64,000 nucleotides of DNA, taken from the NCBI RefSeq assembly GCF_000179595.2, contig NZ_JH556653.1, positions 732,532-796,531 on the forward strand. Reading direction: 5' to 3'. The translations under genes were made by a program, and so were the position numbers. The notes beneath the pieces are model-generated. The model saw only the letters and a list, made by a program, of their open reading frames with translations. It did no database searches and was not told where the DNA came from. Below, in pieces: positions 1-64,000 of this stretch; within the stretch, counting starts at the first letter, position 1; each line of letters starts with the position of its first letter. This DNA is from Acetivibrio cellulolyticus CD2. GTDB taxonomy: Bacteria > Bacillota > Clostridia > Acetivibrionales > Acetivibrionaceae.

Positions 1-1
1 A

Positions 2-577
2 AAGTCATTGCCAAAAGAGGTTAAAGATAAACCGTGTGTTGCAAAAGAAGGACTTCAATTTTGCAACAGACTTTATAGTATTGAGCATGAGCTTGAAGAT
101 GCGAGCCCAGACGAAAGATATGAAGGCAGACTCAAAAAAAGCAAGCCTATATTGGATGAGTTTTACAAATGGCTCAAGCAGCAAAGACCTCGAATTACAC
201 CTAAGAGTGCCACTGGTAAAGCTGTTAATTATTGTTTGAACCAATGGGATAAGCTTAATAATTACTTACTTGATGGTAGACTTTATTGCGATAATAACAT
301 TTCGGAACGGAGTATAAAAGGATTTGTTATATCACGTAAAAACTTCCTGTTTTGCAATACTCCAAGCGGAGCTACCTCAAGTGCAATGATTTACAGTATT
401 ATTGAAACTTCCAGAGCAAATAATCTTAAGCCTTTTGAATATCTGACTTATTTGCTGGAAACGCTTCCAAATGTAGATGTCAAAGATCAGAGTGTGCTGG
501 ATTCCTTAATGCCTTGGTCGGATGATTTGCCTGAATCCTGCAGACTTAATAATAAGATTTTACAACAGAAGGAGTAG
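2..577 (+). CDS. IS66-family transposase (TnpC), C-terminal part, cut by window edge
   Basis: This is the C-terminal ~190 residues of an IS66-type DDE transposase. The reading frame is open to the window edge, so the start is not visible. Family-typical features are the segment around [18 protein letters not shown] (residues ~96-113 of the visible part), which carries the catalytic-domain Glu, the following FCNTPSGA stretch, and the C-terminal IS66 tail ending in LPW. The stop lies about 30 nt before the element's terminal inverted repeat. Nothing visible suggests inactivation, but the N-terminal half and the accessory genes (tnpA/tnpB) lie outside the window. Function: cut-and-paste transposition of the element whose right end is at 608. 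Confidence 0.93.
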
Positions 578-589
578 TAATTGTAGACG

Positions 590-608
590 GGTTGTATTTT
601 ACGCTTAC
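590..608 (+). mobile_element. Right end (terminal inverted repeat) of the IS66-family element
   Basis: The stretch ending TTTTACGCTTAC at 608 is the reverse complement of the GTAAGCGT-type terminus typical of IS66 elements. It lies about 30 nt downstream of the transposase stop. The host gene resumes at 609. IS66 elements usually make 8-bp target duplications, so 609-616 (atatatgt) would be one copy; the other end is outside the window, so this cannot be confirmed here. Confidence 0.8.
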
Positions 609-1927
609 ATATATGTAAGGTTGTATTTGTACCAACCTGATGACTTGACTATTTTATAGTCAAGTAACCAATTTATATTCCGCATACTGTTACTTAAATA
701 ACTGTTGTAGGTTACCGTTGTATCACTCCAGGCTGATTCAAGGGGATAGGCATCAATTCTAGTAGGGTAAGTCGTTCCAGACGCTTCATACACAAAATAT
801 TCAGCCTTTGTGACAGCGTCAGGATTTATTGTAGTCGGCAGGGAACTGGAATTAAAATTGAATTTTACAAGAGTAACTGCATTGATGCCATACTCGCCGC
901 CACGGTTACCAACATAATTATATGCATCTGCATAAAAATTCTGTGTATTGGGTTGGGCTGCATAAATTGTAGTATCCATGTGGTTGGAGCTGTATACCGA
1001 TAGAATTGGATCGATAACAACAGGGTAAACGGTGGTGGCGCTTTCAAGGAAGTCTTTATCTACCGTTACAGTAAGGACATATGTATTTTCATCTTCAGCA
1101 GGAGATATGGAGAGTTTGTTATTGATAGTAAAGTGCTTGTCGTTGTTTTCATTAGTGCCTTTATATGAATCCCTTGCATCAACCTGCCCCAATACTGATA
1201 CAATCTCTCCTGTAGAAGGATCTTTCAGTGGAATGGAATTGCCACTTTCAAAAGCAGGTACAAGACCATCTGTATTAATTGTAAACTCAAATATATTGTT
1301 GCCTGAATATTTCTCCAATACGATATTTTCCTTTAATCCGGTATATGTAGGGACGTACTGGAGTTTTGTACCTTCGCCGAACACATTGGAATATTCAACT
1401 ACATTTTCAACTTCATTGTTAAAAGAAACCTCTTTATTCTCTGCATAAGCATTGTTAATGTTTCCGGCTGGCGAAAAGGATACTTGGTATTTGTCATCGC
1501 TTAAAAGGACGCCTTCAGCAATGTTTTCAGGGAAATAGGTCTTTATCCGGTTCCCCTTGTTCGTATAGGCAAAACTTTTCCCTTTTATTTTCCTTTTTTT
1601 GCTGTGTGAAACGATTGAATTGTCAATATATTGAATACTGCCGCCATCATCAACATATTTGACCGGAAATTGATAAGTACACACGGTGTGTTGGCCGTCG
1701 GTATTGACAACATCAATGGAATAAAGGTCAGTCTTGCCAATATTGGTGATTCCTTTGACATTATCTGTCTTTAATACTTTTTTAATGTTTTTCGGTACTG
1801 AATCCAGGTCGAATGTTGAAATATTCTCTTCATCTGCAGTTTGAGCTGTAGAAATAACACTGGCCGGTAAAGATGAAAAGCACAGCATAACCATAAGAAA
1901 TAAAGCTAAACTCTTTTTCAAATGCAT
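605..1927 (-). pseudogene. Secreted DNRLRE-domain (RHS-associated type) surface protein, truncated by IS66 insertion
   Basis: The protein starts with a signal peptide (Lys-rich start, hydrophobic core, SxVISTA-type end at ~residue 28). About 290 residues resemble the N-terminal region found ahead of DNRLRE domains in large clostridial wall/RHS-repeat proteins. The start of a DNRLRE-like beta domain follows (DTTIYAAQP..., VTLVKFNFNSSSLP, WSDTTVTYNS). The frame ends abruptly in [10 protein letters not shown]: the last Met and the TAA stop (605-607) are made from the IS66 terminal repeat that begins at 608. Related proteins continue for hundreds of residues, so the gene is interrupted and its remainder should lie beyond the left end of the IS. 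The ATG at 1927 has a GGGGGG-type ribosome binding site. Confidence 0.8.
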
Positions 1928-2371
1928 AACCCCCCATTGTTTAATAGAATTTTAATTTTTTGGACTAAGTAAGAACCCATTTCCAATTTAGTTTTGTAGA
2001 GTTTCAAAGGATTTACCTTTGAAAAAACAGCCTATATGCATATAATAACTGGTTATGAATCGCTACTTAGTGTCATTATAATATAAAAGGACTTAACGTT
2101 TAAACTTATTATAACAAATCACCCTGTCGAAATAAAGGAAATTAAGGAAATAAAGGAAATTAAGGCACCAGTTGAACCAGGTTCAAATGTTTCAGGTTAT
2201 AAAGCTGGGTATCAAAGGCTCAAAAACCTGACAAAAAAGCTTAGACTTGCTGCAATGAATAGTTAACTAAAATCTCTTTCATAGAAATTGCAGAATATTA
2301 ATTCTTTATGATATAATTGTCATGTAGAATTTGTAATCCTCGATATATAGAGTAGCCTTACAAAAAGGAGC
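1928..2371. other. Intergenic region with a possible decayed ORF (2087-2266, +)
   Basis: This 444-nt gap lacks an intact gene. On the plus strand, 2087-2266 is open for 59 codons without a normal start codon. It has a short Lys-Glu-Ile repeat (three KEI units from a tandem ggaaattaa-type repeat at ~2138-2165) followed by a Lys/Arg-rich tail ending LAAMNS. It may be the 3' remnant of a deleted gene. I do not recognise it. Confidence 0.3.
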
Positions 2372-2377
2372 GTGTAT

Positions 2378-2833
2378 ATGAAGAAAAATAGTGAAATAAA
2401 CCCTTTGGCTGTAAAAGATGATGAAGATAATCAGAAAATTCTTTACAAAGATCGACAGTCAGAAAGCTTGGGCAAAAGGTTCGTTTATTTTCTTGTGGGA
2501 TTAGCACTTTTTTGTGGGGGTATTTTTTTGATATTTCAAAATACTACCCTATATACAAATTTTACTCTTCTTGACATAATGGGGTTTACTCCACCTTTTG
2601 GTATTGTTCTTATACCTTTTATCATAGGGGTAGGAGTCTTGTTTTTTAATGAAAAGTCAATTATTGGCTGGTTTTTGACCATATTGGGGTTAGTTACGAT
2701 TGTTTTAGGTATTATTATGGGATTGAAGATATACTTTAAGCCTGTATCACTTTATCAGGGTCTTATAATGTTTGGAATGGCTGCGGCAGGAGCAGGCTTG
2801 ACGCTAAAGGCTATTTACGGGCGAAAATCATAG
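2378..2833 (+). CDS. Small integral membrane protein, function unknown
   Basis: A 151-residue protein with a polar N-terminal tail (~35 residues, many Lys/Asp/Glu). Four predicted membrane helices follow, at about residues 37-54, 67-88, 92-115 and 125-143, and the protein ends in a short basic tail (KAIYGRKS). The start is set at the ATG at 2378 because the ribosome binding site aaaaaggag (2362-2370) is spaced 7 nt from it; the upstream GTG at 2372 would lie on top of the site. No domain is recognised. It stands alone between the IS-disrupted gene and the converging HsdR remnant. Confidence 0.7.
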   Translation: MKKNSEINPLAVKDDEDNQKILYKDRQSESLGKRFVYFLVGLALFCGGIFLIFQNTTLYTNFTLLDIMGFTPPFGIVLIPFIIGVGVLFFNEKSIIGWFLTILGLVTIVLGIIMGLKIYFKPVSLYQGLIMFGMAAAGAGLTLKAIYGRKS

Positions 2834-2926
2834 AATGCCGACATGGAAAGAGCAAAAAAATCGCCCAAAAACCTCATAGGGCAGTTCAAATAGCTTGCTA
2901 TCATAATAGTTAGCTTTCCATCTCCG

Positions 2927-4612
2927 CTAGCTTATAATTCTAGTGGCATTGTCTTTAACCTCATTAACTATATTAACAAATTCCTTTCGCTTATCCTCAT
3001 CGAACAATTTGATAAAGCTTTGGGGCTTGTCAAAAGGCGGTCTGGTAAGCTCAGCTATGCTCTCAACATAACCATTTTGCTCTATATAGTCAATCACTTT
3101 GTTTACAAATGCTATCTGATTTGCATTAAGCTTCTGATCATTTATAAACGAAGAAAAAACTTCCATAGCTGCATTCCTCTCAAGTTTGGCAACCCTTCTT
3201 ACAAGCAATCCAAAGGGTGTATCATGAAAATTCTTTTCATAATCCTCTTTAGTTCCAAGTTCCCCGGTAAATATTTTTTCCAGCATCTTATAATCGCCTT
3301 CACTTAGAGGAATATTGTTTCTCAGTTTGTGAATAGCTATATTATCCTTGTTTTCCTCTATGTATTTGTTGACTTTCAGCTTGTAATTCTCAAAGGTATA
3401 GTCAGATTGGAAGCTTTTCATTACTGTGCGTTCCAGATCTACATCTGCAAGGTTTGTATAAATATAATTGCGCCCGTCTAAGACTGCAAATTTCATAAGC
3501 TCCCTAAGCTCTGTGCGGATTCTTTCAAAATTTAAAATATCGCATTTATCCCAAAACTCATTTTCCCTCACTTCTTTAAGTAATGGTATTTTTCCCTTAA
3601 CCTGAGGAAGTGTAGATTTCTTATCCAAAAGTATCGATACTTTTGAAACAACAGTGTTTTTTAACCGTGTAATGCTTTTATTATCTAATTGGGCAAGCAT
3701 CATGCCATACATCAGATTATCAAATTCAACAGCCTTATCATCATTGTCATCCATAAATACAAGATCTGCAATGTTTTCAATAAGGTCACTCTTATCCTTT
3801 TCAGTAAGGCATAGAAAAGCGTCTTTCATCCTGTATTTATCAACAAATTTACGCTTCAATTGCACATCAACCCTCTCAGGCACCAGTGCTAATATCTGTC
3901 CAACGACTTCATCTATTAATGAATTTCTTAATCTCTGGTATTGTTCTTCACTAAACGCTGAGTCCTGCATGTGAAAAATCAGCCTTACTCTCTTTGCGAA
4001 AATACTTGCCTGTGTTGAAGTATTTGCCGTTGGTTCAATACCATTTTTGTTTTCTCTGAAATACTCGAAATTTCTCAGATAGTCAAAGATATAAAAGTTC
4101 TCTTTATCCTTGCCTTTTCCAAACAAATCCGGCCTAATCCTTGTACCTCTGCCTATCATCTGCCAGAACTTGATTTTTGAACGTACGCGCTTAAAGAACA
4201 CAAGGTTTACAATCTCCCTGACATCGATTCCCGTATCGAGCATGTCTACAGATACTGCAATATGCGGCTCTTTCAACGGATTTTTAAACTGCTTGATTAA
4301 ATCCTGGGCATAATCATCATCACACACAACACGCTTGCAGAATTCGCCATTATACTCAGGATAAAGAATATTAAACCTGTCAACAATATACTGCGCATGA
4401 GTTTTGTTTTGAGCAAATATAATTGTTTTTCCCAACCTATTACCGCTTGCATCCTTCAAACCATTTGTCATAAGATCGTTGATAACGTTATCAACGGTGT
4501 TTTGGTTGAAAATAAATCGATTGATTTCCGGGGCCGGTATCTCGTCCGGCATTTCTCCATCTTCATCGGTAAAATCCTCTTCGTACCTTTCCTTATCCGC
4601 AGTTTTGAATCT
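2927..4612 (-). pseudogene. hsdR: Type I restriction enzyme R subunit (HsdR), C-terminal part only
   Basis: This matches the second helicase lobe and C-terminal region of HsdR of the DEAD/DEAH type. It shows the EDFTDEDGE...PE linker, GKTIIFAQN (motif IV region), IAVSVDMLDTGIDV (motif V), QMIGRGTRIRPDLFG (motif VI) and FYIFDY, then the helical EcoEI_R_C-like C terminus. A translatable ATG lies at 4552, but the same frame continues homologously back to a stop near 4613. The N-terminal nuclease domain, Walker A and DEAD box of lobe 1 are absent, so neither ATP hydrolysis nor cleavage is expected. No hsdM or hsdS is present nearby. About 540 residues remain of the ~800-1000 normal for the family. 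Confidence 0.82.
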
Positions 4613-4910
4613 TTATAATCAGTAATTACGCAAATTTTTATGAAGCTTGTCATAAGATTTTGCCCGGGCAACTACTGAAATGAATAGAAAAGCTGCTGAA
4701 AAGATTACAACCAAAGAGAATTCAGTGTTTAAAGAAGAAACTTTCAAGTACGCAAATAATGATGACATAATTAAGCAATTATATGGACCTTAACAACTTC
4801 CACTTCGATGAATCCATATAACTTTTCGCATTTTCACTATCCTTCATGCACCTTACATACCCTCTCAGCGTTGCATGAACCGCAATTCTAACCATATAAA
4901 AAGGACAGAA
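4613..4910. other. Decayed sequence between HsdR remnant and Fic gene
   Basis: No intact gene is visible. A plus-strand frame (4656-4792, ending QLYGP then stop) and a 38-codon minus-strand frame (4779-4895) are open, but neither has a convincing ribosome binding site or a family match. They look like leftovers of the rearrangement that removed the front of hsdR. Confidence 0.35.
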
Positions 4911-5972
4911 TCACTTCTCATAATCAGTATTTCTGATATATGCTGTGTTTTTCCCCGCTCCAGTCTTTATTATATATCCGTCCTTCAGCAGTCCATTAAG
5001 TGTGACCTCTATTGTTGAAGTGCTTATATCCGGACACTTTTCATGAATATCCCGTTTGGACAGTCTCTTCAAGGTATTTTCAAACAGCAGCCTTATTCTC
5101 TCCGGCTTTGATAAGTTCCGGTTCTTCAGGTGCTCAACTCTTGAAGAAAATTCTTTATATGCACTTAGAATAATCTCCAAATAATACTTAACAAAAGGAA
5201 AATAATTATTTTTTCCTTCATGCCAAAACTGAGAACTTGACTGCAGCACGTCATAATAGGTTTCCTTTGTTTTTTCGATAATCATTTCCATACTTATATA
5301 TTTACCAACTATATATCCTGATCTATACAGTAGCATAAGAGTCAACAGTCTGCTCATCCGTCCATTTCCGTCATTGAACGGATGTATGCATAAGAAGTCC
5401 AAAATAAACATTGGTATTAGGAGCAAAGGGTCATGCTTTTCTTCATTTATTGCCTCAATAAATGTATCCGTCAGCCTTTCCATTGCTTCCGGTGTATCAA
5501 ATGAAGATATTGGCTCAAATCGAATCTTTTTATTGCCTTCAACGTCTGTTTCAGCAATAACGTTATCAGAGTTTTTATACCGTCCTCCAATTGTTGAAGG
5601 ACTGAATTGGTAAAGATCTCGGTGCAGCTGTAAAATAATGTTTGTTCTCGGTGTCATGTAATCATAGTTTTCATGAATCAACTGCAGTACTTCTCTGTAG
5701 CCTGCTATTTCCGATTCCGAACGATTACGAGGTTCAGCCTTGTCTCTAACTATTGCATCAAGGCGCTCATCTGAAGTATATATTCCTTCAATTCTGTTAG
5801 AGGCACCAGTGCTTTGAACTTTTGCAATCTCAAGCATTGAGTTTAAGATGTCCGATTTTGCTTCAATGAATAATTCCTGTTTTCCTTTAAACTCATGTAT
5901 AGCTGATACGAGGTTCATTATTTCGCTGCAAAACAACTCATTTTGTATAATTTTATAGTTAAATCCCCTCAT
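4911..5972 (-). CDS. Fic-domain protein with C-terminal winged-helix region
   Basis: A 353-residue Fic (filamentation induced by cAMP) protein. The hallmark loop HPFNDGNGRMSR begins at residue ~197 and matches HxFx(D/E)GNGRxxR, so AMP transfer (or another nucleotidyl modification) is possible. The SNRIEGI segment near residues 58-64 matches the inhibitory (S/T)xxxE(G/N)-type helix: in N-terminally inhibited Fic proteins this Glu blocks the active site. The C-terminal ~70 residues (LSKPERIRLLF... to ...GYIIKTGAGKNTAYI) look like a winged helix. The ATG at 5972 is chosen over upstream in-frame codons because the sequence before it is a repeat-rich regulatory region rather than coding. The target is unknown. 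Confidence 0.88.
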   Translation of the reverse strand: MRGFNYKIIQNELFCSEIMNLVSAIHEFKGKQELFIEAKSDILNSMLEIAKVQSTGASNRIEGIYTSDERLDAIVRDKAEPRNRSESEIAGYREVLQLIHENYDYMTPRTNIILQLHRDLYQFSPSTIGGRYKNSDNVIAETDVEGNKKIRFEPISSFDTPEAMERLTDTFIEAINEEKHDPLLLIPMFILDFLCIHPFNDGNGRMSRLLTLMLLYRSGYIVGKYISMEMIIEKTKETYYDVLQSSSQFWHEGKNNYFPFVKYYLEIILSAYKEFSSRVEHLKNRNLSKPERIRLLFENTLKRLSKRDIHEKCPDISTSTIEVTLNGLLKDGYIIKTGAGKNTAYIRNTDYEK

Positions 5973-5995
5973 TGTAACACCCACTTTCACATTCT

Positions 5996-6094
5996 TTCTG
6001 CACAACGCACCATGTTTATGCACAATTCTATTACTGTTTTGTGCAGAAGTCAACACAATTATGCACAAAGGAATTTCCATTGTGCATAATTGTG
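5996..6094. promoter_or_regulatory. Cluster of TT(A/C)TGCACAA inverted repeats upstream of the Fic gene
   Basis: Five copies of a 10-bp motif occur here: TTCTGCACAA at 5996-6005, TTATGCACAA at 6016-6025 and 6059-6068, and the inverse form at 6039-6048 and 6080-6089. The pair 5996-6005/6039-6048 is a perfect 10-bp inverted repeat. The arms 6054-6068 and 6080-6094 form a perfect 15-bp inverted repeat with an 11-nt spacer. The cluster sits in the ~120 nt before the Fic start, which suggests an operator array. Autoregulation through the Fic winged helix is inference. Confidence 0.65.
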
Positions 6095-6150
6095 AGCAAA
6101 ATTTATGCAGAACCATTTCAGCCCAAAAGTTTTAACAAAGTATGAGAAAA

Positions 6151-7242
6151 TTAATTCCAACTAAAATCGGCCGGCTTATCAACTACTTCATAGTCTCCTT
6201 CGGTTGATCCCAAGGGAGTTGTCTTTTCAATGGATTGCTTCTCAATATTGTAAACAGCAATCCCTTTTTGACCTGTGAAGTTGTCATCACGAAACCAGTA
6301 GGATAGTAAAATCCTGCTGCTGTCAGGGTTCCATTCTATAAATTTGATCCAAGGGTCCGGTCTTTGGTTGCTGCCCACCTTGTAGCCCAATTTGCCGCTG
6401 TTATCGCAAATATATTGAAACAGAGGAATGTTGTATACTTCTCTGCTTTTAACATTTACAACCAACATTTCGGATTGAATCCTGCCATAAGGATTTGCAA
6501 ACAGCCATTTGTCATCGGGTGACCACCCGATATCACCTATACTATAACTTTCAACAATGCAATTGATTTCCCCATTGTCAATAATCCATAGTTTACCATC
6601 ACCATACCCTGAACCATGAAATTTTGTGAACAGGTATCTATTACCTTTATGACTTTTTACCAGATATTTATTGTTATAGGTCCTTTTAATAATTGAAATA
6701 CTTAAAGCTGCAGAATCCTGAATAGAATTCTCATCCTTAAGGAGCCTGTTCAAAGGCTCAAGGGCATTTTTAATGCCAGGCTTGTTATAATACTCAATAA
6801 CCTTATTTGCACAATACCATCGGATTACGGGATTCTCATGTTTCATTCCTTCACACAGAAATAAAATCGGGTCGGTCTCCTTATTGACGGCTTCTTCCAG
6901 CCAATTAATAGTATCATATGCATATTCTATGCTATCTCCCGATTTTTCTGTAAGTTTATCCCACTTATCTTTATATGTTTTATCATTATCTTTTGCAGGT
7001 GTCGGGCTGGCATAACATGCAGTACTTTCAGGACTGATTGTATTCATAACTGCGGGTGAAGAATTTCCAGTAGGATTTTCAGTAACCTCCATTTTTACCG
7101 GTGTAACCTGTTGTAATTGAATTTCACCCGAGTTACTGTCAGGTGTATCAGTGGAAACCTGTGTGATGTTCCCTTTATTGCTGCATCCGAAAAGTATAAA
7201 AAAGCAACCTGAAATAATTAAATACATTAAAGCTTTTTTCAT
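6151..7242 (-). CDS. Secreted lipoprotein with HEAT-like and beta-propeller-like regions
   Basis: A 363-residue lipoprotein with a Lys start, a hydrophobic segment and the lipobox FGC (Cys at residue ~19). A Ser/Thr/Pro-rich linker (~20-80) follows, then a helical segment with HEAT-repeat look (HENPVIRWYCANKVIEYY) and a C-terminal half with WSPDD and WNPDSSRILLSYW motifs typical of WD40/TolB-like blades. The start at 7242 has AGGAGA upstream; longer frames begin before this site. It lies 31 nt downstream of the DUF4143 ATPase gene on the same strand and may be cotranscribed. The function is unknown. Confidence 0.72.
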   Translation of the reverse strand: MKKALMYLIISGCFFILFGCSNKGNITQVSTDTPDSNSGEIQLQQVTPVKMEVTENPTGNSSPAVMNTISPESTACYASPTPAKDNDKTYKDKWDKLTEKSGDSIEYAYDTINWLEEAVNKETDPILFLCEGMKHENPVIRWYCANKVIEYYNKPGIKNALEPLNRLLKDENSIQDSAALSISIIKRTYNNKYLVKSHKGNRYLFTKFHGSGYGDGKLWIIDNGEINCIVESYSIGDIGWSPDDKWLFANPYGRIQSEMLVVNVKSREVYNIPLFQYICDNSGKLGYKVGSNQRPDPWIKFIEWNPDSSRILLSYWFRDDNFTGQKGIAVYNIEKQSIEKTTPLGSTEGDYEVVDKPADFSWN

Positions 7243-7273
7243 AAAGGTCTCCTGATTCATGTAATATATAACT

Positions 7274-8563
7274 TCAAATACAAAACACAGCATACAGCGG
7301 AACTGCTTTGACCTTATCTGTCATACCAAAGTTCTTTGAAGAAACTCTTATAGGAATAGCATCTCCATACTTCTGACTAAACACTCCAAGACTTTTCGAT
7401 TTGGTATGCTCCCCTTTCTTGACCTCAACACCATATATACGGTTTTCCTTCTGAATCACAAAATCAAGCTCAGCTGAATGTTCACTGCTCCAGTAAAAAA
7501 TATTGTAACCCTTTGCTGTCAATTCCTGTGCAACGTAATTTTCAGTCATAGCACCTACAAATATATTACCATCACCCGAAAGTATACTCTGATGAGAAAT
7601 ACCCGATTTCAAGCCCAAAAGCCCTACGTCACCCATATAAAGCTTGAAGGATGACAAATCAGCATATACTGCTATAGGCTCAAAAGCATGCTCAATCTTC
7701 TGGCATTTCAAAACAACTCCTGCAAGAGACAACCATTCAATAGATACTCCGAATACAGAAGCACTTCCGCCCTTCTGCACAACCTTATACTGAAACTTTT
7801 TATTGTCTTTTGCAAGCTGTGTTGGAATAGAATTATAGCAAGCCCTTATTTTTACGCTTTCTGTATTGCTTGAATATTTCGCCATATCAGCAATATAGTT
7901 ATCTAAAATCTCTTTTTGAATATTAGGAACATCCAATAGCTTTTTGTTTTTATTAAAAGCATTTATACATGCTGGCATACCTCCAATAATAAGATACATG
8001 CGATAGAGTTCAATTGCCTTTTTATGAAGGCCTTCAGGCATAGGTTCCATACCATCAAAACAACGTTTTATCTCTTTAATCAAAAGTTCTTCATTCATAG
8101 CAAAAAGAAATTCCTCAAAGTCAAAGGGATATAGAGTTATTGTTTCCACCTTACCTACAGGAAACGAATAGTTTTGCCTGTTAATTGCAACTCCAAGTAA
8201 ACTTCCTGCAGCAACTATATGAAATTCAGGAGCATCCTCACAGAAATACTTTAAAGATGTAAGAGCACGCTCACAGGATTGTATTTCATCAAGAATAATC
8301 AGAGTCTGCCCTGGAACAATTTCCTCTCCTACTGTCGCTTCAAGATAACGAATTATCTTTTCCGGTGATATTGTTTCTGTAAAATATGAAGCAACTGCAT
8401 AATTTATCTCCAAATTTATATACACTACATTTTTATAATATCGATATCCAAATTCACGCAATATATATGTTTTTCCAACCTGACGAGCACCATTGATTAT
8501 TAATGGCATTCTGTCGGATTTATCTTTCCATTCTAGAAGTTTTTGTTCAATTTTTCTTTTCAT
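7274..8563 (-). CDS. AAA ATPase of the AAA_14/DUF4143 family
   Basis: A 429-residue protein with Walker A GARQVGKT at residues 25-32, Walker B LIILDE near residue 90, an Arg/AGS sensor segment (HIVAAGSLLG), and a C-terminal DUF4143 region. The last part (SSEHSAELDFVIQ...IYGVEVKKG) has the E/D...EVK arrangement seen in PD-(D/E)xK-like folds. Such proteins are widespread, often strain-variable and of unknown role; a link to mobile or toxin-like elements has been suggested. The start is the ATG at 8563, which has a good GGAGGTG site; the upstream TTG overlaps the spacer. A strong promoter lies upstream (8587-8615). Confidence 0.88.
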   Translation of the reverse strand: MKRKIEQKLLEWKDKSDRMPLIINGARQVGKTYILREFGYRYYKNVVYINLEINYAVASYFTETISPEKIIRYLEATVGEEIVPGQTLIILDEIQSCERALTSLKYFCEDAPEFHIVAAGSLLGVAINRQNYSFPVGKVETITLYPFDFEEFLFAMNEELLIKEIKRCFDGMEPMPEGLHKKAIELYRMYLIIGGMPACINAFNKNKKLLDVPNIQKEILDNYIADMAKYSSNTESVKIRACYNSIPTQLAKDNKKFQYKVVQKGGSASVFGVSIEWLSLAGVVLKCQKIEHAFEPIAVYADLSSFKLYMGDVGLLGLKSGISHQSILSGDGNIFVGAMTENYVAQELTAKGYNIFYWSSEHSAELDFVIQKENRIYGVEVKKGEHTKSKSLGVFSQKYGDAIPIRVSSKNFGMTDKVKAVPLYAVFCI

Positions 8564-8586
8564 AGGCAAGCACCTCCAATATCAAA

Positions 8587-8615
8587 ATTATATTCTTCAA
8601 ATATTTTTACGTCAA
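8587..8615 (-). promoter_or_regulatory. SigA-type promoter of the DUF4143 ATPase gene
   Basis: On the minus strand, TTGACG (8610-8615) and TATAAT (8587-8592) are separated by exactly 17 nt, close to the consensus for the housekeeping sigma factor. The -35 box lies inside a long palindrome (8599-8658). Confidence 0.7.
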
Positions 8616-8658
8616 GAAAAATCAGAAAATTCTGATTTTTCTTGACATAAAAATATTT
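8599..8658. repeat. 29-bp near-perfect inverted repeat, 2-nt spacer
   Basis: The arms 8599-8627 and 8630-8658 match with a single mismatch, giving a 60-bp palindrome. Each arm holds a TTGAC(G/A) box, so it overlaps the -35 region of the ATPase promoter. It could be an operator or a hairpin; there is no T-run to make it a clear terminator. Confidence 0.8.
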
Positions 8659-8916
8659 CTCTATAATTTCAACCAAACCAAATAAAGTTGTGGAACTGTA
8701 AAGTATAACTATCTAAAAAAAATAGATATAAACCATAACGTCTTATTTCCCATTTAATTACATTCGCCCATTTCCTCATTTGTTAGGTAACAAGCAGGAC
8801 CTGATGCTGGAAATTCCAGCACCCAATTTTTATAAATAAAGCAGGGGTTTTACCTAATTTATAGAAATACTATTGCAGCTATAATTGTATATTGCTTATA
8901 ATAAAGGAGACCCAAT
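8659..8916. other. Intergenic region between the divergent ATPase and PP2C genes
   Basis: It contains a short perfect hairpin (TGCTGG at 8805-8810 with CCAGCA at 8816-8821) followed by a T-rich stretch, and TATAAT-like boxes at 8880-8885 and 8897-8902. The first of these is a plausible -10 for the PP2C operon; the second is too close to the ribosome binding site. No gene is visible. Confidence 0.4.
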
Positions 8917-9783
8917 ATGAGATTATGTAATTGTAAAGAAGGCGAAAGCAGCCCTGATGTTGACGGATACTGTGAGAACTGTGGACTTCTGTGCAAACCT
9001 AAACTTAATAAAGTGCTTAAGGATAATTCCAGAAATCATTTTGAAATTTCAGCCACTCCAAATCTAGCTTTAGTAAGTAGTATAGGTTTAAATCATTGTG
9101 AAAATCAGGATTACGGTAATGTCCTTATTAAAGATGAAAATATCGTTATGGTAGTGTCTGACGGTGTTTCAGCTACAGAAGATGCATCTTACGCTTCAAC
9201 TACAGCAGTTAATACCGTCTGTGGTCTATTATTGGAATATACTCCTGATACTGACCCTAAGGAAGTTATGAGAAATGCCATAGAGACTGCTAATATCGAA
9301 ATTCAAAAAAAGCATAGTACTGAAGGCTTTTCTATAAGTGCTGAATGTACTGTTGTTGCTGCATTAGTTGTGAATAATACCGTTACTATAGGCTGGGTTG
9401 GAGACAGTAGAGCATATATGATATGTGACAAAGATATTAAACTTACAATTGATGATTCTTGGCTCGAAGAAACAGTAAGCGCTGGCAAAATGAGCTATAA
9501 GGAAGCTTTAGAAAATAAATTTGTTCACTGCATTACTCAATCATTAGGGACGAGTAACCAGGATGTTGATATTCATATAATTCAAACAGAGATTGAAAAG
9601 GGCCAGCTATTGCTTCTTTGCTCTGATGGTCTGTGGAATTGTTTTGAAAATGATAATAGTTTTATAGACCATGTTAATGAATACAACTTGGAAGATTTGT
9701 TAATTCTCTGCAATAGCTTTGTTGATAAAGCAAAACTGCTTGGCAGTAATGATGATATAACTGTGGCTATTTATAAATACTAA
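8917..9783 (+). CDS. PP2C-type Ser/Thr protein phosphatase with N-terminal zinc ribbon
   Basis: A 288-residue cytoplasmic protein. A Cys-rich N-terminal ribbon (CxC at 4-6, CxxC in GYCENCG at ~26-29) precedes a PPM/PP2C domain with all the main metal-binding motifs: NQDYG (~66), VVSDGVS (~81), GWVGDSRAY (~153), LLLCSDGLW (~231) and GSNDDITV (~277). It is expected to remove phosphates from Ser/Thr residues, most simply those added by the kinase encoded at 12764. It is the first gene of a same-strand run of five with short gaps. The ribosome binding site aaaggag lies 7 nt before the ATG. Confidence 0.92.
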   Translation: MRLCNCKEGESSPDVDGYCENCGLLCKPKLNKVLKDNSRNHFEISATPNLALVSSIGLNHCENQDYGNVLIKDENIVMVVSDGVSATEDASYASTTAVNTVCGLLLEYTPDTDPKEVMRNAIETANIEIQKKHSTEGFSISAECTVVAALVVNNTVTIGWVGDSRAYMICDKDIKLTIDDSWLEETVSAGKMSYKEALENKFVHCITQSLGTSNQDVDIHIIQTEIEKGQLLLLCSDGLWNCFENDNSFIDHVNEYNLEDLLILCNSFVDKAKLLGSNDDITVAIYKY

Positions 9784-9840
9784 TACCAGTTTTATCCCTT
9801 AGTAAATTGTTATATTACCTAATAGAATGGAGAAATAAAA

Positions 9841-11130
9841 ATGGATTTTAAAATGTCAAATTATTATAACCCTTACCTCCCTGTTATGTCTAGAAAAGTT
9901 GATGCCATAATCAGCATTGAAGCAAAAGAAAAAGAAGAAGCACTTGGTTTATCCGATAAACAACAAATTAAAGAAGCCATTATTTTTATTATAGATACCT
10001 CAGGGTCAATGGCAGGCGGTAAAATTGAAAATGCCATTAAAACTCTCCATACATGCATAGACTTGCTTGATGATTCCTGCCATTTCTGTATTCTCACATT
10101 TTCTGAAAGTACTACTACTATATTTCCTATGGAGAAATCAAGTATTGAGGCAAAAGAAAAAGCTCATATATTGGTTGCGGACATAAAAGTATACGGAGGA
10201 ACAAAATTGTCTGCTCCTTTAAATACAGCCTCATTGGTTTTTGCGGGGTATGATGACTATTTAAAAATTGCTTATTTCGTTACTGACGGTAATAACTCAC
10301 AGTCAGATATTAACAACCTTAACCTTGCTCTTAAAAGAAATAAGGGTAAATTCCACCTCAGCTGTTGGGGCCTCGGCACAGACTGGAATCCAAAAGAACT
10401 TAAAAGGATAGCAGATAATTTTGCCGGAACAGCAGAAGCTATAACAGCACCTGACGAAATGGCCTCAAAATTCCAGAAATCCCTTAGTGAACTTTTTTCA
10501 AAGTCAATTTTAAAAGCAACATTAAAACTTCAAGTCCCAAAAACCATTAGAATTAACAATATTAAGCAGATGAGCCCTGAAATACTTGATATTACTGAAT
10601 ATTTAAAAACGGTTGATGAAAAAAACTATGAAATATCTTTAGGGCCTTGGGGGCAAGAAATCAGAGACTATCATATTTCTTTTGAAGTTGAACCGCAAGA
10701 AGAAGGTGAAGAAATGCTGGTATGCAGGCCTAAAATTTCTTATATAACGGATAATGAAGAGAAAACATTTGATGGACAAAGAGTTGTTATTACATGGACC
10801 TCTCGAGTGGATTTATCTTCAAAAGAAAATGAAGAAGTAGAACATTTTAAAGGACAAGAAGAACTTTCTATAACAATTCGAAAAGGCTTGGATGCAAAAA
10901 ATATGGGAGATACAGAACAAGCAACGCTCTTGCTTGGCAAAGCATACAAACTCGCAAATGAATCAGGTAATGATGAAGCGACAATGAGGCTTAAGAAAGT
11001 AATTGAAGTGCTCGATGAATCGGAAGGCACAGTACGGCTTCGTTCGAGTGGTAAATTAGAAAACAAAGCGGCGGACTTGGAACTTGACCTTGGCGGTACC
11101 AGAACTGTCAGAAGGCGTATTGCCGAATAA
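9841..11130 (+). CDS. VWA-domain protein (TerY-like context)
   Basis: A 429-residue protein without a signal peptide or membrane segment. A von Willebrand factor A domain spans ~45-235: the metal-ion site is DTSGS at 52-56, with Thr in GGTKLS (~120) and Asp in VTDGNN completing the MIDAS. The C-terminal half is a beta-rich region (~240-330) followed by a helical tail (~340-410) and a basic end. VWA proteins next to PP2C and Ser/Thr kinase genes form the published 'TerY-P triad', where the VWA protein is thought to act as a scaffold; assignment to that class here is inference from order and domains. It starts 57 nt after the phosphatase gene. Confidence 0.88.
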   Translation: MDFKMSNYYNPYLPVMSRKVDAIISIEAKEKEEALGLSDKQQIKEAIIFIIDTSGSMAGGKIENAIKTLHTCIDLLDDSCHFCILTFSESTTTIFPMEKSSIEAKEKAHILVADIKVYGGTKLSAPLNTASLVFAGYDDYLKIAYFVTDGNNSQSDINNLNLALKRNKGKFHLSCWGLGTDWNPKELKRIADNFAGTAEAITAPDEMASKFQKSLSELFSKSILKATLKLQVPKTIRINNIKQMSPEILDITEYLKTVDEKNYEISLGPWGQEIRDYHISFEVEPQEEGEEMLVCRPKISYITDNEEKTFDGQRVVITWTSRVDLSSKENEEVEHFKGQEELSITIRKGLDAKNMGDTEQATLLLGKAYKLANESGNDEATMRLKKVIEVLDESEGTVRLRSSGKLENKAADLELDLGGTRTVRRRIAE

Positions 11131-11163
11131 ATTAAAGTGTAATATTAAGGAGAATAGTTTCTT

Positions 11164-11685
11164 ATGGCAGAAGAAATCATTGTTTGCCCGGAATGTGGAA
11201 TAGATAAAATTGAAAAATCTGAATTTTGTGAGGTTTGCAAATATAACTTTGTAATGGGTGAAGCTTACAAACCGGCAATTGGAACTCGTACAATATTAAG
11301 AAATACATTTAATAAGCATGAGGTTTATTTTAATATAGTTATCAACTATGATAAAGCACTTTGCGAAAAGGATTTGCTTAAAAAATTCCCTTTAAACGCA
11401 TCTCCAATAGTTGTTCCCTTAGATTTACAAGAGACTTTAATAGGCAGGAGTTCTACTGAACAAGGGATTTTTCCCCATATAAATATTAATGATCCTGGTG
11501 TTTCACATCGGCATCTAAAATTAATATATAATAAAGAAGGAAACCTCGAAGTTTTGGATTTAAATACTTTAAACGGAACAAAACTAAATAGCAATGACCT
11601 TGAACCAGGCGTAAATATTTCACTACAAGACCAAGATGAACTGATAATCGGCATTTGGACAAGAATAAAAATTCAAAAGGTCTAG
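11164..11685 (+). CDS. FHA-domain protein with N-terminal zinc ribbon
   Basis: A 173-residue protein. A four-Cys ribbon (CPEC at 8-11, CEVC at ~22-25) is followed by a linker and a complete forkhead-associated domain at ~85-170: IGR, GVSHRHL (SxxH) and LNGT, the residues that hold phosphothreonine. FHA proteins read out Thr phosphorylation. Next to a PknG-like kinase it occupies the place of GarA, the FHA substrate of mycobacterial PknG, although its N-terminal part is a zinc ribbon rather than the GarA phospho-tail. It is separated from the VWA gene by 33 nt. Confidence 0.9.
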   Translation: MAEEIIVCPECGIDKIEKSEFCEVCKYNFVMGEAYKPAIGTRTILRNTFNKHEVYFNIVINYDKALCEKDLLKKFPLNASPIVVPLDLQETLIGRSSTEQGIFPHININDPGVSHRHLKLIYNKEGNLEVLDLNTLNGTKLNSNDLEPGVNISLQDQDELIIGIWTRIKIQKV

Positions 11686-11775
11686 TGCTTTTTGACATTA
11701 ATTCTGTTACAGCGCACTCGAATTAATGGTTAATAGTATCTTTTTGAAACTGCTTGATAAGGAGTATTTCTTAGT

Positions 11776-12756
11776 ATGAAAAAGATTTTAGAAAACTGGC
11801 TTGATAAAATTTCTGTCACAGGCAAAAATATAATTGAATTAAAAAATTCAGATTCTTATAAAATGATTTCAGAAATGCTGAATTCTTGTGATACTCCATT
11901 TATAGGTATTACCAGGAATAAAGCCTTAAGTATTATTGAAGATATAGATATCCTTTTTATTAATTATTCCAATCTGACTGATTTAGTACATAGTATTGAA
12001 GCATTAAGTGAAAACCAGCACATTTTTAACAGTAACATGGAAAAAATAAAAGCTCTAATTGAGGGTGATTCTTTGACAATTACATCTAAAGCTGTTCCTG
12101 TCGAAGAACGCGGATTATTCGAAAATACATGTAATGAAATAAAAATAACACCGGAAAAAATGTTTGAGCACCTGGAATTTTCATTCAAAAATATTTGCAA
12201 CAATATAAAAATAATTGTCGATGCTGTAAGAAAAGCAGAAATTTTAAGCAATAAAACTAATGAACGCTACAAATCTCTTGAAAATAGAGCCAATATATTA
12301 AATTACCCAATATCGAAATTTGATTTCGATGGATTAATCCTCGAATTGAAAACGAACCCTTTAGATATACAAGCTGTAACAGATAAAATCAACCTGCTGT
12401 TTAGCAAATTTGAACTTGAATTATCTGATGCTTCGGATGAATATAATTATCTTGACTTGTTATTTAACAGTGTAGACAGTAAAATAAAAGAACTAAACAA
12501 TTTAACCTCAAAATCAAGACAAATAACTGGTGAAAATCTTGGGCAATTAGCCCTTAGCAAAACCTTGATAAAACCCTTAGACAATTCCCGTATGGAATTT
12601 ATAAATGCCTGGGTTTATGATTTAAAAAAATATTTTAAGCTTGGCAAATACAAACCTGTAAAAATCGGGCTTACAAAGTTAAATGAAGAATGTATATTGC
12701 TTTTGGGCAGTGAAAAGCGGATTTTTGATGATAATATAAGGGTGCTAAAAGGATGA
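11776..12756 (+). CDS. Unrecognised helical protein of the kinase cassette
   Basis: A 326-residue, mostly alpha-helical, soluble protein rich in Lys, Asn, Ile and Leu. It has no signal peptide, no membrane helix and no motif I recognise. Several amphipathic stretches (about 25-60, 85-110, 130-175, 255-320) could form coiled coils or a helical bundle. It starts from an ATG with AAGGAG 12 nt upstream and ends 7 nt before the kinase start, so it belongs to the same transcript. Its fixed place between the FHA and kinase genes suggests an adaptor or substrate of the phosphorylation system; this is inference. Confidence 0.75.
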   Translation: MKKILENWLDKISVTGKNIIELKNSDSYKMISEMLNSCDTPFIGITRNKALSIIEDIDILFINYSNLTDLVHSIEALSENQHIFNSNMEKIKALIEGDSLTITSKAVPVEERGLFENTCNEIKITPEKMFEHLEFSFKNICNNIKIIVDAVRKAEILSNKTNERYKSLENRANILNYPISKFDFDGLILELKTNPLDIQAVTDKINLLFSKFELELSDASDEYNYLDLLFNSVDSKIKELNNLTSKSRQITGENLGQLALSKTLIKPLDNSRMEFINAWVYDLKKYFKLGKYKPVKIGLTKLNEECILLLGSEKRIFDDNIRVLKG

Positions 12757-12763
12757 TAATTAT

Positions 12764-14941
12764 ATGATTAAATGTAAATTTAAAAATTGCTACGGTACAG
12801 TAATTGACGGGTTTTGTGATGAATGTGGAAGACCACAGTCGGATGAAGACAAAGTAATTAAGTTATCGGATGACAATCAAAACAATTCGCAAGTTTTTGC
12901 TTCTTCAAAGCCTTTAGTACCGGCATATACAAGAAAAATAAATCGCTCTATAGATAAAAATAATCCTCTCGGCTTAGGCTTAGTTAACATTTCTCCGCCC
13001 GAGCCTATAAGACCGTTGAGTTTGTTGATGAAAATGCCCTACTTACAGGAAAACAAGATATTTTGTCCCTGGTGTAAACATAAGATAACTGAAGCTTCTG
13101 GAACTTGCAAGACTTGTGGCAAATTATACGATTGTATGCCTTCATTAAAAACTGGCGATATTATTTTTGACAGATACGAAATCAAAGGCCCTGTAGCACT
13201 CGGTGGAATGGACTGGATATACTTAGCCTTTGATAAAATCCTTGAAAGATGGGTTATTATTAAAGGGCTGATTAATAAGTATGATGATAGTTCCGTAGAA
13301 ATAGCCCGCAATGAGCGTATTGTTTTAGGTGCAACAAACCATCCGAATATAGTAGAAATCTATGACTTCATAAATTATAATAATGAAGGTTTTATCGTAA
13401 TGGAGTTTTGCGGTGGAAAAAGTATAGGCACAATGCTAAAAGAAAATACTACAATTCCGGTCAAAGAAGCTATCTGCTATATAATAAGAATACTTCCCGC
13501 TTTTTCATATCTGCATTCAAGAGGTTTTGTATATTGTGATTTTAAACCTGATAATTGTATGGTTGAAGAGGATGTCAAGCTGGTTGATTTGGGAGGAGTA
13601 AGAAAAGTAGATGATAAGAATGCTGCAATATACGGAACCAGAGGCTTTATGGCTCCCGAAGCAGATCAACACCCTATTGAAGTTTCTGACTTATATTCGG
13701 TTGGAAGAACTCTTGCAGTTATGATTATGAAATTTGACTATCAAAAAAAATACGAATACTCATTGCCTGAACCAAAAGAGCAACAGATACTATCAGAAAA
13801 TAAGTCTTTGTATAAGTTCTTACTAAAAGCTACTAATAATGATCCAAATCTAAGATATCAAACAGCTGATGAAATGATTTCACAATTGAAAGGTATCTTA
13901 AGAGAAATCGTTTCATTAGAAAGTTATCCAAGGTATAGTAAAAGTGATTTCTTTACATATGATAAACTTATAGACGCTGATGAAACTGAAGGGATTGAAA
14001 AATTTAATGCAAAATATATCCCCTCGGTAAAAATTGATCTAAATGACAGCTCTGCTAAATTAATTACCGACATTTACAGTAACATTCCTGAAAACGACCC
14101 TCATTTGAGGCTTAAATCAATTATGAGCAGTCAGAAAGCCGATTCAGTTTCTGAATTACATCTTGAAAAGATGACCTTTGAGTTATTATTTAGGATATGT
14201 GAACTAAATATTGAAATTGGAAATCTTGATTTGGCTGAATCGCAAATTAAAGTTTTATCACATATTGATAAATATAATTGGAAAGTCAACTGGGTTCTCG
14301 GATTATTTTATATCAAAAATAATGACTTTAAATCCGCAATAGTTGAGTTTGAAAAAGTGGATAATGAGATCCCGGGTGAACTTGCTCCAAAGCTTGTTTT
14401 GGGTTATTGCTATGAAACAGAGCGGTACTTTCATTTGGCAAAGTCCTATTACGAGCATGTAGCAAAAGTTGATCCCAATTATACGACAGCATGTTTTGGT
14501 GCAGCACGCTGCGCAATAAGAGAAGGCCTCCAAAAGCTTGCAATTGAGTTGCTTGAATTGGTACCTAACAGCCATAGCATGTCAACTCTTGCAAATATAT
14601 CGATTATAAAAGTATTAATGTTGGATAAATCTAATATTGACCTTGATTCAATAAAAACAGCTCAAAAATGTTTTGATAATATCTTGGTCGAAAATGGATT
14701 GGTACATCTGGTAAAAGCCCAGTTTTTATCCGAAGTATTAGAACTTTTTAGAAATAACAAAATAAAAGAAAATCCTGGCTTTGTAATTGCAGGATATCGA
14801 TTAACTCTTGATAATATTAGAAAATGTGCTGAATACGAATATATGAAAGCTTCGGAATATGAAACTGATAAAGAAGAAAAACGTGTCTTAATCAGTCTTG
14901 CTAAAAAGTGCAATAATCATTTTTTGGGTGGTCTTTTTTAA
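12764..14941 (+). CDS. PknG-like Ser/Thr protein kinase (zinc ribbons, kinase, TPR)
   Basis: A 725-residue cytoplasmic kinase. Domains in order: zinc ribbon 1 (Cys4...CDEC at ~21-24), a linker, zinc ribbon 2 (CPWC ... CKTC at ~101-120), a kinase domain at ~130-390, and a TPR/helical C terminus at ~430-720. Kinase landmarks are the Gly-loop region ALGGMDW, Lys167 in VIIKG, catalytic Asp259 in YCDFKPDN, metal Asp275 in VDLGG and GTRGFMAPE. The FKPDN, VDLGG, YGTRGFMAPE and SVGRTL segments and the TPR stretch (PGELAPKLVLGYCYE) closely resemble mycobacterial PknG, which also has a Cys-metal domain before and TPRs after the kinase. The Cys-metal module in PknG is redox-sensitive; a similar role here is inference. 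Confidence 0.93.
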   Translation: MIKCKFKNCYGTVIDGFCDECGRPQSDEDKVIKLSDDNQNNSQVFASSKPLVPAYTRKINRSIDKNNPLGLGLVNISPPEPIRPLSLLMKMPYLQENKIFCPWCKHKITEASGTCKTCGKLYDCMPSLKTGDIIFDRYEIKGPVALGGMDWIYLAFDKILERWVIIKGLINKYDDSSVEIARNERIVLGATNHPNIVEIYDFINYNNEGFIVMEFCGGKSIGTMLKENTTIPVKEAICYIIRILPAFSYLHSRGFVYCDFKPDNCMVEEDVKLVDLGGVRKVDDKNAAIYGTRGFMAPEADQHPIEVSDLYSVGRTLAVMIMKFDYQKKYEYSLPEPKEQQILSENKSLYKFLLKATNNDPNLRYQTADEMISQLKGILREIVSLESYPRYSKSDFFTYDKLIDADETEGIEKFNAKYIPSVKIDLNDSSAKLITDIYSNIPENDPHLRLKSIMSSQKADSVSELHLEKMTFELLFRICELNIEIGNLDLAESQIKVLSHIDKYNWKVNWVLGLFYIKNNDFKSAIVEFEKVDNEIPGELAPKLVLGYCYETERYFHLAKSYYEHVAKVDPNYTTACFGAARCAIREGLQKLAIELLELVPNSHSMSTLANISIIKVLMLDKSNIDLDSIKTAQKCFDNILVENGLVHLVKAQFLSEVLELFRNNKIKENPGFVIAGYRLTLDNIRKCAEYEYMKASEYETDKEEKRVLISLAKKCNNHFLGGLF

Positions 14942-15026
14942 TGGATTATGTTATTGTGGTGTTGATACTATTATAAAGACTAGATTTTATTTCCAAAAAC
15001 GCAACTGAAAAGGTAGGTGCATTAAG

Positions 15027-16253
15027 ATGTTGAATAATAATATTATTAAATTACTATTAATTTTTGTAATGGTATTAAATTTAACTGCATGTAATAACGG
15101 AAAAAATTTAGGTAATAAGACTAAATCTAGTTCTGTTGAAATATGTGAGCAAACGGGAAAATTTCTGGTTTGTTTATCAATTGATGGATTATTGCAATGT
15201 TTGGATATTAGTAATCAAACCGTTTTGTGGAATCAAAAATTCTCGATTTATGGTAAGAATACTTCAAGTCATATTTGTGAAGATAAGTTGATTTTCGCAG
15301 TCGGGAATGAATTGATACATATAGACTTAAAAACTGGTAAAAAACTATGGAAATCGAGATTGGACGGTAGTATTAGTTGGATATTTGCGGATGATAATGA
15401 AAAATATATAGTAGTCAGTACAGAAAATGATTTGATTTGTTGTTTCGACAAAGAGAGTAATAAAAAATTGTGGTCAAAAAAGTATCGTAACGCAGCACTT
15501 TTAGAACCTGTTACATCAGGAGATTCTCTCATTTTCCAATGGCGTTTTAATGGTTCTAAGTATGTTCAGGGGGCAATTGAGCACAAGATTTACTCTGTAG
15601 ATATTACCAATGGTAATGAACTTTGGGCATATGAATCAAAGACAAGATTACTTCCTAGTCTTTTCACTTCTGAGAATAGTGTTATTTTTAGTGATGCAGA
15701 AGGTACAATTACATCTCTTAATAAAGATACAGGTAAAACTATTTGGACGTATGCTACAAACAAAGAGCAACGGGATTTATATTGTAATATGGCTCTTTTT
15801 GATAATACATTGGTTTTCTTTCACACCGAAGGTCAAGTGTACTTTTTAGACAAGAATACAGGAAGTAAAACTTACGATGAGACAACTAATAAGGCTATAA
15901 TTAAGATAAACATATATAATGACATTGCGATAATTGTATGTGATGATGGAACCATTAATTTTTATGACATTATAAATAAAAAGCCGTTAAATTCTTTAAG
16001 TACGGCCAGCAAATACTATAAATCAATAAAAATTAAGGATGATTTATTGTACGTGTTAGGAACTGATGGAAGTTTATATGCGTACGGAATTAATGATTAT
16101 AAAGAGGTTTGGAATTATAAAAGCAGAATAATTGAGTCAGAAATATTCATTTCAGGTAATCAAATAATATTTGTTTCTACAAAAACAGATCGATCTACTG
16201 AGTTTGTTATACTTGACCGGCTTACAGGAAAGGAGGTAAAAGTTATAAACTAA
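15027..16253 (+). CDS. PQQ-type beta-propeller lipoprotein
   Basis: A 408-residue protein with a lipoprotein signal (hydrophobic stretch ending LTAC, Cys at ~22). The body is made of PQQ_2-like blades marked by GKKLWKSRLDG, NKKLWSKKYRN, GNELWAYESK, GKTIWTYAT and KEVWNYKSR. Such propellers (as in BamB-like and sensor proteins) mediate binding; no enzyme motif is seen. It follows the kinase gene by 85 nt on the same strand with its own ribosome binding site, so it may be the extracytoplasmic partner of the signalling cassette or an independent gene. Confidence 0.85.
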   Translation: MLNNNIIKLLLIFVMVLNLTACNNGKNLGNKTKSSSVEICEQTGKFLVCLSIDGLLQCLDISNQTVLWNQKFSIYGKNTSSHICEDKLIFAVGNELIHIDLKTGKKLWKSRLDGSISWIFADDNEKYIVVSTENDLICCFDKESNKKLWSKKYRNAALLEPVTSGDSLIFQWRFNGSKYVQGAIEHKIYSVDITNGNELWAYESKTRLLPSLFTSENSVIFSDAEGTITSLNKDTGKTIWTYATNKEQRDLYCNMALFDNTLVFFHTEGQVYFLDKNTGSKTYDETTNKAIIKINIYNDIAIIVCDDGTINFYDIINKKPLNSLSTASKYYKSIKIKDDLLYVLGTDGSLYAYGINDYKEVWNYKSRIIESEIFISGNQIIFVSTKTDRSTEFVILDRLTGKEVKVIN

Positions 16254-16493
16254 AAAAAGTGCTTAGTCATTTTTTAAATAAACAAATGTAAGTTGGAAAT
16301 TAGATAACTATATATAACGTTGAAAAGTATTTACGTTGCAAATTTACCTCTTATTTTTATTCTAAGAGACGAAATAAATGTAAAAATTTTTTACGTACAG
16401 CTCATAGATAGTATGAAGCAATATTTATTTTAGATTTACTAACTTCAGTAATAAGGACTGGTGTTAGCATACAATTTGGGGGGAAAGTAAAAA

Positions 16494-19400
16494 ATGAGAA
16501 AGAAATACTCAGTACTAGTAATTTTAGTCTTTTTAATGCAAATCATATTTGCTGATGTCAGTTTTGCTGCGTCGGCACCAACTACTTTAAAAGTATCCGG
16601 TTGCTTAACTTACAAGTATAAAAATTCAATGTCAGGCTCAGAAAAAACAGCTCCATTAGAAAATTATACTGTGAAGTTATATGATCAGGATATTGGTCAC
16701 ACTCATTTGATGGGAACTACTAAAACCGATAGCAATGGAAATTTTATTTTCGGAGGGGTCAATGCGAATGATGGATGGCTTGCAGGGGGATTAGATCTAT
16801 ATTTTGTAGTTAAAGCCGAAGATGAGTTTTCATATGTTATGGAAGATGGACTTTTTAAAGATACTACAGAATTCAAGTCAAAACAGGTAGATAACATTAC
16901 AAAGGATTATAATTTTGGAAATGTTAATATAGGCCTAAATGGTGCATTTCATATAGTAAATACTATTCATAAAGCGGCAGATACATGGATTGATAGTAAG
17001 CCCAATTTTGGCTGCTATCCTCCGAAAATTAAAGTGATTTGGAGAAATGGTGAAGAGAATGGTGGAACACGCTGTGGAAAAGACACAATGTATGTTCAGG
17101 CAACTGCTTCGGACAGTGATCAATGGGATGCAAATGTAATCTTGCATGAATATGGACACTTTTTAATGCGTAATTTTGCAGAGTCTCCAAAAGGAACCGG
17201 GTTAACTCACGTAGGAAGCGGAATTTACAACAAGGGTCTGGCGTATTCAGAGGGGTGGGCAACATACTTCGGACAGTATGTCGATGGCTCACCTAATTAC
17301 AGTGATTCGAGTTCAAGTAGCGTACTATCAGGTGATATTGAGTTACCAAATCCTAATGTTCCAAATGAAGCCAATGAATATGCTAATTCTGCAACCTTGT
17401 GGGATATAACCGATTCGACTAATGAAGCTCATGATTCATTGACTGAAAGTTTTACATATATACAAAATTTGTTACACCAAAAAGTGTCATCTACAGGTAA
17501 ATACAATCAAGGTCTTTGTGACTTATGGAAAAATTGGTTTGCGAACGGATATGCAAAGGGAAAAGAATATGAAATATGGAAAATTTTCAATAACCATGGA
17601 ATGCAATTTGATAATGAGCCGCCTAAAGTATCATTTAAAAAACTCGTAAGTCCAAAGATTTCTGCTGATACTGAAGTCGAAGTAAATGCCTCAGATAATA
17701 TAAAGGTTGAAAAGATAGAGTTTTATGTCGATGGTGTTTTAAAATCAACTTGTAAAAACCCACCGTATAAATTTCTTATAAAGAAGAAAGATTTTTCTAA
17801 AGGAAAGCATATACTTCAAGCAAAGGCGTATGACCCTGCAGGTGCTTCTCAGACAACTACAAATAGTGGGTTTCAGATGGTAGAACCAGCGTCTGGCAAA
17901 ACTTCTGCAAAACCGATTTTGGGTGTGATAACTAATTTGGATTTTGTTACAAATACATTGGTACAGCAAATTAGACTGGCTTTTGGTGTTGCTTACCAGC
18001 CGTTTATAATAGATGATGGGGAAGATGCATTAGCTGTTACACAAAAAGGCTGGGATGATATTGGCAGTATTCTTACTGGAATGGGTAAAAGTTTTAGTCA
18101 AATAACTGACGAATCGCTGCTAACATATGATAACATTAAAAATTATGATTCTATTTTCTTAAACTGTAATTCATCTGCTTCTAGATATTCAACTGATGCA
18201 GCTTCGTCTATTAAGAAATTTGTAGAAGAAGGCGGAACAATATACGCATCAGATTATGCGTATGCTTATGTGAAAGAAGCATTTCCAGGATATTTATTAT
18301 TTCCGGATACTCCTACTATAGGAAGTGCTCAAAAGGTAAATGCAATAATTACTGATTTGGGAATGGCCAATTACATTGGAATGAATAATATAGAAATAAA
18401 TTATGATTTGGGTAGTTGGGTTGTGATTGACTCTGTAAGTTCGGAGGTTACAACTCATGTTAAGGGAAGTTATTATGATTATAGTAGTAACGACTTAAAG
18501 ACTGATAAACCTTTATTGGTTTCCTTTCCGTATGGTAAGGGCAAGGTTATCTATACTACTTTCCATAATGAAAGACAATTAGCAAGTGAAGTGACAAAAA
18601 TACTTGAATATCTTGTTCTTAAAGTTACACAAAACATTCCTGAAAGCAATGTTAATGATGTTTTGAATTCTTTTGATTATTCCATGTTCAGTACTATGTT
18701 TTCAACACTAGATCAAAATGAAGAATCTCAGATATTTAAATTTAGTTGCAAAGAAGGTCGTGACTATATCCTGACAATGGATAGTTATGGCGGATACTAT
18801 AATATTGATTTGTACAAACCTGATGGAAATTTATATGCTACAATTGAGAATCCTACTCTGTCAAATGGTATACAAATTATGAATCCTGAAGCCGGAGAAT
18901 GGGGATATAAGGTATCCGCTAAAGAAGTGTATTTTGAAGATACGCCTTTTGTAGTCGGAATCGGTGAAAAGTTAAGGGCTCCAAGTATTGCAAACCTATC
19001 AGAACAAACAAATAAAAAGTCTATTGATATAGAGGGTTCTTCTCCAGGATATGCAGGGATCGAATTGAAAGTGGAAAATGGTGAAAACTCTAGCGAGTAT
19101 AATACCAATGTCTATGATAGTAAGTTTATAATATCTGATGTATTGCTATCCGAGGGCAGAAATGAACTCACTGTAAGTGGGAGTGTATATAACACGAGTG
19201 TTAGCAATAGTGTATATGGTGATACAGCTTCAATAATACGTGAATATGTTATAAATTGTGATTTTACAAACCCTCAAATAATATTGGACAATGAATTTAC
19301 TGAAAATGTGTTTACTGACACTGTTGAGATATCAGGTTCTGTGTCTGAGGATTGTATTGTATCAATTAATGACGAAATTGCTGATATAACTTATGGCAAA

Positions 19401-20480
19401 GCAGGTACTGCCCCACATTTCAATTTGAATGTAAATCTTATTAAAGGTGAAAATGTTTATACAATAAAGGCGACAGATAAAGCAGGTAATGAATCTATAA
19501 AGACTTTAAGGATTATCAGAGACGACAAAATATCATATGAAACAAATGCTCCTAAAATTGTTAGCATGAACTTGTCAGACAATCAGGTTATATCGGATGA
19601 TTATACGGTAAAAATAATTGCAGAAGATGAAAGTAATTATACTATCATTGCTGCAATTGATGATATTGAATTATCATCTACAAACGGAAATGAGTTTTTA
19701 ATTAAGAATCAAAATGCGGGACAACATTTATTTAGCTGCACTATTATTGATAGGTGGAACAACGCAACAATTGTTGAAGTACCTTTTTATATAAATGTAC
19801 AATCATCAACTTCAGAATCAAAACAAGTGCCAACATCAACACCAATCGCTACTCCAACAACGCCAACCAATACCCCTGCTTCTGGAAATGATAAGACAGA
19901 AGAACCGGGTAGTGATTTTCCTTCTAGCGTTGTTTTTACAGATTCAATAAATCATTGGGCAAAGGATTATATTGATAGTCTTTACTCGAAAAAGATAATT
20001 AGTGGATATCCTGATGGTACAATAAAACCCAATAATGAAATAACTCGTGCTGAAATGGCAGTTATTTTGGCTGAAGCCTTAGGTCTTGATGCAGAATACG
20101 CAAAAAAAGCAGCTTATAAGGATATTGACGACATACCTGAATTTGCGATACAAGCAGTAAATGCTTTAAGTGAAAAAGGAATTTTTGTCGGATATGAAGA
20201 TGGTAGTTTTAGACCAAACAACAAAATAACAAGAGCAGAATTGATTACTTCTGTAGCAATAGCATATAAAATAGAGCCTGTAAGCACAAATAACAAAAGT
20301 TTTGTGGACTCTGATGTTATTCCATCATGGGCGGCAGGTCATGTTAATGCTGCTGTTGTGAAAGGGATTATTAAAGGGTACTCAGACGGAACTTTTAAAC
20401 CCCAAAATAATATTAAACGTGGAGAAGCTTTTGCAGTTATATCGAATTGTTTAGAATTGAGTGACGGAATAGGAAAGTAA
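16494..20480 (+). CDS. S-layer-anchored secreted protein with gluzincin-like metalloprotease motif
   Basis: A 1328-residue secreted protein. After a signal peptide (~1-25) comes a transthyretin-like beta domain (~35-120). A metallopeptidase-like region follows with HEYGH at 218-222 and the downstream EGWATY (Glu253) expected for the third zinc ligand. Next are an Ig-like domain (PPKVSF...GKHILQAKAYDPAG, ~380-460), a ThuA/GATase-like Rossmann region (~475-700), PPC-like and further Ig-like domains (~720-1100), a Ser/Thr/Pro linker, and three SLH repeats at ~1155-1325 (FTDSINHWAKDYI, YKDIDDIPEFAIQAV, FVDSDVIPSWAAGHV). The SLH repeats should attach it to wall polysaccharide. The start has a GGGGGG site 8 nt upstream. 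Confidence 0.88.
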   Translation: MRKKYSVLVILVFLMQIIFADVSFAASAPTTLKVSGCLTYKYKNSMSGSEKTAPLENYTVKLYDQDIGHTHLMGTTKTDSNGNFIFGGVNANDGWLAGGLDLYFVVKAEDEFSYVMEDGLFKDTTEFKSKQVDNITKDYNFGNVNIGLNGAFHIVNTIHKAADTWIDSKPNFGCYPPKIKVIWRNGEENGGTRCGKDTMYVQATASDSDQWDANVILHEYGHFLMRNFAESPKGTGLTHVGSGIYNKGLAYSEGWATYFGQYVDGSPNYSDSSSSSVLSGDIELPNPNVPNEANEYANSATLWDITDSTNEAHDSLTESFTYIQNLLHQKVSSTGKYNQGLCDLWKNWFANGYAKGKEYEIWKIFNNHGMQFDNEPPKVSFKKLVSPKISADTEVEVNASDNIKVEKIEFYVDGVLKSTCKNPPYKFLIKKKDFSKGKHILQAKAYDPAGASQTTTNSGFQMVEPASGKTSAKPILGVITNLDFVTNTLVQQIRLAFGVAYQPFIIDDGEDALAVTQKGWDDIGSILTGMGKSFSQITDESLLTYDNIKNYDSIFLNCNSSASRYSTDAASSIKKFVEEGGTIYASDYAYAYVKEAFPGYLLFPDTPTIGSAQKVNAIITDLGMANYIGMNNIEINYDLGSWVVIDSVSSEVTTHVKGSYYDYSSNDLKTDKPLLVSFPYGKGKVIYTTFHNERQLASEVTKILEYLVLKVTQNIPESNVNDVLNSFDYSMFSTMFSTLDQNEESQIFKFSCKEGRDYILTMDSYGGYYNIDLYKPDGNLYATIENPTLSNGIQIMNPEAGEWGYKVSAKEVYFEDTPFVVGIGEKLRAPSIANLSEQTNKKSIDIEGSSPGYAGIELKVENGENSSEYNTNVYDSKFIISDVLLSEGRNELTVSGSVYNTSVSNSVYGDTASIIREYVINCDFTNPQIILDNEFTENVFTDTVEISGSVSEDCIVSINDEIADITYGKAGTAPHFNLNVNLIKGENVYTIKATDKAGNESIKTLRIIRDDKISYETNAPKIVSMNLSDNQVISDDYTVKIIAEDESNYTIIAAIDDIELSSTNGNEFLIKNQNAGQHLFSCTIIDRWNNATIVEVPFYINVQSSTSESKQVPTSTPIATPTTPTNTPASGNDKTEEPGSDFPSSVVFTDSINHWAKDYIDSLYSKKIISGYPDGTIKPNNEITRAEMAVILAEALGLDAEYAKKAAYKDIDDIPEFAIQAVNALSEKGIFVGYEDGSFRPNNKITRAELITSVAIAYKIEPVSTNNKSFVDSDVIPSWAAGHVNAAVVKGIIKGYSDGTFKPQNNIKRGEAFAVISNCLELSDGIGK

Positions 20481-20500
20481 TAAATAAATTTTTTGACCTG

Positions 20501-20537
20501 CAAATTGTTGGGGGGCATACGCCCCCTCAACAATTTG
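20501..20537 (+). terminator. Hairpin after the SLH metalloprotease gene
   Basis: A strong stem (caaattgttg-ggggg with ccccctcaacaatttg, one mismatch, loop of ~6 nt) starts 21 nt after the stop codon. The sequence after it is A-rich rather than T-rich, so it is a terminator or 3'-stabilising hairpin. Confidence 0.6.
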
Positions 20538-20591
20538 AATAAAAATAAAACAAACCTTCGGAATACGGAAATTCATTGTTTTATGCCTAAT

Positions 20592-20904
20592 CTATCTCCA
20601 GTGGCTAATTGCTTCTTTAAACTTTTCAGAATATCCCCTATGCCCTGTACATACCAACTGAATATTTTCAAGGCACACCAATTCTCTGATTGATTCCTTA
20701 TGCTGCATGGCATCCATATTGTAAAGCTCTATTGGACATACCAAAGGATCTGATAATAGTACTTCTATACTATTTTCTATACAATATTTTCAAGGCACGC
20801 CAATTCTCTGATTGATTCCTTATGCTGCATGGCATCCATATTGTAAAGCTCTATTGGACATACCAAAGGATCTGATAATAGTACTTCTATACTATTTTCT
20901 ATAC
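20592..20904 (-). pseudogene. MBL-fold hydrolase C-terminal remnant broken by a tandem duplication
   Basis: On the minus strand, single-copy reading gives LLSDPLVCPIELYNMD... then CLENIQLVCTGHRGYSEKFKEA, ending SHWR and a stop at 20592. The late CTGHRG resembles the last metal-ligand His region of metallo-beta-lactamase-fold hydrolases. A 122-bp segment is duplicated in tandem (20661-20782 and 20783-20904, one base different). Since 122 is not a multiple of 3 the duplication shifts the frame. No start or active-site HxHxDH part remains. Confidence 0.55.
20661..20904. repeat. 122-bp tandem direct duplication
   Basis: Copies 20661-20782 and 20783-20904 differ at a single position (cacacc versus cacgcc). 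The near identity suggests a recent event. Confidence 0.95.
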
Positions 20905-21177
20905 TCTGCCTGACATGATACAATAATAATATCTAAAATTTTGTTTATGTTCGTGCAATTAATATAATTCACTTTCATACCAAATATATACTTTTCTTTT
21001 TTTGTGTGGAGAATGATATTGTACCTGGTAGAACAATCGCTATTATTTATCCAGTATGCTTTTCATCAAATTCCTGAGATCAGACAGCCACTTTGATCAA
21101 ACTTGGGAGACCTGTGAATTGGTTCAATCAGGTCGGTTGAAGCACTGTTTTTTCTCTGAAAAAAGGAGAGATCTATT
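20905..21177. other. Upstream region of the subtilase gene
   Basis: No gene is visible. AGGAG at ~21164-21168 is the ribosome binding site of the 21178 start. The region probably holds the subtilase promoter, but no box stands out. Confidence 0.4.
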
Positions 21178-24100
21178 ATGAGGTACTTGCCAATAAGATC
21201 CCACTTTAAAATTATTCTTGTCATCCTTACCGTTACAGCTTTCATACTCAATAGCGTAACATGTGTAAGTGCTGCTGCCTCTACTTATAGTGAAGAGGAA
21301 ATTCTCATAAAATTTAAGGATGGAGCTAATGTTTCAGGTTTGATTTCAAAATATGACTTGAAGCTCTCTGAAAGCATTACAAAACTTCAGTCCAAGAAAG
21401 TTAAATTCAGAAGTAACAAGAATAGGGATAGTGTTATTTCCCAGTTAAAAAAAGATCCCTCAGTAGTATACGCCCAGCCAAATTATATATATAAATCCTT
21501 AGGTACCCCAGACGATCCAAATTACAGCCTTCAGTGGGGTTTGCCACGAATAAAGGCAGACAAAGCCTGGGACATATCTCTTGGTTCAGAAGATATAGTA
21601 GTTGCTGTAGCAGACACCGGAGTTGATATTAACCATCCGGATCTTGCTTCCAGCCTGGTATATGGCTATAATGCGATAAACAATACCAATAGCATAGATG
21701 ATGATAATGGTCACGGAACACATGTAGCCGGAATCGCTGCAGGAATAATAAATAATTCTAAAGGTATAGCAGGCGTTGCCGGTAAAAGTAAAATCATGCC
21801 TATAAAAGTGCTTGATTCTACCGGATCAGGCTATACGTCCAATATTGGGAAAGGGATTATGTGGGCTGCCGACCATGGTGCCAAAGTAATAAACCTAAGC
21901 CTTGGTTCATCAAGCTACGATAATTACCTCCAGGATGCAATCAATTACGCTTATGATAAAGGAGCTCTAATCGTGGCAGCTGCAGGGAACTCAAGTACAA
22001 ATGTACCTTCTTACCCAGCAGCTCTTAATAACGTCATTGCAGTATCAGCTACTGACAGAAGTAACGCCAAAGCAACCTTTTCAAATTATGGTTCCTATAT
22101 TGATCTCGCTGCCCCTGGCTTAAGCATTTACAGCACTACTTTTGACGGTGCATATGGTTACAAGTCGGGAACTTCAATGGCGTGTCCCTTTGTATCGGGT
22201 GCTGCTGCTTTGGTATGGAGCTTGAATACCAACAAAAGCCCCTCGGAAATTGAAAGTATATTGAAGAGCACCGCTTATGATATAGGTTCAACCGGAAGAG
22301 ATGATGCCTTTGGCTATGGTCTGGTAGATGTTTATGAAGCTATCCGGGTTATTGAGCCTGCGCCGCCGGAAGGAACAAACACAGCCAACCCATCTTCGAC
22401 TGCAATCCGCACTCCTTCAGGTACTCTTCAACCAGGTACCAGTCCAACACCTACACCAAGCCCAGAAAGTAATCCCGGACTTTCACCTGATATTATGCCA
22501 ACACCAGGTCCAAGCGGTATTCCGATGCCAGATCCTTTGCTTCAACCTTTAGGGAACTTAGAAAAGCCTATAAATGCTGAACCTATAAGCGGTATATATA
22601 CTATCAGCGGTTGGTTTTTAGATATTGATGGCGTAAGCACAATTGAAGTTCTAGTTGACGATAAATTTATAGGATACGCCACCTACGGCGATTCAAGGCT
22701 GGACATTGGTGCCATGTTCCCACAGTATGGAAACTCAAACTGCGGTTTTCATTATGATCTAGATACCTCCAAGCTAACAAACGGAAGTCACCTTCTTACA
22801 ATACGCGAAACATCTTCAAAAGGTAACCAGATTCCGCTCTTTCCTGTGTTATTCACAGTAGGAGATGGTGCTGCTACCCCTGTGCCGTCTTCCCTGCCTT
22901 CACCAGAACCTGGTGCAGGCGGCATAAGTTATAATCTTTCTGAAGACTGTTATGTAACAGTTACAATTTATGATAGTTTTGATGCACTTGTAAAGACCTT
23001 AGAGAACAATGTTCTTAAAAAGGCCGGCGAATATTCTGTCAATTGGAATGGTAAAAACTCAGCAGGACAAATGGTTCCCGATGGAGTCTACACCTATAAA
23101 ATTGTTGCTGTTGACCTTGCGGGTTTAGAATCAGAGCCAATTACCGGAACCATTATCGTTGAACGCTTAAATCCATCCATAACTGCAGTTATGGACAGCC
23201 CGGATCCCTTTGATCCTACGGGTGATAAACAAAATACTATAAGCTATACAGTATCCGAAAACGCTGTTGTAAATATTTCCCTTTATAAAGAAAACGGTTT
23301 ATTGGTAAGAGATCTTGGAAGTACAGATGCGCTCATTGGCAGTAATAAAGCTTTCTGGGATGGAAAGGATAACAATGGGCAGTTAGTTGAAAACGGAACC
23401 TATACCTATAAAATTAATGCCATCGATGCATATGACAAACCATCAAAAACAGTAACAGGAACTATTTCCATAGGTGAATTGGACTTCCCGGTTATCAGTA
23501 ATTTTAAAGCGGCTCCAAATCCATTTACTCCTGACGGAAGCAATAATACTACAATCACCTATAGTATTTCAAAAGCAGCTTCAGTGAGTGTGCGTATTTA
23601 TGATTTGACAAATAACCTTATTAAAACTTTAGAAGACAATGCTTCAAAGAGTGCAGGTTCACAAAGTGTAACCTGGCAGGGTAATAATTTAGCTGGTTTC
23701 ACCGTACCAGCAGGAAGCTATACAGTTGTAATAACCGCAGTGGATAAGGACGGTCTTAAAGCAGATCCACTAACCGGCAGCATAGCAGTAACAGGGCAAA
23801 ACAACAGTGGAGATACCCAGCTTATAACAGGAGTCACCGATTCCCCCGATCCATTTATAATAAATGGCAGTAATACCTCAACAATATCCTTTAGTCTTTC
23901 TGCTAATGCAAACTTAAAGCTTAATATTTATAACAGCAGTGGGTCTCTTGTAAGAAAACTTTATGATAATACCGCAAAGTCAGGTGCAAATAGTATACAA
24001 TGGGATGGAAAGGACAGTTCCGGAACCATTGTAGCTAATGGTATATACACTTATACAATCAGTGCTACAAGCTCTTATGACGGAAAAAGCCAGAGTGTAT

Positions 24101-27100
24101 CCGGAACAATCCGAACAGACTCCGGTAAGCCTATTATCAGTGAGGATAATGCAAACCCCAACCCTTTTGCTCCATCAGGAACCAATCATTCAACCATTTC
24201 ATACAGGCTATCGGAGAGTGGTCTTATAAGCGTATCCATTTATGACAGTACGGGAAGGCTTGTTAAGACACTGCAAAATAAAGTCCGCATACAGGCAGGA
24301 GTTAATTCCGTCAACTGGGATGGCAGGGATTCGTCCGGCAGAATAGTTGCAGCCGGTAGTTATTCTTATAGAATAGATGCAGTGGATGATGCGGGACAAA
24401 GCGCAGTTCCGGCAATAGGTCTAATTAATGTAAGCAATGAAAACGTCCCTTTAATTTACTCTGTATCTGATATTCCTGATCCATTTGCACCAAATGGATC
24501 CAGTGTATGCACGATATTCTTTTCTCTGTCTAAAGATGTTGACATGACTCTGAACCTATACAACGAAAGTGGTACCTTGATTAAAACGCTTGTAAACAGC
24601 AAAGCGTATACAGGGCACAACTCTGTAAGCTGGAACGGTCAAAACGAATCTGGCACGATTGTAGAAAATGGCATATACACCTATACAATACAAGCTGCTA
24701 ATGCCGCCAATAAAGTAAGCCAGGTATACTCCGGATCCATAACAGTCGATTTTGAAGTTCCTAAAATCAGCAGTGCAAGCTTTAATCCCAATCCCTTCAC
24801 GCCAACCGGTGCCAACAACGGTGTGCTTTCTTATTCATTGTCCGAGCAAGCTTATGTAAGCATATATATTCTTGATAGTTCGAATTCCATTATTAAGACT
24901 ATGGAAAACAATACTCTCAAAAGCAGCGGAATCAATAAATCTGTATGGGATGGTATAAGTACATCAGGGTTTATTGTACCCGATGGTAATTATACATACA
25001 AAATTGAAGCTGAAGACCGTGTAGGTCTCAAAGCCGAGCCTGTTACAGGAGTTTTAATAATTAATGGAAAATCACCTTACATAACAGATGTAAGCGATAG
25101 TCCCGATCCCTTTTCACCTGACGGAACTAATAGCAATACTATTTCCTTTAAATTATCCGAAAAAGCCAATGTAAATCTAACCATCCAGAATACAAACGGA
25201 AATACTGTCAGGAATCTCGTGAACAGAGAACTTCCTTATGGTTTAAACAAAGTGGACTGGGATGGGAAAGATGATTCTGCCAAGATAGTTGCTAACGGTA
25301 CCTATATATACAGTATAGAAGCAACCGATTCTTTTGGAAGCAAATCCGCAACAGTTAAAGGTACAATATCAATTGGAACCGATGTCCCTACGGTAACTAT
25401 TATAGGCATCAGTCCAAATCCTTATAAGGCTGCCGGTGTGGGTTTAGAAAACATTTTCTTCCAATTGAACACAAACGCGAAAACCACTATACAAATATTT
25501 GACAAAAATATGTTACCTGTAATAACACTTGAAAATGCTAAATCCAGAGACTTCGGTGCAAATCAAGCTTTTTGGGATGGCAGGAATTCCTCTGGTGAGG
25601 TCGTTCCTGACGGCAAATATACTTTTAAGATTTATGCAGTTTCAAGTACGGGAGTTCAATCACAAACACAAAGCGGAACTATCCATGTGATAAAATCTGA
25701 TACACTTGTAACTACTATCGTTGATAGCCCTGATCCATTCAACCCTACAGGCAGTAATTATAACACAATATCCTTCAGTACTTCCAAGCCATGTAATGCA
25801 GTCCTTAGTATTTATGACCCAAATGGAATACTCATCAAAACATTGTATGAAGGAAAGCTCAAGCTAGGTGCGCAGAGCTTCAATTGGGATGGTAAAAATG
25901 CTTCCGGCAAAATAGTTGAAGACGGAATATACACCTATGTGCTGGACGCCACCACAAACAACGAAAAAGAATCCTCACATTTGACAGGCACAATCACAGT
26001 TGGTTCGGATACTCTTAAGGTTAAAATCAACTCAATAAGTCCCGACCCTTTTGAACCGGGTTGCAACACTTCAGCCTCCATAGTATACACTCTTTCAAAG
26101 CCGGCTTATACAAACATAACAATATATGACAGTTCAAACAGCCTTGTAAAAACAATTGAAACTAACAGTCAAAAACTGTCCGGAGTAAACACCGCTGTCT
26201 GGGATGGCAGAAATCTATCAGGTGCCTTAGCGGGGAATGGTATATATACTGTAAAAGTTACTGCATCGGATGGGTCAAACCAATCTGAAGCATCCGGGAT
26301 AATAACGCTTAAACAGGCATTGCCACAAATTACAGAGGTAAAAGACAGTCCGGATCCATTTAATCCTAATACCGGTATTAATACCATTGAATACTCCATA
26401 ACTAAGGACGCAAGAGTATCCATCAATATATATGACTATTCCAACCAACTTATAAAGACGGTATTCGAAGGTAATATAACAAGCGGAATCAATTCTGCAG
26501 CCTGGGATGGAACAAACCTGGCATACAGCATTGTACCCGAAGGAACCTATACATATATTATAGAGGCTGTAGATTTGTTCGGAAATGCTGCATATCCTGT
26601 AAAAGGAACTATAACAGTTGATATGACAGGCGCAATAATATCCGAAACAAAAGTAAGCCTTATACCGTTCACACCATCAGGCAGCAATCAAGTAACCATA
26701 TTCTATAATATATCTGAAGATGCCAATGTATCTGTAAATATATTCAACAGTTCTGGAAAACTAGTCCGGACTTTGGAAACTGCATCTTTGAAGAAAGCAG
26801 GAGAAAACTGGATAACCTGGGATGGCAAAGACTCTTCAGGACGAATAGTAAGTGCCGGTACCTATACTTACAAAGTTGAATCTGAAGACCTTACAGGCAA
26901 TCAGTCACCTATGGTATCTGATATTATATCAGTTGAAAAATACGATCCAACGACTCTCACAAGCATTGTAACACTCGATGATGCAAACTTCCAGAAAGAC
27001 CCCCTGGCATCGGCATGGCTTATAACCTATAATCCCAATTACGGCAAAACATCTAGCGAGGCAAAAGCCAACAGAACCTGGATAAACAGTAAAGGCATAG

Positions 27101-28428
27101 ACTTTAGTGGAACACCAAATGGGTTTGTAACTGCAACCAAAATCTCTGGAGATTCAGGAAATTCAACCGGAGTATGTGTAGGCTTTATATCTCCAACCTT
27201 CATTGAGCGTGATTACGGTATAAGCGATAGTGAAACCGTCACTATTGACCTATTGAAAGGACCAGCAGGCAGCGTTGAAGTTGAGTTAACAACACTACCC
27301 GAATCGACTTCTTCAGGACGACTTCTAAATAACCAATATTCAACTGTAGTTGTAAAAGCTCTCGATTCAGATAACAAAATGGTCGGAAGTAAAACACAGA
27401 CGTTTATGGGCGTTACCAATAAAGACCTGACACCTGTAAAAGTAAAAATATCCTCCGGAAGCTCCAATATTGCAAAAGTAACCTTGGAAGCAACGCAGGC
27501 ACCTTATGCAGGTATATGGCTTGAATCAATCGGCTATAAAGTATCGGGATCAGGTAATACAACCATTACACCTGCACCTGGCAGTTCAACTCCTACGCCT
27601 GTTAACTCAACACCTGCTCCAGTGAATTCAACACCTAAGCCCGTAACGACAACACCTTCTCCGGCAGATTCAACACCTACGCCAACACCATCAAATCCCG
27701 GTACAGTTCCTACACCAAAACCTGGCACACCGGAAACACCTCCACCTGATGCACTTACTATAACTAAATACAACATAAATCCGAATCCATTTGATCCATC
27801 AATACATAAAACTGCTGTTGTAACATATACATTATCTGCATCAGCAAAGGTTTCTGTTGCCATATATGATAACACGGACACCCTAATTAAAGTTCTCGAA
27901 AACGGTACTGCAAAGAATGCCGGCAGCAATTCGGCATCATGGAATGGCACTAACACATCCGGCAGCATGGTTACTTCGGGAACATACAAATATGTTATAC
28001 TTGCAGCAAAAAGCGATAATTCAGCGTCTACAACTGTAATAGGTTTATTCACAGTCAAGATAACCAACCTAACTGTATCATCAGTAAGTGATGCTCCAGA
28101 CCCATTTGGTGCAAATGGTACAAGAGTAAGTACAATTAAGTTTACTCTGTCAAGATCCGCATATGTAACAATAAACATATATGACTCAAACAATAACCTT
28201 GTTAAAACTGTAGCTGAAAGAAATATAAATGCCGGTACAAACTCGGTAACTTGGAACGGTAAGAACGAAAAAGGCATAATTGTTCCAGATGGCAAATACA
28301 CTTACACAATTGATGCTCAGGACTCATCGGGCAACAAAATAACACCAGTTACCGGAATAATTGACCTGGATTCGACGCCACCCCGTATTACCACAAACTC
28401 ACCTTCACCTATATTTATAGGATTATAG
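21178..28428 (+). CDS. Giant secreted subtilisin-like protease with 15 FlgD-like Ig repeats
   Basis: A 2416-residue protein: signal peptide (~1-32), I9-type propeptide (~35-105), and S8 catalytic domain (~115-395) with Asp in VADTGVD, His in GHGTHVAG, Asn in AAAGNSS and Ser in SGTSMACPF. A Thr/Pro linker and an Ig-like domain (~465-560) follow. Then come 13 tandem FlgD-like repeats of ~95 residues, each with a W(D/N/Q)G..SG.(I/V)V..G motif, a unique ~200-residue domain (~1930-2130), a Pro/Thr linker, and two more repeats. No SLH, dockerin or sortase signal is present. It ends abruptly in SPSPIFIGL, just where a next repeat (xSPxPF) would begin, so the original C terminus has probably been lost. 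Confidence 0.92.
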   Translation: MRYLPIRSHFKIILVILTVTAFILNSVTCVSAAASTYSEEEILIKFKDGANVSGLISKYDLKLSESITKLQSKKVKFRSNKNRDSVISQLKKDPSVVYAQPNYIYKSLGTPDDPNYSLQWGLPRIKADKAWDISLGSEDIVVAVADTGVDINHPDLASSLVYGYNAINNTNSIDDDNGHGTHVAGIAAGIINNSKGIAGVAGKSKIMPIKVLDSTGSGYTSNIGKGIMWAADHGAKVINLSLGSSSYDNYLQDAINYAYDKGALIVAAAGNSSTNVPSYPAALNNVIAVSATDRSNAKATFSNYGSYIDLAAPGLSIYSTTFDGAYGYKSGTSMACPFVSGAAALVWSLNTNKSPSEIESILKSTAYDIGSTGRDDAFGYGLVDVYEAIRVIEPAPPEGTNTANPSSTAIRTPSGTLQPGTSPTPTPSPESNPGLSPDIMPTPGPSGIPMPDPLLQPLGNLEKPINAEPISGIYTISGWFLDIDGVSTIEVLVDDKFIGYATYGDSRLDIGAMFPQYGNSNCGFHYDLDTSKLTNGSHLLTIRETSSKGNQIPLFPVLFTVGDGAATPVPSSLPSPEPGAGGISYNLSEDCYVTVTIYDSFDALVKTLENNVLKKAGEYSVNWNGKNSAGQMVPDGVYTYKIVAVDLAGLESEPITGTIIVERLNPSITAVMDSPDPFDPTGDKQNTISYTVSENAVVNISLYKENGLLVRDLGSTDALIGSNKAFWDGKDNNGQLVENGTYTYKINAIDAYDKPSKTVTGTISIGELDFPVISNFKAAPNPFTPDGSNNTTITYSISKAASVSVRIYDLTNNLIKTLEDNASKSAGSQSVTWQGNNLAGFTVPAGSYTVVITAVDKDGLKADPLTGSIAVTGQNNSGDTQLITGVTDSPDPFIINGSNTSTISFSLSANANLKLNIYNSSGSLVRKLYDNTAKSGANSIQWDGKDSSGTIVANGIYTYTISATSSYDGKSQSVSGTIRTDSGKPIISEDNANPNPFAPSGTNHSTISYRLSESGLISVSIYDSTGRLVKTLQNKVRIQAGVNSVNWDGRDSSGRIVAAGSYSYRIDAVDDAGQSAVPAIGLINVSNENVPLIYSVSDIPDPFAPNGSSVCTIFFSLSKDVDMTLNLYNESGTLIKTLVNSKAYTGHNSVSWNGQNESGTIVENGIYTYTIQAANAANKVSQVYSGSITVDFEVPKISSASFNPNPFTPTGANNGVLSYSLSEQAYVSIYILDSSNSIIKTMENNTLKSSGINKSVWDGISTSGFIVPDGNYTYKIEAEDRVGLKAEPVTGVLIINGKSPYITDVSDSPDPFSPDGTNSNTISFKLSEKANVNLTIQNTNGNTVRNLVNRELPYGLNKVDWDGKDDSAKIVANGTYIYSIEATDSFGSKSATVKGTISIGTDVPTVTIIGISPNPYKAAGVGLENIFFQLNTNAKTTIQIFDKNMLPVITLENAKSRDFGANQAFWDGRNSSGEVVPDGKYTFKIYAVSSTGVQSQTQSGTIHVIKSDTLVTTIVDSPDPFNPTGSNYNTISFSTSKPCNAVLSIYDPNGILIKTLYEGKLKLGAQSFNWDGKNASGKIVEDGIYTYVLDATTNNEKESSHLTGTITVGSDTLKVKINSISPDPFEPGCNTSASIVYTLSKPAYTNITIYDSSNSLVKTIETNSQKLSGVNTAVWDGRNLSGALAGNGIYTVKVTASDGSNQSEASGIITLKQALPQITEVKDSPDPFNPNTGINTIEYSITKDARVSINIYDYSNQLIKTVFEGNITSGINSAAWDGTNLAYSIVPEGTYTYIIEAVDLFGNAAYPVKGTITVDMTGAIISETKVSLIPFTPSGSNQVTIFYNISEDANVSVNIFNSSGKLVRTLETASLKKAGENWITWDGKDSSGRIVSAGTYTYKVESEDLTGNQSPMVSDIISVEKYDPTTLTSIVTLDDANFQKDPLASAWLITYNPNYGKTSSEAKANRTWINSKGIDFSGTPNGFVTATKISGDSGNSTGVCVGFISPTFIERDYGISDSETVTIDLLKGPAGSVEVELTTLPESTSSGRLLNNQYSTVVVKALDSDNKMVGSKTQTFMGVTNKDLTPVKVKISSGSSNIAKVTLEATQAPYAGIWLESIGYKVSGSGNTTITPAPGSSTPTPVNSTPAPVNSTPKPVTTTPSPADSTPTPTPSNPGTVPTPKPGTPETPPPDALTITKYNINPNPFDPSIHKTAVVTYTLSASAKVSVAIYDNTDTLIKVLENGTAKNAGSNSASWNGTNTSGSMVTSGTYKYVILAAKSDNSASTTVIGLFTVKITNLTVSSVSDAPDPFGANGTRVSTIKFTLSRSAYVTINIYDSNNNLVKTVAERNINAGTNSVTWNGKNEKGIIVPDGKYTYTIDAQDSSGNKITPVTGIIDLDSTPPRITTNSPSPIFIGL

Positions 28429-28448
28429 TTTAACTGTACTTACAAACG

Positions 28449-28700
28449 ATAGTAAAGAGGATGGTATCTGGATTATTTTTTAGATACCATCCTCTTTTTT
28501 TGAACTATAAGGACAATAAAGAGATTTGCTAAGAAGGGTTCAATTTCTTTAGCGGATCGAATTTCATCAGCTTTTAAATTTTTATCTATATTGGATAATA
28601 ACACCTAGATACTATAAATTACCTCTTTTATATCCATCAATAAAAACTCGCTTTTATAATTATACTCGAAATTTATCCCATATTCCACAAAAACGCAGCA
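28449..28700. repeat. Collapsed duplicate of the 30644-32510 region
   Basis: Three adjoining blocks match the downstream region in the same order and direction. 28449-28527 matches ~30644-30722 (terminator and flank), 28528-28637 matches ~31507-31616 (inside the gluzincin-like gene), and 28640-28700 matches ~32449-32510 (its upstream region). Two internal deletions of roughly 0.8 kb explain the pattern. Confidence 0.85.
28454..28502 (+). terminator. Intrinsic terminator of the subtilase gene
   Basis: A perfect 16-bp stem (28454-28469 with 28482-28497, 12-nt loop) runs into a T-tract. It is a near copy of the terminator at 30649-30697. Confidence 0.88.
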
Positions 28701-28944
28701 ATTCAAAATGTTAATTATGCTTCCACCTGTCAAAATCTTCAACCCCCCTTGATTAGTTCCTCAAATTTATGTAATAATGTATTCAAGAATTGCTCCTTAT
28801 CCTTATCTTTGTTTTTTAGCGAATTCATTATAAGTGATTGGCAACGCATTTTTCAATTGTTCAAAGGAAGTTTGGTTTTAAATTGGATTTTGGGCGTAAC
28901 CCACTTTGGTTATAATTAATTATAAAAGGGATGGATAAAATAAC
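28701..28944. other. Intergenic region before the WG-repeat gene
   Basis: No intact gene is visible. Short minus-strand frames between ~28740 and 28870 (for example one ending HKFEELIKGG) may be remnants. Plus-strand TATAAT-like sequence at ~28909-28915 may serve the WG gene. Confidence 0.3.
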
Positions 28945-30597
28945 ATGAAAATAATTACGAGGTTTTTTATAACTTTTATTATTACTGCTTTGCTTCTAGC
29001 CAATGCAGTCTATGCTGATGATCTACAGGATTCTATATATAATAATCCGCAGAAATTGAAAGAGTTTTATGATTTACTTGATCATGCCATTATGATGAAG
29101 GTTGATTGCCCTATTTCATTAGTAAATAAGGATGACAGATTAATTGATGATGACAATACATTGGTTAAACCTTACATAAAGAATGGTAGACTATTGGTGC
29201 CAGCGAGATTTATTACTGAAGCCAGCGGTGCAAGTATTATGTGGAATGGGAAAAATTCTACCGTTTCCATAGATATTAATGGAAAAGCTTATCTTATTGA
29301 TTTGAAAAAAGCACTTTTAAGCATGGATGGGAAAAATATAAAAATGGATGTTGTGCCAGAAATATTAAATGGAAGGCTTTTTTTGCCTATACGTGTAATT
29401 GCAGAACAGGTCCTGGATAAAGAGGTCTACTATAATAACCGAATAGTTCTTATCAGCGACAAAGGGAAAACTATTAATCCCAAATATGCAGATGAGTTAA
29501 CAAAACATTATGCTCAGTTTTTTGAGGACCGTATTCTTCTCAATATGATTGCTCCTAATGGCTATCAGGGGATAATTAATATGGAAGGAAAATACGTAGT
29601 AGAACCTAAATATAATCATATTGATGAATTTTTTGATGGAACAGCAAGTGTTTTGGTATTGGATAATGGTACTGAAAAATGGGGCATAATTGATTCTACT
29701 GGTAAAGAAATTATAAAACCTTTTTCGGAGTCGCCAATTTTTTATTCTGAAGGTCTTGCAGATGTAAAAGTAAATGATAAATTCGGTTTTATTGACCTAG
29801 AGGGAAATTTTGTAATTGAGCCAAAATATGAATTTTCGTACGGCTTTCAAAATAGTCTAGCGGTTGTTGAATCAGATGGTAAATATGGGTATATAAACAA
29901 AAATGGTGATTTTGAAATAGAGCCCCAATTTGAATCTGCTGATTCTTTTTATGGAGATTATGCCAGTGTTTCAAAGGATGTTGGAGGCAAGGAGTTATTT
30001 GGAATAATTGATAGAAAAGGAAATTTTGTAGTAGAACCTAAGTTTGATCACATTGAAGGATATAGGCAGACAGAAGAAGGAGTTTTTTTTAGTGCACGTC
30101 AAGGTGACTGGGAGAATGGCCTTTGGGGGACGATAAATATTAATGGCGATTGGGTTATTGAACCTAAATTCGACGATATGTTAGGGATTGATTCTTATGA
30201 CGATTATTTATCCGTTGAAGTAAATGGTAAATATGGAATTATAGATCTTGAAGGTAATTATCTTATTAGTCCGATGTCTGATGAGTATATTTTTTTGTAT
30301 AGCCCCGATGACATGAATGTTTATTGCGAGGACGGTAAGTATGGTTATGTAGATGGAAAAGGTGAAGTAATTATTTCTCCACAATTTGAAGATGCTGATT
30401 TATTTTTTAACGATTTGGCCCGCATAAAAGTAAATGGCAAATACGGCTTTATTGACAAGACGGGAAAAATAAAGATTGAGCCAATATATGAAGAAGCCAA
30501 GTATTTTCTTTATGGATTGGCAAGAGTAAGAATGGATGGGCTCTATAACTTCATAAATAAAAAAGGTAAACTTATGTTTTTTAGCAAAGCTAGTTGA
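28945..30597 (+). CDS. Secreted stalk-domain (copper amine oxidase N-like) and WG-repeat protein
   Basis: A 550-residue protein: signal peptide (~1-25), then a copper-amine-oxidase-N-like 'stalk' domain at ~65-175. The domain shows VKPYIKNGRLLVPARFI and NGRLFLPIRVIAEQV, the paired PxR motifs typical of clostridial cell-surface proteins. About nine WG (KWG) beta-repeats follow at ~190-550, with motifs such as KWGIIDSTGKEIIKP, FGFIDLEGNFVIEPKY and YGYINKNGDFEIEPQF. WG repeats form a binding beta structure; no enzymatic residue is evident. A hairpin overlaps the stop region and a strong terminator follows. Confidence 0.88.
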   Translation: MKIITRFFITFIITALLLANAVYADDLQDSIYNNPQKLKEFYDLLDHAIMMKVDCPISLVNKDDRLIDDDNTLVKPYIKNGRLLVPARFITEASGASIMWNGKNSTVSIDINGKAYLIDLKKALLSMDGKNIKMDVVPEILNGRLFLPIRVIAEQVLDKEVYYNNRIVLISDKGKTINPKYADELTKHYAQFFEDRILLNMIAPNGYQGIINMEGKYVVEPKYNHIDEFFDGTASVLVLDNGTEKWGIIDSTGKEIIKPFSESPIFYSEGLADVKVNDKFGFIDLEGNFVIEPKYEFSYGFQNSLAVVESDGKYGYINKNGDFEIEPQFESADSFYGDYASVSKDVGGKELFGIIDRKGNFVVEPKFDHIEGYRQTEEGVFFSARQGDWENGLWGTININGDWVIEPKFDDMLGIDSYDDYLSVEVNGKYGIIDLEGNYLISPMSDEYIFLYSPDDMNVYCEDGKYGYVDGKGEVIISPQFEDADLFFNDLARIKVNGKYGFIDKTGKIKIEPIYEEAKYFLYGLARVRMDGLYNFINKKGKLMFFSKAS

Positions 30598-30610
30598 GTA
30601 CTAGCTTTGC
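30584..30610 (+). terminator. Hairpin overlapping the WG gene stop
   Basis: A perfect 10-bp stem (30584-30593 with 30601-30610, 7-nt loop) spans the stop codon; the following sequence is A-rich. It may add to the main terminator 40 nt further on. Confidence 0.55.
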
Positions 30611-30648
30611 CAAAAAAACTAGATATTAAATTAGTTATAAAAGATAGT

Positions 30649-30697
30649 AAAGAGGATGGTATCTTGATTGATTTTTTAGATACCATCTTCTTTTTTT
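30649..30697 (+). terminator. Intrinsic terminator of the WG gene
   Basis: A 16-nt stem with one G-T pair (30649-30664 with 30678-30693) is followed by a T-tract. It is paralogous to the terminator at 28454. Confidence 0.87.
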
Positions 30698-30884
30698 GAA
30701 CTATAAGGACAATAAAGAAATTTGAATAAACAAACGCGAAGATGCCACTAGATCACTATGGTTTTGATAAAACGAAAGTTCTTGATTTGATTTCAAGGGT
30801 TTTCGTTGATTTCAGGGTAGAAATGTATTACTTTTATCTGTTAGAATGGGCCTGCAAGATAAGAAATATACCTTGGGTTTGATA

Positions 30885-32390
30885 TCATAACTCAGCAAGA
30901 TTAAATACGTCGATAATGATAAAAACAAGTCCTAATGCAAAAAATATGAGTGAAAAGTAAACATGCGATATAATTAGGACTATTATTCCTATTGTAAGAA
31001 ATATTAGAGCAAGTGACAGGTATGTATGGGATTTTAAAAATGAGAAAATAGGTTCGATAAATCCTTGATCCTCGACTATTTTATTTGTTGATTCGGTATG
31101 TACAAAATGTTCATTATAAAGAAACATAAAGTTCTTTACTTTGTCATGGTTCAATGTATTATCGGTACTTGCAACAAACTGATAACCGCAATTTGGACAT
31201 TTAACAACAAATAGAGATTTCCCAGTAATTTGTGGAAATATAGTTCCATCCTTTCTACATACAACTTTGCACATATTCGATTCAGAACTTGAAACTAAAG
31301 CTGTATTTAGGTTTATATGGATATCTGTAAGATAGTTTAAGTATGATTTTGCCGAATTATATGCTGTACCTAAACAAACCAACATTTCCTCTAAAGTTTG
31401 ATACGCCTTCATGCTATAAAGAAACTTCAAACATCTATTTGGTGTATCATCTAGTGAGAAATTTGTAATATATTCAAAATACTTAAAAAGCATTCGATGG
31501 GTTTTTACCAAGAAGGGTTCAATTTCTTTAGCAGATCGAATTTCATCAGCTTTTAAATTTTTATCTATATCGGATAATAACACCTGAATACTATAAATTA
31601 CCTCTTTTATATCCATTAACGTTTTAGTTGTGTTATTGGCATCAAAAAAGTTTTGTTTTAAATATGGTGAAAATTCATTATGATTCATAGCTTGAGTAAT
31701 GTAAATTTTACTCTGTGAAGATAATTGTGCATTATAAACATTTTCTGGTATGTTTCGCATGCTGCAAATTGTTTTATAGACAAATCCAAGATAGAAAGTT
31801 TTTACATAGCCAATCTCCATCTTGTAAGTAACTTCTTGTTTATTTTTATATACTGTTTTTTCATTCCTATGAGCATTAAGAATTAGATTTCCCAGCCCCA
31901 GATATATCGCTGCAATATCGGTTAATAGTTCGTTATCTAAAATTGACTTATGCCTTAAGTCGATTCCATGGTTAAAAAGATACTGGTGAGTCAATTCGTG
32001 AGCCAAAACACCTAACACAGCATCTTTCATTTTTAGTGAATTTTTATTGAGATTAATAGTAACATTATAGTCGGAGGTAGGTCTAATACTTCCACCTGTA
32101 TCGAAGGAAAGATCGTCTATATTTACATGTATTTTATTGGGTAGGTCTAAAAAGTTCGCTATTTTATTGGCAACAGAATCAATTGCATCATTATCGGAAA
32201 TATTTGCAAAATCAAGTGATTTAGAGTCAAGAAATTCTTGTGCAACCTTTCGGCCCAGTTCTTTTTCTAGCAATATAAGTTTGTCGATAAAATCTCCTAT
32301 TGACTTAATAATTCTTTCTTTAGCAATATCGTCTTCAATAGATTCTTCGCAGGGATAAAGATTTAATTCATCGTTCATATATTTCTCCAA
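30885..32390 (-). CDS. Membrane protein with gluzincin-like HELTH motif and C-terminal zinc ribbon
   Basis: A 501-residue protein with no signal peptide. Residues ~130-165 hold LAHELTHQYLFNHG followed by NELLTDIAAIYLG, the HExxH plus downstream Glu arrangement of zinc metallopeptidases. The middle (~200-380) is helical. A CPNCGYQF ribbon lies at ~396-403 with an earlier VCRKDG, and two adjacent membrane helices close the protein (~447-465 and 470-495). The catalytic part is therefore probably cytoplasmic and membrane-tethered. The ATG at 32390 has a weak aggag-like site. A deleted second copy of part of this gene is found at 28528-28637. Family assignment beyond 'HExxH protein' is uncertain. 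Confidence 0.72.
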   Translation of the reverse strand: MEKYMNDELNLYPCEESIEDDIAKERIIKSIGDFIDKLILLEKELGRKVAQEFLDSKSLDFANISDNDAIDSVANKIANFLDLPNKIHVNIDDLSFDTGGSIRPTSDYNVTINLNKNSLKMKDAVLGVLAHELTHQYLFNHGIDLRHKSILDNELLTDIAAIYLGLGNLILNAHRNEKTVYKNKQEVTYKMEIGYVKTFYLGFVYKTICSMRNIPENVYNAQLSSQSKIYITQAMNHNEFSPYLKQNFFDANNTTKTLMDIKEVIYSIQVLLSDIDKNLKADEIRSAKEIEPFLVKTHRMLFKYFEYITNFSLDDTPNRCLKFLYSMKAYQTLEEMLVCLGTAYNSAKSYLNYLTDIHINLNTALVSSSESNMCKVVCRKDGTIFPQITGKSLFVVKCPNCGYQFVASTDNTLNHDKVKNFMFLYNEHFVHTESTNKIVEDQGFIEPIFSFLKSHTYLSLALIFLTIGIIVLIISHVYFSLIFFALGLVFIIIDVFNLAEL

Positions 32391-32700
32391 TTTAACTTAT
32401 ATTTCATATATCATAAACAAAGAATGTATAAAACTCGTTACCCATTTAGTAAAAAAATCACTTTTATAATTATACTCGAAATCTATTCCATATTCCACAA
32501 AAACACATCAACACACAATAAACCTATTACATTTAACACAGGTTAAAATCCGATATTACAGTGTGATCATAAAAACTTTTTATAAAGGTGTCACAAAACT
32601 GTGTTATTATGTGTTTATATTACAGATAGCTAAATCTGCAGGTTTGGTTATCTACATAACCGCGGTTTAACAATATAAATAACTACTGGGAGGGAGAAAT
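32391..32700. other. Divergent region between HELTH protein and sigma-factor operon
   Basis: It contains the block (32449-32510) that recurs at 28640-28700. Further on, around 32588-32625, there is GTGTCACAAAAC followed by TTATTATG, a possible promoter for the sigma operon; whether it is autoregulated is unknown. The GGGAGGGAG at 32688-32696 is the ribosome binding site of the sigma gene. Confidence 0.4.
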
Positions 32701-33237
32701 ATAAAACTGTTTAATGCGATACACAAAAAGGAGCCTGAAAGTGTTCCTGAAGACTTCAATACTTCCTATGAGAAGTATTATGCAGTAGTTTTCAGACATT
32801 GCGCGTATCTTACCGGAGATGTCCAGTCAGCAGAGGATATAGCCCAGGAAACCTTTATAAAGCTTTATAATTCTCCCCCGGACCATGGTAATACAGGAGC
32901 CTGGCTTTCAAAAGTGGCAACCAACCTTGCTTACAATTATATTAGAGACCAGAAGACAAGGCGGAGTAAAGAGCCGGTAGCTGAGGAGCATGACGAAAAT
33001 AATGTGATATCTATCGAGGAAATAGCAATTAAGGACTCGGAGGTTAGGCTGACAAGAAAAATATTAAACCTCCTCAATCACCGCGATAGGCTTTGCCTTC
33101 TGCTTAAGTTTTCAGGATATAAGTACAACGAAATTGCAGAAATAGCAGGCATAGAAAAGGTCTCTGTCGGAAAAATCCTTTCAAGGGCTCAGGAAAAATT
33201 CAAGGAATTGTATTTAAAGGAGGCAAAAACTTTATGA
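32701..33237 (+). CDS. ECF-type RNA polymerase sigma factor with non-standard start codon
   Basis: A 178-residue sigma-70 family protein. Region 2 is visible as YYAVVFRHCAYLTGDVQSAEDIAQETFIKLY and ...WLSKVATNLAYNYIRDQKTRR; region 4 as LLNHRDRLCLLLKFSGYKYNEIAEIAGIEKVSVGKILSRAQEKF. The homologous frame runs well upstream of the first ATG/GTG/TTG (GTG at 32914, which would cut region 2 in half). The only sensible starts are ATA at 32701, one base away from ATG and 4 nt after GGGAGGGAG, or CTG at 32707. The stop overlaps the next gene by ATGA, so the pair is translationally coupled. Confidence 0.88.
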   Translation: MKLFNAIHKKEPESVPEDFNTSYEKYYAVVFRHCAYLTGDVQSAEDIAQETFIKLYNSPPDHGNTGAWLSKVATNLAYNYIRDQKTRRSKEPVAEEHDENNVISIEEIAIKDSEVRLTRKILNLLNHRDRLCLLLKFSGYKYNEIAEIAGIEKVSVGKILSRAQEKFKELYLKEAKTL

Positions 33238-34343
33238 AATGTCCGGGAAATGATGTGCTTCAGGCTTATATAGATGGTGAGCTGGAAATAGGCGTCAGAA
33301 AAAATATTGAAACTCATCTTGCTGACTGTGATAAATGCAAAAATCTGCTGGCAGTCCTCAAAGAAAATGACGATTTTGTTTTCGCAAAGCTCCAAAACTA
33401 CAGGCAGCACTTTGAAGAGTGCAATGTGCCTTGCAGCACACAGCATGAGGTAAATACCAAGAATATTATTATACACAATAAAGGAGTGTTTAAACATATG
33501 TTAAAGAATAGAAAGTTTGTCGCTGCAGCGTGTGCAGCATTGGTAGTCACAGTATGTATTACCGTTCAACCCGTTAGGGCAACACTTGCAAGTGCACTGT
33601 CTATTTTCAGGGTTGAGAATGTAAAAGGAATAAATTTAACTCTTGAAGACATACAACAGATCCAGCAGAAGCTTTCAAACGGTCAGGGCGAGATAAGCCT
33701 TGACAAAATGGGAAGCATAAAGATGCAAGGCGGCGAGAAAAGGACCTCTTCACCGGAAGACGTAAAGAAACTTTCTGATATTGCTGTCACTTTCCCATCC
33801 GTCCTTTCCGGCGAAATACCAAACGTTAATATTGTTGAACCTTCATCCATCGACTTTACACTTAATGCAAATAATGTAAACCAGATAATGAAATCCTATG
33901 GAGCCACAAAGCTTCTCCCTGACAATATTGACGGCAAAACCTTCAATATAGATTTTGCTTCACAGGTAACCATTAACTACCGTATAGATAACAAATCTAT
34001 TGGAATTACACAGACAAAAGCACCTCAAATAACAGTCCCTGAAGGTGTAAATGTTGATGAGGTATATAATGCTGTCGTAGAGATGCCCATACTTCCGAAC
34101 AACCTGCAGTCACAGTTAAAGTCCATAAAAGACTGGAAAAACACCCTTTACATCCCTGTGGTAGAGTCTGAATCGACAGAAGTTGATATAAACGGTGTAA
34201 AAGGTTATGTTTCCTCCAATAAAAGCGATCCAGAAAATCTTCCTTACTCATGGGTCATCTGGTGTAATAATGGTATTATCTATACTGTATCCGGAAGAAT
34301 AGATAGTGCCGAAATTCTGAATATTGCCAGGTCGATGAGATAA
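33234..34343 (+). CDS. Anti-sigma factor with zinc-finger (zf-HC2) and extracytoplasmic domain
   Basis: A 369-residue membrane protein. The N terminus is a ZAS-type anti-sigma domain: CPGNDVLQAYIDGEL...HLADCDKC, giving the HxxxCxxC signature at ~29-36. A single membrane helix follows at ~93-112 (FVAAACAALVVTVCITV), then a ~250-residue outer domain of unknown fold. It should hold the sigma factor encoded immediately upstream until an outside signal or proteolysis releases it. It overlaps the sigma gene by 4 nt and is followed after 24 nt by an ABC transporter, so the transporter is probably part of the same regulon. Confidence 0.88.
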   Translation: MKCPGNDVLQAYIDGELEIGVRKNIETHLADCDKCKNLLAVLKENDDFVFAKLQNYRQHFEECNVPCSTQHEVNTKNIIIHNKGVFKHMLKNRKFVAAACAALVVTVCITVQPVRATLASALSIFRVENVKGINLTLEDIQQIQQKLSNGQGEISLDKMGSIKMQGGEKRTSSPEDVKKLSDIAVTFPSVLSGEIPNVNIVEPSSIDFTLNANNVNQIMKSYGATKLLPDNIDGKTFNIDFASQVTINYRIDNKSIGITQTKAPQITVPEGVNVDEVYNAVVEMPILPNNLQSQLKSIKDWKNTLYIPVVESESTEVDINGVKGYVSSNKSDPENLPYSWVIWCNNGIIYTVSGRIDSAEILNIARSMR

Positions 34344-34367
34344 TACTTTGAAAATGAGGTGACTTAA

Positions 34368-35276
34368 TTGGTAATAGAGACAGAAAAGCTGACAAAGTAT
34401 TATGGAAATAAAATTGGCTGCCAGGATATAACAATATCTGTAGGCGAAGGTGATATTTTTGGGTTCCTCGGCCCGAATGGGGCTGGTAAAAGTACATTTA
34501 TTAAAATGCTGGTAGGGCTCTTGTTCCCTACCGGCGGCAAGGCTTTCGTACTCGGTAAACCTATTGGCGATGTAGATGTAAGAAAGAAAATCGGATACCT
34601 GCCAGAAAACTTCAAATACCAGGATTGGATGACAGGAGAAGATCTCCTGTCCTTTCATGCTTCCCTGTATAAATTAGATAAAAAAATCTCTTCATCAAAG
34701 ATAGAAGAGGTGCTTGACCTTGTCAAGCTTAAAGGCCATGAGCGCTATCGCGTAGGTACATACAGCAAGGGCATGCAACAGCGTATAGGTTTAGCCTGTG
34801 CCCTCCTTCCCGACCCCGATCTTCTTTTTTTGGATGAACCCACTTCCGCGCTTGATCCTGTAGGCAGGAAAGAAGTAAGGGACATAATGACAGTACTTAA
34901 GTCAAGGGGCAAAACAGTATTACTTAACAGTCACCTGCTCAGTGAGGTGGAAGCCGTGTGTGACAGTGCAGCAATAATAAAAAAAGGTTCGGTAATTAAG
35001 TACGGAAAAATGGATGATATACTTGAAAGCAAATTAATACTTGAGATACATGCAGAAGACTTAAATAATGAGGTCTTAAATAAACTTAGGAACTTTGACA
35101 GCGGCCTTACATATTCAAACAACATGGTACAAATGGAGATTAAGGACAGAACTGTCATACACCATATAGCCTCAATAATTGTTAACGGTGGCGGAAAGTT
35201 ATATGAGCTATCACCAAAGAGAGTCTCACTTGAAAGCGTATTTATAAATCTTGTAGAAGGTGGTGATAAGAGATGA
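34368..35276 (+). CDS. ABC transporter ATP-binding protein
   Basis: A 302-residue ABC ATPase: Walker A GPNGAGKST (~39-47), signature YSKGMQQRIGLA, Walker B LLFLDEPTSALDP, H-loop LLNSHLLSE. The start is TTG at 34368, preceded by GAGGTG with 6-nt spacing; no ATG gives a full N-terminal beta strand. It pairs with the ABC-2 permease whose ATG overlaps its stop. The arrangement resembles exporters controlled by ECF sigma/anti-sigma pairs in Firmicutes (antimicrobial peptide or envelope stress); the substrate is unknown. Confidence 0.94.
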   Translation: MVIETEKLTKYYGNKIGCQDITISVGEGDIFGFLGPNGAGKSTFIKMLVGLLFPTGGKAFVLGKPIGDVDVRKKIGYLPENFKYQDWMTGEDLLSFHASLYKLDKKISSSKIEEVLDLVKLKGHERYRVGTYSKGMQQRIGLACALLPDPDLLFLDEPTSALDPVGRKEVRDIMTVLKSRGKTVLLNSHLLSEVEAVCDSAAIIKKGSVIKYGKMDDILESKLILEIHAEDLNNEVLNKLRNFDSGLTYSNNMVQMEIKDRTVIHHIASIIVNGGGKLYELSPKRVSLESVFINLVEGGDKR

Positions 35277-36118
35277 TTACAATAGCAACAGCAACCTTCA
35301 AGGAAGCTTTAAGAAAAAAACTGCTCCTACTCGTTGCACTCCTTACTCTTATATATCTTATTATATTTGGGTTAATCACCTATTTTGTAAAAAGAGACAT
35401 TGGCACTGAAGAGACATTAAGCATTATTGTTGTATGTTCACAAATAGTATCCTTCCTCGGTTTTTACTTTTCAAGCATGCTTGTAGCATTTCTCACCATT
35501 ATGGTTTCTGTCGGTTCGATCTCTTCAGAAGTTGAAAGCGGTGTGATACATTCCGTAATAACCCGACCGATTAAACGCTCCAGTTATGTACTTGGAAAAT
35601 ATCTTGGTTTGGGAGTCCTAACAGTATCATACAGTATTTTTCTTTTCGCAGCCATAATCTCAATCTGTGCAATTTTCCAGCTGCCGATAGTCAAAACACT
35701 CGAACCTATGAATGTAATAAAAGGTCTTTTATTCTTCGTGCTTGAACCCATCGCAATTCTATCGCTTTCTATTTTCGGAAGCGCTTCCTTTAAAACACTA
35801 AGCAATGGAATATTTGTTGTTTCAATCTACATTCTAGGACTTATAGGCGGGGTCATGGAACAAATCGGCACACTTCTCAAAAATCAAGGCCTTGTAAACT
35901 GGGCAATTGTTTCAAGCCTGATTTCCCCTTTTGATATAATATACCGGCAAATGCTTTCATCAATATTCTCAAACCTTGGTATTACTAATCCCTTTGGGTT
36001 AGTAAACGGAACAGCGGGCACAACTCCAAGCATATGGATGCTTATCTACATATTGGCATATATTCCCGTAATGATTATTTTTGCGATTAAAAAATTCAGA
36101 GTAAAAGACATCTCCTGA
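35273..36118 (+). CDS. ABC-2-type transporter permease
   Basis: A 281-residue protein with six membrane segments (about 16-37, 60-82, 108-133, 145-167, 177-198, 250-270). The first cytoplasmic loop between helices (SSEVESGVIHSVITRPIKRSSYVLGKYLG) is typical of NatB/ABC-2 permeases. It overlaps the ATPase gene by 4 nt (ATGA) and closes the sigma operon. Confidence 0.9.
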   Translation: MITIATATFKEALRKKLLLLVALLTLIYLIIFGLITYFVKRDIGTEETLSIIVVCSQIVSFLGFYFSSMLVAFLTIMVSVGSISSEVESGVIHSVITRPIKRSSYVLGKYLGLGVLTVSYSIFLFAAIISICAIFQLPIVKTLEPMNVIKGLLFFVLEPIAILSLSIFGSASFKTLSNGIFVVSIYILGLIGGVMEQIGTLLKNQGLVNWAIVSSLISPFDIIYRQMLSSIFSNLGITNPFGLVNGTAGTTPSIWMLIYILAYIPVMIIFAIKKFRVKDIS

Positions 36119-36189
36119 TTTTTATTATTGCTCGCACTATTTGGAATTTTACATATAACAGCTGCTTTAAGATTTGCTTTGCAACTTTC

Positions 36190-36225
36190 TAAAATAAAAG
36201 AGGGCTTCCTCTATGGTTGCCCTCT
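36190..36225 (-). terminator. Intrinsic terminator of the minus-strand subtilase gene
   Basis: The 7-bp stem 36199-36205/36219-36225 is followed on the minus strand by a T-rich tract (tttattttag). It lies 39 nt beyond the stop of the 36264 gene, in the gap between convergent operons. Confidence 0.75.
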
Positions 36226-36263
36226 CAAATTCAAGAAACGTATATACTTTTGTCCCAAAGTTT

Positions 36264-39200
36264 TTATTTTACTTTAAATGAGGATTCTGCGGACATATTT
36301 CCATCAGCGTCTATGTCTACAGTCAATTCTATCTTGTAAATTCCGCTTTCTATCAATTGTGGATCAAGCTTAATAGCAGAATTTGTATAGAAATCCGGGG
36401 ATTTTGCTGAGAAAATCACATCATCGAAGGAATCCTTGATATTAATGAAAGGTGCCCTTATATCATAGTATGGTATATCTATATACTCTCTTGTAACAAT
36501 ATCAAACAGCTTAATTTCTCCATTTACTTTCCTCAACATTACTCTACCTTTAGAAGACTGAATTTTCTCGGAGTAAAACCAGAAATAGCTATTGTCATAA
36601 ATCTTAACAACTCTATTGCCATATTTGTCTGCTATTGTGTTTGTAGTTTTTAATGTTTCGCCTGCTTTGTAAATTGACTTGTTTGGCTTTATTGACATAC
36701 TAAAATCAGTTCCACAATTTATAACAGTGCTTTTACCGGAAAAATCTTTCTGTGACTTCAATTCATAAAGGTACGAATTGCCGTATTCTGCGTTTGCACA
36801 AAGAATGTCCAAATCGTAGAGACCTTTTGATACTTTAACAGCTCTATCCTTTGTAAGGCTTAATGAAGAACTGAAACCTGTCTTTGAGTCACTTATAACA
36901 ACATCAATAGCATCTTTCTCCGACTTACTATCAAGACTAACCTCAGTAAGGTTATCAGGAGTAAATTCCACTGGCTGAGGATTTTTTGTTTTTAAACCAA
37001 TTGACTCATTAGGCTTAAATATTATGCGTTCTGTTGATAATAAATCTGCTGAAATTATATCTGCTTCTAAGTTATAAGTTCCCTTAGAAACATATATCTT
37101 GCCCATATCAATACCAACTGCTTGAGCATCAATACCTAACAATGCTGAATAGGTTGATGTACCGCAAGGCATTGATATAAAATAAACACTTGGGTTATCA
37201 ATTGTTTTTCCATCCTCATCTTTTGCCGAAAGATCGACTTTCTGCAATTGAGTTGACGATAAATTATAAATCGCAGGAGATTTACCATCTTTTGTATATA
37301 TGGTGTTATTCATAACAACAGAAAGCTCACCATAAACATCATTACTTACAGTATCCGATATTTCACCATTTGATTCATAAGTAGTTGAAGTCACAACAAA
37401 TTTATAATTTGCTTTTGGCAATGAAACAAACATTTCACCATTTAGAAGGTTTGTGCCATCAAAATAGTAGGTTTCGCCTGTCAATGTGTTTATTGCTTCA
37501 ACTGAAGCTGATGTTGCTTTTGTTTTATCCGGTTGTTCTATTATGAACTTTACAGCATCACTCTTAACTTCCCTACTAACGCTAAGCGAAGTCTCGGCTT
37601 GAATCAAGTACGGAAGATCCGCAACCAATTTCAACTTATATTTATCTGTTGCCAAACTCTGCGGTAATTGCATGTAGATGCCACCACTAAAGTAATAGAA
37701 TAGATTTTCACTCATTATCACATTATCTTTACTGTCAACAAGAGTTAATGTAACTGGGCTTTTTAACTCGATTTCTACAGGTTCTTCGGGTTCTTCTGTT
37801 TCTCTGAAAGCATTACTAACAGAGTCAAGCGTTCTAATCTTAACTTTATTTGCTCCGGTTTTATAAGTCAAAATGTTTTTATTATTAAGTAAACCAAATA
37901 ATTCCTCAAAATCAGAAATCATAAATACAAGTTCATTGCCATAACTATCAATTATAGAATTATTAACATTAAGCTCTTCTCCTGGAATAAATTTAGTCTT
38001 ATCCAATTCAATTTTTCCTGTTAGTGTGCCTCCAAAACTTATAGAGTTTTCATTACCGCTTTCAAGCGCTAGCTCAGTACTTTGAAGAGAAACGTATGCC
38101 AATTGACCATCTTTTTCCCCTGTTATATCCAAACCACATACATAGCTGCCAGGTGTCAAATATACATCAGGCAGATTTAACATATCATCAACCCCGAATC
38201 CACAGGTAAGATGTGAGTCTTTAAGCCCCAACGAAATAGAACCACCTTGAGTTGTAAAACCGTGGATATTCTTATATGAGGCATCTACTTTAGCCAGATT
38301 TGAAATATCAGAATCCATTGCTATATATGAATTATCTGAATTCACCTCAACATCATCGGTATTAAGAAGATATATAGCATCTATTCCTGCATTTCCAGAA
38401 ACATTTTCATCCAGCACTTCAACAGTGTAGCTAATTGCCTGAAAAGAATACGTTCCCGGATTTAGATATGTTTCTATTAAGCCACCTTCAGTATTTGAAA
38501 ACATAAAGAAATCAAAGCTATTTTCAGAACCAGGAAATTTATATGATGCAAACAAATCGGAAGACTGCTCTTCTAGCCCCACATCAATGGTAACCGGCAC
38601 CAGATCACTTCCGTCCATTTCAATTACACCGGGTGCTTTAGCTTCTTTTACTTCTGTAGCATAAGAATATTGATCGCCATTTTGAATTCCGTAATTTGCA
38701 ACAACAACATAATCGTTTCCGTTTGGTGCTGTAGATCCTGGAATTATTGCGACACCGCTTTTAGAAGTCATTCCAGAATAAATGTAATCATAGTATGTTT
38801 CTCCATTTTCAGTGTGCTTGTTATAAACTTCAACATAACCACCCTTAACTGGCTCGCCTTCATTTGTCAATTTTACTCTAAGTCCTGTATAAACGGTATT
38901 TCTTATACTAATTTTAATTTCTTTAGTGTACGTTTGATCTTCTTTATCTGTTGCAACTACCTTGAGTGTATGCATACCATCAATGAACTTATTTGTATCG
39001 AGCTCGAAGTTTGTAAACATTTTATTTTCGTAAACAGCTTCAGCAACTGACTCGTCAACCGAACCTTCAGCAGACTCTTCATCAGTTTTTACAACAGACT
39101 CGTCTTCAGGCTTGACGTCAGATGTGTTTTCTACAGACCCTACAACAGTTTCATCAATGTATAAATCTGTTTTAACAATCTTTTCAGGATAGGTAAATCT

Positions 39201-40526
39201 CGTTTGTATGTCAACAACATCGAATACCGAACTCTTATTTGCAAGATTTGTTATTTCCAATCTAGGTTTGATTTCTTTTATATTTAATGCATTATTCAGA
39301 TCAAGAAGACCATATCCAAATTTTATATCTTTACCCGCATCACCTAAATCTTGTGCTGAATCAGTAAGATATTGCTCTACTTCAATGACAGAAAGTGAAG
39401 GGTTTTTAGAAATCAACATGGCACATGCTGCACTTATAACTGGTGTTGCCATGGATGTACCGCTATAGGAATCGTATTTATTTCCAGGTATTGTACTTAG
39501 GACATCTACTCCTGGTGCAGCCAGTTTAACTTCAGCTCCATAATTTGAGAAGCTCGCAGTCTTATTATTAATATCTGTAGCAGATACTGTAATAACTCCA
39601 GGTATGGATGCAGGAATATAGTTCTTTGTATCATCAGCACTGTTTCCTGCAGCAGCCACAACTACAACATCCTTGCTGAAAGCGTAATTGCACGCATTTG
39701 TAAGCAAAGGACTTTCACCATAACCGCCAAGACTCATGTTGATTACTTTTGCACCATTGTCTGCCGCATAATATATAGCTTTTGCTATAGTGAAATCATC
39801 ACCGGATCCGGCTTCTAAAACTCTTAGCGGCATTATTTTTATTGGCGCTTTACCAGCAGTTCCTGCAACCCCGATTCCGTTATCTGTAGAAGCCGCAATT
39901 ATTCCTGCAACGTGTGAAGCATGTTCTTCGTCAACCGGTCCAGGTGAAGGATCTTCATCCATATCAACAAAGTCATAACCTGCGGTTACTCTATCCTTCA
40001 AATCTTCATGTGCAATATCCAGTCCGGTATCGATAACCGCTACCTTTACTTCTTCCATAGAAGAAGTATCACCAAGGGTAATCCATGCATCCTTTGCCTT
40101 TATGTTTTGTAGAGCCCATTGGTTTTTGTAATCAGGATCATTTGGATCATCCTCCGGAAACTCAGTAACTTTTCTTATGTAGTTCGGAACAACATATTCA
40201 ACATCTTTGTTTTGTCTGAATATCCTGACTTTTTCTGAAAGTTTGTCATCATTAATTTCTACAAGTGCCAAACCACTATTTTCTGATTCTACAATTTTTC
40301 CCTGATTTTTAATTATAGAGCTCTTGTTTGCTTTTAATGATGCCTTGTCCTTATATTTAATAATTAACTGTCCAGATTTTCTGGGGCTTTTCGAATTAAT
40401 GCTCAAATTAGTATCAAATCTTTTGCTGCTCCTATCCGGCACCTTATTCTGCGCAAATACATTGAAGGTTAGCGCTGATGATAACATGCAGGCAATTGTA
40501 ACTACTGAAACTGCTTTTTTCAACAT
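36264..40526 (-). CDS. Large secreted subtilisin-like serine protease
   Basis: A 1420-residue S8 protease. Signal peptide (~1-25, ends NVFAQ), I9-like propeptide (~50-120), catalytic domain (~130-410) with Asp in AVIDTGLD, His in EEHASHVAG, Asn in AAAGNSA and Ser in SGTSMATPV. About 1000 residues of beta-rich modules follow, with an acidic Glu/Ser/Val linker near residue ~490. Two stretches are alike: FIPGEELNVNNSIIDSYGNE and YKAGETLKTTNTIADKYGNR, indicating an internal duplication. No SLH or dockerin is visible. The start at ATG 40526 is supported by AGGAGG 7 nt upstream; upstream in-frame codons precede the ribosome binding site. Confidence 0.9.
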   Translation of the reverse strand: MLKKAVSVVTIACMLSSALTFNVFAQNKVPDRSSKRFDTNLSINSKSPRKSGQLIIKYKDKASLKANKSSIIKNQGKIVESENSGLALVEINDDKLSEKVRIFRQNKDVEYVVPNYIRKVTEFPEDDPNDPDYKNQWALQNIKAKDAWITLGDTSSMEEVKVAVIDTGLDIAHEDLKDRVTAGYDFVDMDEDPSPGPVDEEHASHVAGIIAASTDNGIGVAGTAGKAPIKIMPLRVLEAGSGDDFTIAKAIYYAADNGAKVINMSLGGYGESPLLTNACNYAFSKDVVVVAAAGNSADDTKNYIPASIPGVITVSATDINNKTASFSNYGAEVKLAAPGVDVLSTIPGNKYDSYSGTSMATPVISAACAMLISKNPSLSVIEVEQYLTDSAQDLGDAGKDIKFGYGLLDLNNALNIKEIKPRLEITNLANKSSVFDVVDIQTRFTYPEKIVKTDLYIDETVVGSVENTSDVKPEDESVVKTDEESAEGSVDESVAEAVYENKMFTNFELDTNKFIDGMHTLKVVATDKEDQTYTKEIKISIRNTVYTGLRVKLTNEGEPVKGGYVEVYNKHTENGETYYDYIYSGMTSKSGVAIIPGSTAPNGNDYVVVANYGIQNGDQYSYATEVKEAKAPGVIEMDGSDLVPVTIDVGLEEQSSDLFASYKFPGSENSFDFFMFSNTEGGLIETYLNPGTYSFQAISYTVEVLDENVSGNAGIDAIYLLNTDDVEVNSDNSYIAMDSDISNLAKVDASYKNIHGFTTQGGSISLGLKDSHLTCGFGVDDMLNLPDVYLTPGSYVCGLDITGEKDGQLAYVSLQSTELALESGNENSISFGGTLTGKIELDKTKFIPGEELNVNNSIIDSYGNELVFMISDFEELFGLLNNKNILTYKTGANKVKIRTLDSVSNAFRETEEPEEPVEIELKSPVTLTLVDSKDNVIMSENLFYYFSGGIYMQLPQSLATDKYKLKLVADLPYLIQAETSLSVSREVKSDAVKFIIEQPDKTKATSASVEAINTLTGETYYFDGTNLLNGEMFVSLPKANYKFVVTSTTYESNGEISDTVSNDVYGELSVVMNNTIYTKDGKSPAIYNLSSTQLQKVDLSAKDEDGKTIDNPSVYFISMPCGTSTYSALLGIDAQAVGIDMGKIYVSKGTYNLEADIISADLLSTERIIFKPNESIGLKTKNPQPVEFTPDNLTEVSLDSKSEKDAIDVVISDSKTGFSSSLSLTKDRAVKVSKGLYDLDILCANAEYGNSYLYELKSQKDFSGKSTVINCGTDFSMSIKPNKSIYKAGETLKTTNTIADKYGNRVVKIYDNSYFWFYSEKIQSSKGRVMLRKVNGEIKLFDIVTREYIDIPYYDIRAPFINIKDSFDDVIFSAKSPDFYTNSAIKLDPQLIESGIYKIELTVDIDADGNMSAESSFKVK

Positions 40527-41066
40527 GATGTGACCTCCTAAAATTAATGTTATGTACCTCGAAACTCTGTAAAGCAATAGTTTATAGTGTATTTATTCAT
40601 GAGTCATGTTTAAAACACTAAACAAAAGAATTTTAATAAATCACCTCCTGGATTTTTTTACATAAACTACCATACACATTTTATATTAATGTATTAAAAA
40701 TGTTTTTTCAGCAAATTTGGTTATTGTTTATAAAAATGTAATAATTTGATGAGAATTAAAATAACGCTTATATTTACGAGAAAAGAGCAAAAAAATAAAA
40801 GGGATGTTTGGAATAAATCCCTTTTTAAAGGTTGGTAGGATATTTTTCATGAAAAAACATCTATATTATTGAATCTACAAGTGTTTTTGAAAACTGAAAA
40901 TATAACTTTCACTACTATTTTTGCTAAAGGCTTATTTGAAGCAAAATAGCCACTTAGAAAAAGTGTAAGTTATCTTTCAGTCATTCTTTAGCACTTGTAT
41001 AATTGAGAACAGCTTTAACGTTAAACAAATCAAAACTTCATGTTTGTGTAAAATATTTTTCATTAA
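40527..41066. other. Intergenic region between two minus-strand secreted-protein genes
   Basis: No gene is visible. The stem 40798-40805/40817-40824 (8 bp), followed on the minus strand by a long T-rich run, is a probable terminator of the beta-propeller dockerin gene. A longer imperfect stem pairs ~40901-40912 with ~40960-40971. The 200 nt next to 40527 should hold the subtilase promoter. Confidence 0.5.
40785..40824 (-). terminator. Probable terminator of the beta-propeller dockerin gene
   Basis: A perfect 8-bp stem (40798-40805 with 40817-40824) is followed on the minus strand by tattttttttgctctttt. It is about 240 nt beyond the stop codon at 41067. Confidence 0.6.
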
Positions 41067-42656
41067 TTAATAATTGGTGCTTATACCAAGAAGTATTTGC
41101 CTTAATATTGCGAAGTCAATAGAGTTAACAAAATTGTCATTATTGATATCTCCGGTTTTAGTAACATTCGGAAATGGAACATTTATACCCAGTAAATAAC
41201 TTCTTAAATAAGCAAAATCAATTGAGTTTATCGCGCCATCACCATTTATATCTCCTTTGAGATCATTGGTTTGAGTAGGTGTTGGTGTAGGCGGTGTTGT
41301 TTTAGTTGGAGTAGGTGTAGTTTGGTTTCCGTTCTTAAGACATTCACCTGAAACATATCTGGAATAATTATAGTGTTGTTTAATCTGTTTTCTTGTATTA
41401 CCTGGTTGTGGAGCAGGTTGAGAATAATCTTCGTCACTATGTGCATAGATATTAAGTTTGGTATTGTCGTAGAATATTACCTCTTCGCTGCCGTCACCGC
41501 AAATATCACCTACTTCGGCATTACCATCGGTTGCAAACTGGAATGCTTTATTGCCGGAAATTTCATACAAACCTGGTTTAGCGCCGCCTCCCCTTCTGTA
41601 TGCCAGACAATACGGAGTATTGGAGCCGTCCCAATTTGAAACTTTCCTTATAACTGTAGCATATCCTCCCTTATTGGTAGGGTTTTCTTTCCAAACTAAT
41701 TTTCCTGATGAATTAAAAGCAAACAAAGCATCCTGTCCGTTTGTACTTCGATTTATACGATCCAATCCAAAAACCTCAAGTCCTGGACTGTTTTTATCAA
41801 AATCTTCAAGTACAACCTGCTGGCCTTCAACCAACTGGTTACTCCACCATAAGAAGTTTCCTTTCCAGTTGTATGCCTGAACGGTATAATCACCTTGTGT
41901 ACCAAGTACTATTTCCAAACCGTTTGAGGAATTCCCGTCAAGCTCACCTATCTGGACACAATCGGCATGATCAATAGGATTTTTAGCAGTCCATAGTGAT
42001 TTTCCGTCATGATCAAGCATGGTATAGCTCATCATAATTTCATCTTTGCCGTCGCCATCAAAATCATAATTCCATGGATAGTGCCCGGTTGTACCTTTGA
42101 AAGACCATAAAAGCTTGCCGTTTTTATCCACAACATAAGCACTACCGTACCTGTTCTTGAAGATCATGTCAGACGGATATGTATTACCGGAAACGTTACA
42201 GATAAGTATGGCATCACAGGCATCATTTGCAGGAAGATTGAACTCTCTTTCTTCTTTGCCGTCTTTACCGTTTAAGATTTTGACTTTTCTGCTCATAACA
42301 GCAATAACTTCGTTATCACCATCGTTATCAATGTCATAAATCTGGCAAGGTTCGTCGCGGTCAGTACCTGACTGATTGTTGTCGGTTCCGATTTTCCACA
42401 TTTTGGTACCAGTGTGATCAAAGGCAGTCAAAGCGTTAACCTGGCTTGGATTGTCTGAAGTAGCTTGTACCATAAGAAAATCCAGACGGCCGTCGCCGTT
42501 AAGGTCACCTAGACGCAATCGACATGCAGAACCTGCATCACTAATGTTTATTGATTTTACTAAAGTTGCATCTGTTGTCGCCGCTGAAACAGTGATTGGC
42601 AAAGAGTTTACTAAAACAAATGCAGCTACAGATATGGTTGATAAAAACTTTTTCAA
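41067..42656 (-). CDS. Cellulosomal FG-GAP/beta-propeller protein with type I dockerin
   Basis: A 529-residue secreted protein. Signal peptide (~1-25), then a ~380-residue propeller with calcium-binding FG-GAP-like loops (DLNGDGRLDF, DIDNDGDNEV, DFDGDGKDEI, DICGDGSEEV) and PQQ-like strands (GKLLWSFKG, GKSLWTAKN). Then a Thr/Pro linker and a dockerin with both calcium loops (GDINGDGAINSIDFAYLRSYLLG and GDINNDNFVNSIDFAILRQILLG). The fold recalls the propellers of polysaccharide lyases such as rhamnogalacturonan lyases, but no catalytic residue can be assigned. The start is TTG at 42656 with GGGGTG 7 nt upstream. It is divergent from the DUF362 dockerin gene. Confidence 0.88.
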   Translation of the reverse strand: MKKFLSTISVAAFVLVNSLPITVSAATTDATLVKSINISDAGSACRLRLGDLNGDGRLDFLMVQATSDNPSQVNALTAFDHTGTKMWKIGTDNNQSGTDRDEPCQIYDIDNDGDNEVIAVMSRKVKILNGKDGKEEREFNLPANDACDAILICNVSGNTYPSDMIFKNRYGSAYVVDKNGKLLWSFKGTTGHYPWNYDFDGDGKDEIMMSYTMLDHDGKSLWTAKNPIDHADCVQIGELDGNSSNGLEIVLGTQGDYTVQAYNWKGNFLWWSNQLVEGQQVVLEDFDKNSPGLEVFGLDRINRSTNGQDALFAFNSSGKLVWKENPTNKGGYATVIRKVSNWDGSNTPYCLAYRRGGGAKPGLYEISGNKAFQFATDGNAEVGDICGDGSEEVIFYDNTKLNIYAHSDEDYSQPAPQPGNTRKQIKQHYNYSRYVSGECLKNGNQTTPTPTKTTPPTPTPTQTNDLKGDINGDGAINSIDFAYLRSYLLGINVPFPNVTKTGDINNDNFVNSIDFAILRQILLGISTNY

Positions 42657-42690
42657 AACATTGCACCCCCTAAGTCATGTTTCTCTACGT

Positions 42691-42796
42691 CTATATATGC
42701 GCTATAAATAAATTTTTGTGGGGTACATTTTCAAGAATATGGAGTTATAATTGCAATTTGTACCCTCAAAAATCAAATATAGTTTCGCATATATAG
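42691..42796. promoter_or_regulatory. Concentric inverted repeats in the divergent promoter of two dockerin genes
   Basis: Outer arms 42691-42701 and 42786-42796 are a perfect 11-bp inverted repeat. Inner arms 42712-42727 and 42759-42773 match over ~15 positions with one mismatch and a one-base gap. Both share a centre at ~42743. TATAAT at 42746-42751 lies in the loop. The symmetry fits coordinated control of both genes. Confidence 0.6.
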
Positions 42797-42854
42797 AGGA
42801 AGTATTAAATGAACAATATTGTAATTTTCATATTTTTTGAGGGAGGTCCTTATA

Positions 42855-44696
42855 ATGCTTAATAAAGAAGAACAAGATGTATTTGTTTGTCCCAAGACAG
42901 GAAAAGTAATAAGATCAAAACCTAAAAAAAAGTGGTCAAAATGGCTGTTTCCGTTTACCGGATTTGTAGCTCTAATATGGTTTTTAATTCGCGTAATTCC
43001 CAAACCTAGTAGGGCCAGTTATCCATGCCAACGTGCATCAGCACCATTAGCTGCAAGTTTTGTTGTGTGGCTTACAGGAATATTTGGTTCTTCTGTACTT
43101 CTTCGCAAATCGGGAAAATTTCTTCGTCAGTATCGGTATATAACAGGAGTTTCCTTATTGGTTGTTGCAGTAGTTTTAGCCGGAGTTTCCTCTGCATATG
43201 TTTTTAATAAAGAGGCTTCTGCAGTGACTGCAGAACCTTATACTGATCAAGCAGCAAATGAGCCAATTGGAACAGCTAAAGGCATTATGGCGGGACGTGT
43301 TTCATGGATACATGATCCTAATGCAACAAAATGGGATGGTAGCTCAAATTACTGGTATTCGGATAATAACACCGACCAGACTGTTGTAAATAGTATGTTT
43401 GATAAAGTTGTATGTTCAGTAGTAAATAAAAATGATGTTAGTTCTGCATGGGATGCTTTATTTAAATACTGCAACAATAACAAGGGAAATGGAAATGTAG
43501 GTTATACTTCCGGTGAAAAAATTGCCATAAAGGTAAATCTCAATAATAAATATTCAGGTAATATGATTGATCAGACTCCACATATGGTTTATGCTGTATT
43601 AAATCATCTTGTTAATGTGGTAGGTGTGAAACAATCTGATATTACAGTATTTGATTCCTCACGAACGAATATTGCACCTATTAAATCCAGATGCAGCGGC
43701 TCATTTCCAAATGTAATTTATAATGATACATCATTAGCAGAGAATAGCATTACATATTCAAAATCAATTACAAGTGCAAACTCCAGAAAGCTTGGTTCTC
43801 CTGCTGTTAATGCCAAATACTTAATCAATATGGCAATACTTAAAAGACATGGTATGCCAAAAAGTGACTGGATAGAATCAAACGGAAATACTGGTGTTAC
43901 ACTGTGTGGAAAAAATCTCGTTGGGACAACTGGAGATATTAAATCATTACATGTTGATTTGCGTGATTGGAATGAATCGGGCGCAAGCTACACTCCAATT
44001 GTTGACCTTATGGGAAGTAAAAATCTTGGCGGCAAAACCGTTCTTTACATAGTTGATGGATTATATTCCGGTAACCTATGGAACAGCAAACCACAAAAAT
44101 GGACAGGTGCACCATTCAACAACGATTGGCCTTCAAGTATATTGGTATCCCAAGATCCTGTAGCTATTGATTCTGTCGGACTTGATTTTATGAGATCACA
44201 ATGGACGCTTTTGAAGAATGCAGATAATTACCTCCATGAAGCAGCAAAAATCGATGCTCCACCTTCTGGAACATCCTATAAACCGGATGGAGTTGCTTTG
44301 AAAAGCCTTGGAGTCCATGAACACTGGAATAATGCCAATGACAAAAAATATACCAGAAATCTTGGTACAGGAAATGGTATTGAACTTATTTCTGTTTCAA
44401 ATTCAACCACCACACCGACTATGACTCCAAAGCCTAATGTTACACCGACCAATACAAATTTACCAACGGCGACAGCAAGCACAATTATATATGGTGATGT
44501 AAATGGTGATAAAGCAATCAACTCCCTTGACTTTGCTTTTATGAGACAATACCTGCTTGGTGCCATTCAGTCATTCCCTAATAATACAGGCAATAAAGCT
44601 GCTGATGTAGATGGAAGTGGAACCTTTAATGCCATAGATTTCGCTTATATGAGACAGTATCTGCTTGGCATGATTGATAAATTTCCTTTGAATTAG
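42855..44696 (+). CDS. Membrane-anchored DUF362 protein with C-terminal type I dockerin
   Basis: A 613-residue protein. The N-terminal ~140 residues contain three membrane helices (~36-56, 65-90, 100-125) around the conserved RVIPKPSRASYPCQRASAPL stretch. A DUF362 domain follows (~150-510: KVNLNN, YLINMAILKRHGMP, YIVDGLYSG, SQDPVAIDSVGLDF). Then a Thr/Pro linker and a dockerin with two calcium loops (DVNGDKAINSLDFAFMRQYLL, DVDGSGTFNAIDFAYMRQYLL). The ATG at 42855 has GGGAGG 8 nt upstream. DUF362 function is not established. A dockerin on a polytopic membrane protein is unusual, since dockerins normally sit on freely secreted enzymes. Confidence 0.87.
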   Translation: MLNKEEQDVFVCPKTGKVIRSKPKKKWSKWLFPFTGFVALIWFLIRVIPKPSRASYPCQRASAPLAASFVVWLTGIFGSSVLLRKSGKFLRQYRYITGVSLLVVAVVLAGVSSAYVFNKEASAVTAEPYTDQAANEPIGTAKGIMAGRVSWIHDPNATKWDGSSNYWYSDNNTDQTVVNSMFDKVVCSVVNKNDVSSAWDALFKYCNNNKGNGNVGYTSGEKIAIKVNLNNKYSGNMIDQTPHMVYAVLNHLVNVVGVKQSDITVFDSSRTNIAPIKSRCSGSFPNVIYNDTSLAENSITYSKSITSANSRKLGSPAVNAKYLINMAILKRHGMPKSDWIESNGNTGVTLCGKNLVGTTGDIKSLHVDLRDWNESGASYTPIVDLMGSKNLGGKTVLYIVDGLYSGNLWNSKPQKWTGAPFNNDWPSSILVSQDPVAIDSVGLDFMRSQWTLLKNADNYLHEAAKIDAPPSGTSYKPDGVALKSLGVHEHWNNANDKKYTRNLGTGNGIELISVSNSTTTPTMTPKPNVTPTNTNLPTATASTIIYGDVNGDKAINSLDFAFMRQYLLGAIQSFPNNTGNKAADVDGSGTFNAIDFAYMRQYLLGMIDKFPLN

Positions 44697-44980
44697 CCCT
44701 AAATTTTAGATATCAAAGCGTAACATCCGATATGAAGAAATTATTAATGCTTTACCTGACACCTTAATAATTGAAGATACTGAAAATGATATGCTTTTTG
44801 GTGATTTGAACCTTGATAACAGTCGCCAAGGTCATTTCTCGTGCAGTACAGGGGGCTAAACTTCAGCCCCCAATATAAATCTTACCAGCTATTTGATTTG
44901 AGTATTTCTTAATTGTAAACCTAAACGTTTATGGATGTGCTGCAATCAAATTATCGAGTTGTACCTTTGCATCGTCAAAA
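44697..44980. other. Intergenic region with a possible dockerin-gene remnant
   Basis: The plus-strand frame ~44710-44859 reads ...EIINALPDTLIIEDTENDMLFGDLNLDNS... with a GDLNLD piece like the start of a dockerin calcium loop. It has no start codon, ribosome binding site or second loop. It may be a decayed fragment; confidence is low. Confidence 0.25.
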
Positions 44981-45319
44981 CTAAGGCCCTCCTATACTGA
45001 CTTGATTTCCAGAAGCAGTATTTATTGTATTTGTAAGTTGCTTTGCTATATTTTCAACAGCATTCAAATCTGTACTCATGCTTAATGACTTGTCAATTAC
45101 AATAGCGACATCAACATTTCCATATCCGGAGACAGGGGTGCCATTTATTCTTAGTGTAACTTCGTAGGTTCTGCAAGCTACCGGAACCTGATTAGCTGTC
45201 TTACTCAAAAAAATATCACCTGGGTTTGCAGCTTCAAATACAGTTGTAGTATTTATAAATAAAGCAATAACAAAAGCAGTAAATAATAAACAAGTTATGT
45301 TCCTTTTTTTGAGACTCAT
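44981..45319 (-). pseudogene. Secreted VWA-domain protein, truncated early in the VWA domain
   Basis: A 112-residue frame with a signal peptide (MSLKKRN..., hydrophobic core, ends near FEAANPGD). A beta strand region follows (TYEVTLRINGTPV), then the first strand of a VWA domain with the metal site DKSLSMS and helix 1, stopping at SIGGP. A full VWA domain needs ~130 more residues. Similar clostridial secreted VWA proteins are much longer, so this is a broken gene or fragment. The ATG at 45319 follows a GGGGGAA-type site. Confidence 0.65.
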
Positions 45320-45685
45320 TAACACTTCCCCCAATAGCGAAACTTATTCAGTTTTTAAATCATTTTTTGATATAAAATATGATTATTTATATTTCATTGT
45401 TACACCTATTTTTTTTGTCCAATTTTCTTTCAAGCCATTAAACTCATCTCTTTCACATTGATAATACAAACTTTCACAAGGCTTTTTACCTTGTAAACTT
45501 AAATAAATCCAGCCATCTTTCTCTCTTACCTAAACTTCCCTCTCATTAATTTATAAAAAGTATAAGTATTTGTTTAAAGTTATCCGAAATATTTAGTGGT
45601 ATATCTTTTTATGTTGTTTTTTATAAGTTTATCAATCATTTTTGGTACTTTTCCAGACTTTATAAAATAAAAGGAGTGGTTGAAA
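45320..45685. other. Intergenic region between VWA fragment and chemotaxis receptor
   Basis: No gene is visible in this AT-rich divergent region. AAGGAG at 45671-45676 is the receptor's ribosome binding site. No convincing promoter or riboswitch is seen. Confidence 0.4.
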
Positions 45686-47935
45686 GTGATGAAATGGATT
45701 TCAGACTTGTCATTAAGTAAAAAAATCTATCTGCTTTTAGGTTTTATTGTATTCGCTGTTGCAATTTTTGGAGTTCTTGCAGTTCAATCGAGTAGTGCAA
45801 CTCAAAATAGTCAACTAAATTTGGAGCAATCTGCAAGAACTGCAGAGACTACTATATTAGAAGCTGACAGAGATTTGCATCAGGCATATACTGCAGTACA
45901 AGCACTGGCTTTAGCAGACAATTCTAAGGAAGACTTTGAGAAACTAAAGGCATTTTTTAACGATAATATTAAGACCGCAAAAGAAAGAGTTGCAAATTCA
46001 AAGTTGATAATGGAAAACAGCAATAAGGAATGGGTTGACTATAAAGGAAAAACAAGCAATCTGACAGCATTTCAACTTTTTGAAAAATTCGATACTGATA
46101 TAGATAATTGGGTTGCGATTTCAAACAAAGTAATTGAAAATAAAAGTATGGTTAAAGAGTGGGAAGGTTCATTCGAAACGGCACGTGGAGAATTGGATGA
46201 AATTACAATGCTATTAGACACAGCAACAAAAGAGAGACAATTAGTATATAATAAGAAAAGATCCTATAATATTGCAAATATTGTTATTGGTTTATTTATT
46301 ATGATTATTTTTATATTTATATTTGGTTATATAGTAATCAAAAGCATTTCAAAACCGCTTGAGTCAGTAGTAGCAATGATTAAAGAAATAGAGAAAGGAC
46401 ATTTGAAAACCCGATTGAATTTAAACAGAAAAGACGAGATCGGCCAACTTGCAAATACTATGGATCATTATGCTGATGACCTTCAAAAATTCATTGTTGT
46501 CCCGATTAATAAGATAGCAGTCGGAGATTTTGACTTCGAGTTGAATATTAAAGACAGCGAGGATGAATTATCTCCTGCACTCAAAAAAACTGTAGACTCA
46601 ATAAAAGGCCTTGTTTATGAGGCAAATACTTTAACTAGTGCAGCTATTGAAGGAAAACTCCAAGTTCGTGGAAGAGAAGAAAACTTCAACGGACTATATC
46701 AGGATATTATTTCAGGTATAAACAAAACCTTAGATGCAGTAATAGACCCTATAAGCGAAGCTTCAAGTGTACTTGCTGGATTGGAGAAAGGAAACTTGCA
46801 GGTCAAAATGAATGGAGACTACAAAGGTGAACATGCACTAATAAAGGATGCACTAAATAAAACAGTAGATAACTTAAAGACGTATATCGGTGAAATTACA
46901 TATGTGCTATCTCAAATGTCTGAAGGTAATATGAATATCACAATAAATAGTGAGTTTAAAGGTGATTTTGTTGAAATTAAGAATTCGCTAAACCGCATTA
47001 TAGATGCTTTCAATGATGTGTTGATTAATATTGGTGATGCAGCATATCAGGTATCAGCAGGTTCAAAGCAGATTGCAGATTCATCTCAAATGCTTTCACA
47101 GAGCACAACAGAGCAGGCAAGTGCAGTGGAGGAGTTATCATCAATAATGGATACAATATCTGAGAAAACCAAAAAGAACGCAGTCAATGCCAAAGAAGCA
47201 AACGAACTTGCTATGGAAGTAAAAAAAGATGCAGTAGAAGGTAATGACCAGATGAAAGATATGTTGAAATCAATGGATGAAATAGCATCAGCATCCGCAA
47301 ATATATCTAAAATTATAAAGGTGATAGACGATATAGCTTTCCAGACCAATATCCTTGCGCTAAATGCTGCTGTTGAAGCTGCTAGAGCAGGACAGCATGG
47401 AAAAGGGTTTGCTGTGGTAGCTGATGAAGTTAGAAGTTTGGCAGGAAGAAGTTCACAAGCTGCCAAAGAGACAACCGCTTTAATAGAGGGAACGGTCAGA
47501 AAGACAGAAAACGGTATGACAATAGCTAAAGATACTGCATCAGCACTAAACAAAATAGTTGATGGAGTTTCAAAAGCTGCAGTTTTAGTTGGTGAAATAG
47601 CTAATTCATCAAACGAACAGGCTACGGGAATTGCACAGGTTAATCAGGGGGTATTGCAGATTTCACAGGTTGTGCAGACAAACTCAGCAACCTCACAGGA
47701 GAGTGCAGCATCAAGTCAGGAATTATCAAGTCAGGCAGACACTCTTAATGAAATGGTAAGCAGGTTTAAAGTAAGGAAAAATGTTAGTGAAAAGTCAGGA
47801 TATGAACTTCTGGATAAAGAAATTATTGGATATATGCAGGGCGCAAGCAAAAATAGCAAACAGAATTTAAAAAAGAAGGAATTGAATAATAAAAAGAACA
47901 TCTCTCTTGGTGATATGGATTTTGGCAAATACTAA
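45686..47935 (+). CDS. Methyl-accepting chemotaxis protein
   Basis: A ~749-residue receptor. First membrane helix ~12-33, a mainly helical four-helix-bundle-like outer domain (~35-195), second membrane helix ~196-220. A HAMP domain (~220-275) follows, then two or three HAMP-like repeats ([30 protein letters not shown]), and a signalling domain ending ~715. The conserved hairpin tip is [37 protein letters not shown], quoted here only as its central motif [25 protein letters not shown] and ATG candidates lie within 9 nt (45680-45689); GTG 45686 gives the best spacing. A strong terminator follows. The ligand is unknown. Confidence 0.93.
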
Positions 47936-47967
47936 GGTATATATGAAAAAACATTTATAAAAATTGT

Positions 47968-48010
47968 GTGGTTAAGCTCAGCAAATGGACTTAACCACTT
48001 TTTATTTGAT
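47968..48010 (+). terminator. Intrinsic terminator of the chemotaxis receptor gene
   Basis: A perfect 9-bp stem (47968-47976 with 47990-47998, 13-nt loop) is followed directly by tttttattt. Confidence 0.9.
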
Positions 48011-48106
48011 GAATTTACAAAGCATAAGTCTTCATATCAATTGGCTATTTACACGAACCAATCCATAAACCTCCAAGCTTTGGCTGTTTTGTATTTAACT
48101 TTATAA

Positions 48107-49036
48107 TTACTTAACACACTTTGAAATAGGAACATTTATTTCTTTGACGCCATTTGATACCAATCTGGCAACCTCTAAAGCTCCTGTCTCAGTAAAGTGA
48201 GTGAAGTCTTTTCCATTAGATGAAACCATATAGAACGTATAGACTTGGTCATAATCAAGGGTTGCATAATAATCTAAACATTTTGTCATTAGATCTATTA
48301 TAGCGCAATTTTTTTCATAAGCTACCTGCTTCATAGCATAACAATAGTACTGAAAATCATTAATATATGTACCATTCCTATAACTAAGTTGTGCAGCAGG
48401 TGTTATTAATACAGGTATGGCTCCCTTTTTACGGGCACCGTCAACGTATTTTGCCAGATATTCCTTATATGTAGTAAAGGGGTCAGCATAGCAGTCAGGG
48501 TTTTTCGAAGTTGCATCATTATGGCTGAATTGAACAAACAAATAATCGCCTTTTTGAATTGCATTGAGAATTTCATCTAACCTTCCTTCCGTTACAAAAT
48601 TCTTTGAACTTCTTCCACCGATTGCCTTATTCACAAACTTAACATCAGAGGTAAAATAATTGCCGATCATTTGTCCCCAACCCGCCAGCGGAGAATAAGA
48701 TGAGTTATAAGTCTGAACAGTAGAATCACCGGCTAAATATACTGTAGGTATAGTAGCAGAAGTTGGATAAACTGATGGGACAGGTGTTGGAGTTGCTACA
48801 AGAGCTGGAGTTACTACAAAGGTTGGAATTACAACAGTTTTTTGAGTTGAAGCAGGTAAAAAATTTATTAATATTTTGAGGAACTTTTGTGTTATATATT
48901 CAAAGTCAACAGAGTTTGCAGAGCCATAGTCATTAGCATTTCCTGCACCATTTTCTAGACCATATACATTTGTTAATTGACAGCATATCATAAATATCAA
49001 GGTAAAAATAACTGCTAAAGATCGGTTTTTGTTCAT
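48107..49036 (-). CDS. SGNH/GDSL esterase (CE12-like) with vestigial dockerin segment
   Basis: A 309-residue secreted protein. Signal peptide (~1-26), then residues ~31-58 (GNANDYGSANSVDFEYITQKFL) that align with one dockerin calcium loop and helix, but with Asp-to-Asn and Asp-to-Tyr changes and no second loop. A Thr/Pro linker precedes an SGNH hydrolase domain: GDSTVQ (Ser105), GGRSS (block II), FSHND (block III) and DFTHFTETGA (catalytic Asp and His). The pattern fits rhamnogalacturonan acetylesterase-like CE12 enzymes that deacetylate pectin. The ATG at 49036 has GGGAGGAA upstream. The odd, degenerate dockerin is at the N terminus. Confidence 0.87.
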   Translation of the reverse strand: MNKNRSLAVIFTLIFMICCQLTNVYGLENGAGNANDYGSANSVDFEYITQKFLKILINFLPASTQKTVVIPTFVVTPALVATPTPVPSVYPTSATIPTVYLAGDSTVQTYNSSYSPLAGWGQMIGNYFTSDVKFVNKAIGGRSSKNFVTEGRLDEILNAIQKGDYLFVQFSHNDATSKNPDCYADPFTTYKEYLAKYVDGARKKGAIPVLITPAAQLSYRNGTYINDFQYYCYAMKQVAYEKNCAIIDLMTKCLDYYATLDYDQVYTFYMVSSNGKDFTHFTETGALEVARLVSNGVKEINVPISKCVK

Positions 49037-49190
49037 TTGTAGGTTCCTCCCTATTTCCCAAGGAAATATTTTCTATCAACTAAGTATTTATTTACCAGTA
49101 TTATAACATGTAGATTAAACTTAGTGTAGATAAGGAAGACAAAAAAACAGATACCCTCTTTAGAAATGCTGAAAATATTGAAGCAATAGG

Positions 49191-49232
49191 CCACACAGCA
49201 AAGAGTGCTTTATGCCTCAGTATGCTGTGTGG
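49191..49232 (-). terminator. Hairpin downstream of the repeat-dockerin gene
   Basis: A perfect 10-bp stem (49191-49200 with 49223-49232) lies 19 nt after the stop at 49251. The flanking T-tract is weak. Confidence 0.6.
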
Positions 49233-49250
49233 TCCTTCAAAAGCCTAAGA

Positions 49251-51596
49251 CTAATTAACTGGCAACTTTTCAATCATACCCAGTAAATAATATCTTAACC
49301 ATGCAAAATCAATTGAATTTAGAGAACCATCCAAGTTGAGATCAGAATTAGTGAAACTAATTTCATTCAATTTAACTGTTCCTAAAAGATAGCATCTGAA
49401 TTTTGCTAAATCTATGGCATTGACTTTACCATCGCTATTTACGTCCCCATATAATACTTCTATTGGCTCTCCTATAGTTATAACCAGGTCTTTAAGGTCT
49501 GTACCATCATATGTAAACAATTTTGCCTCTTTAGGATTTTCAGTAACACAGCCTTCACCTAAATAAAATTCATGCCCTTTATAATTATTTAAACGTATTT
49601 TTAACACAAATTTTTCTCCCATATATCTAGGGGGAATGTTTATGAAGAATTTCTTGGAATTAATTGTATCGTCTACCCATGAGTAATATTTACTGTCGCT
49701 TGAATCTTCCCCATTTACATTTACAAAACTGTAATCAAGGTAAAATCCTCCTTTTCTCATATCCGATAAACTATCTGATACTGTTAGAGTGCCCCATATT
49801 CTTTCACCTTTAATTGGTATTATCTCAAGACCTGTAGAATTTGGTTGACCGGGATTAATAAAAATTGCATCTTCCTTATCAAGAACCATACCATCGTCAC
49901 CAAGATATCCACCAATAATTAATTTTGCCTCACTAGTAAAGTCCCTTGAAACTGAACTCGATAAAATAACTTCATCAAAATCCTGAGGTACTAGTATCTC
50001 GAAGGAAGAACTACGCTCACCAGGTTTCAGCAGACAAGCGTCCATATACTTATAGAAATTTAAACCATCATCATTTTTATCTTGTGCGTTAACTTCTAAT
50101 ACTTGATTTGTATCAAAGCTATCCATATCATCAGGTAATTTTATTGTTCCTGTTATTTTTTCGTATCCAAGAATTGGTATCTGCAAATTATTTATTGTGT
50201 CCTTTTGAGCATCCAGCTTTTGAGTTTTGGAACTATATGTAGTTGTCCCCATATCACCATAATAACCGTATCTTGGACATATATTATTACCATTTTCTAT
50301 ATAATATTGTAATGTAAAATCTTTCAAATCAGACGGCATAGTATATTCAAAATCTGTATATGTGCTGCCTTTTTTAATAGTGAAATCATAATCTCTAAAA
50401 ATAGAATTATTAGAAACTATTTGCAAACTACCCTTTAAATCATCTGGAGATACTTGCCCATAAGGATATATAATTCTGCCTCCCAGCTTTGTACCCTTTA
50501 ATATACAGAGATCAATATTATCCATATCACCGCTAACTTCCAAATTGCATACACTCTCATCAAGCTGGGTTAATGTACCAGTCGCTGAATAGTATCCTCT
50601 ATCAATATAATTATTTGATTTTAGACTATAAAGCATATAATATTCATAATATTCACGATATACAGTAATTTCATAATTGGCAGAGTTAGCCCCTTCGGGT
50701 ATCACCACTTCACGATCTATATAATTTTCATATTGTGTTGGTCCTGCGATTGTTGTATGTGTTGTGTAGTATAATGCTGATACTGTTACAGCACAACCTC
50801 CAGTTCCAGCAATTTCACCATCTGGGAGGCTTACTTTACCTTTTATAATATCCCCTCTTTCGAGTGGCAGACTTAATTGCATATCCTCAAGAACAGCAAT
50901 TCTGTCATCAAGTATACTTGAGTCTGGACGTACGCCAGAAATATAATCATTTATCTTGTAATTGAAATAGTATCCTGGAGAATACAATGGGAGATTAACT
51001 TCAAAGGTTCCCTCGCTTTCACCTTTTCTAATAACTGCATTGACACTCTCAGAAAAATATAAATACCTCTGTGGATCAGCGTCAAAAACAAAATGGGGAT
51101 CACTTTGTGCTGATATTTTTACGCTAACCGATGAGTCACTTTGAGAAGTCAATCCATTGGGAAGTATTAATGTACCTGTCACTTTTCTGCTCTCTACTAA
51201 AGTAATATTTATATCAGAATAGTTTTCATATTCAGTTAATGTTTTAGCAAAATATTCGAATGGTTGCTGGCTATCTCCGGTATAATAACTTACATCATAA
51301 TACCCCTCGATAGGTTCCGTTAGTTCACACCTAACCTTATTTCCGGTACCAAGAGAATAAATATACATAGAATAGACAGTTCCTCTCTCCCCCTCATTGA
51401 TAACATATTCATGGCTAGAAGTGGATGTTGAGGATTCTGCAATTACTTTCAGCTTAATACCCCCTTTTGGTGCCACCTTGCCATTTGGCAAAGTTATAGC
51501 GCCACTAATACTAGGTGGTAGATCCAAAGCATAAACAGTACAACAGGACATAATAAATGTCAGGGCCACTAGACACATCAAAATAACTCGCTTCAT
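49251..51596 (-). CDS. Dockerin protein made of six ~110-residue beta repeats
   Basis: A 781-residue secreted protein. Signal peptide (~1-24), then six repeats spaced ~110-120 residues, each opening with a strand of the type (I/V)xGxxxLPxGxxxxxGG. Examples are ISGAITLPNGKVAPKGG, VTGTLILPNGLT, IKGKVSLPDGEIAGTGG, LGGRIIYPYGQVSP, ITGTIKLPDDMD and IWGTLTVSDSL. Then a type I dockerin with both calcium loops (GDVNSDGKVNAIDLAKFRCYLLG, DLNLDGSLNSIDFAWLRYYLLG). I do not recognise the repeat as a named domain; it has a carboxypeptidase-regulatory/Ig-like look. The ATG at 51596 follows GGGAG at 9-nt spacing. It is expected on a cellulosome, with a structural or binding role. Confidence 0.85.
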   Translation of the reverse strand: MKRVILMCLVALTFIMSCCTVYALDLPPSISGAITLPNGKVAPKGGIKLKVIAESSTSTSSHEYVINEGERGTVYSMYIYSLGTGNKVRCELTEPIEGYYDVSYYTGDSQQPFEYFAKTLTEYENYSDINITLVESRKVTGTLILPNGLTSQSDSSVSVKISAQSDPHFVFDADPQRYLYFSESVNAVIRKGESEGTFEVNLPLYSPGYYFNYKINDYISGVRPDSSILDDRIAVLEDMQLSLPLERGDIIKGKVSLPDGEIAGTGGCAVTVSALYYTTHTTIAGPTQYENYIDREVVIPEGANSANYEITVYREYYEYYMLYSLKSNNYIDRGYYSATGTLTQLDESVCNLEVSGDMDNIDLCILKGTKLGGRIIYPYGQVSPDDLKGSLQIVSNNSIFRDYDFTIKKGSTYTDFEYTMPSDLKDFTLQYYIENGNNICPRYGYYGDMGTTTYSSKTQKLDAQKDTINNLQIPILGYEKITGTIKLPDDMDSFDTNQVLEVNAQDKNDDGLNFYKYMDACLLKPGERSSSFEILVPQDFDEVILSSSVSRDFTSEAKLIIGGYLGDDGMVLDKEDAIFINPGQPNSTGLEIIPIKGERIWGTLTVSDSLSDMRKGGFYLDYSFVNVNGEDSSDSKYYSWVDDTINSKKFFINIPPRYMGEKFVLKIRLNNYKGHEFYLGEGCVTENPKEAKLFTYDGTDLKDLVITIGEPIEVLYGDVNSDGKVNAIDLAKFRCYLLGTVKLNEISFTNSDLNLDGSLNSIDFAWLRYYLLGMIEKLPVN

Positions 51597-51862
51597 AATA
51601 ATCAACTCCCTCGTATAAATTAAATAATATAATTAAAATAAATCACCTGAATTATAAAAAACATTTTTCTAGAAAGTAGCTCAGTGGAATTGTAAATTGA
51701 AAGGACTAATGTGTTGCTAAAATATTGTTTCGATGCTTTGTAAATATTTTAACACTAATAGAAATAAATCTCAAGTAAACACCTATTCTTAATATGTTAA
51801 ACTTTTATAAACTCATTAGTTTTCTATTTAACAATTTTATATCGTAAATCCCTTTTATCTTT

Positions 51863-52642
51863 TCAACACTCAACAATATAGGCAGCATATTCCTTGTCAA
51901 AATGATATCCCAACTTTTCAGCCAACGCTAAAGATTCTTTATTGGCGGCATCCCAACTTGGATAAAGACCTCTATTCAAGCATTCAATTATCAGCCTGGA
52001 AGCACAAATCTTTGCCAATCCCATTCTGCGGTACTCTTTCCTGGTATCGATCTCAATCTCTATTCCTTCATCATAAATAGTGTAAGATGATGCACCACTT
52101 ACCAACTTGCCGGAATGTAAAATACCAAATCCAATCCCTCGCTGGCTGTAATCACTATAAGATAAAAATTGAGAACAAAGATCATACGACCATTCTTCTT
52201 CAATGGACTGATTGTATAAACGCTCATTAATTGGCACCAGTTCAAACTCATTCGGAAGTTTATCAATATTGCCTTTAAGTTTGTTTATGTCAAAAACATC
52301 CTTCTCCTTTTTTGTAGCATATCTATTAAACTTCTTAAATCTATTACTGTGCACATCCTCAATCAGCTCTCCCCAGAACTTATTCTGAGGTATCATCAAA
52401 ATATTAGGCTTACTGAAGAAAGCCGGTATATTTCCAACTAGCAAACGTGATTCATAAGATGATGTATCCCCTGCATAACAACAAAAATCCCCTGTAAGAA
52501 TTTGTGCACATGTAGGATCTTCATTACTATCTGCCCATGCGTTACCCATATGTCCCTGCAAGCATGACCAAATCATAGTTTCTTCTATATCTTTAAATAG
52601 TGCCTCAATTTTATTCATTTCATGTTTTTCCAACTTAATCAT
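51863..52642 (-). CDS. GNAT-family acetyltransferase (PF12746-type)
   Basis: A 259-residue protein. The C-terminal half has the GNAT acetyl-CoA site (TRKEYRRMGLAKICASRLI) and the following NKESLALAEKLGY typical of the GNAT_acetyltran (YhfM/zwittermicin-resistance-like) family. The N-terminal half is the family's own domain. The substrate is unknown. It is monocistronic, and the ribosome binding site is weak. Confidence 0.82.
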   Translation of the reverse strand: MIKLEKHEMNKIEALFKDIEETMIWSCLQGHMGNAWADSNEDPTCAQILTGDFCCYAGDTSSYESRLLVGNIPAFFSKPNILMIPQNKFWGELIEDVHSNRFKKFNRYATKKEKDVFDINKLKGNIDKLPNEFELVPINERLYNQSIEEEWSYDLCSQFLSYSDYSQRGIGFGILHSGKLVSGASSYTIYDEGIEIEIDTRKEYRRMGLAKICASRLIIECLNRGLYPSWDAANKESLALAEKLGYHFDKEYAAYIVEC

Positions 52643-52725
52643 ATCGAATGACTCAACTCCTCACGGGTAAATTCTATTTTTTCCTTAACTTAGCCTCTTT
52701 CATTTCACTCCAAGAAGGATAAAAA

Positions 52726-52754
52726 CAGGTCCCCAAATTAGCTTTAGAGACCTG
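52726..52754 (-). terminator. Intrinsic terminator of the NlpC/P60 gene
   Basis: The stem 52726-52731/52749-52754 is followed on the minus strand by tttttatcc, 20 nt beyond the stop at 52774. Confidence 0.65.
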
Positions 52755-52773
52755 CATAAAAACTTGATCGGTG

Positions 52774-54669
52774 TTACTTTTTCAACTCAGCTATGCTTTT
52801 TAGTAAATTATCGACTATTACAGCAACTTTGTATCTCGTCATCAAGCTGTTCTTAATACCTTTATAAGAGCTTTCATCAACTTTTAAAATCTCTGTCACA
52901 AGTTGACTTCCTTCAGTTGTAGTTGTGTCTATGCCGTTCTTTTTCAAAACAAGAGTTACAATGGATTTCATATAATCAAAATCAGCCAGTCTATTCGGTT
53001 CAAACATCTTGTTGTTAGGGATATCAACATATCCTGCTTTCGCAAGGCCACCGGCATATCCGCTGCACCAGCTGTCTTTAAGGTCTCTAAAGGTCGATAA
53101 GGCATATTCCTTGTCTTGCTCAACCTTAAAACCTATTGATAGTATTTTGGAAATCTCCGAATGTGTTATTCTTCCAAGTGGATTAAACATGTTGTCGTTC
53201 TTTCCGCTTACAATAAACCTGTCCGCAAGATTTTCTATTTCTTCTTTTTTGCTGTAGCCAGTCAAATCTGCAAATTCAGTTTTCTCAAACTGTTTTCCGG
53301 CAGTCAAGCACTCGATCCAGAGCTTTCCGCTTCCTCTTTTTACATTGAGATCGTTTACAACTACCGTACGGGTTCTAATTATATTTGCAGTTTTTGAGCC
53401 ATCAGGGAATTCTGCATACATTCCAAGTGCACTGATAACATAGTAACGTCCCTGATCTTTTCCCAGATATATCATTGTATGACCTGGAAAGTATAGCGCC
53501 GCTCCCGGCTGCAGTTCATCCAGCATAGCTTCTCTTCCCTTTACGCTCAAGCCTTCAACGTTAAGCGTCTTACCAGGACATTTTACCTGGGATTCTGTAT
53601 TTCTTGGCAGCCTAAATCCAAAGCACCTGTAAACTTCAAGTACGAGTGAAGAACAATCGCGTGCATTAAGCATTCCTCCCCAGCCATACCTGTCACCATG
53701 CAGTTTGAATACCTGGTTAAGTATATTTTCACGGGTAAATTCCAGATACCCAATAGATACATCTTTTGATACCGGTACTAAAGCAAGTTTATAAACAACT
53801 TCACCCTTTTCATTCCTTACCGGCAACTTTACAACAAAGCTGTCATAAGGTGCCCTTCCATCTACAAAAGCAGGGATTTCAGATTGCTCTGCCAATGGAA
53901 GAATTGTTCCCATTGAAAATTCCAGTTCGGACAGTTCCGGGGATTCAAAGTTGTAATCAAGCTTTATCTTATTTCCTGTAACAACAAGAAATTGTCCTTC
54001 TTCAACACTCTTCTGCTGTGCAAGCCAAGTTGCTTTATCTTTAGAAAATGCTATATTTGAAGCCAAAGTCCATCCTGAGCAGTTATGCATATATATGTAC
54101 AACCATTTTGCATCAAGGCTCTGATGAAGTATTAGTACAGGTTCATAAGCAAGTACAGCTGTGTTCTGGAATTGATCAAATGCAAAATCATTTGCTGCAT
54201 CGCTTACTATATCAGAGGTGGGAAATATTTTTAAGTTTGTTCTTGTTACCGTGAATCCAAATTTTACTTCATTTTCATCCTTGATAGCAGCAGTATTAAT
54301 CTGCGCCCTTAGTTTATCCCAATATTCTTCTCCAACCTCTATTCCATTAATAAAGCACGGAGCTGTTGGAAAGCTTATATCTACATGTGCAGTCAGCGAC
54401 TTTCTGGTAATCTTTTCAGAAAAATTTGGAAGATCATATGAAACGTTTGACATCGTCTCCATTATTTCCTTGTTATATGTCTGGATTTCCTCAAGAGACA
54501 TTATAACCTTGTCCCTATCCTCTATTTTGTCAATCCAGTAATCCGCATTGAGCATCTTAATCTCAGTATTAGCCATAGTTTTTACCGGCATTTGCTCACT
54601 AGCACTTACACCTAGGGTTATCTGCAAAACGGTCAGAACAGCAACGCACATACATAAATATTTTTTCAA
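52774..54669 (-). CDS. Secreted SH3-NlpC/P60 cell-wall peptidase with C-terminal SLH-like domains
   Basis: A 631-residue protein. Signal peptide (~1-25, ends GVSAS), an N-terminal NLPC_P60-associated domain (ADYWIDKIEDRD... ~40-120), SH3-like domains (~130-310), then the NlpC/P60 domain (~315-440) with RYGWGGMLNARDCSSLVLEVYR (Cys nucleophile) and GHTMIYLG (His). The C-terminal ~170 residues hold two SLH-like repeats (LADRFIVSGKNDNMFNPLGRITHSE and FRDLKDSWCSGYAGGLAKAGYV). The arrangement matches gamma-D-Glu-diaminopimelate endopeptidases of the YkfC type, here targeted to the cell surface. The start is TTG at 54669 (or 54672), right after GGAGGAG. Confidence 0.85.
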   Translation of the reverse strand: MKKYLCMCVAVLTVLQITLGVSASEQMPVKTMANTEIKMLNADYWIDKIEDRDKVIMSLEEIQTYNKEIMETMSNVSYDLPNFSEKITRKSLTAHVDISFPTAPCFINGIEVGEEYWDKLRAQINTAAIKDENEVKFGFTVTRTNLKIFPTSDIVSDAANDFAFDQFQNTAVLAYEPVLILHQSLDAKWLYIYMHNCSGWTLASNIAFSKDKATWLAQQKSVEEGQFLVVTGNKIKLDYNFESPELSELEFSMGTILPLAEQSEIPAFVDGRAPYDSFVVKLPVRNEKGEVVYKLALVPVSKDVSIGYLEFTRENILNQVFKLHGDRYGWGGMLNARDCSSLVLEVYRCFGFRLPRNTESQVKCPGKTLNVEGLSVKGREAMLDELQPGAALYFPGHTMIYLGKDQGRYYVISALGMYAEFPDGSKTANIIRTRTVVVNDLNVKRGSGKLWIECLTAGKQFEKTEFADLTGYSKKEEIENLADRFIVSGKNDNMFNPLGRITHSEISKILSIGFKVEQDKEYALSTFRDLKDSWCSGYAGGLAKAGYVDIPNNKMFEPNRLADFDYMKSIVTLVLKKNGIDTTTTEGSQLVTEILKVDESSYKGIKNSLMTRYKVAVIVDNLLKSIAELKK

Positions 54670-54742
54670 CAAAATATCTCCTCCTTTATTTTTTCCAATT
54701 ACAAGCAATTATATTTTATTGCCTTATCAAAAGTCAATATAA

Positions 54743-56284
54743 TTAATTTAGTCCGTATTCATCCAGAACCAACTTTGCTCTGTAATGTGATAAATTAAAA
54801 GACTGCCAGTCATTTTTCTCTGCAAGTCTCTCTTTCCTTAACTTAAGCTCATGTCTAATATCACTTGAAATTTGTTCATTTTTATTACCAAGAAGCGTTA
54901 CCATATAAGGCACTGCATCATCTGAAAGACTGGTCAGATAATAAGTATCGATGATTTCTCCTGTGTTAGTTTCAAACCTTCTGATATTGTTATTTACAAT
55001 GAATACATCTGCATTAAAATAGTTTATTGCAATATATGCGATTATCGCAACAACTATATATGATTTTAGTAATGAAAAACTTTCTCTCCAAACTTTGATC
55101 AAAGTTGCAATGAGTATAACAAATATAAATATCATAAATGCGTGTGTAAAAACTCTAAGGTAAGTATACCCGTATTCTTCCTCATAAAGCGACATTCTGA
55201 AGTGAGCAGATAAAAGCATAACCATTGTACATGCAACCAGCAGTGTATTCAAAACTTTTAAGGCCATAGATACAATTGCATTATCATTTTTGGTGAGGTT
55301 TATTATACTTGTCAATATGCTGACATTTATTAATGTAACAGCAACCAATTCAAAGAATCCTCTTCTTGCGTATTCAGCATAAGTAACACCCTGTGGCAGT
55401 AACGAGCTTATACTTCCAAAAAGATACGTAAACTGTATTATTGTAAAAACAACATATATTAGATTCACTGATATCAGCATAGTTAAAACTATTACAGGAT
55501 CCCAAACCTTCCTTATTTGAACATTGTCCACAATATTTTTACCTGTTTGCCTGTTATTTTGATAATAAAGGCTCCAAAGGTAACTGAATATTAATGAGCC
55601 TATTATTAGCCCAATAATCAACTGTGCAGTAAAGTCTCCAATGCTTAAGTTTATAAACAAATCGGAAATATTCCCCATCCAATGGCTGAACACCTCATCA
55701 GCTTCAGAAAGCAGAGCAATTACCACTGCTATTAACGGTACGGATAATAACAAGCCTATGACCACTTTGCTTATAACCGAAGCCTTTCCTGAATTAGTTT
55801 TCTTTTTCAAAATTTTTGATATTAAACTGAAAGGCTTTAATATATAAGAAAAGGTTCTAACAAATAACGCATTCAATAAATCAAGTATGAATCTGGCATC
55901 AAACCATTTGTAATCGTTGTTATTTGTTATAAGCAGTGTCTGCATGAATATTAGCATTGGTATTATCAGAAAATTAAAAAACATGAATATCGCATTTGAA
56001 AAAAACATATAGGCAAAAGACAACATAACAATCGGAATGGTTAACATCGTTCCAAAATTAATTTTAAATACTATTTTATCTCGTAAAGTAAATAACAGCA
56101 CACCGTAAAAAGCCAAAACAAAAATCGGATATGAAATACCTAATTCTTTCTCATAGAATAAGATGTTATAGACCACTGCAAGTATAATAGAACCTATCAG
56201 AAGATAAATATTCTCCTTTTTCACTATATTTTCTTCCATACCAACACTACTTATTTCAATTTTCGGGTTATTTAATTCTTCCAT
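54743..56284 (-). CDS. Polytopic membrane protein of the DUF4153/DUF4173 family
   Basis: A 513-residue protein with ~12 membrane helices between residues 25 and 425 and a soluble ~90-residue tail. The segment RMSLYEEEYGYTYLRVFTHAFM is the family signature. It is the last gene of a three-gene minus-strand operon (DUF2975, XRE regulator, this gene), starting 3 nt after the regulator's stop. The function is unknown. Confidence 0.8.
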   Translation of the reverse strand: MEELNNPKIEISSVGMEENIVKKENIYLLIGSIILAVVYNILFYEKELGISYPIFVLAFYGVLLFTLRDKIVFKINFGTMLTIPIVMLSFAYMFFSNAIFMFFNFLIIPMLIFMQTLLITNNNDYKWFDARFILDLLNALFVRTFSYILKPFSLISKILKKKTNSGKASVISKVVIGLLLSVPLIAVVIALLSEADEVFSHWMGNISDLFINLSIGDFTAQLIIGLIIGSLIFSYLWSLYYQNNRQTGKNIVDNVQIRKVWDPVIVLTMLISVNLIYVVFTIIQFTYLFGSISSLLPQGVTYAEYARRGFFELVAVTLINVSILTSIINLTKNDNAIVSMALKVLNTLLVACTMVMLLSAHFRMSLYEEEYGYTYLRVFTHAFMIFIFVILIATLIKVWRESFSLLKSYIVVAIIAYIAINYFNADVFIVNNNIRRFETNTGEIIDTYYLTSLSDDAVPYMVTLLGNKNEQISSDIRHELKLRKERLAEKNDWQSFNLSHYRAKLVLDEYGLN

Positions 56285-56287
56285 AAA

Positions 56288-56509
56288 CTATTCCCCCTTT
56301 AACTTTTCAGAATCATATTCAAGGATATCTCCCGGTTGGCAATCCAAGGCTTCACAAATTGCTTCAAGAGTTGAAAAACGCACTGCCTTGGCTTTGCCCG
56401 TTTTGAGTATTGACAGGTTAGCCAATGTAATGTCAACCTTAGATGCAAGTTCAGATAAACTCATCTTCCTTTTCGCCATCATGACATCTAAATTTACCAG
56501 TATAGCCAT
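56288..56509 (-). CDS. Small XRE-family HTH regulator (YozG-like)
   Basis: A 73-residue Cro/CI-type HTH: MMAKRKMSLSELASKVDIT, LANLSILKTGKAKAVRFSTL and LDCQPGDILEY. It is typical of the small regulators that sit beside DUF2975 membrane proteins (YozG/YoaS pairs). It lies 12 nt after the DUF2975 gene, with an AGGAG-like site just before the ATG. Confidence 0.92.
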   Translation of the reverse strand: MAILVNLDVMMAKRKMSLSELASKVDITLANLSILKTGKAKAVRFSTLEAICEALDCQPGDILEYDSEKLKGE

Positions 56510-56521
56510 AAAGCCCCTCCT

Positions 56522-56983
56522 CTATATAGTAAGGTCGTTTTCTTCTTTTACAATTACAGCCTGGTGGAAAACCTCAGCCAGTATTATTGAAAACAATCCG
56601 GCAATTACAAACACCATCGACATTATGATTGTAAGGATTGAAGGAAAGAAAACTATTTTTACAACATATGATCCAGAAATTATAAAGGATGCATAAGCCA
56701 TACGTTTTAAGCTCTTGACATTATCCTTAGTAAAAGGATTTCTTTGGTTTATGTTCTTAAATATCTTTCTTATCTCATAAACCAAACTTAAAGCAAATAG
56801 GCCAGTAATGTAAAAGAACCCCAGTAAAAAGTAATAATTTTCATCATATGTACTTTTTATAAGATCAAATGCAAGGTTAAGACACCACGGCAAGGTTACA
56901 AAAATAGCCGTTCCTCCAATTAAAACTGCATCCAACAATACTTTTACCATACCTGACAATCCATCTGCTCCTAAAACCTTCAT
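56522..56983 (-). CDS. DUF2975 membrane protein (YoaS-like)
   Basis: A 153-residue protein with four membrane helices (~14-36, 50-70, 100-120, 122-142). The RKIFKNINQRNPFTKDNVKSLKRMAY loop between helices 2 and 3 is the DUF2975 signature. It leads the operon with the XRE regulator. The role is unknown. Confidence 0.88.
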   Translation of the reverse strand: MKVLGADGLSGMVKVLLDAVLIGGTAIFVTLPWCLNLAFDLIKSTYDENYYFLLGFFYITGLFALSLVYEIRKIFKNINQRNPFTKDNVKSLKRMAYASFIISGSYVVKIVFFPSILTIIMSMVFVIAGLFSIILAEVFHQAVIVKEENDLTI

Positions 56984-57130
56984 ATAACAACCTCCTTTTC
57001 ATACTTACGCCTAAGTATAGTATAAACCGTTATTTGTTATTTATCAATATATTTTTATTGAATACCAATAAATTTTTATTTATTTACAATAACATTAAGG
57101 AACAATAAACAATTAACTATTACTCATCTA

Positions 57131-57164
57131 AAAAAGGACTACCACACGTATGGAAGTCCTTTAC
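57131..57164 (-). terminator. Intrinsic terminator of the decarboxylase gene
   Basis: An 8-bp stem (57133-57140 with 57155-57162) is followed on the minus strand by tttttagatg, 16 nt after the stop. Confidence 0.7.
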
Positions 57165-57177
57165 TGCAAACATTTTA

Positions 57178-58656
57178 TTAATCTGTACCAAGTACCATAA
57201 TTGAATTTATATGCGGATCAGCGGTACCTTGCATTTGACATCTTTGATTTTTCAAAACCTCAATATAGTCAACAATATCCTGAGTTATACGCTCCCCAAG
57301 ACCAATAACAGGTATACCGGGAGGATAAGCCATAATCATCTCACCTGCTATTTCTCCCACTGATTCCTTAAGTGGAATTGACTTTTTCTTGCTATAAAAA
57401 GCGTCCCTTGGTGAAACAATCATCTTTGGATTCTGCGGAATTATTGTATGCTTCCTGCATTCTTTAACCTCAGTTTTTGACGATATATCCTTTAGTGCAT
57501 TAATTAGGGCAACAATATTTTCCTCTGTATCACCCAAACTTACAATACCCATTATATTATGCATATCTGAAAGCTCAATTTGAATATTATATTCGCTCCT
57601 GAGCTTTGCTTCCATTTCATATCCTGTATAACCAAGACCTTCTACATTTATACCAAGCTTGGTCTCATCAAAATCATAGCATCCAGGTGTACCTATAAGT
57701 TCCTTTCCAAAAGCGTATAGGCCTTCTATTTTATTTATCTCATCCCTTGCCATTCTTGCAAGTCTTAATGCCTCTTCCAACATTTCACAGCCTTCAGTAG
57801 CCATCTGCTTTCTTGCAATATCCAAAGAACACATCAACAAATACGACGAACTTGTTGTATGCGTTAAATTCAAAACCGCTTTCACCCTATCAGGAGAAAT
57901 CAAATTGCTTCTTAACAGAAGAACTGAACTTTGAGTTAACGACCCTGCAGTCTTATGCATACTAGCCGCACTCATATCAGCTCCAACTTCCATAGCAGTT
58001 AGCGGAAAATCATCATGGAATGACATATGTGCTCCATGAGCTTCATCTACCAATACAGCCATTTCATGTCTATGTGCTATTCTTACAAGAGATTTTAAAT
58101 CTGATGCTGCACCATAGTAAGTGGGGTTGATCAAAAATACTGCTTTTGCATGTGGATTTTCCTTAATTGCTTTTCTCAAGCTTTCTTCAGTTATTCCCAT
58201 TGCAATTCCCAGATGCTCGTTTATTTCAGGCTGTATATATACAGGCATTGCTCCACTTAGGATAATACCACCTATTGTTGATTTATGAGCATTTCTTGGA
58301 ATTAGTATCTTGTCACCTGGCTCGCACGCACTCATAATCATTGCCTGAACGCCCACAGTAGTACCCCCCACCAGGAAAAATGCATTCTGAGCACTATAAG
58401 CCTGTGCTAAAAGCTTTTCAGATTCATAAATAACTCCTGTAGGGTTATTTGCAAAATCCAGATCCTGCATACCATTTGCATCCATCTGGAATACACGTTC
58501 CCCGATATAATCTCTGAACTCCTGAAGTCCATTTCCCTTTTTGTGACCGGGAACATGAAACTGTACCACGTTATCATCCACATACTTCTTTACCGCATCA
58601 AAAAGCGGTGTCTTGAATTGAGCTAATCTTGCCACTCCTTCATCCCTCACTTCCAA
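57178..58656 (-). CDS. speA: PLP-dependent Orn/Lys/Arg decarboxylase (SpeA-like)
   Basis: A ~490-residue fold-type I decarboxylase of the Bacillus SpeA/YaaO type. HVPGHKKGNG at the N terminus, VGGTTVGVQAMI, DEAHGAHMSFH and SASMHKT with the PLP-binding Lys. A short C-terminal domain has YPPGIPVIGLGE. It probably makes agmatine from arginine as the first step of polyamine synthesis; lysine or ornithine specificity cannot be excluded from sequence alone. The start is uncertain: TTG 58656 is the longest, GTG 58650 and GTG 58635 are alternatives, the last being better placed after GAGGGATGAAGG. Confidence 0.88.
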   Translation of the reverse strand: MEVRDEGVARLAQFKTPLFDAVKKYVDDNVVQFHVPGHKKGNGLQEFRDYIGERVFQMDANGMQDLDFANNPTGVIYESEKLLAQAYSAQNAFFLVGGTTVGVQAMIMSACEPGDKILIPRNAHKSTIGGIILSGAMPVYIQPEINEHLGIAMGITEESLRKAIKENPHAKAVFLINPTYYGAASDLKSLVRIAHRHEMAVLVDEAHGAHMSFHDDFPLTAMEVGADMSAASMHKTAGSLTQSSVLLLRSNLISPDRVKAVLNLTHTTSSSYLLMCSLDIARKQMATEGCEMLEEALRLARMARDEINKIEGLYAFGKELIGTPGCYDFDETKLGINVEGLGYTGYEMEAKLRSEYNIQIELSDMHNIMGIVSLGDTEENIVALINALKDISSKTEVKECRKHTIIPQNPKMIVSPRDAFYSKKKSIPLKESVGEIAGEMIMAYPPGIPVIGLGERITQDIVDYIEVLKNQRCQMQGTADPHINSIMVLGTD

Positions 58657-58768
58657 CCAATTTTATGGCCAACCTCCGTTAGAGAAAAAATTAATAAACA
58701 AATGAATTATAGGATAACGGATTTAAAAAGTCAAACATTTTTTATAACAATATTTTTTGTAAACCAAC

Positions 58769-59458
58769 TTATTCTTCGTAAACCTTGCTAATACCTTCAA
58801 TAAGCTGAAGTTCACCGATTATATCTTCCTTCTTGACATTGCCGGGCAACTTTACAAGAAATTTAATCAACGCATCGTTATCATCGTCACTGTTTAGAAA
58901 CTCTATATTTTTTATCGTTATATCATGCTTCCCGAATAGGCATCCAATGTTCCCTAGCTGGCCAGGTATGTTATGGGTTTTCACATATAAGATATTGAGC
59001 TGCCTTTTTTTAGCAAAACTAATTTCCAGCTTTTTCAGTACAATAAGAGTTAAGTAAATAACAAGAGCCGCTATAATAGCACCTTCATAAAAACCTATCC
59101 CTGCAGCTATTCCAACACATGACACCGCCCAAAGACTTGCAGCAGTAGTAAGCCCCCTAACACTCATGCCCTCTCTTATTATTGTCCCTGCACCCAGAAA
59201 ACCGATACCGCTTATTACTTGGGCACCAAGACGTGCCGGGTCAATATTGGTAATCCCTTTATACTTTTCAAAAATAAATTGGGAAGTAAGCATTACAAGG
59301 GCAGCTCCAAGACATACGAGAATATGCGTACGAAATCCCGCAGGCCTATTCATACTTTCCCTTTCATAACCAATCAACCCACCGAGAATACAAGCCAGAA
59401 GCAATCTGAATGCGGTAATAAAGTAGAACTCAAAGTTTATATCCATTAAAATACCCAT
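58769..59458 (-). CDS. MgtC/SapB-family membrane protein
   Basis: A ~229-residue protein. Four to five N-terminal membrane helices contain the MgtC signature (LLACILGGLIGYERE, GAQVISGIGFLGAGTI, LTTAASLWAVSCVGIAAGIGFY). A ~75-residue ACT-like cytoplasmic tail follows (NILYVKTHNIPGQLGNIGCLF...). The family is linked to magnesium limitation and inhibition of the F-ATPase in pathogens; in soil clostridia the role is unclear. The ATG at 59458 or GTG at 59461 fits the GAGGTGA site better than the GTG at 59470. Confidence 0.9.
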   Translation of the reverse strand: MGILMDINFEFYFITAFRLLLACILGGLIGYERESMNRPAGFRTHILVCLGAALVMLTSQFIFEKYKGITNIDPARLGAQVISGIGFLGAGTIIREGMSVRGLTTAASLWAVSCVGIAAGIGFYEGAIIAALVIYLTLIVLKKLEISFAKKRQLNILYVKTHNIPGQLGNIGCLFGKHDITIKNIEFLNSDDDNDALIKFLVKLPGNVKKEDIIGELQLIEGISKVYEE

Positions 59459-59581
59459 CACTTTATTCACCTCTAATGTTTCAGATTAATAGAATATCTA
59501 CAAGAGAAAAGTTATCTATATATAATAGTATATCATATTTTAGTAATATAATAACTCAATTTTGTTAGAGCTATAAACAAA

Positions 59582-59611
59582 CTAAGGCGGCTTGTTCCCA
59601 AGCCGCCTTAG
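59582..59611 (-). terminator. Intrinsic terminator of spoIIR
   Basis: A GC-rich perfect stem (aaggcggctt with aagccgcctt, loop ~6 nt) lies just beyond the spoIIR stop at 59623; a modest T-rich stretch follows on the minus strand. Confidence 0.8.
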
Positions 59612-59622
59612 TGGATATAATC

Positions 59623-60348
59623 CTAGTTAAAACTCAACTTTTCATATACGGTGCTAAATAATTTATTAATAGCCCCTTTAACTTTTATTTTAGAGCCTTG
59701 AAAAAACTCTACAACTTTGAATTTAATTTCCACCGGTATTTGATCTTCTTCATCGGTTGAAGCTACTATATTATATTCCTCTTCACTAAGAACGCTCTTT
59801 AAATCCTCTTTGACCGAATCGGGGACAGTACCGTGTGTAGCATCTACAAAACATAGCGGAGGAAACATCACGCACCACCAGTTTTGACCCTCTCCCTCCC
59901 CAATAACTACTCTAAGAGCCTGATACGTTCCGGCAGGCAGTGTTATATCACCATACATCTTAGTCGGAAAAGGAAAATTACCAAGCATTACTTTTACACT
60001 ATAATTCTTCTTTTGCCTCTTTATTTCATCTTCTGCAAGAGCCTTTATTTTATCCAAATTATTGTTGACTTGTAATTTTGCAGCTTCTACGTCCTCAAAA
60101 TCCTTAAACTCACTCTTCATATAACCAAGTATTACATCTCTAACATCCCTTTTAAGTTGTTGGTCCTCCGGTGAGTCGCTATTGGCTATAACATGAAGCC
60201 TCAAAAGGTTATCAGATAATCCGCTGTTGACCTCATCAGAATATGACGCAAATGCTATTCCCGTTATTAGCAGCGATACCATTACAACAGCTACAATCCC
60301 TTTAAATACCAACTTCAATTTTCTTGAATTTTTTAAACCCTTTATCAT
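59623..60348 (-). CDS. spoIIR: Stage II sporulation protein R
   Basis: A 241-residue protein. One N-terminal membrane/signal helix (~14-33) is followed by the SpoIIR domain: NLLRLHVIANSDSPEDQQLKR, KRDVRDVIL, GTYQALRVVIGEGEGQNWWCVMFPPLCF. In the forespore it is secreted towards the mother-cell side, where it triggers SpoIIGA to process pro-sigma-E. Its presence supports a spore-forming host. The start at 60348 is set by GGGGGG 9 nt upstream; the frame continues further upstream without a site. Confidence 0.95.
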   Translation of the reverse strand: MIKGLKNSRKLKLVFKGIVAVVMVSLLITGIAFASYSDEVNSGLSDNLLRLHVIANSDSPEDQQLKRDVRDVILGYMKSEFKDFEDVEAAKLQVNNNLDKIKALAEDEIKRQKKNYSVKVMLGNFPFPTKMYGDITLPAGTYQALRVVIGEGEGQNWWCVMFPPLCFVDATHGTVPDSVKEDLKSVLSEEEYNIVASTDEEDQIPVEIKFKVVEFFQGSKIKVKGAINKLFSTVYEKLSFN

Positions 60349-60550
60349 AATAAAAATCCCCCCATATCTTGACAAGGAACTATTTGAATGTTTATATAAT
60401 TGCAAATAGACTCCTTATTTTAATTATTTTAGCAACAGTAACTTTTATTGCTTAGTATAATTATTTACAAGATTGAAAGGATTTATACTATACATAAAAT
60501 ATTTTAGTACAAAATCTATTATTTAGAAAAATTACTATTTTAATGCTCTA

Positions 60551-62164
<1,614 letters not shown>

Positions 62165-62173
62165 TTATCCTCC

Positions 62174-62212
62174 AAAAACAGTTTCAGCCGGTTAGATGCG
62201 CTCCTCGGCTGA
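62174..62212 (-). promoter_or_regulatory. pyrG: Leader hairpin upstream of pyrG, possible attenuator
   Basis: On the minus strand a 7-bp stem (62206-62212 with 62184-62190) is followed after 5 nt by TTTTT, just before the ribosome binding site. B. subtilis pyrG is controlled by a leader terminator with G-run reiteration; the G-run start is not evident here, so attenuation is only possible. Confidence 0.35.
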
Positions 62213-62419
62213 CAATATATTTAATAAACTAAAGTCTATTCATATTTTATAGATAACGAATACTAAAGTAAATCTATACAGCACTTAATCATTATCTAAT
62301 TTTGATGAAAAACATCCTTGTAAATTTAGTTTTAGAATTTTTCATCAATAAAACATACAACTTATATTGTATATTTGCTAAAATGCAGTGTCAATAAGAA
62401 GATTTAATTTTGTGACATA

Positions 62420-62840
62420 AAAAATAAGAAAGACAGCAATATATGCTGTCCTAGAAATATTTAAATTTAATTTGAAAGCTGCTCACTTCGTAGCCCAAGA
62501 CCACAATAGTTAATACAAAAATACATTAATTCCGATAATATAGAATAATTAATTACTCTATATTCTTCCTCCCCCAAAAACTTTCTATTTCTTCTTTTTT
62601 AATTCCGTTCAATTAAAATAAAATTTAAATCAAAATTTGTTTCCCATAAATCTTATATTTTTCTCTCCCCTAAATCCTTCGTCCTTACCCTTACATCCAA
62701 GCAAAATTAAAATATACGCTTGCAAATCTCTCTTCAAACTTGCTCCCCGTAATAATCCCATTTTATAGAAGATAAATATACTTCTTTCAAAAACTATACA
62801 TAAAATGGAGCTTGGACTACGAAGTTAACAGCCTTCTCTA
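62420..62840 (-). ncRNA. Candidate large structured RNA (~400 nt), unassigned family
   Basis: Read on the minus strand, the ends pair: 62811-62832 with 62478-62499 gives 21 of 22 positions paired (two G-U, one A-G mismatch). Inside are nested helices: 62758-62766 with 62800-62808 (9 bp) enclosing 62767-62771 with 62781-62785; 62698-62702 with 62718-62722; and 62537-62544 with 62557-62564 (8 bp). Just after the closing stem, 62432-62450 is a perfect 7-bp hairpin followed by U-rich sequence on the same strand, an intrinsic terminator. All reading frames are broken, and G-rich unpaired stretches (gggtaagg, ggggag) lie in the middle. I do not recognise it as RNase P, tmRNA, SRP or 6S RNA. Confidence 0.6.
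62432..62450 (-). terminator. Intrinsic terminator of the candidate RNA
   Basis: A perfect 7-bp stem (62432-62438 with 62444-62450) is followed on the minus strand by tttcttatttttt. Confidence 0.7.
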
Positions 62841-63141
62841 TATAGTAACATAAAGTACTTAGACTGCTTATACATCCCTCCCTATACTAATATTTATTAT
62901 TATTTTATGCTAACTATTCAACATATATTATAAATAAAAACATTCAGATCCAAAGTACAGTATAAGATTGCATAAATAACCAAGTTAAACAACTAAAAAC
63001 TAAAGTCATTTTGTCAACAAGATAAGTCGGTCAAAAAAGTCTAAAATCATTTTGTTAATATAAGGATATCAAAAATATTCCAACTTGTCAACAGTTCGTT
63101 TACAAATCAACTAAATGATGCCAGCTAAAAAAACTAAATAT
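62841..63141. other. Region between the candidate RNA and the TadG-like gene
   Basis: No gene is visible. On the minus strand TTGACA (~63085-63090) with TATCCT 17 nt on is a possible promoter, and TATAAT near 62930 is another candidate -10. Two similar 15-nt stretches (gtcattttgtcaa at ~63004 and atcattttgttaa at ~63045) form an imperfect direct repeat. Confidence 0.35.
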
Positions 63142-63999
63142 TTACTCTGTCAATCTAACACCTGTAAGCCCATAGTCTTTCTGCCCTTCACTCAATTCTC
63201 CCTGAGTTATGTTCTTTACGAAATATCCTTCCACTATGCATTTATTTCCCTGCCCCGTAACAGCTTTTACTAGAAATGATGCAAAGCCGCGTATTTGTAC
63301 TGAGCTTCTTCCATTTACATCAAGACTATCTACAATAACTACTGTTATAATTCTTGAACATTCAGGATCAAAACTGCTGTATGTACATTCTGGGCAATGG
63401 TCACAGTCATTTACCAACTCGTTTATGGAAGACTTTGTAGGGTTGCTCATGTTACCTGGTTCAGTTTCAACGTAATCTCCAACTTTCAGTTCGCCGTCAT
63501 AACCATTTAAGATGTTAAACCTGTAATTACATGCGCCACTACCCCCGAGTGCAAGACATCCATAATTTCCATTACTCCCGCTGCCTCCGCCTTCCTTGAG
63601 AGTATATAATTTCCCAAACTCAAATTCCTGGTCTTCAATAGCAAAAGGTCTGATATCCTTGAATACGCTTGTCACTCCCATTACCTTAGCAGTAGCATTT
63701 GCCTTAATCTCACCACTGTCAAACCCAAGTAATTTGGCAAATAAATAGCTGACTTCAATTTTTGTTTTTATACTAATACCTTTACCGTCATCAAGGATAT
63801 TTATTTGGGCATCATCCGGATCTACACCGTTTTTTTCCAGGTATTCCGTAGCTACCACAACCGGATTCTCATCACCGTAAAAAAGCGACTGTGCTGATGC
63901 TAATGCCGCAGCATCTGTTGCTTTAACCGTATCTGCCTTTTTGTATGCCACCACACCTATATCTATAACAATAGAAGCACATGCTGCAATCACAGAAAA
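63142..63999 (-). CDS. TadG-like (Flp pilus assembly-related) protein, N terminus beyond window
   Basis: About 285 residues are visible; the frame is open to the window edge and begins inside the N-terminal hydrophobic segment (FSVIAACASIVIDIGVVAYKK). The next stretch KADTVKATDAAALASAQSL is the hallmark of TadG/DUF2134 proteins, which carry a pilin-like N-terminal helix and are secreted through the Tad system. The rest is beta-rich with a Gly/Ser loop (GGGSGSNGNYGC) and several Cys (DCDHCPEC...CSRI), which may form disulfides. Neighbouring tad genes, if any, lie outside the window. Confidence 0.8.
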   Translation of the reverse strand, partial: FSVIAACASIVIDIGVVAYKKADTVKATDAAALASAQSLFYGDENPVVVATEYLEKNGVDPDDAQINILDDGKGISIKTKIEVSYLFAKLLGFDSGEIKANATAKVMGVTSVFKDIRPFAIEDQEFEFGKLYTLKEGGGSGSNGNYGCLALGGSGACNYRFNILNGYDGELKVGDYVETEPGNMSNPTKSSINELVNDCDHCPECTYSSFDPECSRIITVVIVDSLDVNGRSSVQIRGFASFLVKAVTGQGNKCIVEGYFVKNITQGELSEGQKDYGLTGVRLTE

Positions 64000-64000
64000 C

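Follow-up and report, generated by a model that had tools for sequence, protein, structure and literature searches.

A PknG operon of Acetivibrio cellulolyticus that may encode a phospho-switch on an ArnA/ArnB-like protein pair

Five open reading frames lie together on the forward strand of Acetivibrio cellulolyticus CD2, between positions 8917 and 14941 of the window, by which we mean the whole 64,000-nucleotide stretch of DNA that was analyzed. They encode, in order, a PP2C phosphatase of 288 amino acids (8917..9783), a VWA protein of 429 (9841..11130), a zinc ribbon-FHA protein of 173 (11164..11685), a protein of 326 that we call component X (11776..12756) and a PknG kinase of 725 (12764..14941). 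The intergenic gaps measure 57, 33, 90 and 7 nt, and the coordinates and operon-like layout given in an initial annotation of this DNA were confirmed, as were the N-terminal Cys-x2-Cys ribbons that it had described in three of the proteins (PP2C, FHA and PknG). The segment ahead of the first gene (8858..8916, forward strand) contains a possible promoter, TTTATA-16-TATAAT (8858-8885), and a plausible ribosome-binding site, aaggag; promoter-like sites as a class were not enriched (30 found versus a mean of 40 in shuffled sequence). Fic, AAA-DUF4143 and type I restriction genes are found upstream of the block. Downstream, gene 6 (a PQQ-type lipoprotein, 15027-16253) was considered as a substitute sensor and rejected. 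Its pairing with an SLH protein recurs in the congener G222 (54 and 64% identity for the two proteins), where the five genes are absent, and we therefore set the end of the block at 14941.

Judged by its sequence, the window kinase is a full-length PknG. Pfam models for PknG_rubred (32.8 bits, cut-off 28.5), Pkinase (111.9, cut-off 31.7) and PknG_TPR (110.1, cut-off 27) matched in that order, and residues 68-713 align with M. tuberculosis PknG (2pzi, E = 1.1e-80). Both the domain order and the full-length match agree with the PknG assignment of the initial annotation, which had proposed profile searches for the TPR and rubredoxin domains. An N-terminal zinc ribbon precedes the rubredoxin-like domain, which carries C101, C104, C115 and C118, and the kinase catalytic residues K167, D259, N264 and D275 are invariant in an alignment of 14 sequences. 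A Thr-x-Arg motif shared by PknG N-termini was dropped as a candidate, occurring in 23/61 proteins versus 26 expected from shuffles. Searches of viral contigs with PknG found no relative, and a plasmid search with P0004 gave no match.

The phosphatase matched Pfam PP2C_2 (1.1e-13), with the PP2C model also above its cut-off. It begins with a zinc ribbon (DVDGYCENCG), and residues D82, D163, D237 and D279, which we take to be the metal ligands of the family, are invariant among 11 sequences. When profiles trained on actinobacterial loci only, with the window sequence excluded, were run against the window, PknG scored 542 bits, VWA 337, PP2C 182, FHA 93 and component X 30. The best score for X among 1000 shuffles was 1.2 bits, and the match covers 132 of 392 profile positions. 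A 171-bit match was discarded as circular, since that model included the window sequence; 30 bits is thus the independent figure. No family exceeded its cut-off for X in Pfam and none was found in NCBIfam, BLASTP of window X against its Nonomuraea counterpart gave no match, and phmmer started from window X returned only itself. Its AF2 model is all-helical (pLDDT 88.7), and a fold search of the PDB with this model yielded nothing at E 0.001 or better. On the strength of the profile match, X is a conserved helical fifth component, homologous to the gene preceding pknG in actinobacterial clusters, and we propose a scaffold or adaptor role for it.

The VWA protein scored above the Pfam cut-offs for VWA, VWA_2, VWA_3 and VWA_3_C. 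Its AF2 model and alignment indicate a MIDAS-containing vWA domain, a beta-sandwich, a helical C-terminus and an unstructured tail, GGTRTVRRRIAE, and the MIDAS residues D52, S54, S56, T121 and D149 are invariant across 11 aligned sequences. The model matched archaeal ArnB in the ArnAB complex (8s05_A, E = 4e-23, TM 0.70) and ArnB 5a8j (TM 0.62). Thus the vWA domain, beta-sandwich, C-terminal helical domain and MIDAS of an ArnB-type protein are all present, and the predicted structure is ArnB-like in fold. At the level of sequence, two animal VWA proteins outscored ArnB with the VWA profile, and the window protein searched alone found ArnB at only 3e-5, with coverage of the vWA domain alone. 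The nearest solved structure is 4fx5, a von Willebrand factor type A protein from Catenulispora acidiphila (gene caci_2163), which the model matched over nearly its full length (E = 2.5e-46, TM 0.90) and which also ends in a Thr-x-Arg tail; we know of no reported function for it. The same vWA/beta-sandwich/helical core is that of eukaryotic Sec23/24.

The last 16 residues of the VWA protein (414-429, ELDLGGTRTVRRRIAE; 11080..11127, forward strand) form a basic C-terminal tail with a conserved Thr-x-Arg, T422 and R424, which we propose as the phospho-acceptor on the basis of its conservation. For the loci among the matches listed, T-x-R was present in 54/56 anchored tails, the window included, and T-x-K in the other two. 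Shuffling these 56 tails gave T-x-R a mean of 25 (maximum 35), and T-x-R/K a mean of 35 (maximum 45). Six of the 62 VWA proteins lacked the tail anchor: five are full-length and carry T-x-R, and in the remaining one, L098, the ORF is broken. Thr-x-Arg/Lys is therefore held by all 61 full-length tails, window included, among the matches listed.

Such a tail might instead serve as a docking peptide for the TPR domain of PknG, so that the VWA protein brings the kinase to a MIDAS-bound target. TPR domains bind extended peptides, and the tail is both basic and C-terminal; similar TPR binding has been proposed for the termini of GlnX (PMC6069109). However, a basic docking peptide needs no conserved threonine. 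Additionally, an FHA match adjoins the VWA gene in the window and in 61/61 census loci among the matches listed; the short flanks of the extra VWA copies L132, L136, L137 and L138 contain none. We consider the docking role improbable.

The FHA protein (Pfam FHA, 7.9e-11) aligns with the phosphothreonine-binding residues GR, S, H and NG intact. These motifs are complete in 56/57 cluster FHAs, the exception being L047, which lacks NG; five of 62 entries, four fragments and L098, were left out of this census. The family profile matched ArnA (8s05_C, 1.1e-12; 5a8i, 3e-12) across both ribbon and FHA domain, ahead of GarA (2e-9) and on par with the plant FHA 1uht. When the window FHA was used as sole query, OdhI (E = 0.0026) and Rad53 were listed and ArnA was absent at E 0.01. 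A zinc finger followed by a phosphothreonine-type FHA, encoded next to a VWA gene, is what an ArnA-type partner would show and is what we find. From its sequence the family resembles ArnA.

The initial annotation had likened the kinase and FHA protein to a PknG-GarA pair; we reject a GarA identity for the FHA protein. None of the 57 cluster FHAs contains the ETTS motif, and the window FHA scored 23 bits against the OdhI model (cut-off 200). Separate GarA/OdhI-like matches of 158-234 bits were found in each of nine actinobacterial genomes tested from among the cluster carriers (9 of 61 loci), three above the curated cut-off and six below it; of two separate GarA loci, L121 carries ETTSVFR and L120 the variant EQTSVFR. 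The best GarA-model match in the A. cellulolyticus genome was partial, at 36 bits, and the 2-oxoglutarate dehydrogenase (OGDH) E1 model had no match there while detecting 3/3 actinobacterial genomes. The same results bear on whether the FHA protein is itself a GarA-like effector, phosphorylated by PknG so that it releases (or binds) a metabolic enzyme, with VWA and X as scaffolds. Phosphorylation of FHA proteins by PknG is known chemistry (PMC8546545; PMC9769921), the window FHA has a threonine-bearing linker (GTRTILRN), and it is OdhI rather than ArnA that this protein finds on its own. Against these points stand the missing ETTS-type motif, the separate GarA-like proteins and the failure to find OGDH E1, and we regard an effector role as unlikely.

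Actinobacterial relatives were collected by a VWA-protein search that kept the best 80 of 168 relatives, of which 60 (L039-L098) belong to the cluster type; the remaining 20 (L099-L118) are different VWA proteins and were dropped. Among the matches listed, all five genes occur together in 55/61 actinobacterial VWA loci, and five of the six others are cut by contig ends. Separation of the five genes in homologues would, by its own criterion, have refuted the initial annotation; this test did not refute it. The sensor genes glnX-glnH were present in 56/61 of these loci, again among the matches listed, with the order X-PknG-PP2C-VWA-FHA-GlnX-GlnH at 33 loci and GlnX-GlnH-X-PknG-PP2C-VWA-FHA at 20; the identity of GlnX in L039 and L023 is supported by NCBIfam matches above cut-off. 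No match to the GLNX or GLNH profiles was found among the 133 window ORFs, and a single GlnX query, run without a positive control, had no match in the A. cellulolyticus genome.

Within the genomes surveyed, the five-gene operon outside A. cellulolyticus is confined to actinobacteria. The Bacillota surveys were samples of 398 genomes each, and the block was found in 1/398, A. cellulolyticus itself; of two congeners searched, neither has it, and G222 shows a weak partial VWA match alone. The suggestion that a PknG-GarA pair had been joined with a TerY triad in a clostridium is therefore not upheld, as the arrangement is no one-off fusion but is common in actinobacterial VWA loci. Such rarity would also fit genes that were acquired and then decayed or stayed silent, serving no function in A. 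cellulolyticus. However, the catalytic and binding residues are intact, GC and GC3 of the five genes are close to those of adjoining genes, and a plausible ribosome-binding site, judged by eye, precedes each gene. We consider decay very improbable.

The TerY-P triad combines a VWA protein, a PP2C and a kinase within a single operon, and its hallmark is a VWA of TerY type or the metal-binding domain of TerY. For the proteins scanned, Pfam and NCBIfam reported neither such a domain nor a Ter family at E values up to 1, and the affinities of the VWA protein are with 4fx5 and, in fold, with ArnB. We accordingly dropped TerY-P membership, which the initial annotation had favored. A related idea is that a Ter-type or conflict-system triad of kinase, PP2C and vWA serves defence here and not nutrient signaling. 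Actinobacterial GAP1-N2 systems do encode a ribbon-bearing kinase, PP2C and standalone vWA together (PMC7159879), and the genes upstream of our block include the Fic and restriction genes noted above. Yet those systems are GTPase-centred, and PknG TPR, FHA and GlnX/GlnH do not figure in the available portion of their description (PMC7159879). No GTPase or Ter family was found by Pfam among the 20 window proteins scanned, PADLOC gave matches to kinase and PP2C models of broad scope and, for the FHA protein, one weak match to Cas10, and GlnX-GlnH accompany most of the actinobacterial loci. A defence role is hence quite improbable in our estimation. Some type VII secretion subtypes also include a kinase, PPM phosphatase, vWA or FHA (PMC11217815); Pfam detected no EssC-type ATPase or WXG100 protein among the 20 window proteins scanned, out of 133 ORFs.

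The reading we prefer, with confidence somewhat above even, is that the five proteins form a phospho-switch in the cytosol, driven by PknG and built around the ArnA/ArnB-like pair; the phosphorylation, signal and target in this scheme are inferred. For the archaeal proteins, two papers describe the zinc finger of ArnA as holding unphosphorylated ArnB, and the kinase ArnC as phosphorylating the ArnB C-terminus (e.g. ETTRR, EQTR, EVTKK), followed by FHA binding (PMC12852372; PMC6509490). Similarly, the zinc ribbon of the window FHA protein would loosely hold the unphosphorylated VWA protein. The writer would be PknG, under the control of its rubredoxin and TPR domains and with X as adaptor, and its substrate would be the VWA tail. 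As the reader, the FHA domain would capture the tail phosphothreonine so that the complex and its binding by MIDAS or surface change, and PP2C would be the eraser that resets the switch. The actinobacterial input would be extracellular Asp/Glu sensed through GlnH-GlnX. Since the clostridial block has no genes for this sensor next to it, the signal there is probably cytosolic, coming from X or from the metal or redox state of the zinc ribbons.

Such a switch would share much with the ArnA-ArnB-ArnC-PP2A system of Sulfolobus acidocaldarius, which is nutrient-linked and likewise comprises a zinc finger-FHA protein, a vWA/beta-sandwich/helical protein with Thr-x-Arg/Lys near its C-terminus, a Hanks-type kinase and a phosphatase. 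Here, in contrast, the system is bacterial, the kinase is PknG, the phosphatase is PP2C, and there is an extra helical component X. Phosphosites of ArnB lie mostly in its helical bundle, whereas the window motif is in the terminal tail; motility stayed normal in pairwise threonine mutants of ArnB (PMC6509490). The authors of a 2026 paper consider multi-phosphorylation to be the exception among ArnB-like proteins (PMC12852372).

The GlnX-GlnH-PknG-OdhI/GarA cascade of Corynebacterium and Mycobacterium has a PknG with the same rubredoxin, kinase and TPR domains, although the corynebacterial protein, to our knowledge, lacks rubredoxin. It shares glnX and glnH with most of the actinobacterial clusters found. 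Relative to this cascade, X, PP2C, VWA and FHA are additional in the five-gene operon, and A. cellulolyticus has no GlnX/GlnH beside the block. As neither GarA nor OGDH E1 was found in its genome, output through the textbook PknG pathway is very unlikely there. PknG is among the well-studied bacterial kinases, and the published accounts consulted place it in a three-gene operon acting on GarA/OdhI.

In a window-rooted tree, six PknGs without X and VWA branch from within the five-gene type, as though genes had been lost from it, on thin sampling. PknG operons without VWA are under-sampled, since the survey query was the VWA protein. Of these six, L023, L026 and L134 have both glnX and glnH, L133 has glnH in view and L024 and L135 have neither in view; none is known to be Mycobacterium or Corynebacterium. 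Of the 61 VWA loci, one tree used 34 (L087 was then dropped as short) and another used 25. A third omitted 14 of 44 rows of the first (three long-branched paralogues and eleven near-duplicates), picked after viewing it, and AU tests addressed groups already seen on the first tree. Each of the three trees places the window sequence on a long branch. Tentatively, and as a possibility we hold with some doubt, the bacterial ArnA/ArnB-like switch may have been the original partner of PknG. The glnX-glnH-pknG operon would then have arisen by loss of X, PP2C, VWA and FHA, and the clostridium would keep the core without an adjacent sensor, detectable GarA or OGDH E1.

The presence of an ArnA/ArnB-like pair beside PknG suggests a role for the five-gene operons. 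If the five-gene core is the older setting of PknG, the kinase would have a second output, with a structural template in 4fx5 and an archaeal analogue in ArnA/ArnB. The clostridial copy would separate this second output from amino-acid control and would provide a non-pathogen model in which to study the rubredoxin and TPR domains. One vWA-FHA switch would then link bacterial and archaeal nutrient signaling.

Five genes lie on the forward strand at positions 8917–14941 of the window, separated by intergenic gaps of 57, 33, 90 and 7 nt. Pfam domains scoring over cut-off identify a PP2C phosphatase (8917–9783), a VWA protein with VWA_3_C (9841–11130), an FHA protein (11164–11685) and a kinase with PknG_rubred, Pkinase and PknG_TPR in that order (12764–14941). 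No Pfam family exceeded cut-off for the fourth gene product, a 326-aa protein which we call X (11776–12756). Residues 68–713 of the kinase align with M. tuberculosis PknG (2pzi) over nearly the full length (E 1.1e-80). The coordinates, Pfam domains and 2pzi match confirm the block reported in the initial annotation. The 6.16 Mb host genome contains eight kinase-domain matches, seven of them over cut-off.

A plasmid-collection search returned a Nonomuraea gerenzanensis record in which homologues of PknG, PP2C, VWA and FHA adjoin one another, preceded by an X-like gene and followed by genes like GlnX and GlnH, the amino-acid sensor proteins of PknG. Scanning species genomes with the VWA protein, we found 60 loci of this type among the best 80 of 168 relatives, all of them titled as actinobacterial records; the remaining 20 were other VWA proteins. 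Seven families were then mapped on these 60 loci plus Nonomuraea. All five genes were present in 55 of the 61 loci and GlnX with GlnH in 56, and the membrane protein of one Actinomadura locus is GlnX by NCBIfam (277.8 bits; cut-off 250). Five of the six incomplete loci (L054, L083, L091, L097 and L098) are on contigs ending inside the cluster, and L090 lacks PP2C. The order X-PknG-PP2C-VWA-FHA-GlnX-GlnH occurs in 33 loci and GlnX-GlnH-X-PknG-PP2C-VWA-FHA in 20. The window order, PP2C-VWA-FHA-X-PknG, is a rotated version with the same five genes and without GlnX-GlnH; profiles for these two sensors had no match in the window. Profiles trained without the window sequence recovered its PknG (542 bits), VWA (337), PP2C (182) and FHA (93) proteins. 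Judged from sequence, the block is a PknG operon of the actinobacterial type.

By the same scores X is the weakest link in this homology. Its window-free profile gave 30 bits (best of 1000 shuffles, 1.2) over 132 of 392 profile positions, and BLASTP found no direct match between window X and Nonomuraea X. Alignment with the actinobacterial profile shows motifs in common, and the gene company is also the same. The AlphaFold2 model of X is confident (pLDDT 88.7) and all-helical save two short strands; a fold search against the PDB gave no match at E 0.001, and neither Pfam nor NCBIfam assigned a family to its actinobacterial relative at the thresholds applied.

In a Bacillota sample, the VWA and PknG profiles each matched 1 of 398 genomes, in both cases the host. 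The host was also the only one of 60 genomes in a search of relatives (host included) with the full VWA protein. A class survey found some PknG_TPR match in 13 of 291 genomes, three over cut-off; among the matches listed, only that of the host covers most of the model. Lisa et al. 2021, whose sample included Firmicutes, describe PknG as mostly restricted to Actinobacteria, with relatives in Ktedonobacter and Calothrix (PMC8546545).

Because a congener genome conserves the downstream PQQ-type lipoprotein and SLH/Ig protein pair (window 15027–20480; 54 and 64% identity to the congener pair at L142 9261–14927) without the five genes, we placed the right boundary of the block before this pair. Upstream are Fic, AAA_14-DUF4143 and type I restriction-subunit genes, as in variable regions. 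The last is a 541-aa ORF (2927–4552) corresponding to the C-terminal part of an R subunit (Helicase_C, EcoEI_R_C), its N-terminal part seemingly absent; the Fic and AAA_14-DUF4143 genes stand between it and the operon. In the gap from the AAA_14-DUF4143 gene to the operon there is a near-perfect 29-nt inverted repeat (8599–8658; 97% complementary, 2-nt loop); another hairpin, with a T-rich tail, is at 8805–8821. GC and GC3 of the block are close to those of adjoining genes, which suggests that any transfer was not recent. On a midpoint-rooted VWA tree the branch of the window is very long and falls outside the actinobacterial orders that were sampled, so the tree points to no particular donor. 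Further downstream are subtilases of 2416 aa (21178–28428; 15 FlgD-Ig-like repeat matches) and 1437 aa (36264–40577). Two dockerin proteins on opposite strands (41067–44696), one with a rhamnogalacturonan-lyase-11 domain and the other with DUF362, fit the earlier guess of a cellulosome producer.

Some actinobacterial genomes encode several PknGs (16 matches in nine genomes). Four extra copies (L132, L136, L137 and L138), in the genomes of an Actinomadura (L039) and a Kibdelosporangium (L049), adjoin X and VWA with no PP2C match within short flanks; PknG-VWA-X may thus be a smaller module. Other extra copies adjoin GlnX and GlnH (L134), GlnH (L133) or neither within short flanks (L135). Together with L023 and L026 (with glnX-glnH) and L024 (neither in view), these are six PknGs without X and VWA. 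They nest within the five-gene type on a window-rooted PknG tree, and a midpoint-rooted tree shows a similar pattern; these are quick trees with a long window branch and only six such sequences, none from Mycobacterium itself. AU tests, on groups named after the first tree had been viewed, rejected monophyly of the six (p 0.002) and also that of the five-gene PknGs when the window is set aside (p 0.0002). This nesting suggests that the glnX-glnH-pknG operon is a reduced form.

The initial annotation was right about a PknG operon, and its GarA and TerY readings did not hold. GarA/OdhI is the FHA substrate through which PknG acts on OGDH. All nine cluster-bearing actinobacterial genomes tested contain a separate GarA/OdhI-like match (158–234 bits; three over the curated cut-off), and two separate GarA homologues carry ETTSVFR (L121) and EQTSVFR (L120). 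An ETTS-type motif is found in none of 57 cluster FHAs, which together with the separate matches indicates that the FHA protein is not GarA. In the host genome the best GarA/OdhI match is partial, at 36 bits, and OGDH E1 was not found by a search that was positive in 3 of 3 actinobacterial genomes. Thus, it is very unlikely that the operon acts through the classical PknG-GarA-OGDH path in this clostridium. As for TerY, Pfam and NCBIfam reported no such family for these proteins at E up to 1.

A closer likeness is to the Sulfolobus pair ArnA (zinc finger-FHA) and ArnB (vWA). The VWA profile matched a Catenulispora acidiphila structure, 4fx5, at 569 bits, tail included. It also matched ArnB in the ArnAB structure 8s05 (1.4e-12), ranked after two animal VWA proteins; the window protein alone gave 6e-55 and 3e-5, respectively. 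The AlphaFold2 model of the window protein (pLDDT 85.9) has as top fold matches 4fx5 (TM 0.90), 8s05 ArnB (0.70) and 5a8j (0.62), followed by inter-alpha-inhibitor, pilus adhesins, integrins and Sec23/24. Best PDB matches of the FHA profile are ArnA (8s05_C, 1.1e-12; 5a8i, 3e-12) and plant 1uht (1.1e-12), with GarA behind at 2e-9, and the ArnA matches span zinc ribbon and FHA. Against this likeness, the window FHA searched alone listed OdhI and Rad53 and not ArnA. PMC12852372 and PMC6509490 describe unphosphorylated ArnB as held by the ArnA zinc finger, and the ArnB C-terminus as phosphorylated by the kinase ArnC and then bound by the FHA domain. Both papers also relate the C. acidiphila protein to ArnB by structure, with no mention of its operon or PknG in the excerpts consulted. 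From these profile and model matches, the extra genes of the PknG operon look like an ArnA/ArnB switch.

Anchored VWA tails (n=56, window included) contain Thr-x-Arg in 54 cases and Thr-x-Lys in two; shuffled tails gave means of 25 for Thr-x-Arg (maximum 35) and 35 for Thr-x-Arg/Lys (maximum 45). Five further full-length tails without the anchor also have Thr-x-Arg, which leaves a single protein, from a broken ORF. In the window motif, GGTRTVRRR, T422 and R424 are invariant across 11 aligned sequences and lie in a region without helix in the model. It resembles the Sulfolobus phosphopeptides ETTRR, EQTR and EVTKK given in PMC6509490. In some Actinomadura tails (L042, L096) Thr-rich motifs such as DETVTTRRG recur, as though several phosphosites had been gained. 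Of 57 cluster FHAs, 56 have the binding residues of the domain, and the metal ligands of PP2C do not vary across 11 sequences. The tail motif, FHA residues and metal ligands lead us to a model in which PknG would be the writer, phosphorylating the VWA tail as acceptor, the FHA protein the reader and PP2C the eraser, with X and the ribbons as putative docking parts.

The PknG operon has been described as pknG, glnH and glnX (PMC6069109); the text of that paper does not mention a phosphatase or vWA, and its STRING figure could show neighbours unnamed. Kinase, PP2C and vWA genes occur together in actinobacterial GAP1-N2 systems, according to PMC7159879. For the five-gene cluster, we found no description among the matches listed in literature outside subscription papers, searched for PknG with VWA, FHA, PP2C, Clostridium, cellulosome and actinobacterial genera. 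The block matters for PknG biology in that it predicts a second, testable output.
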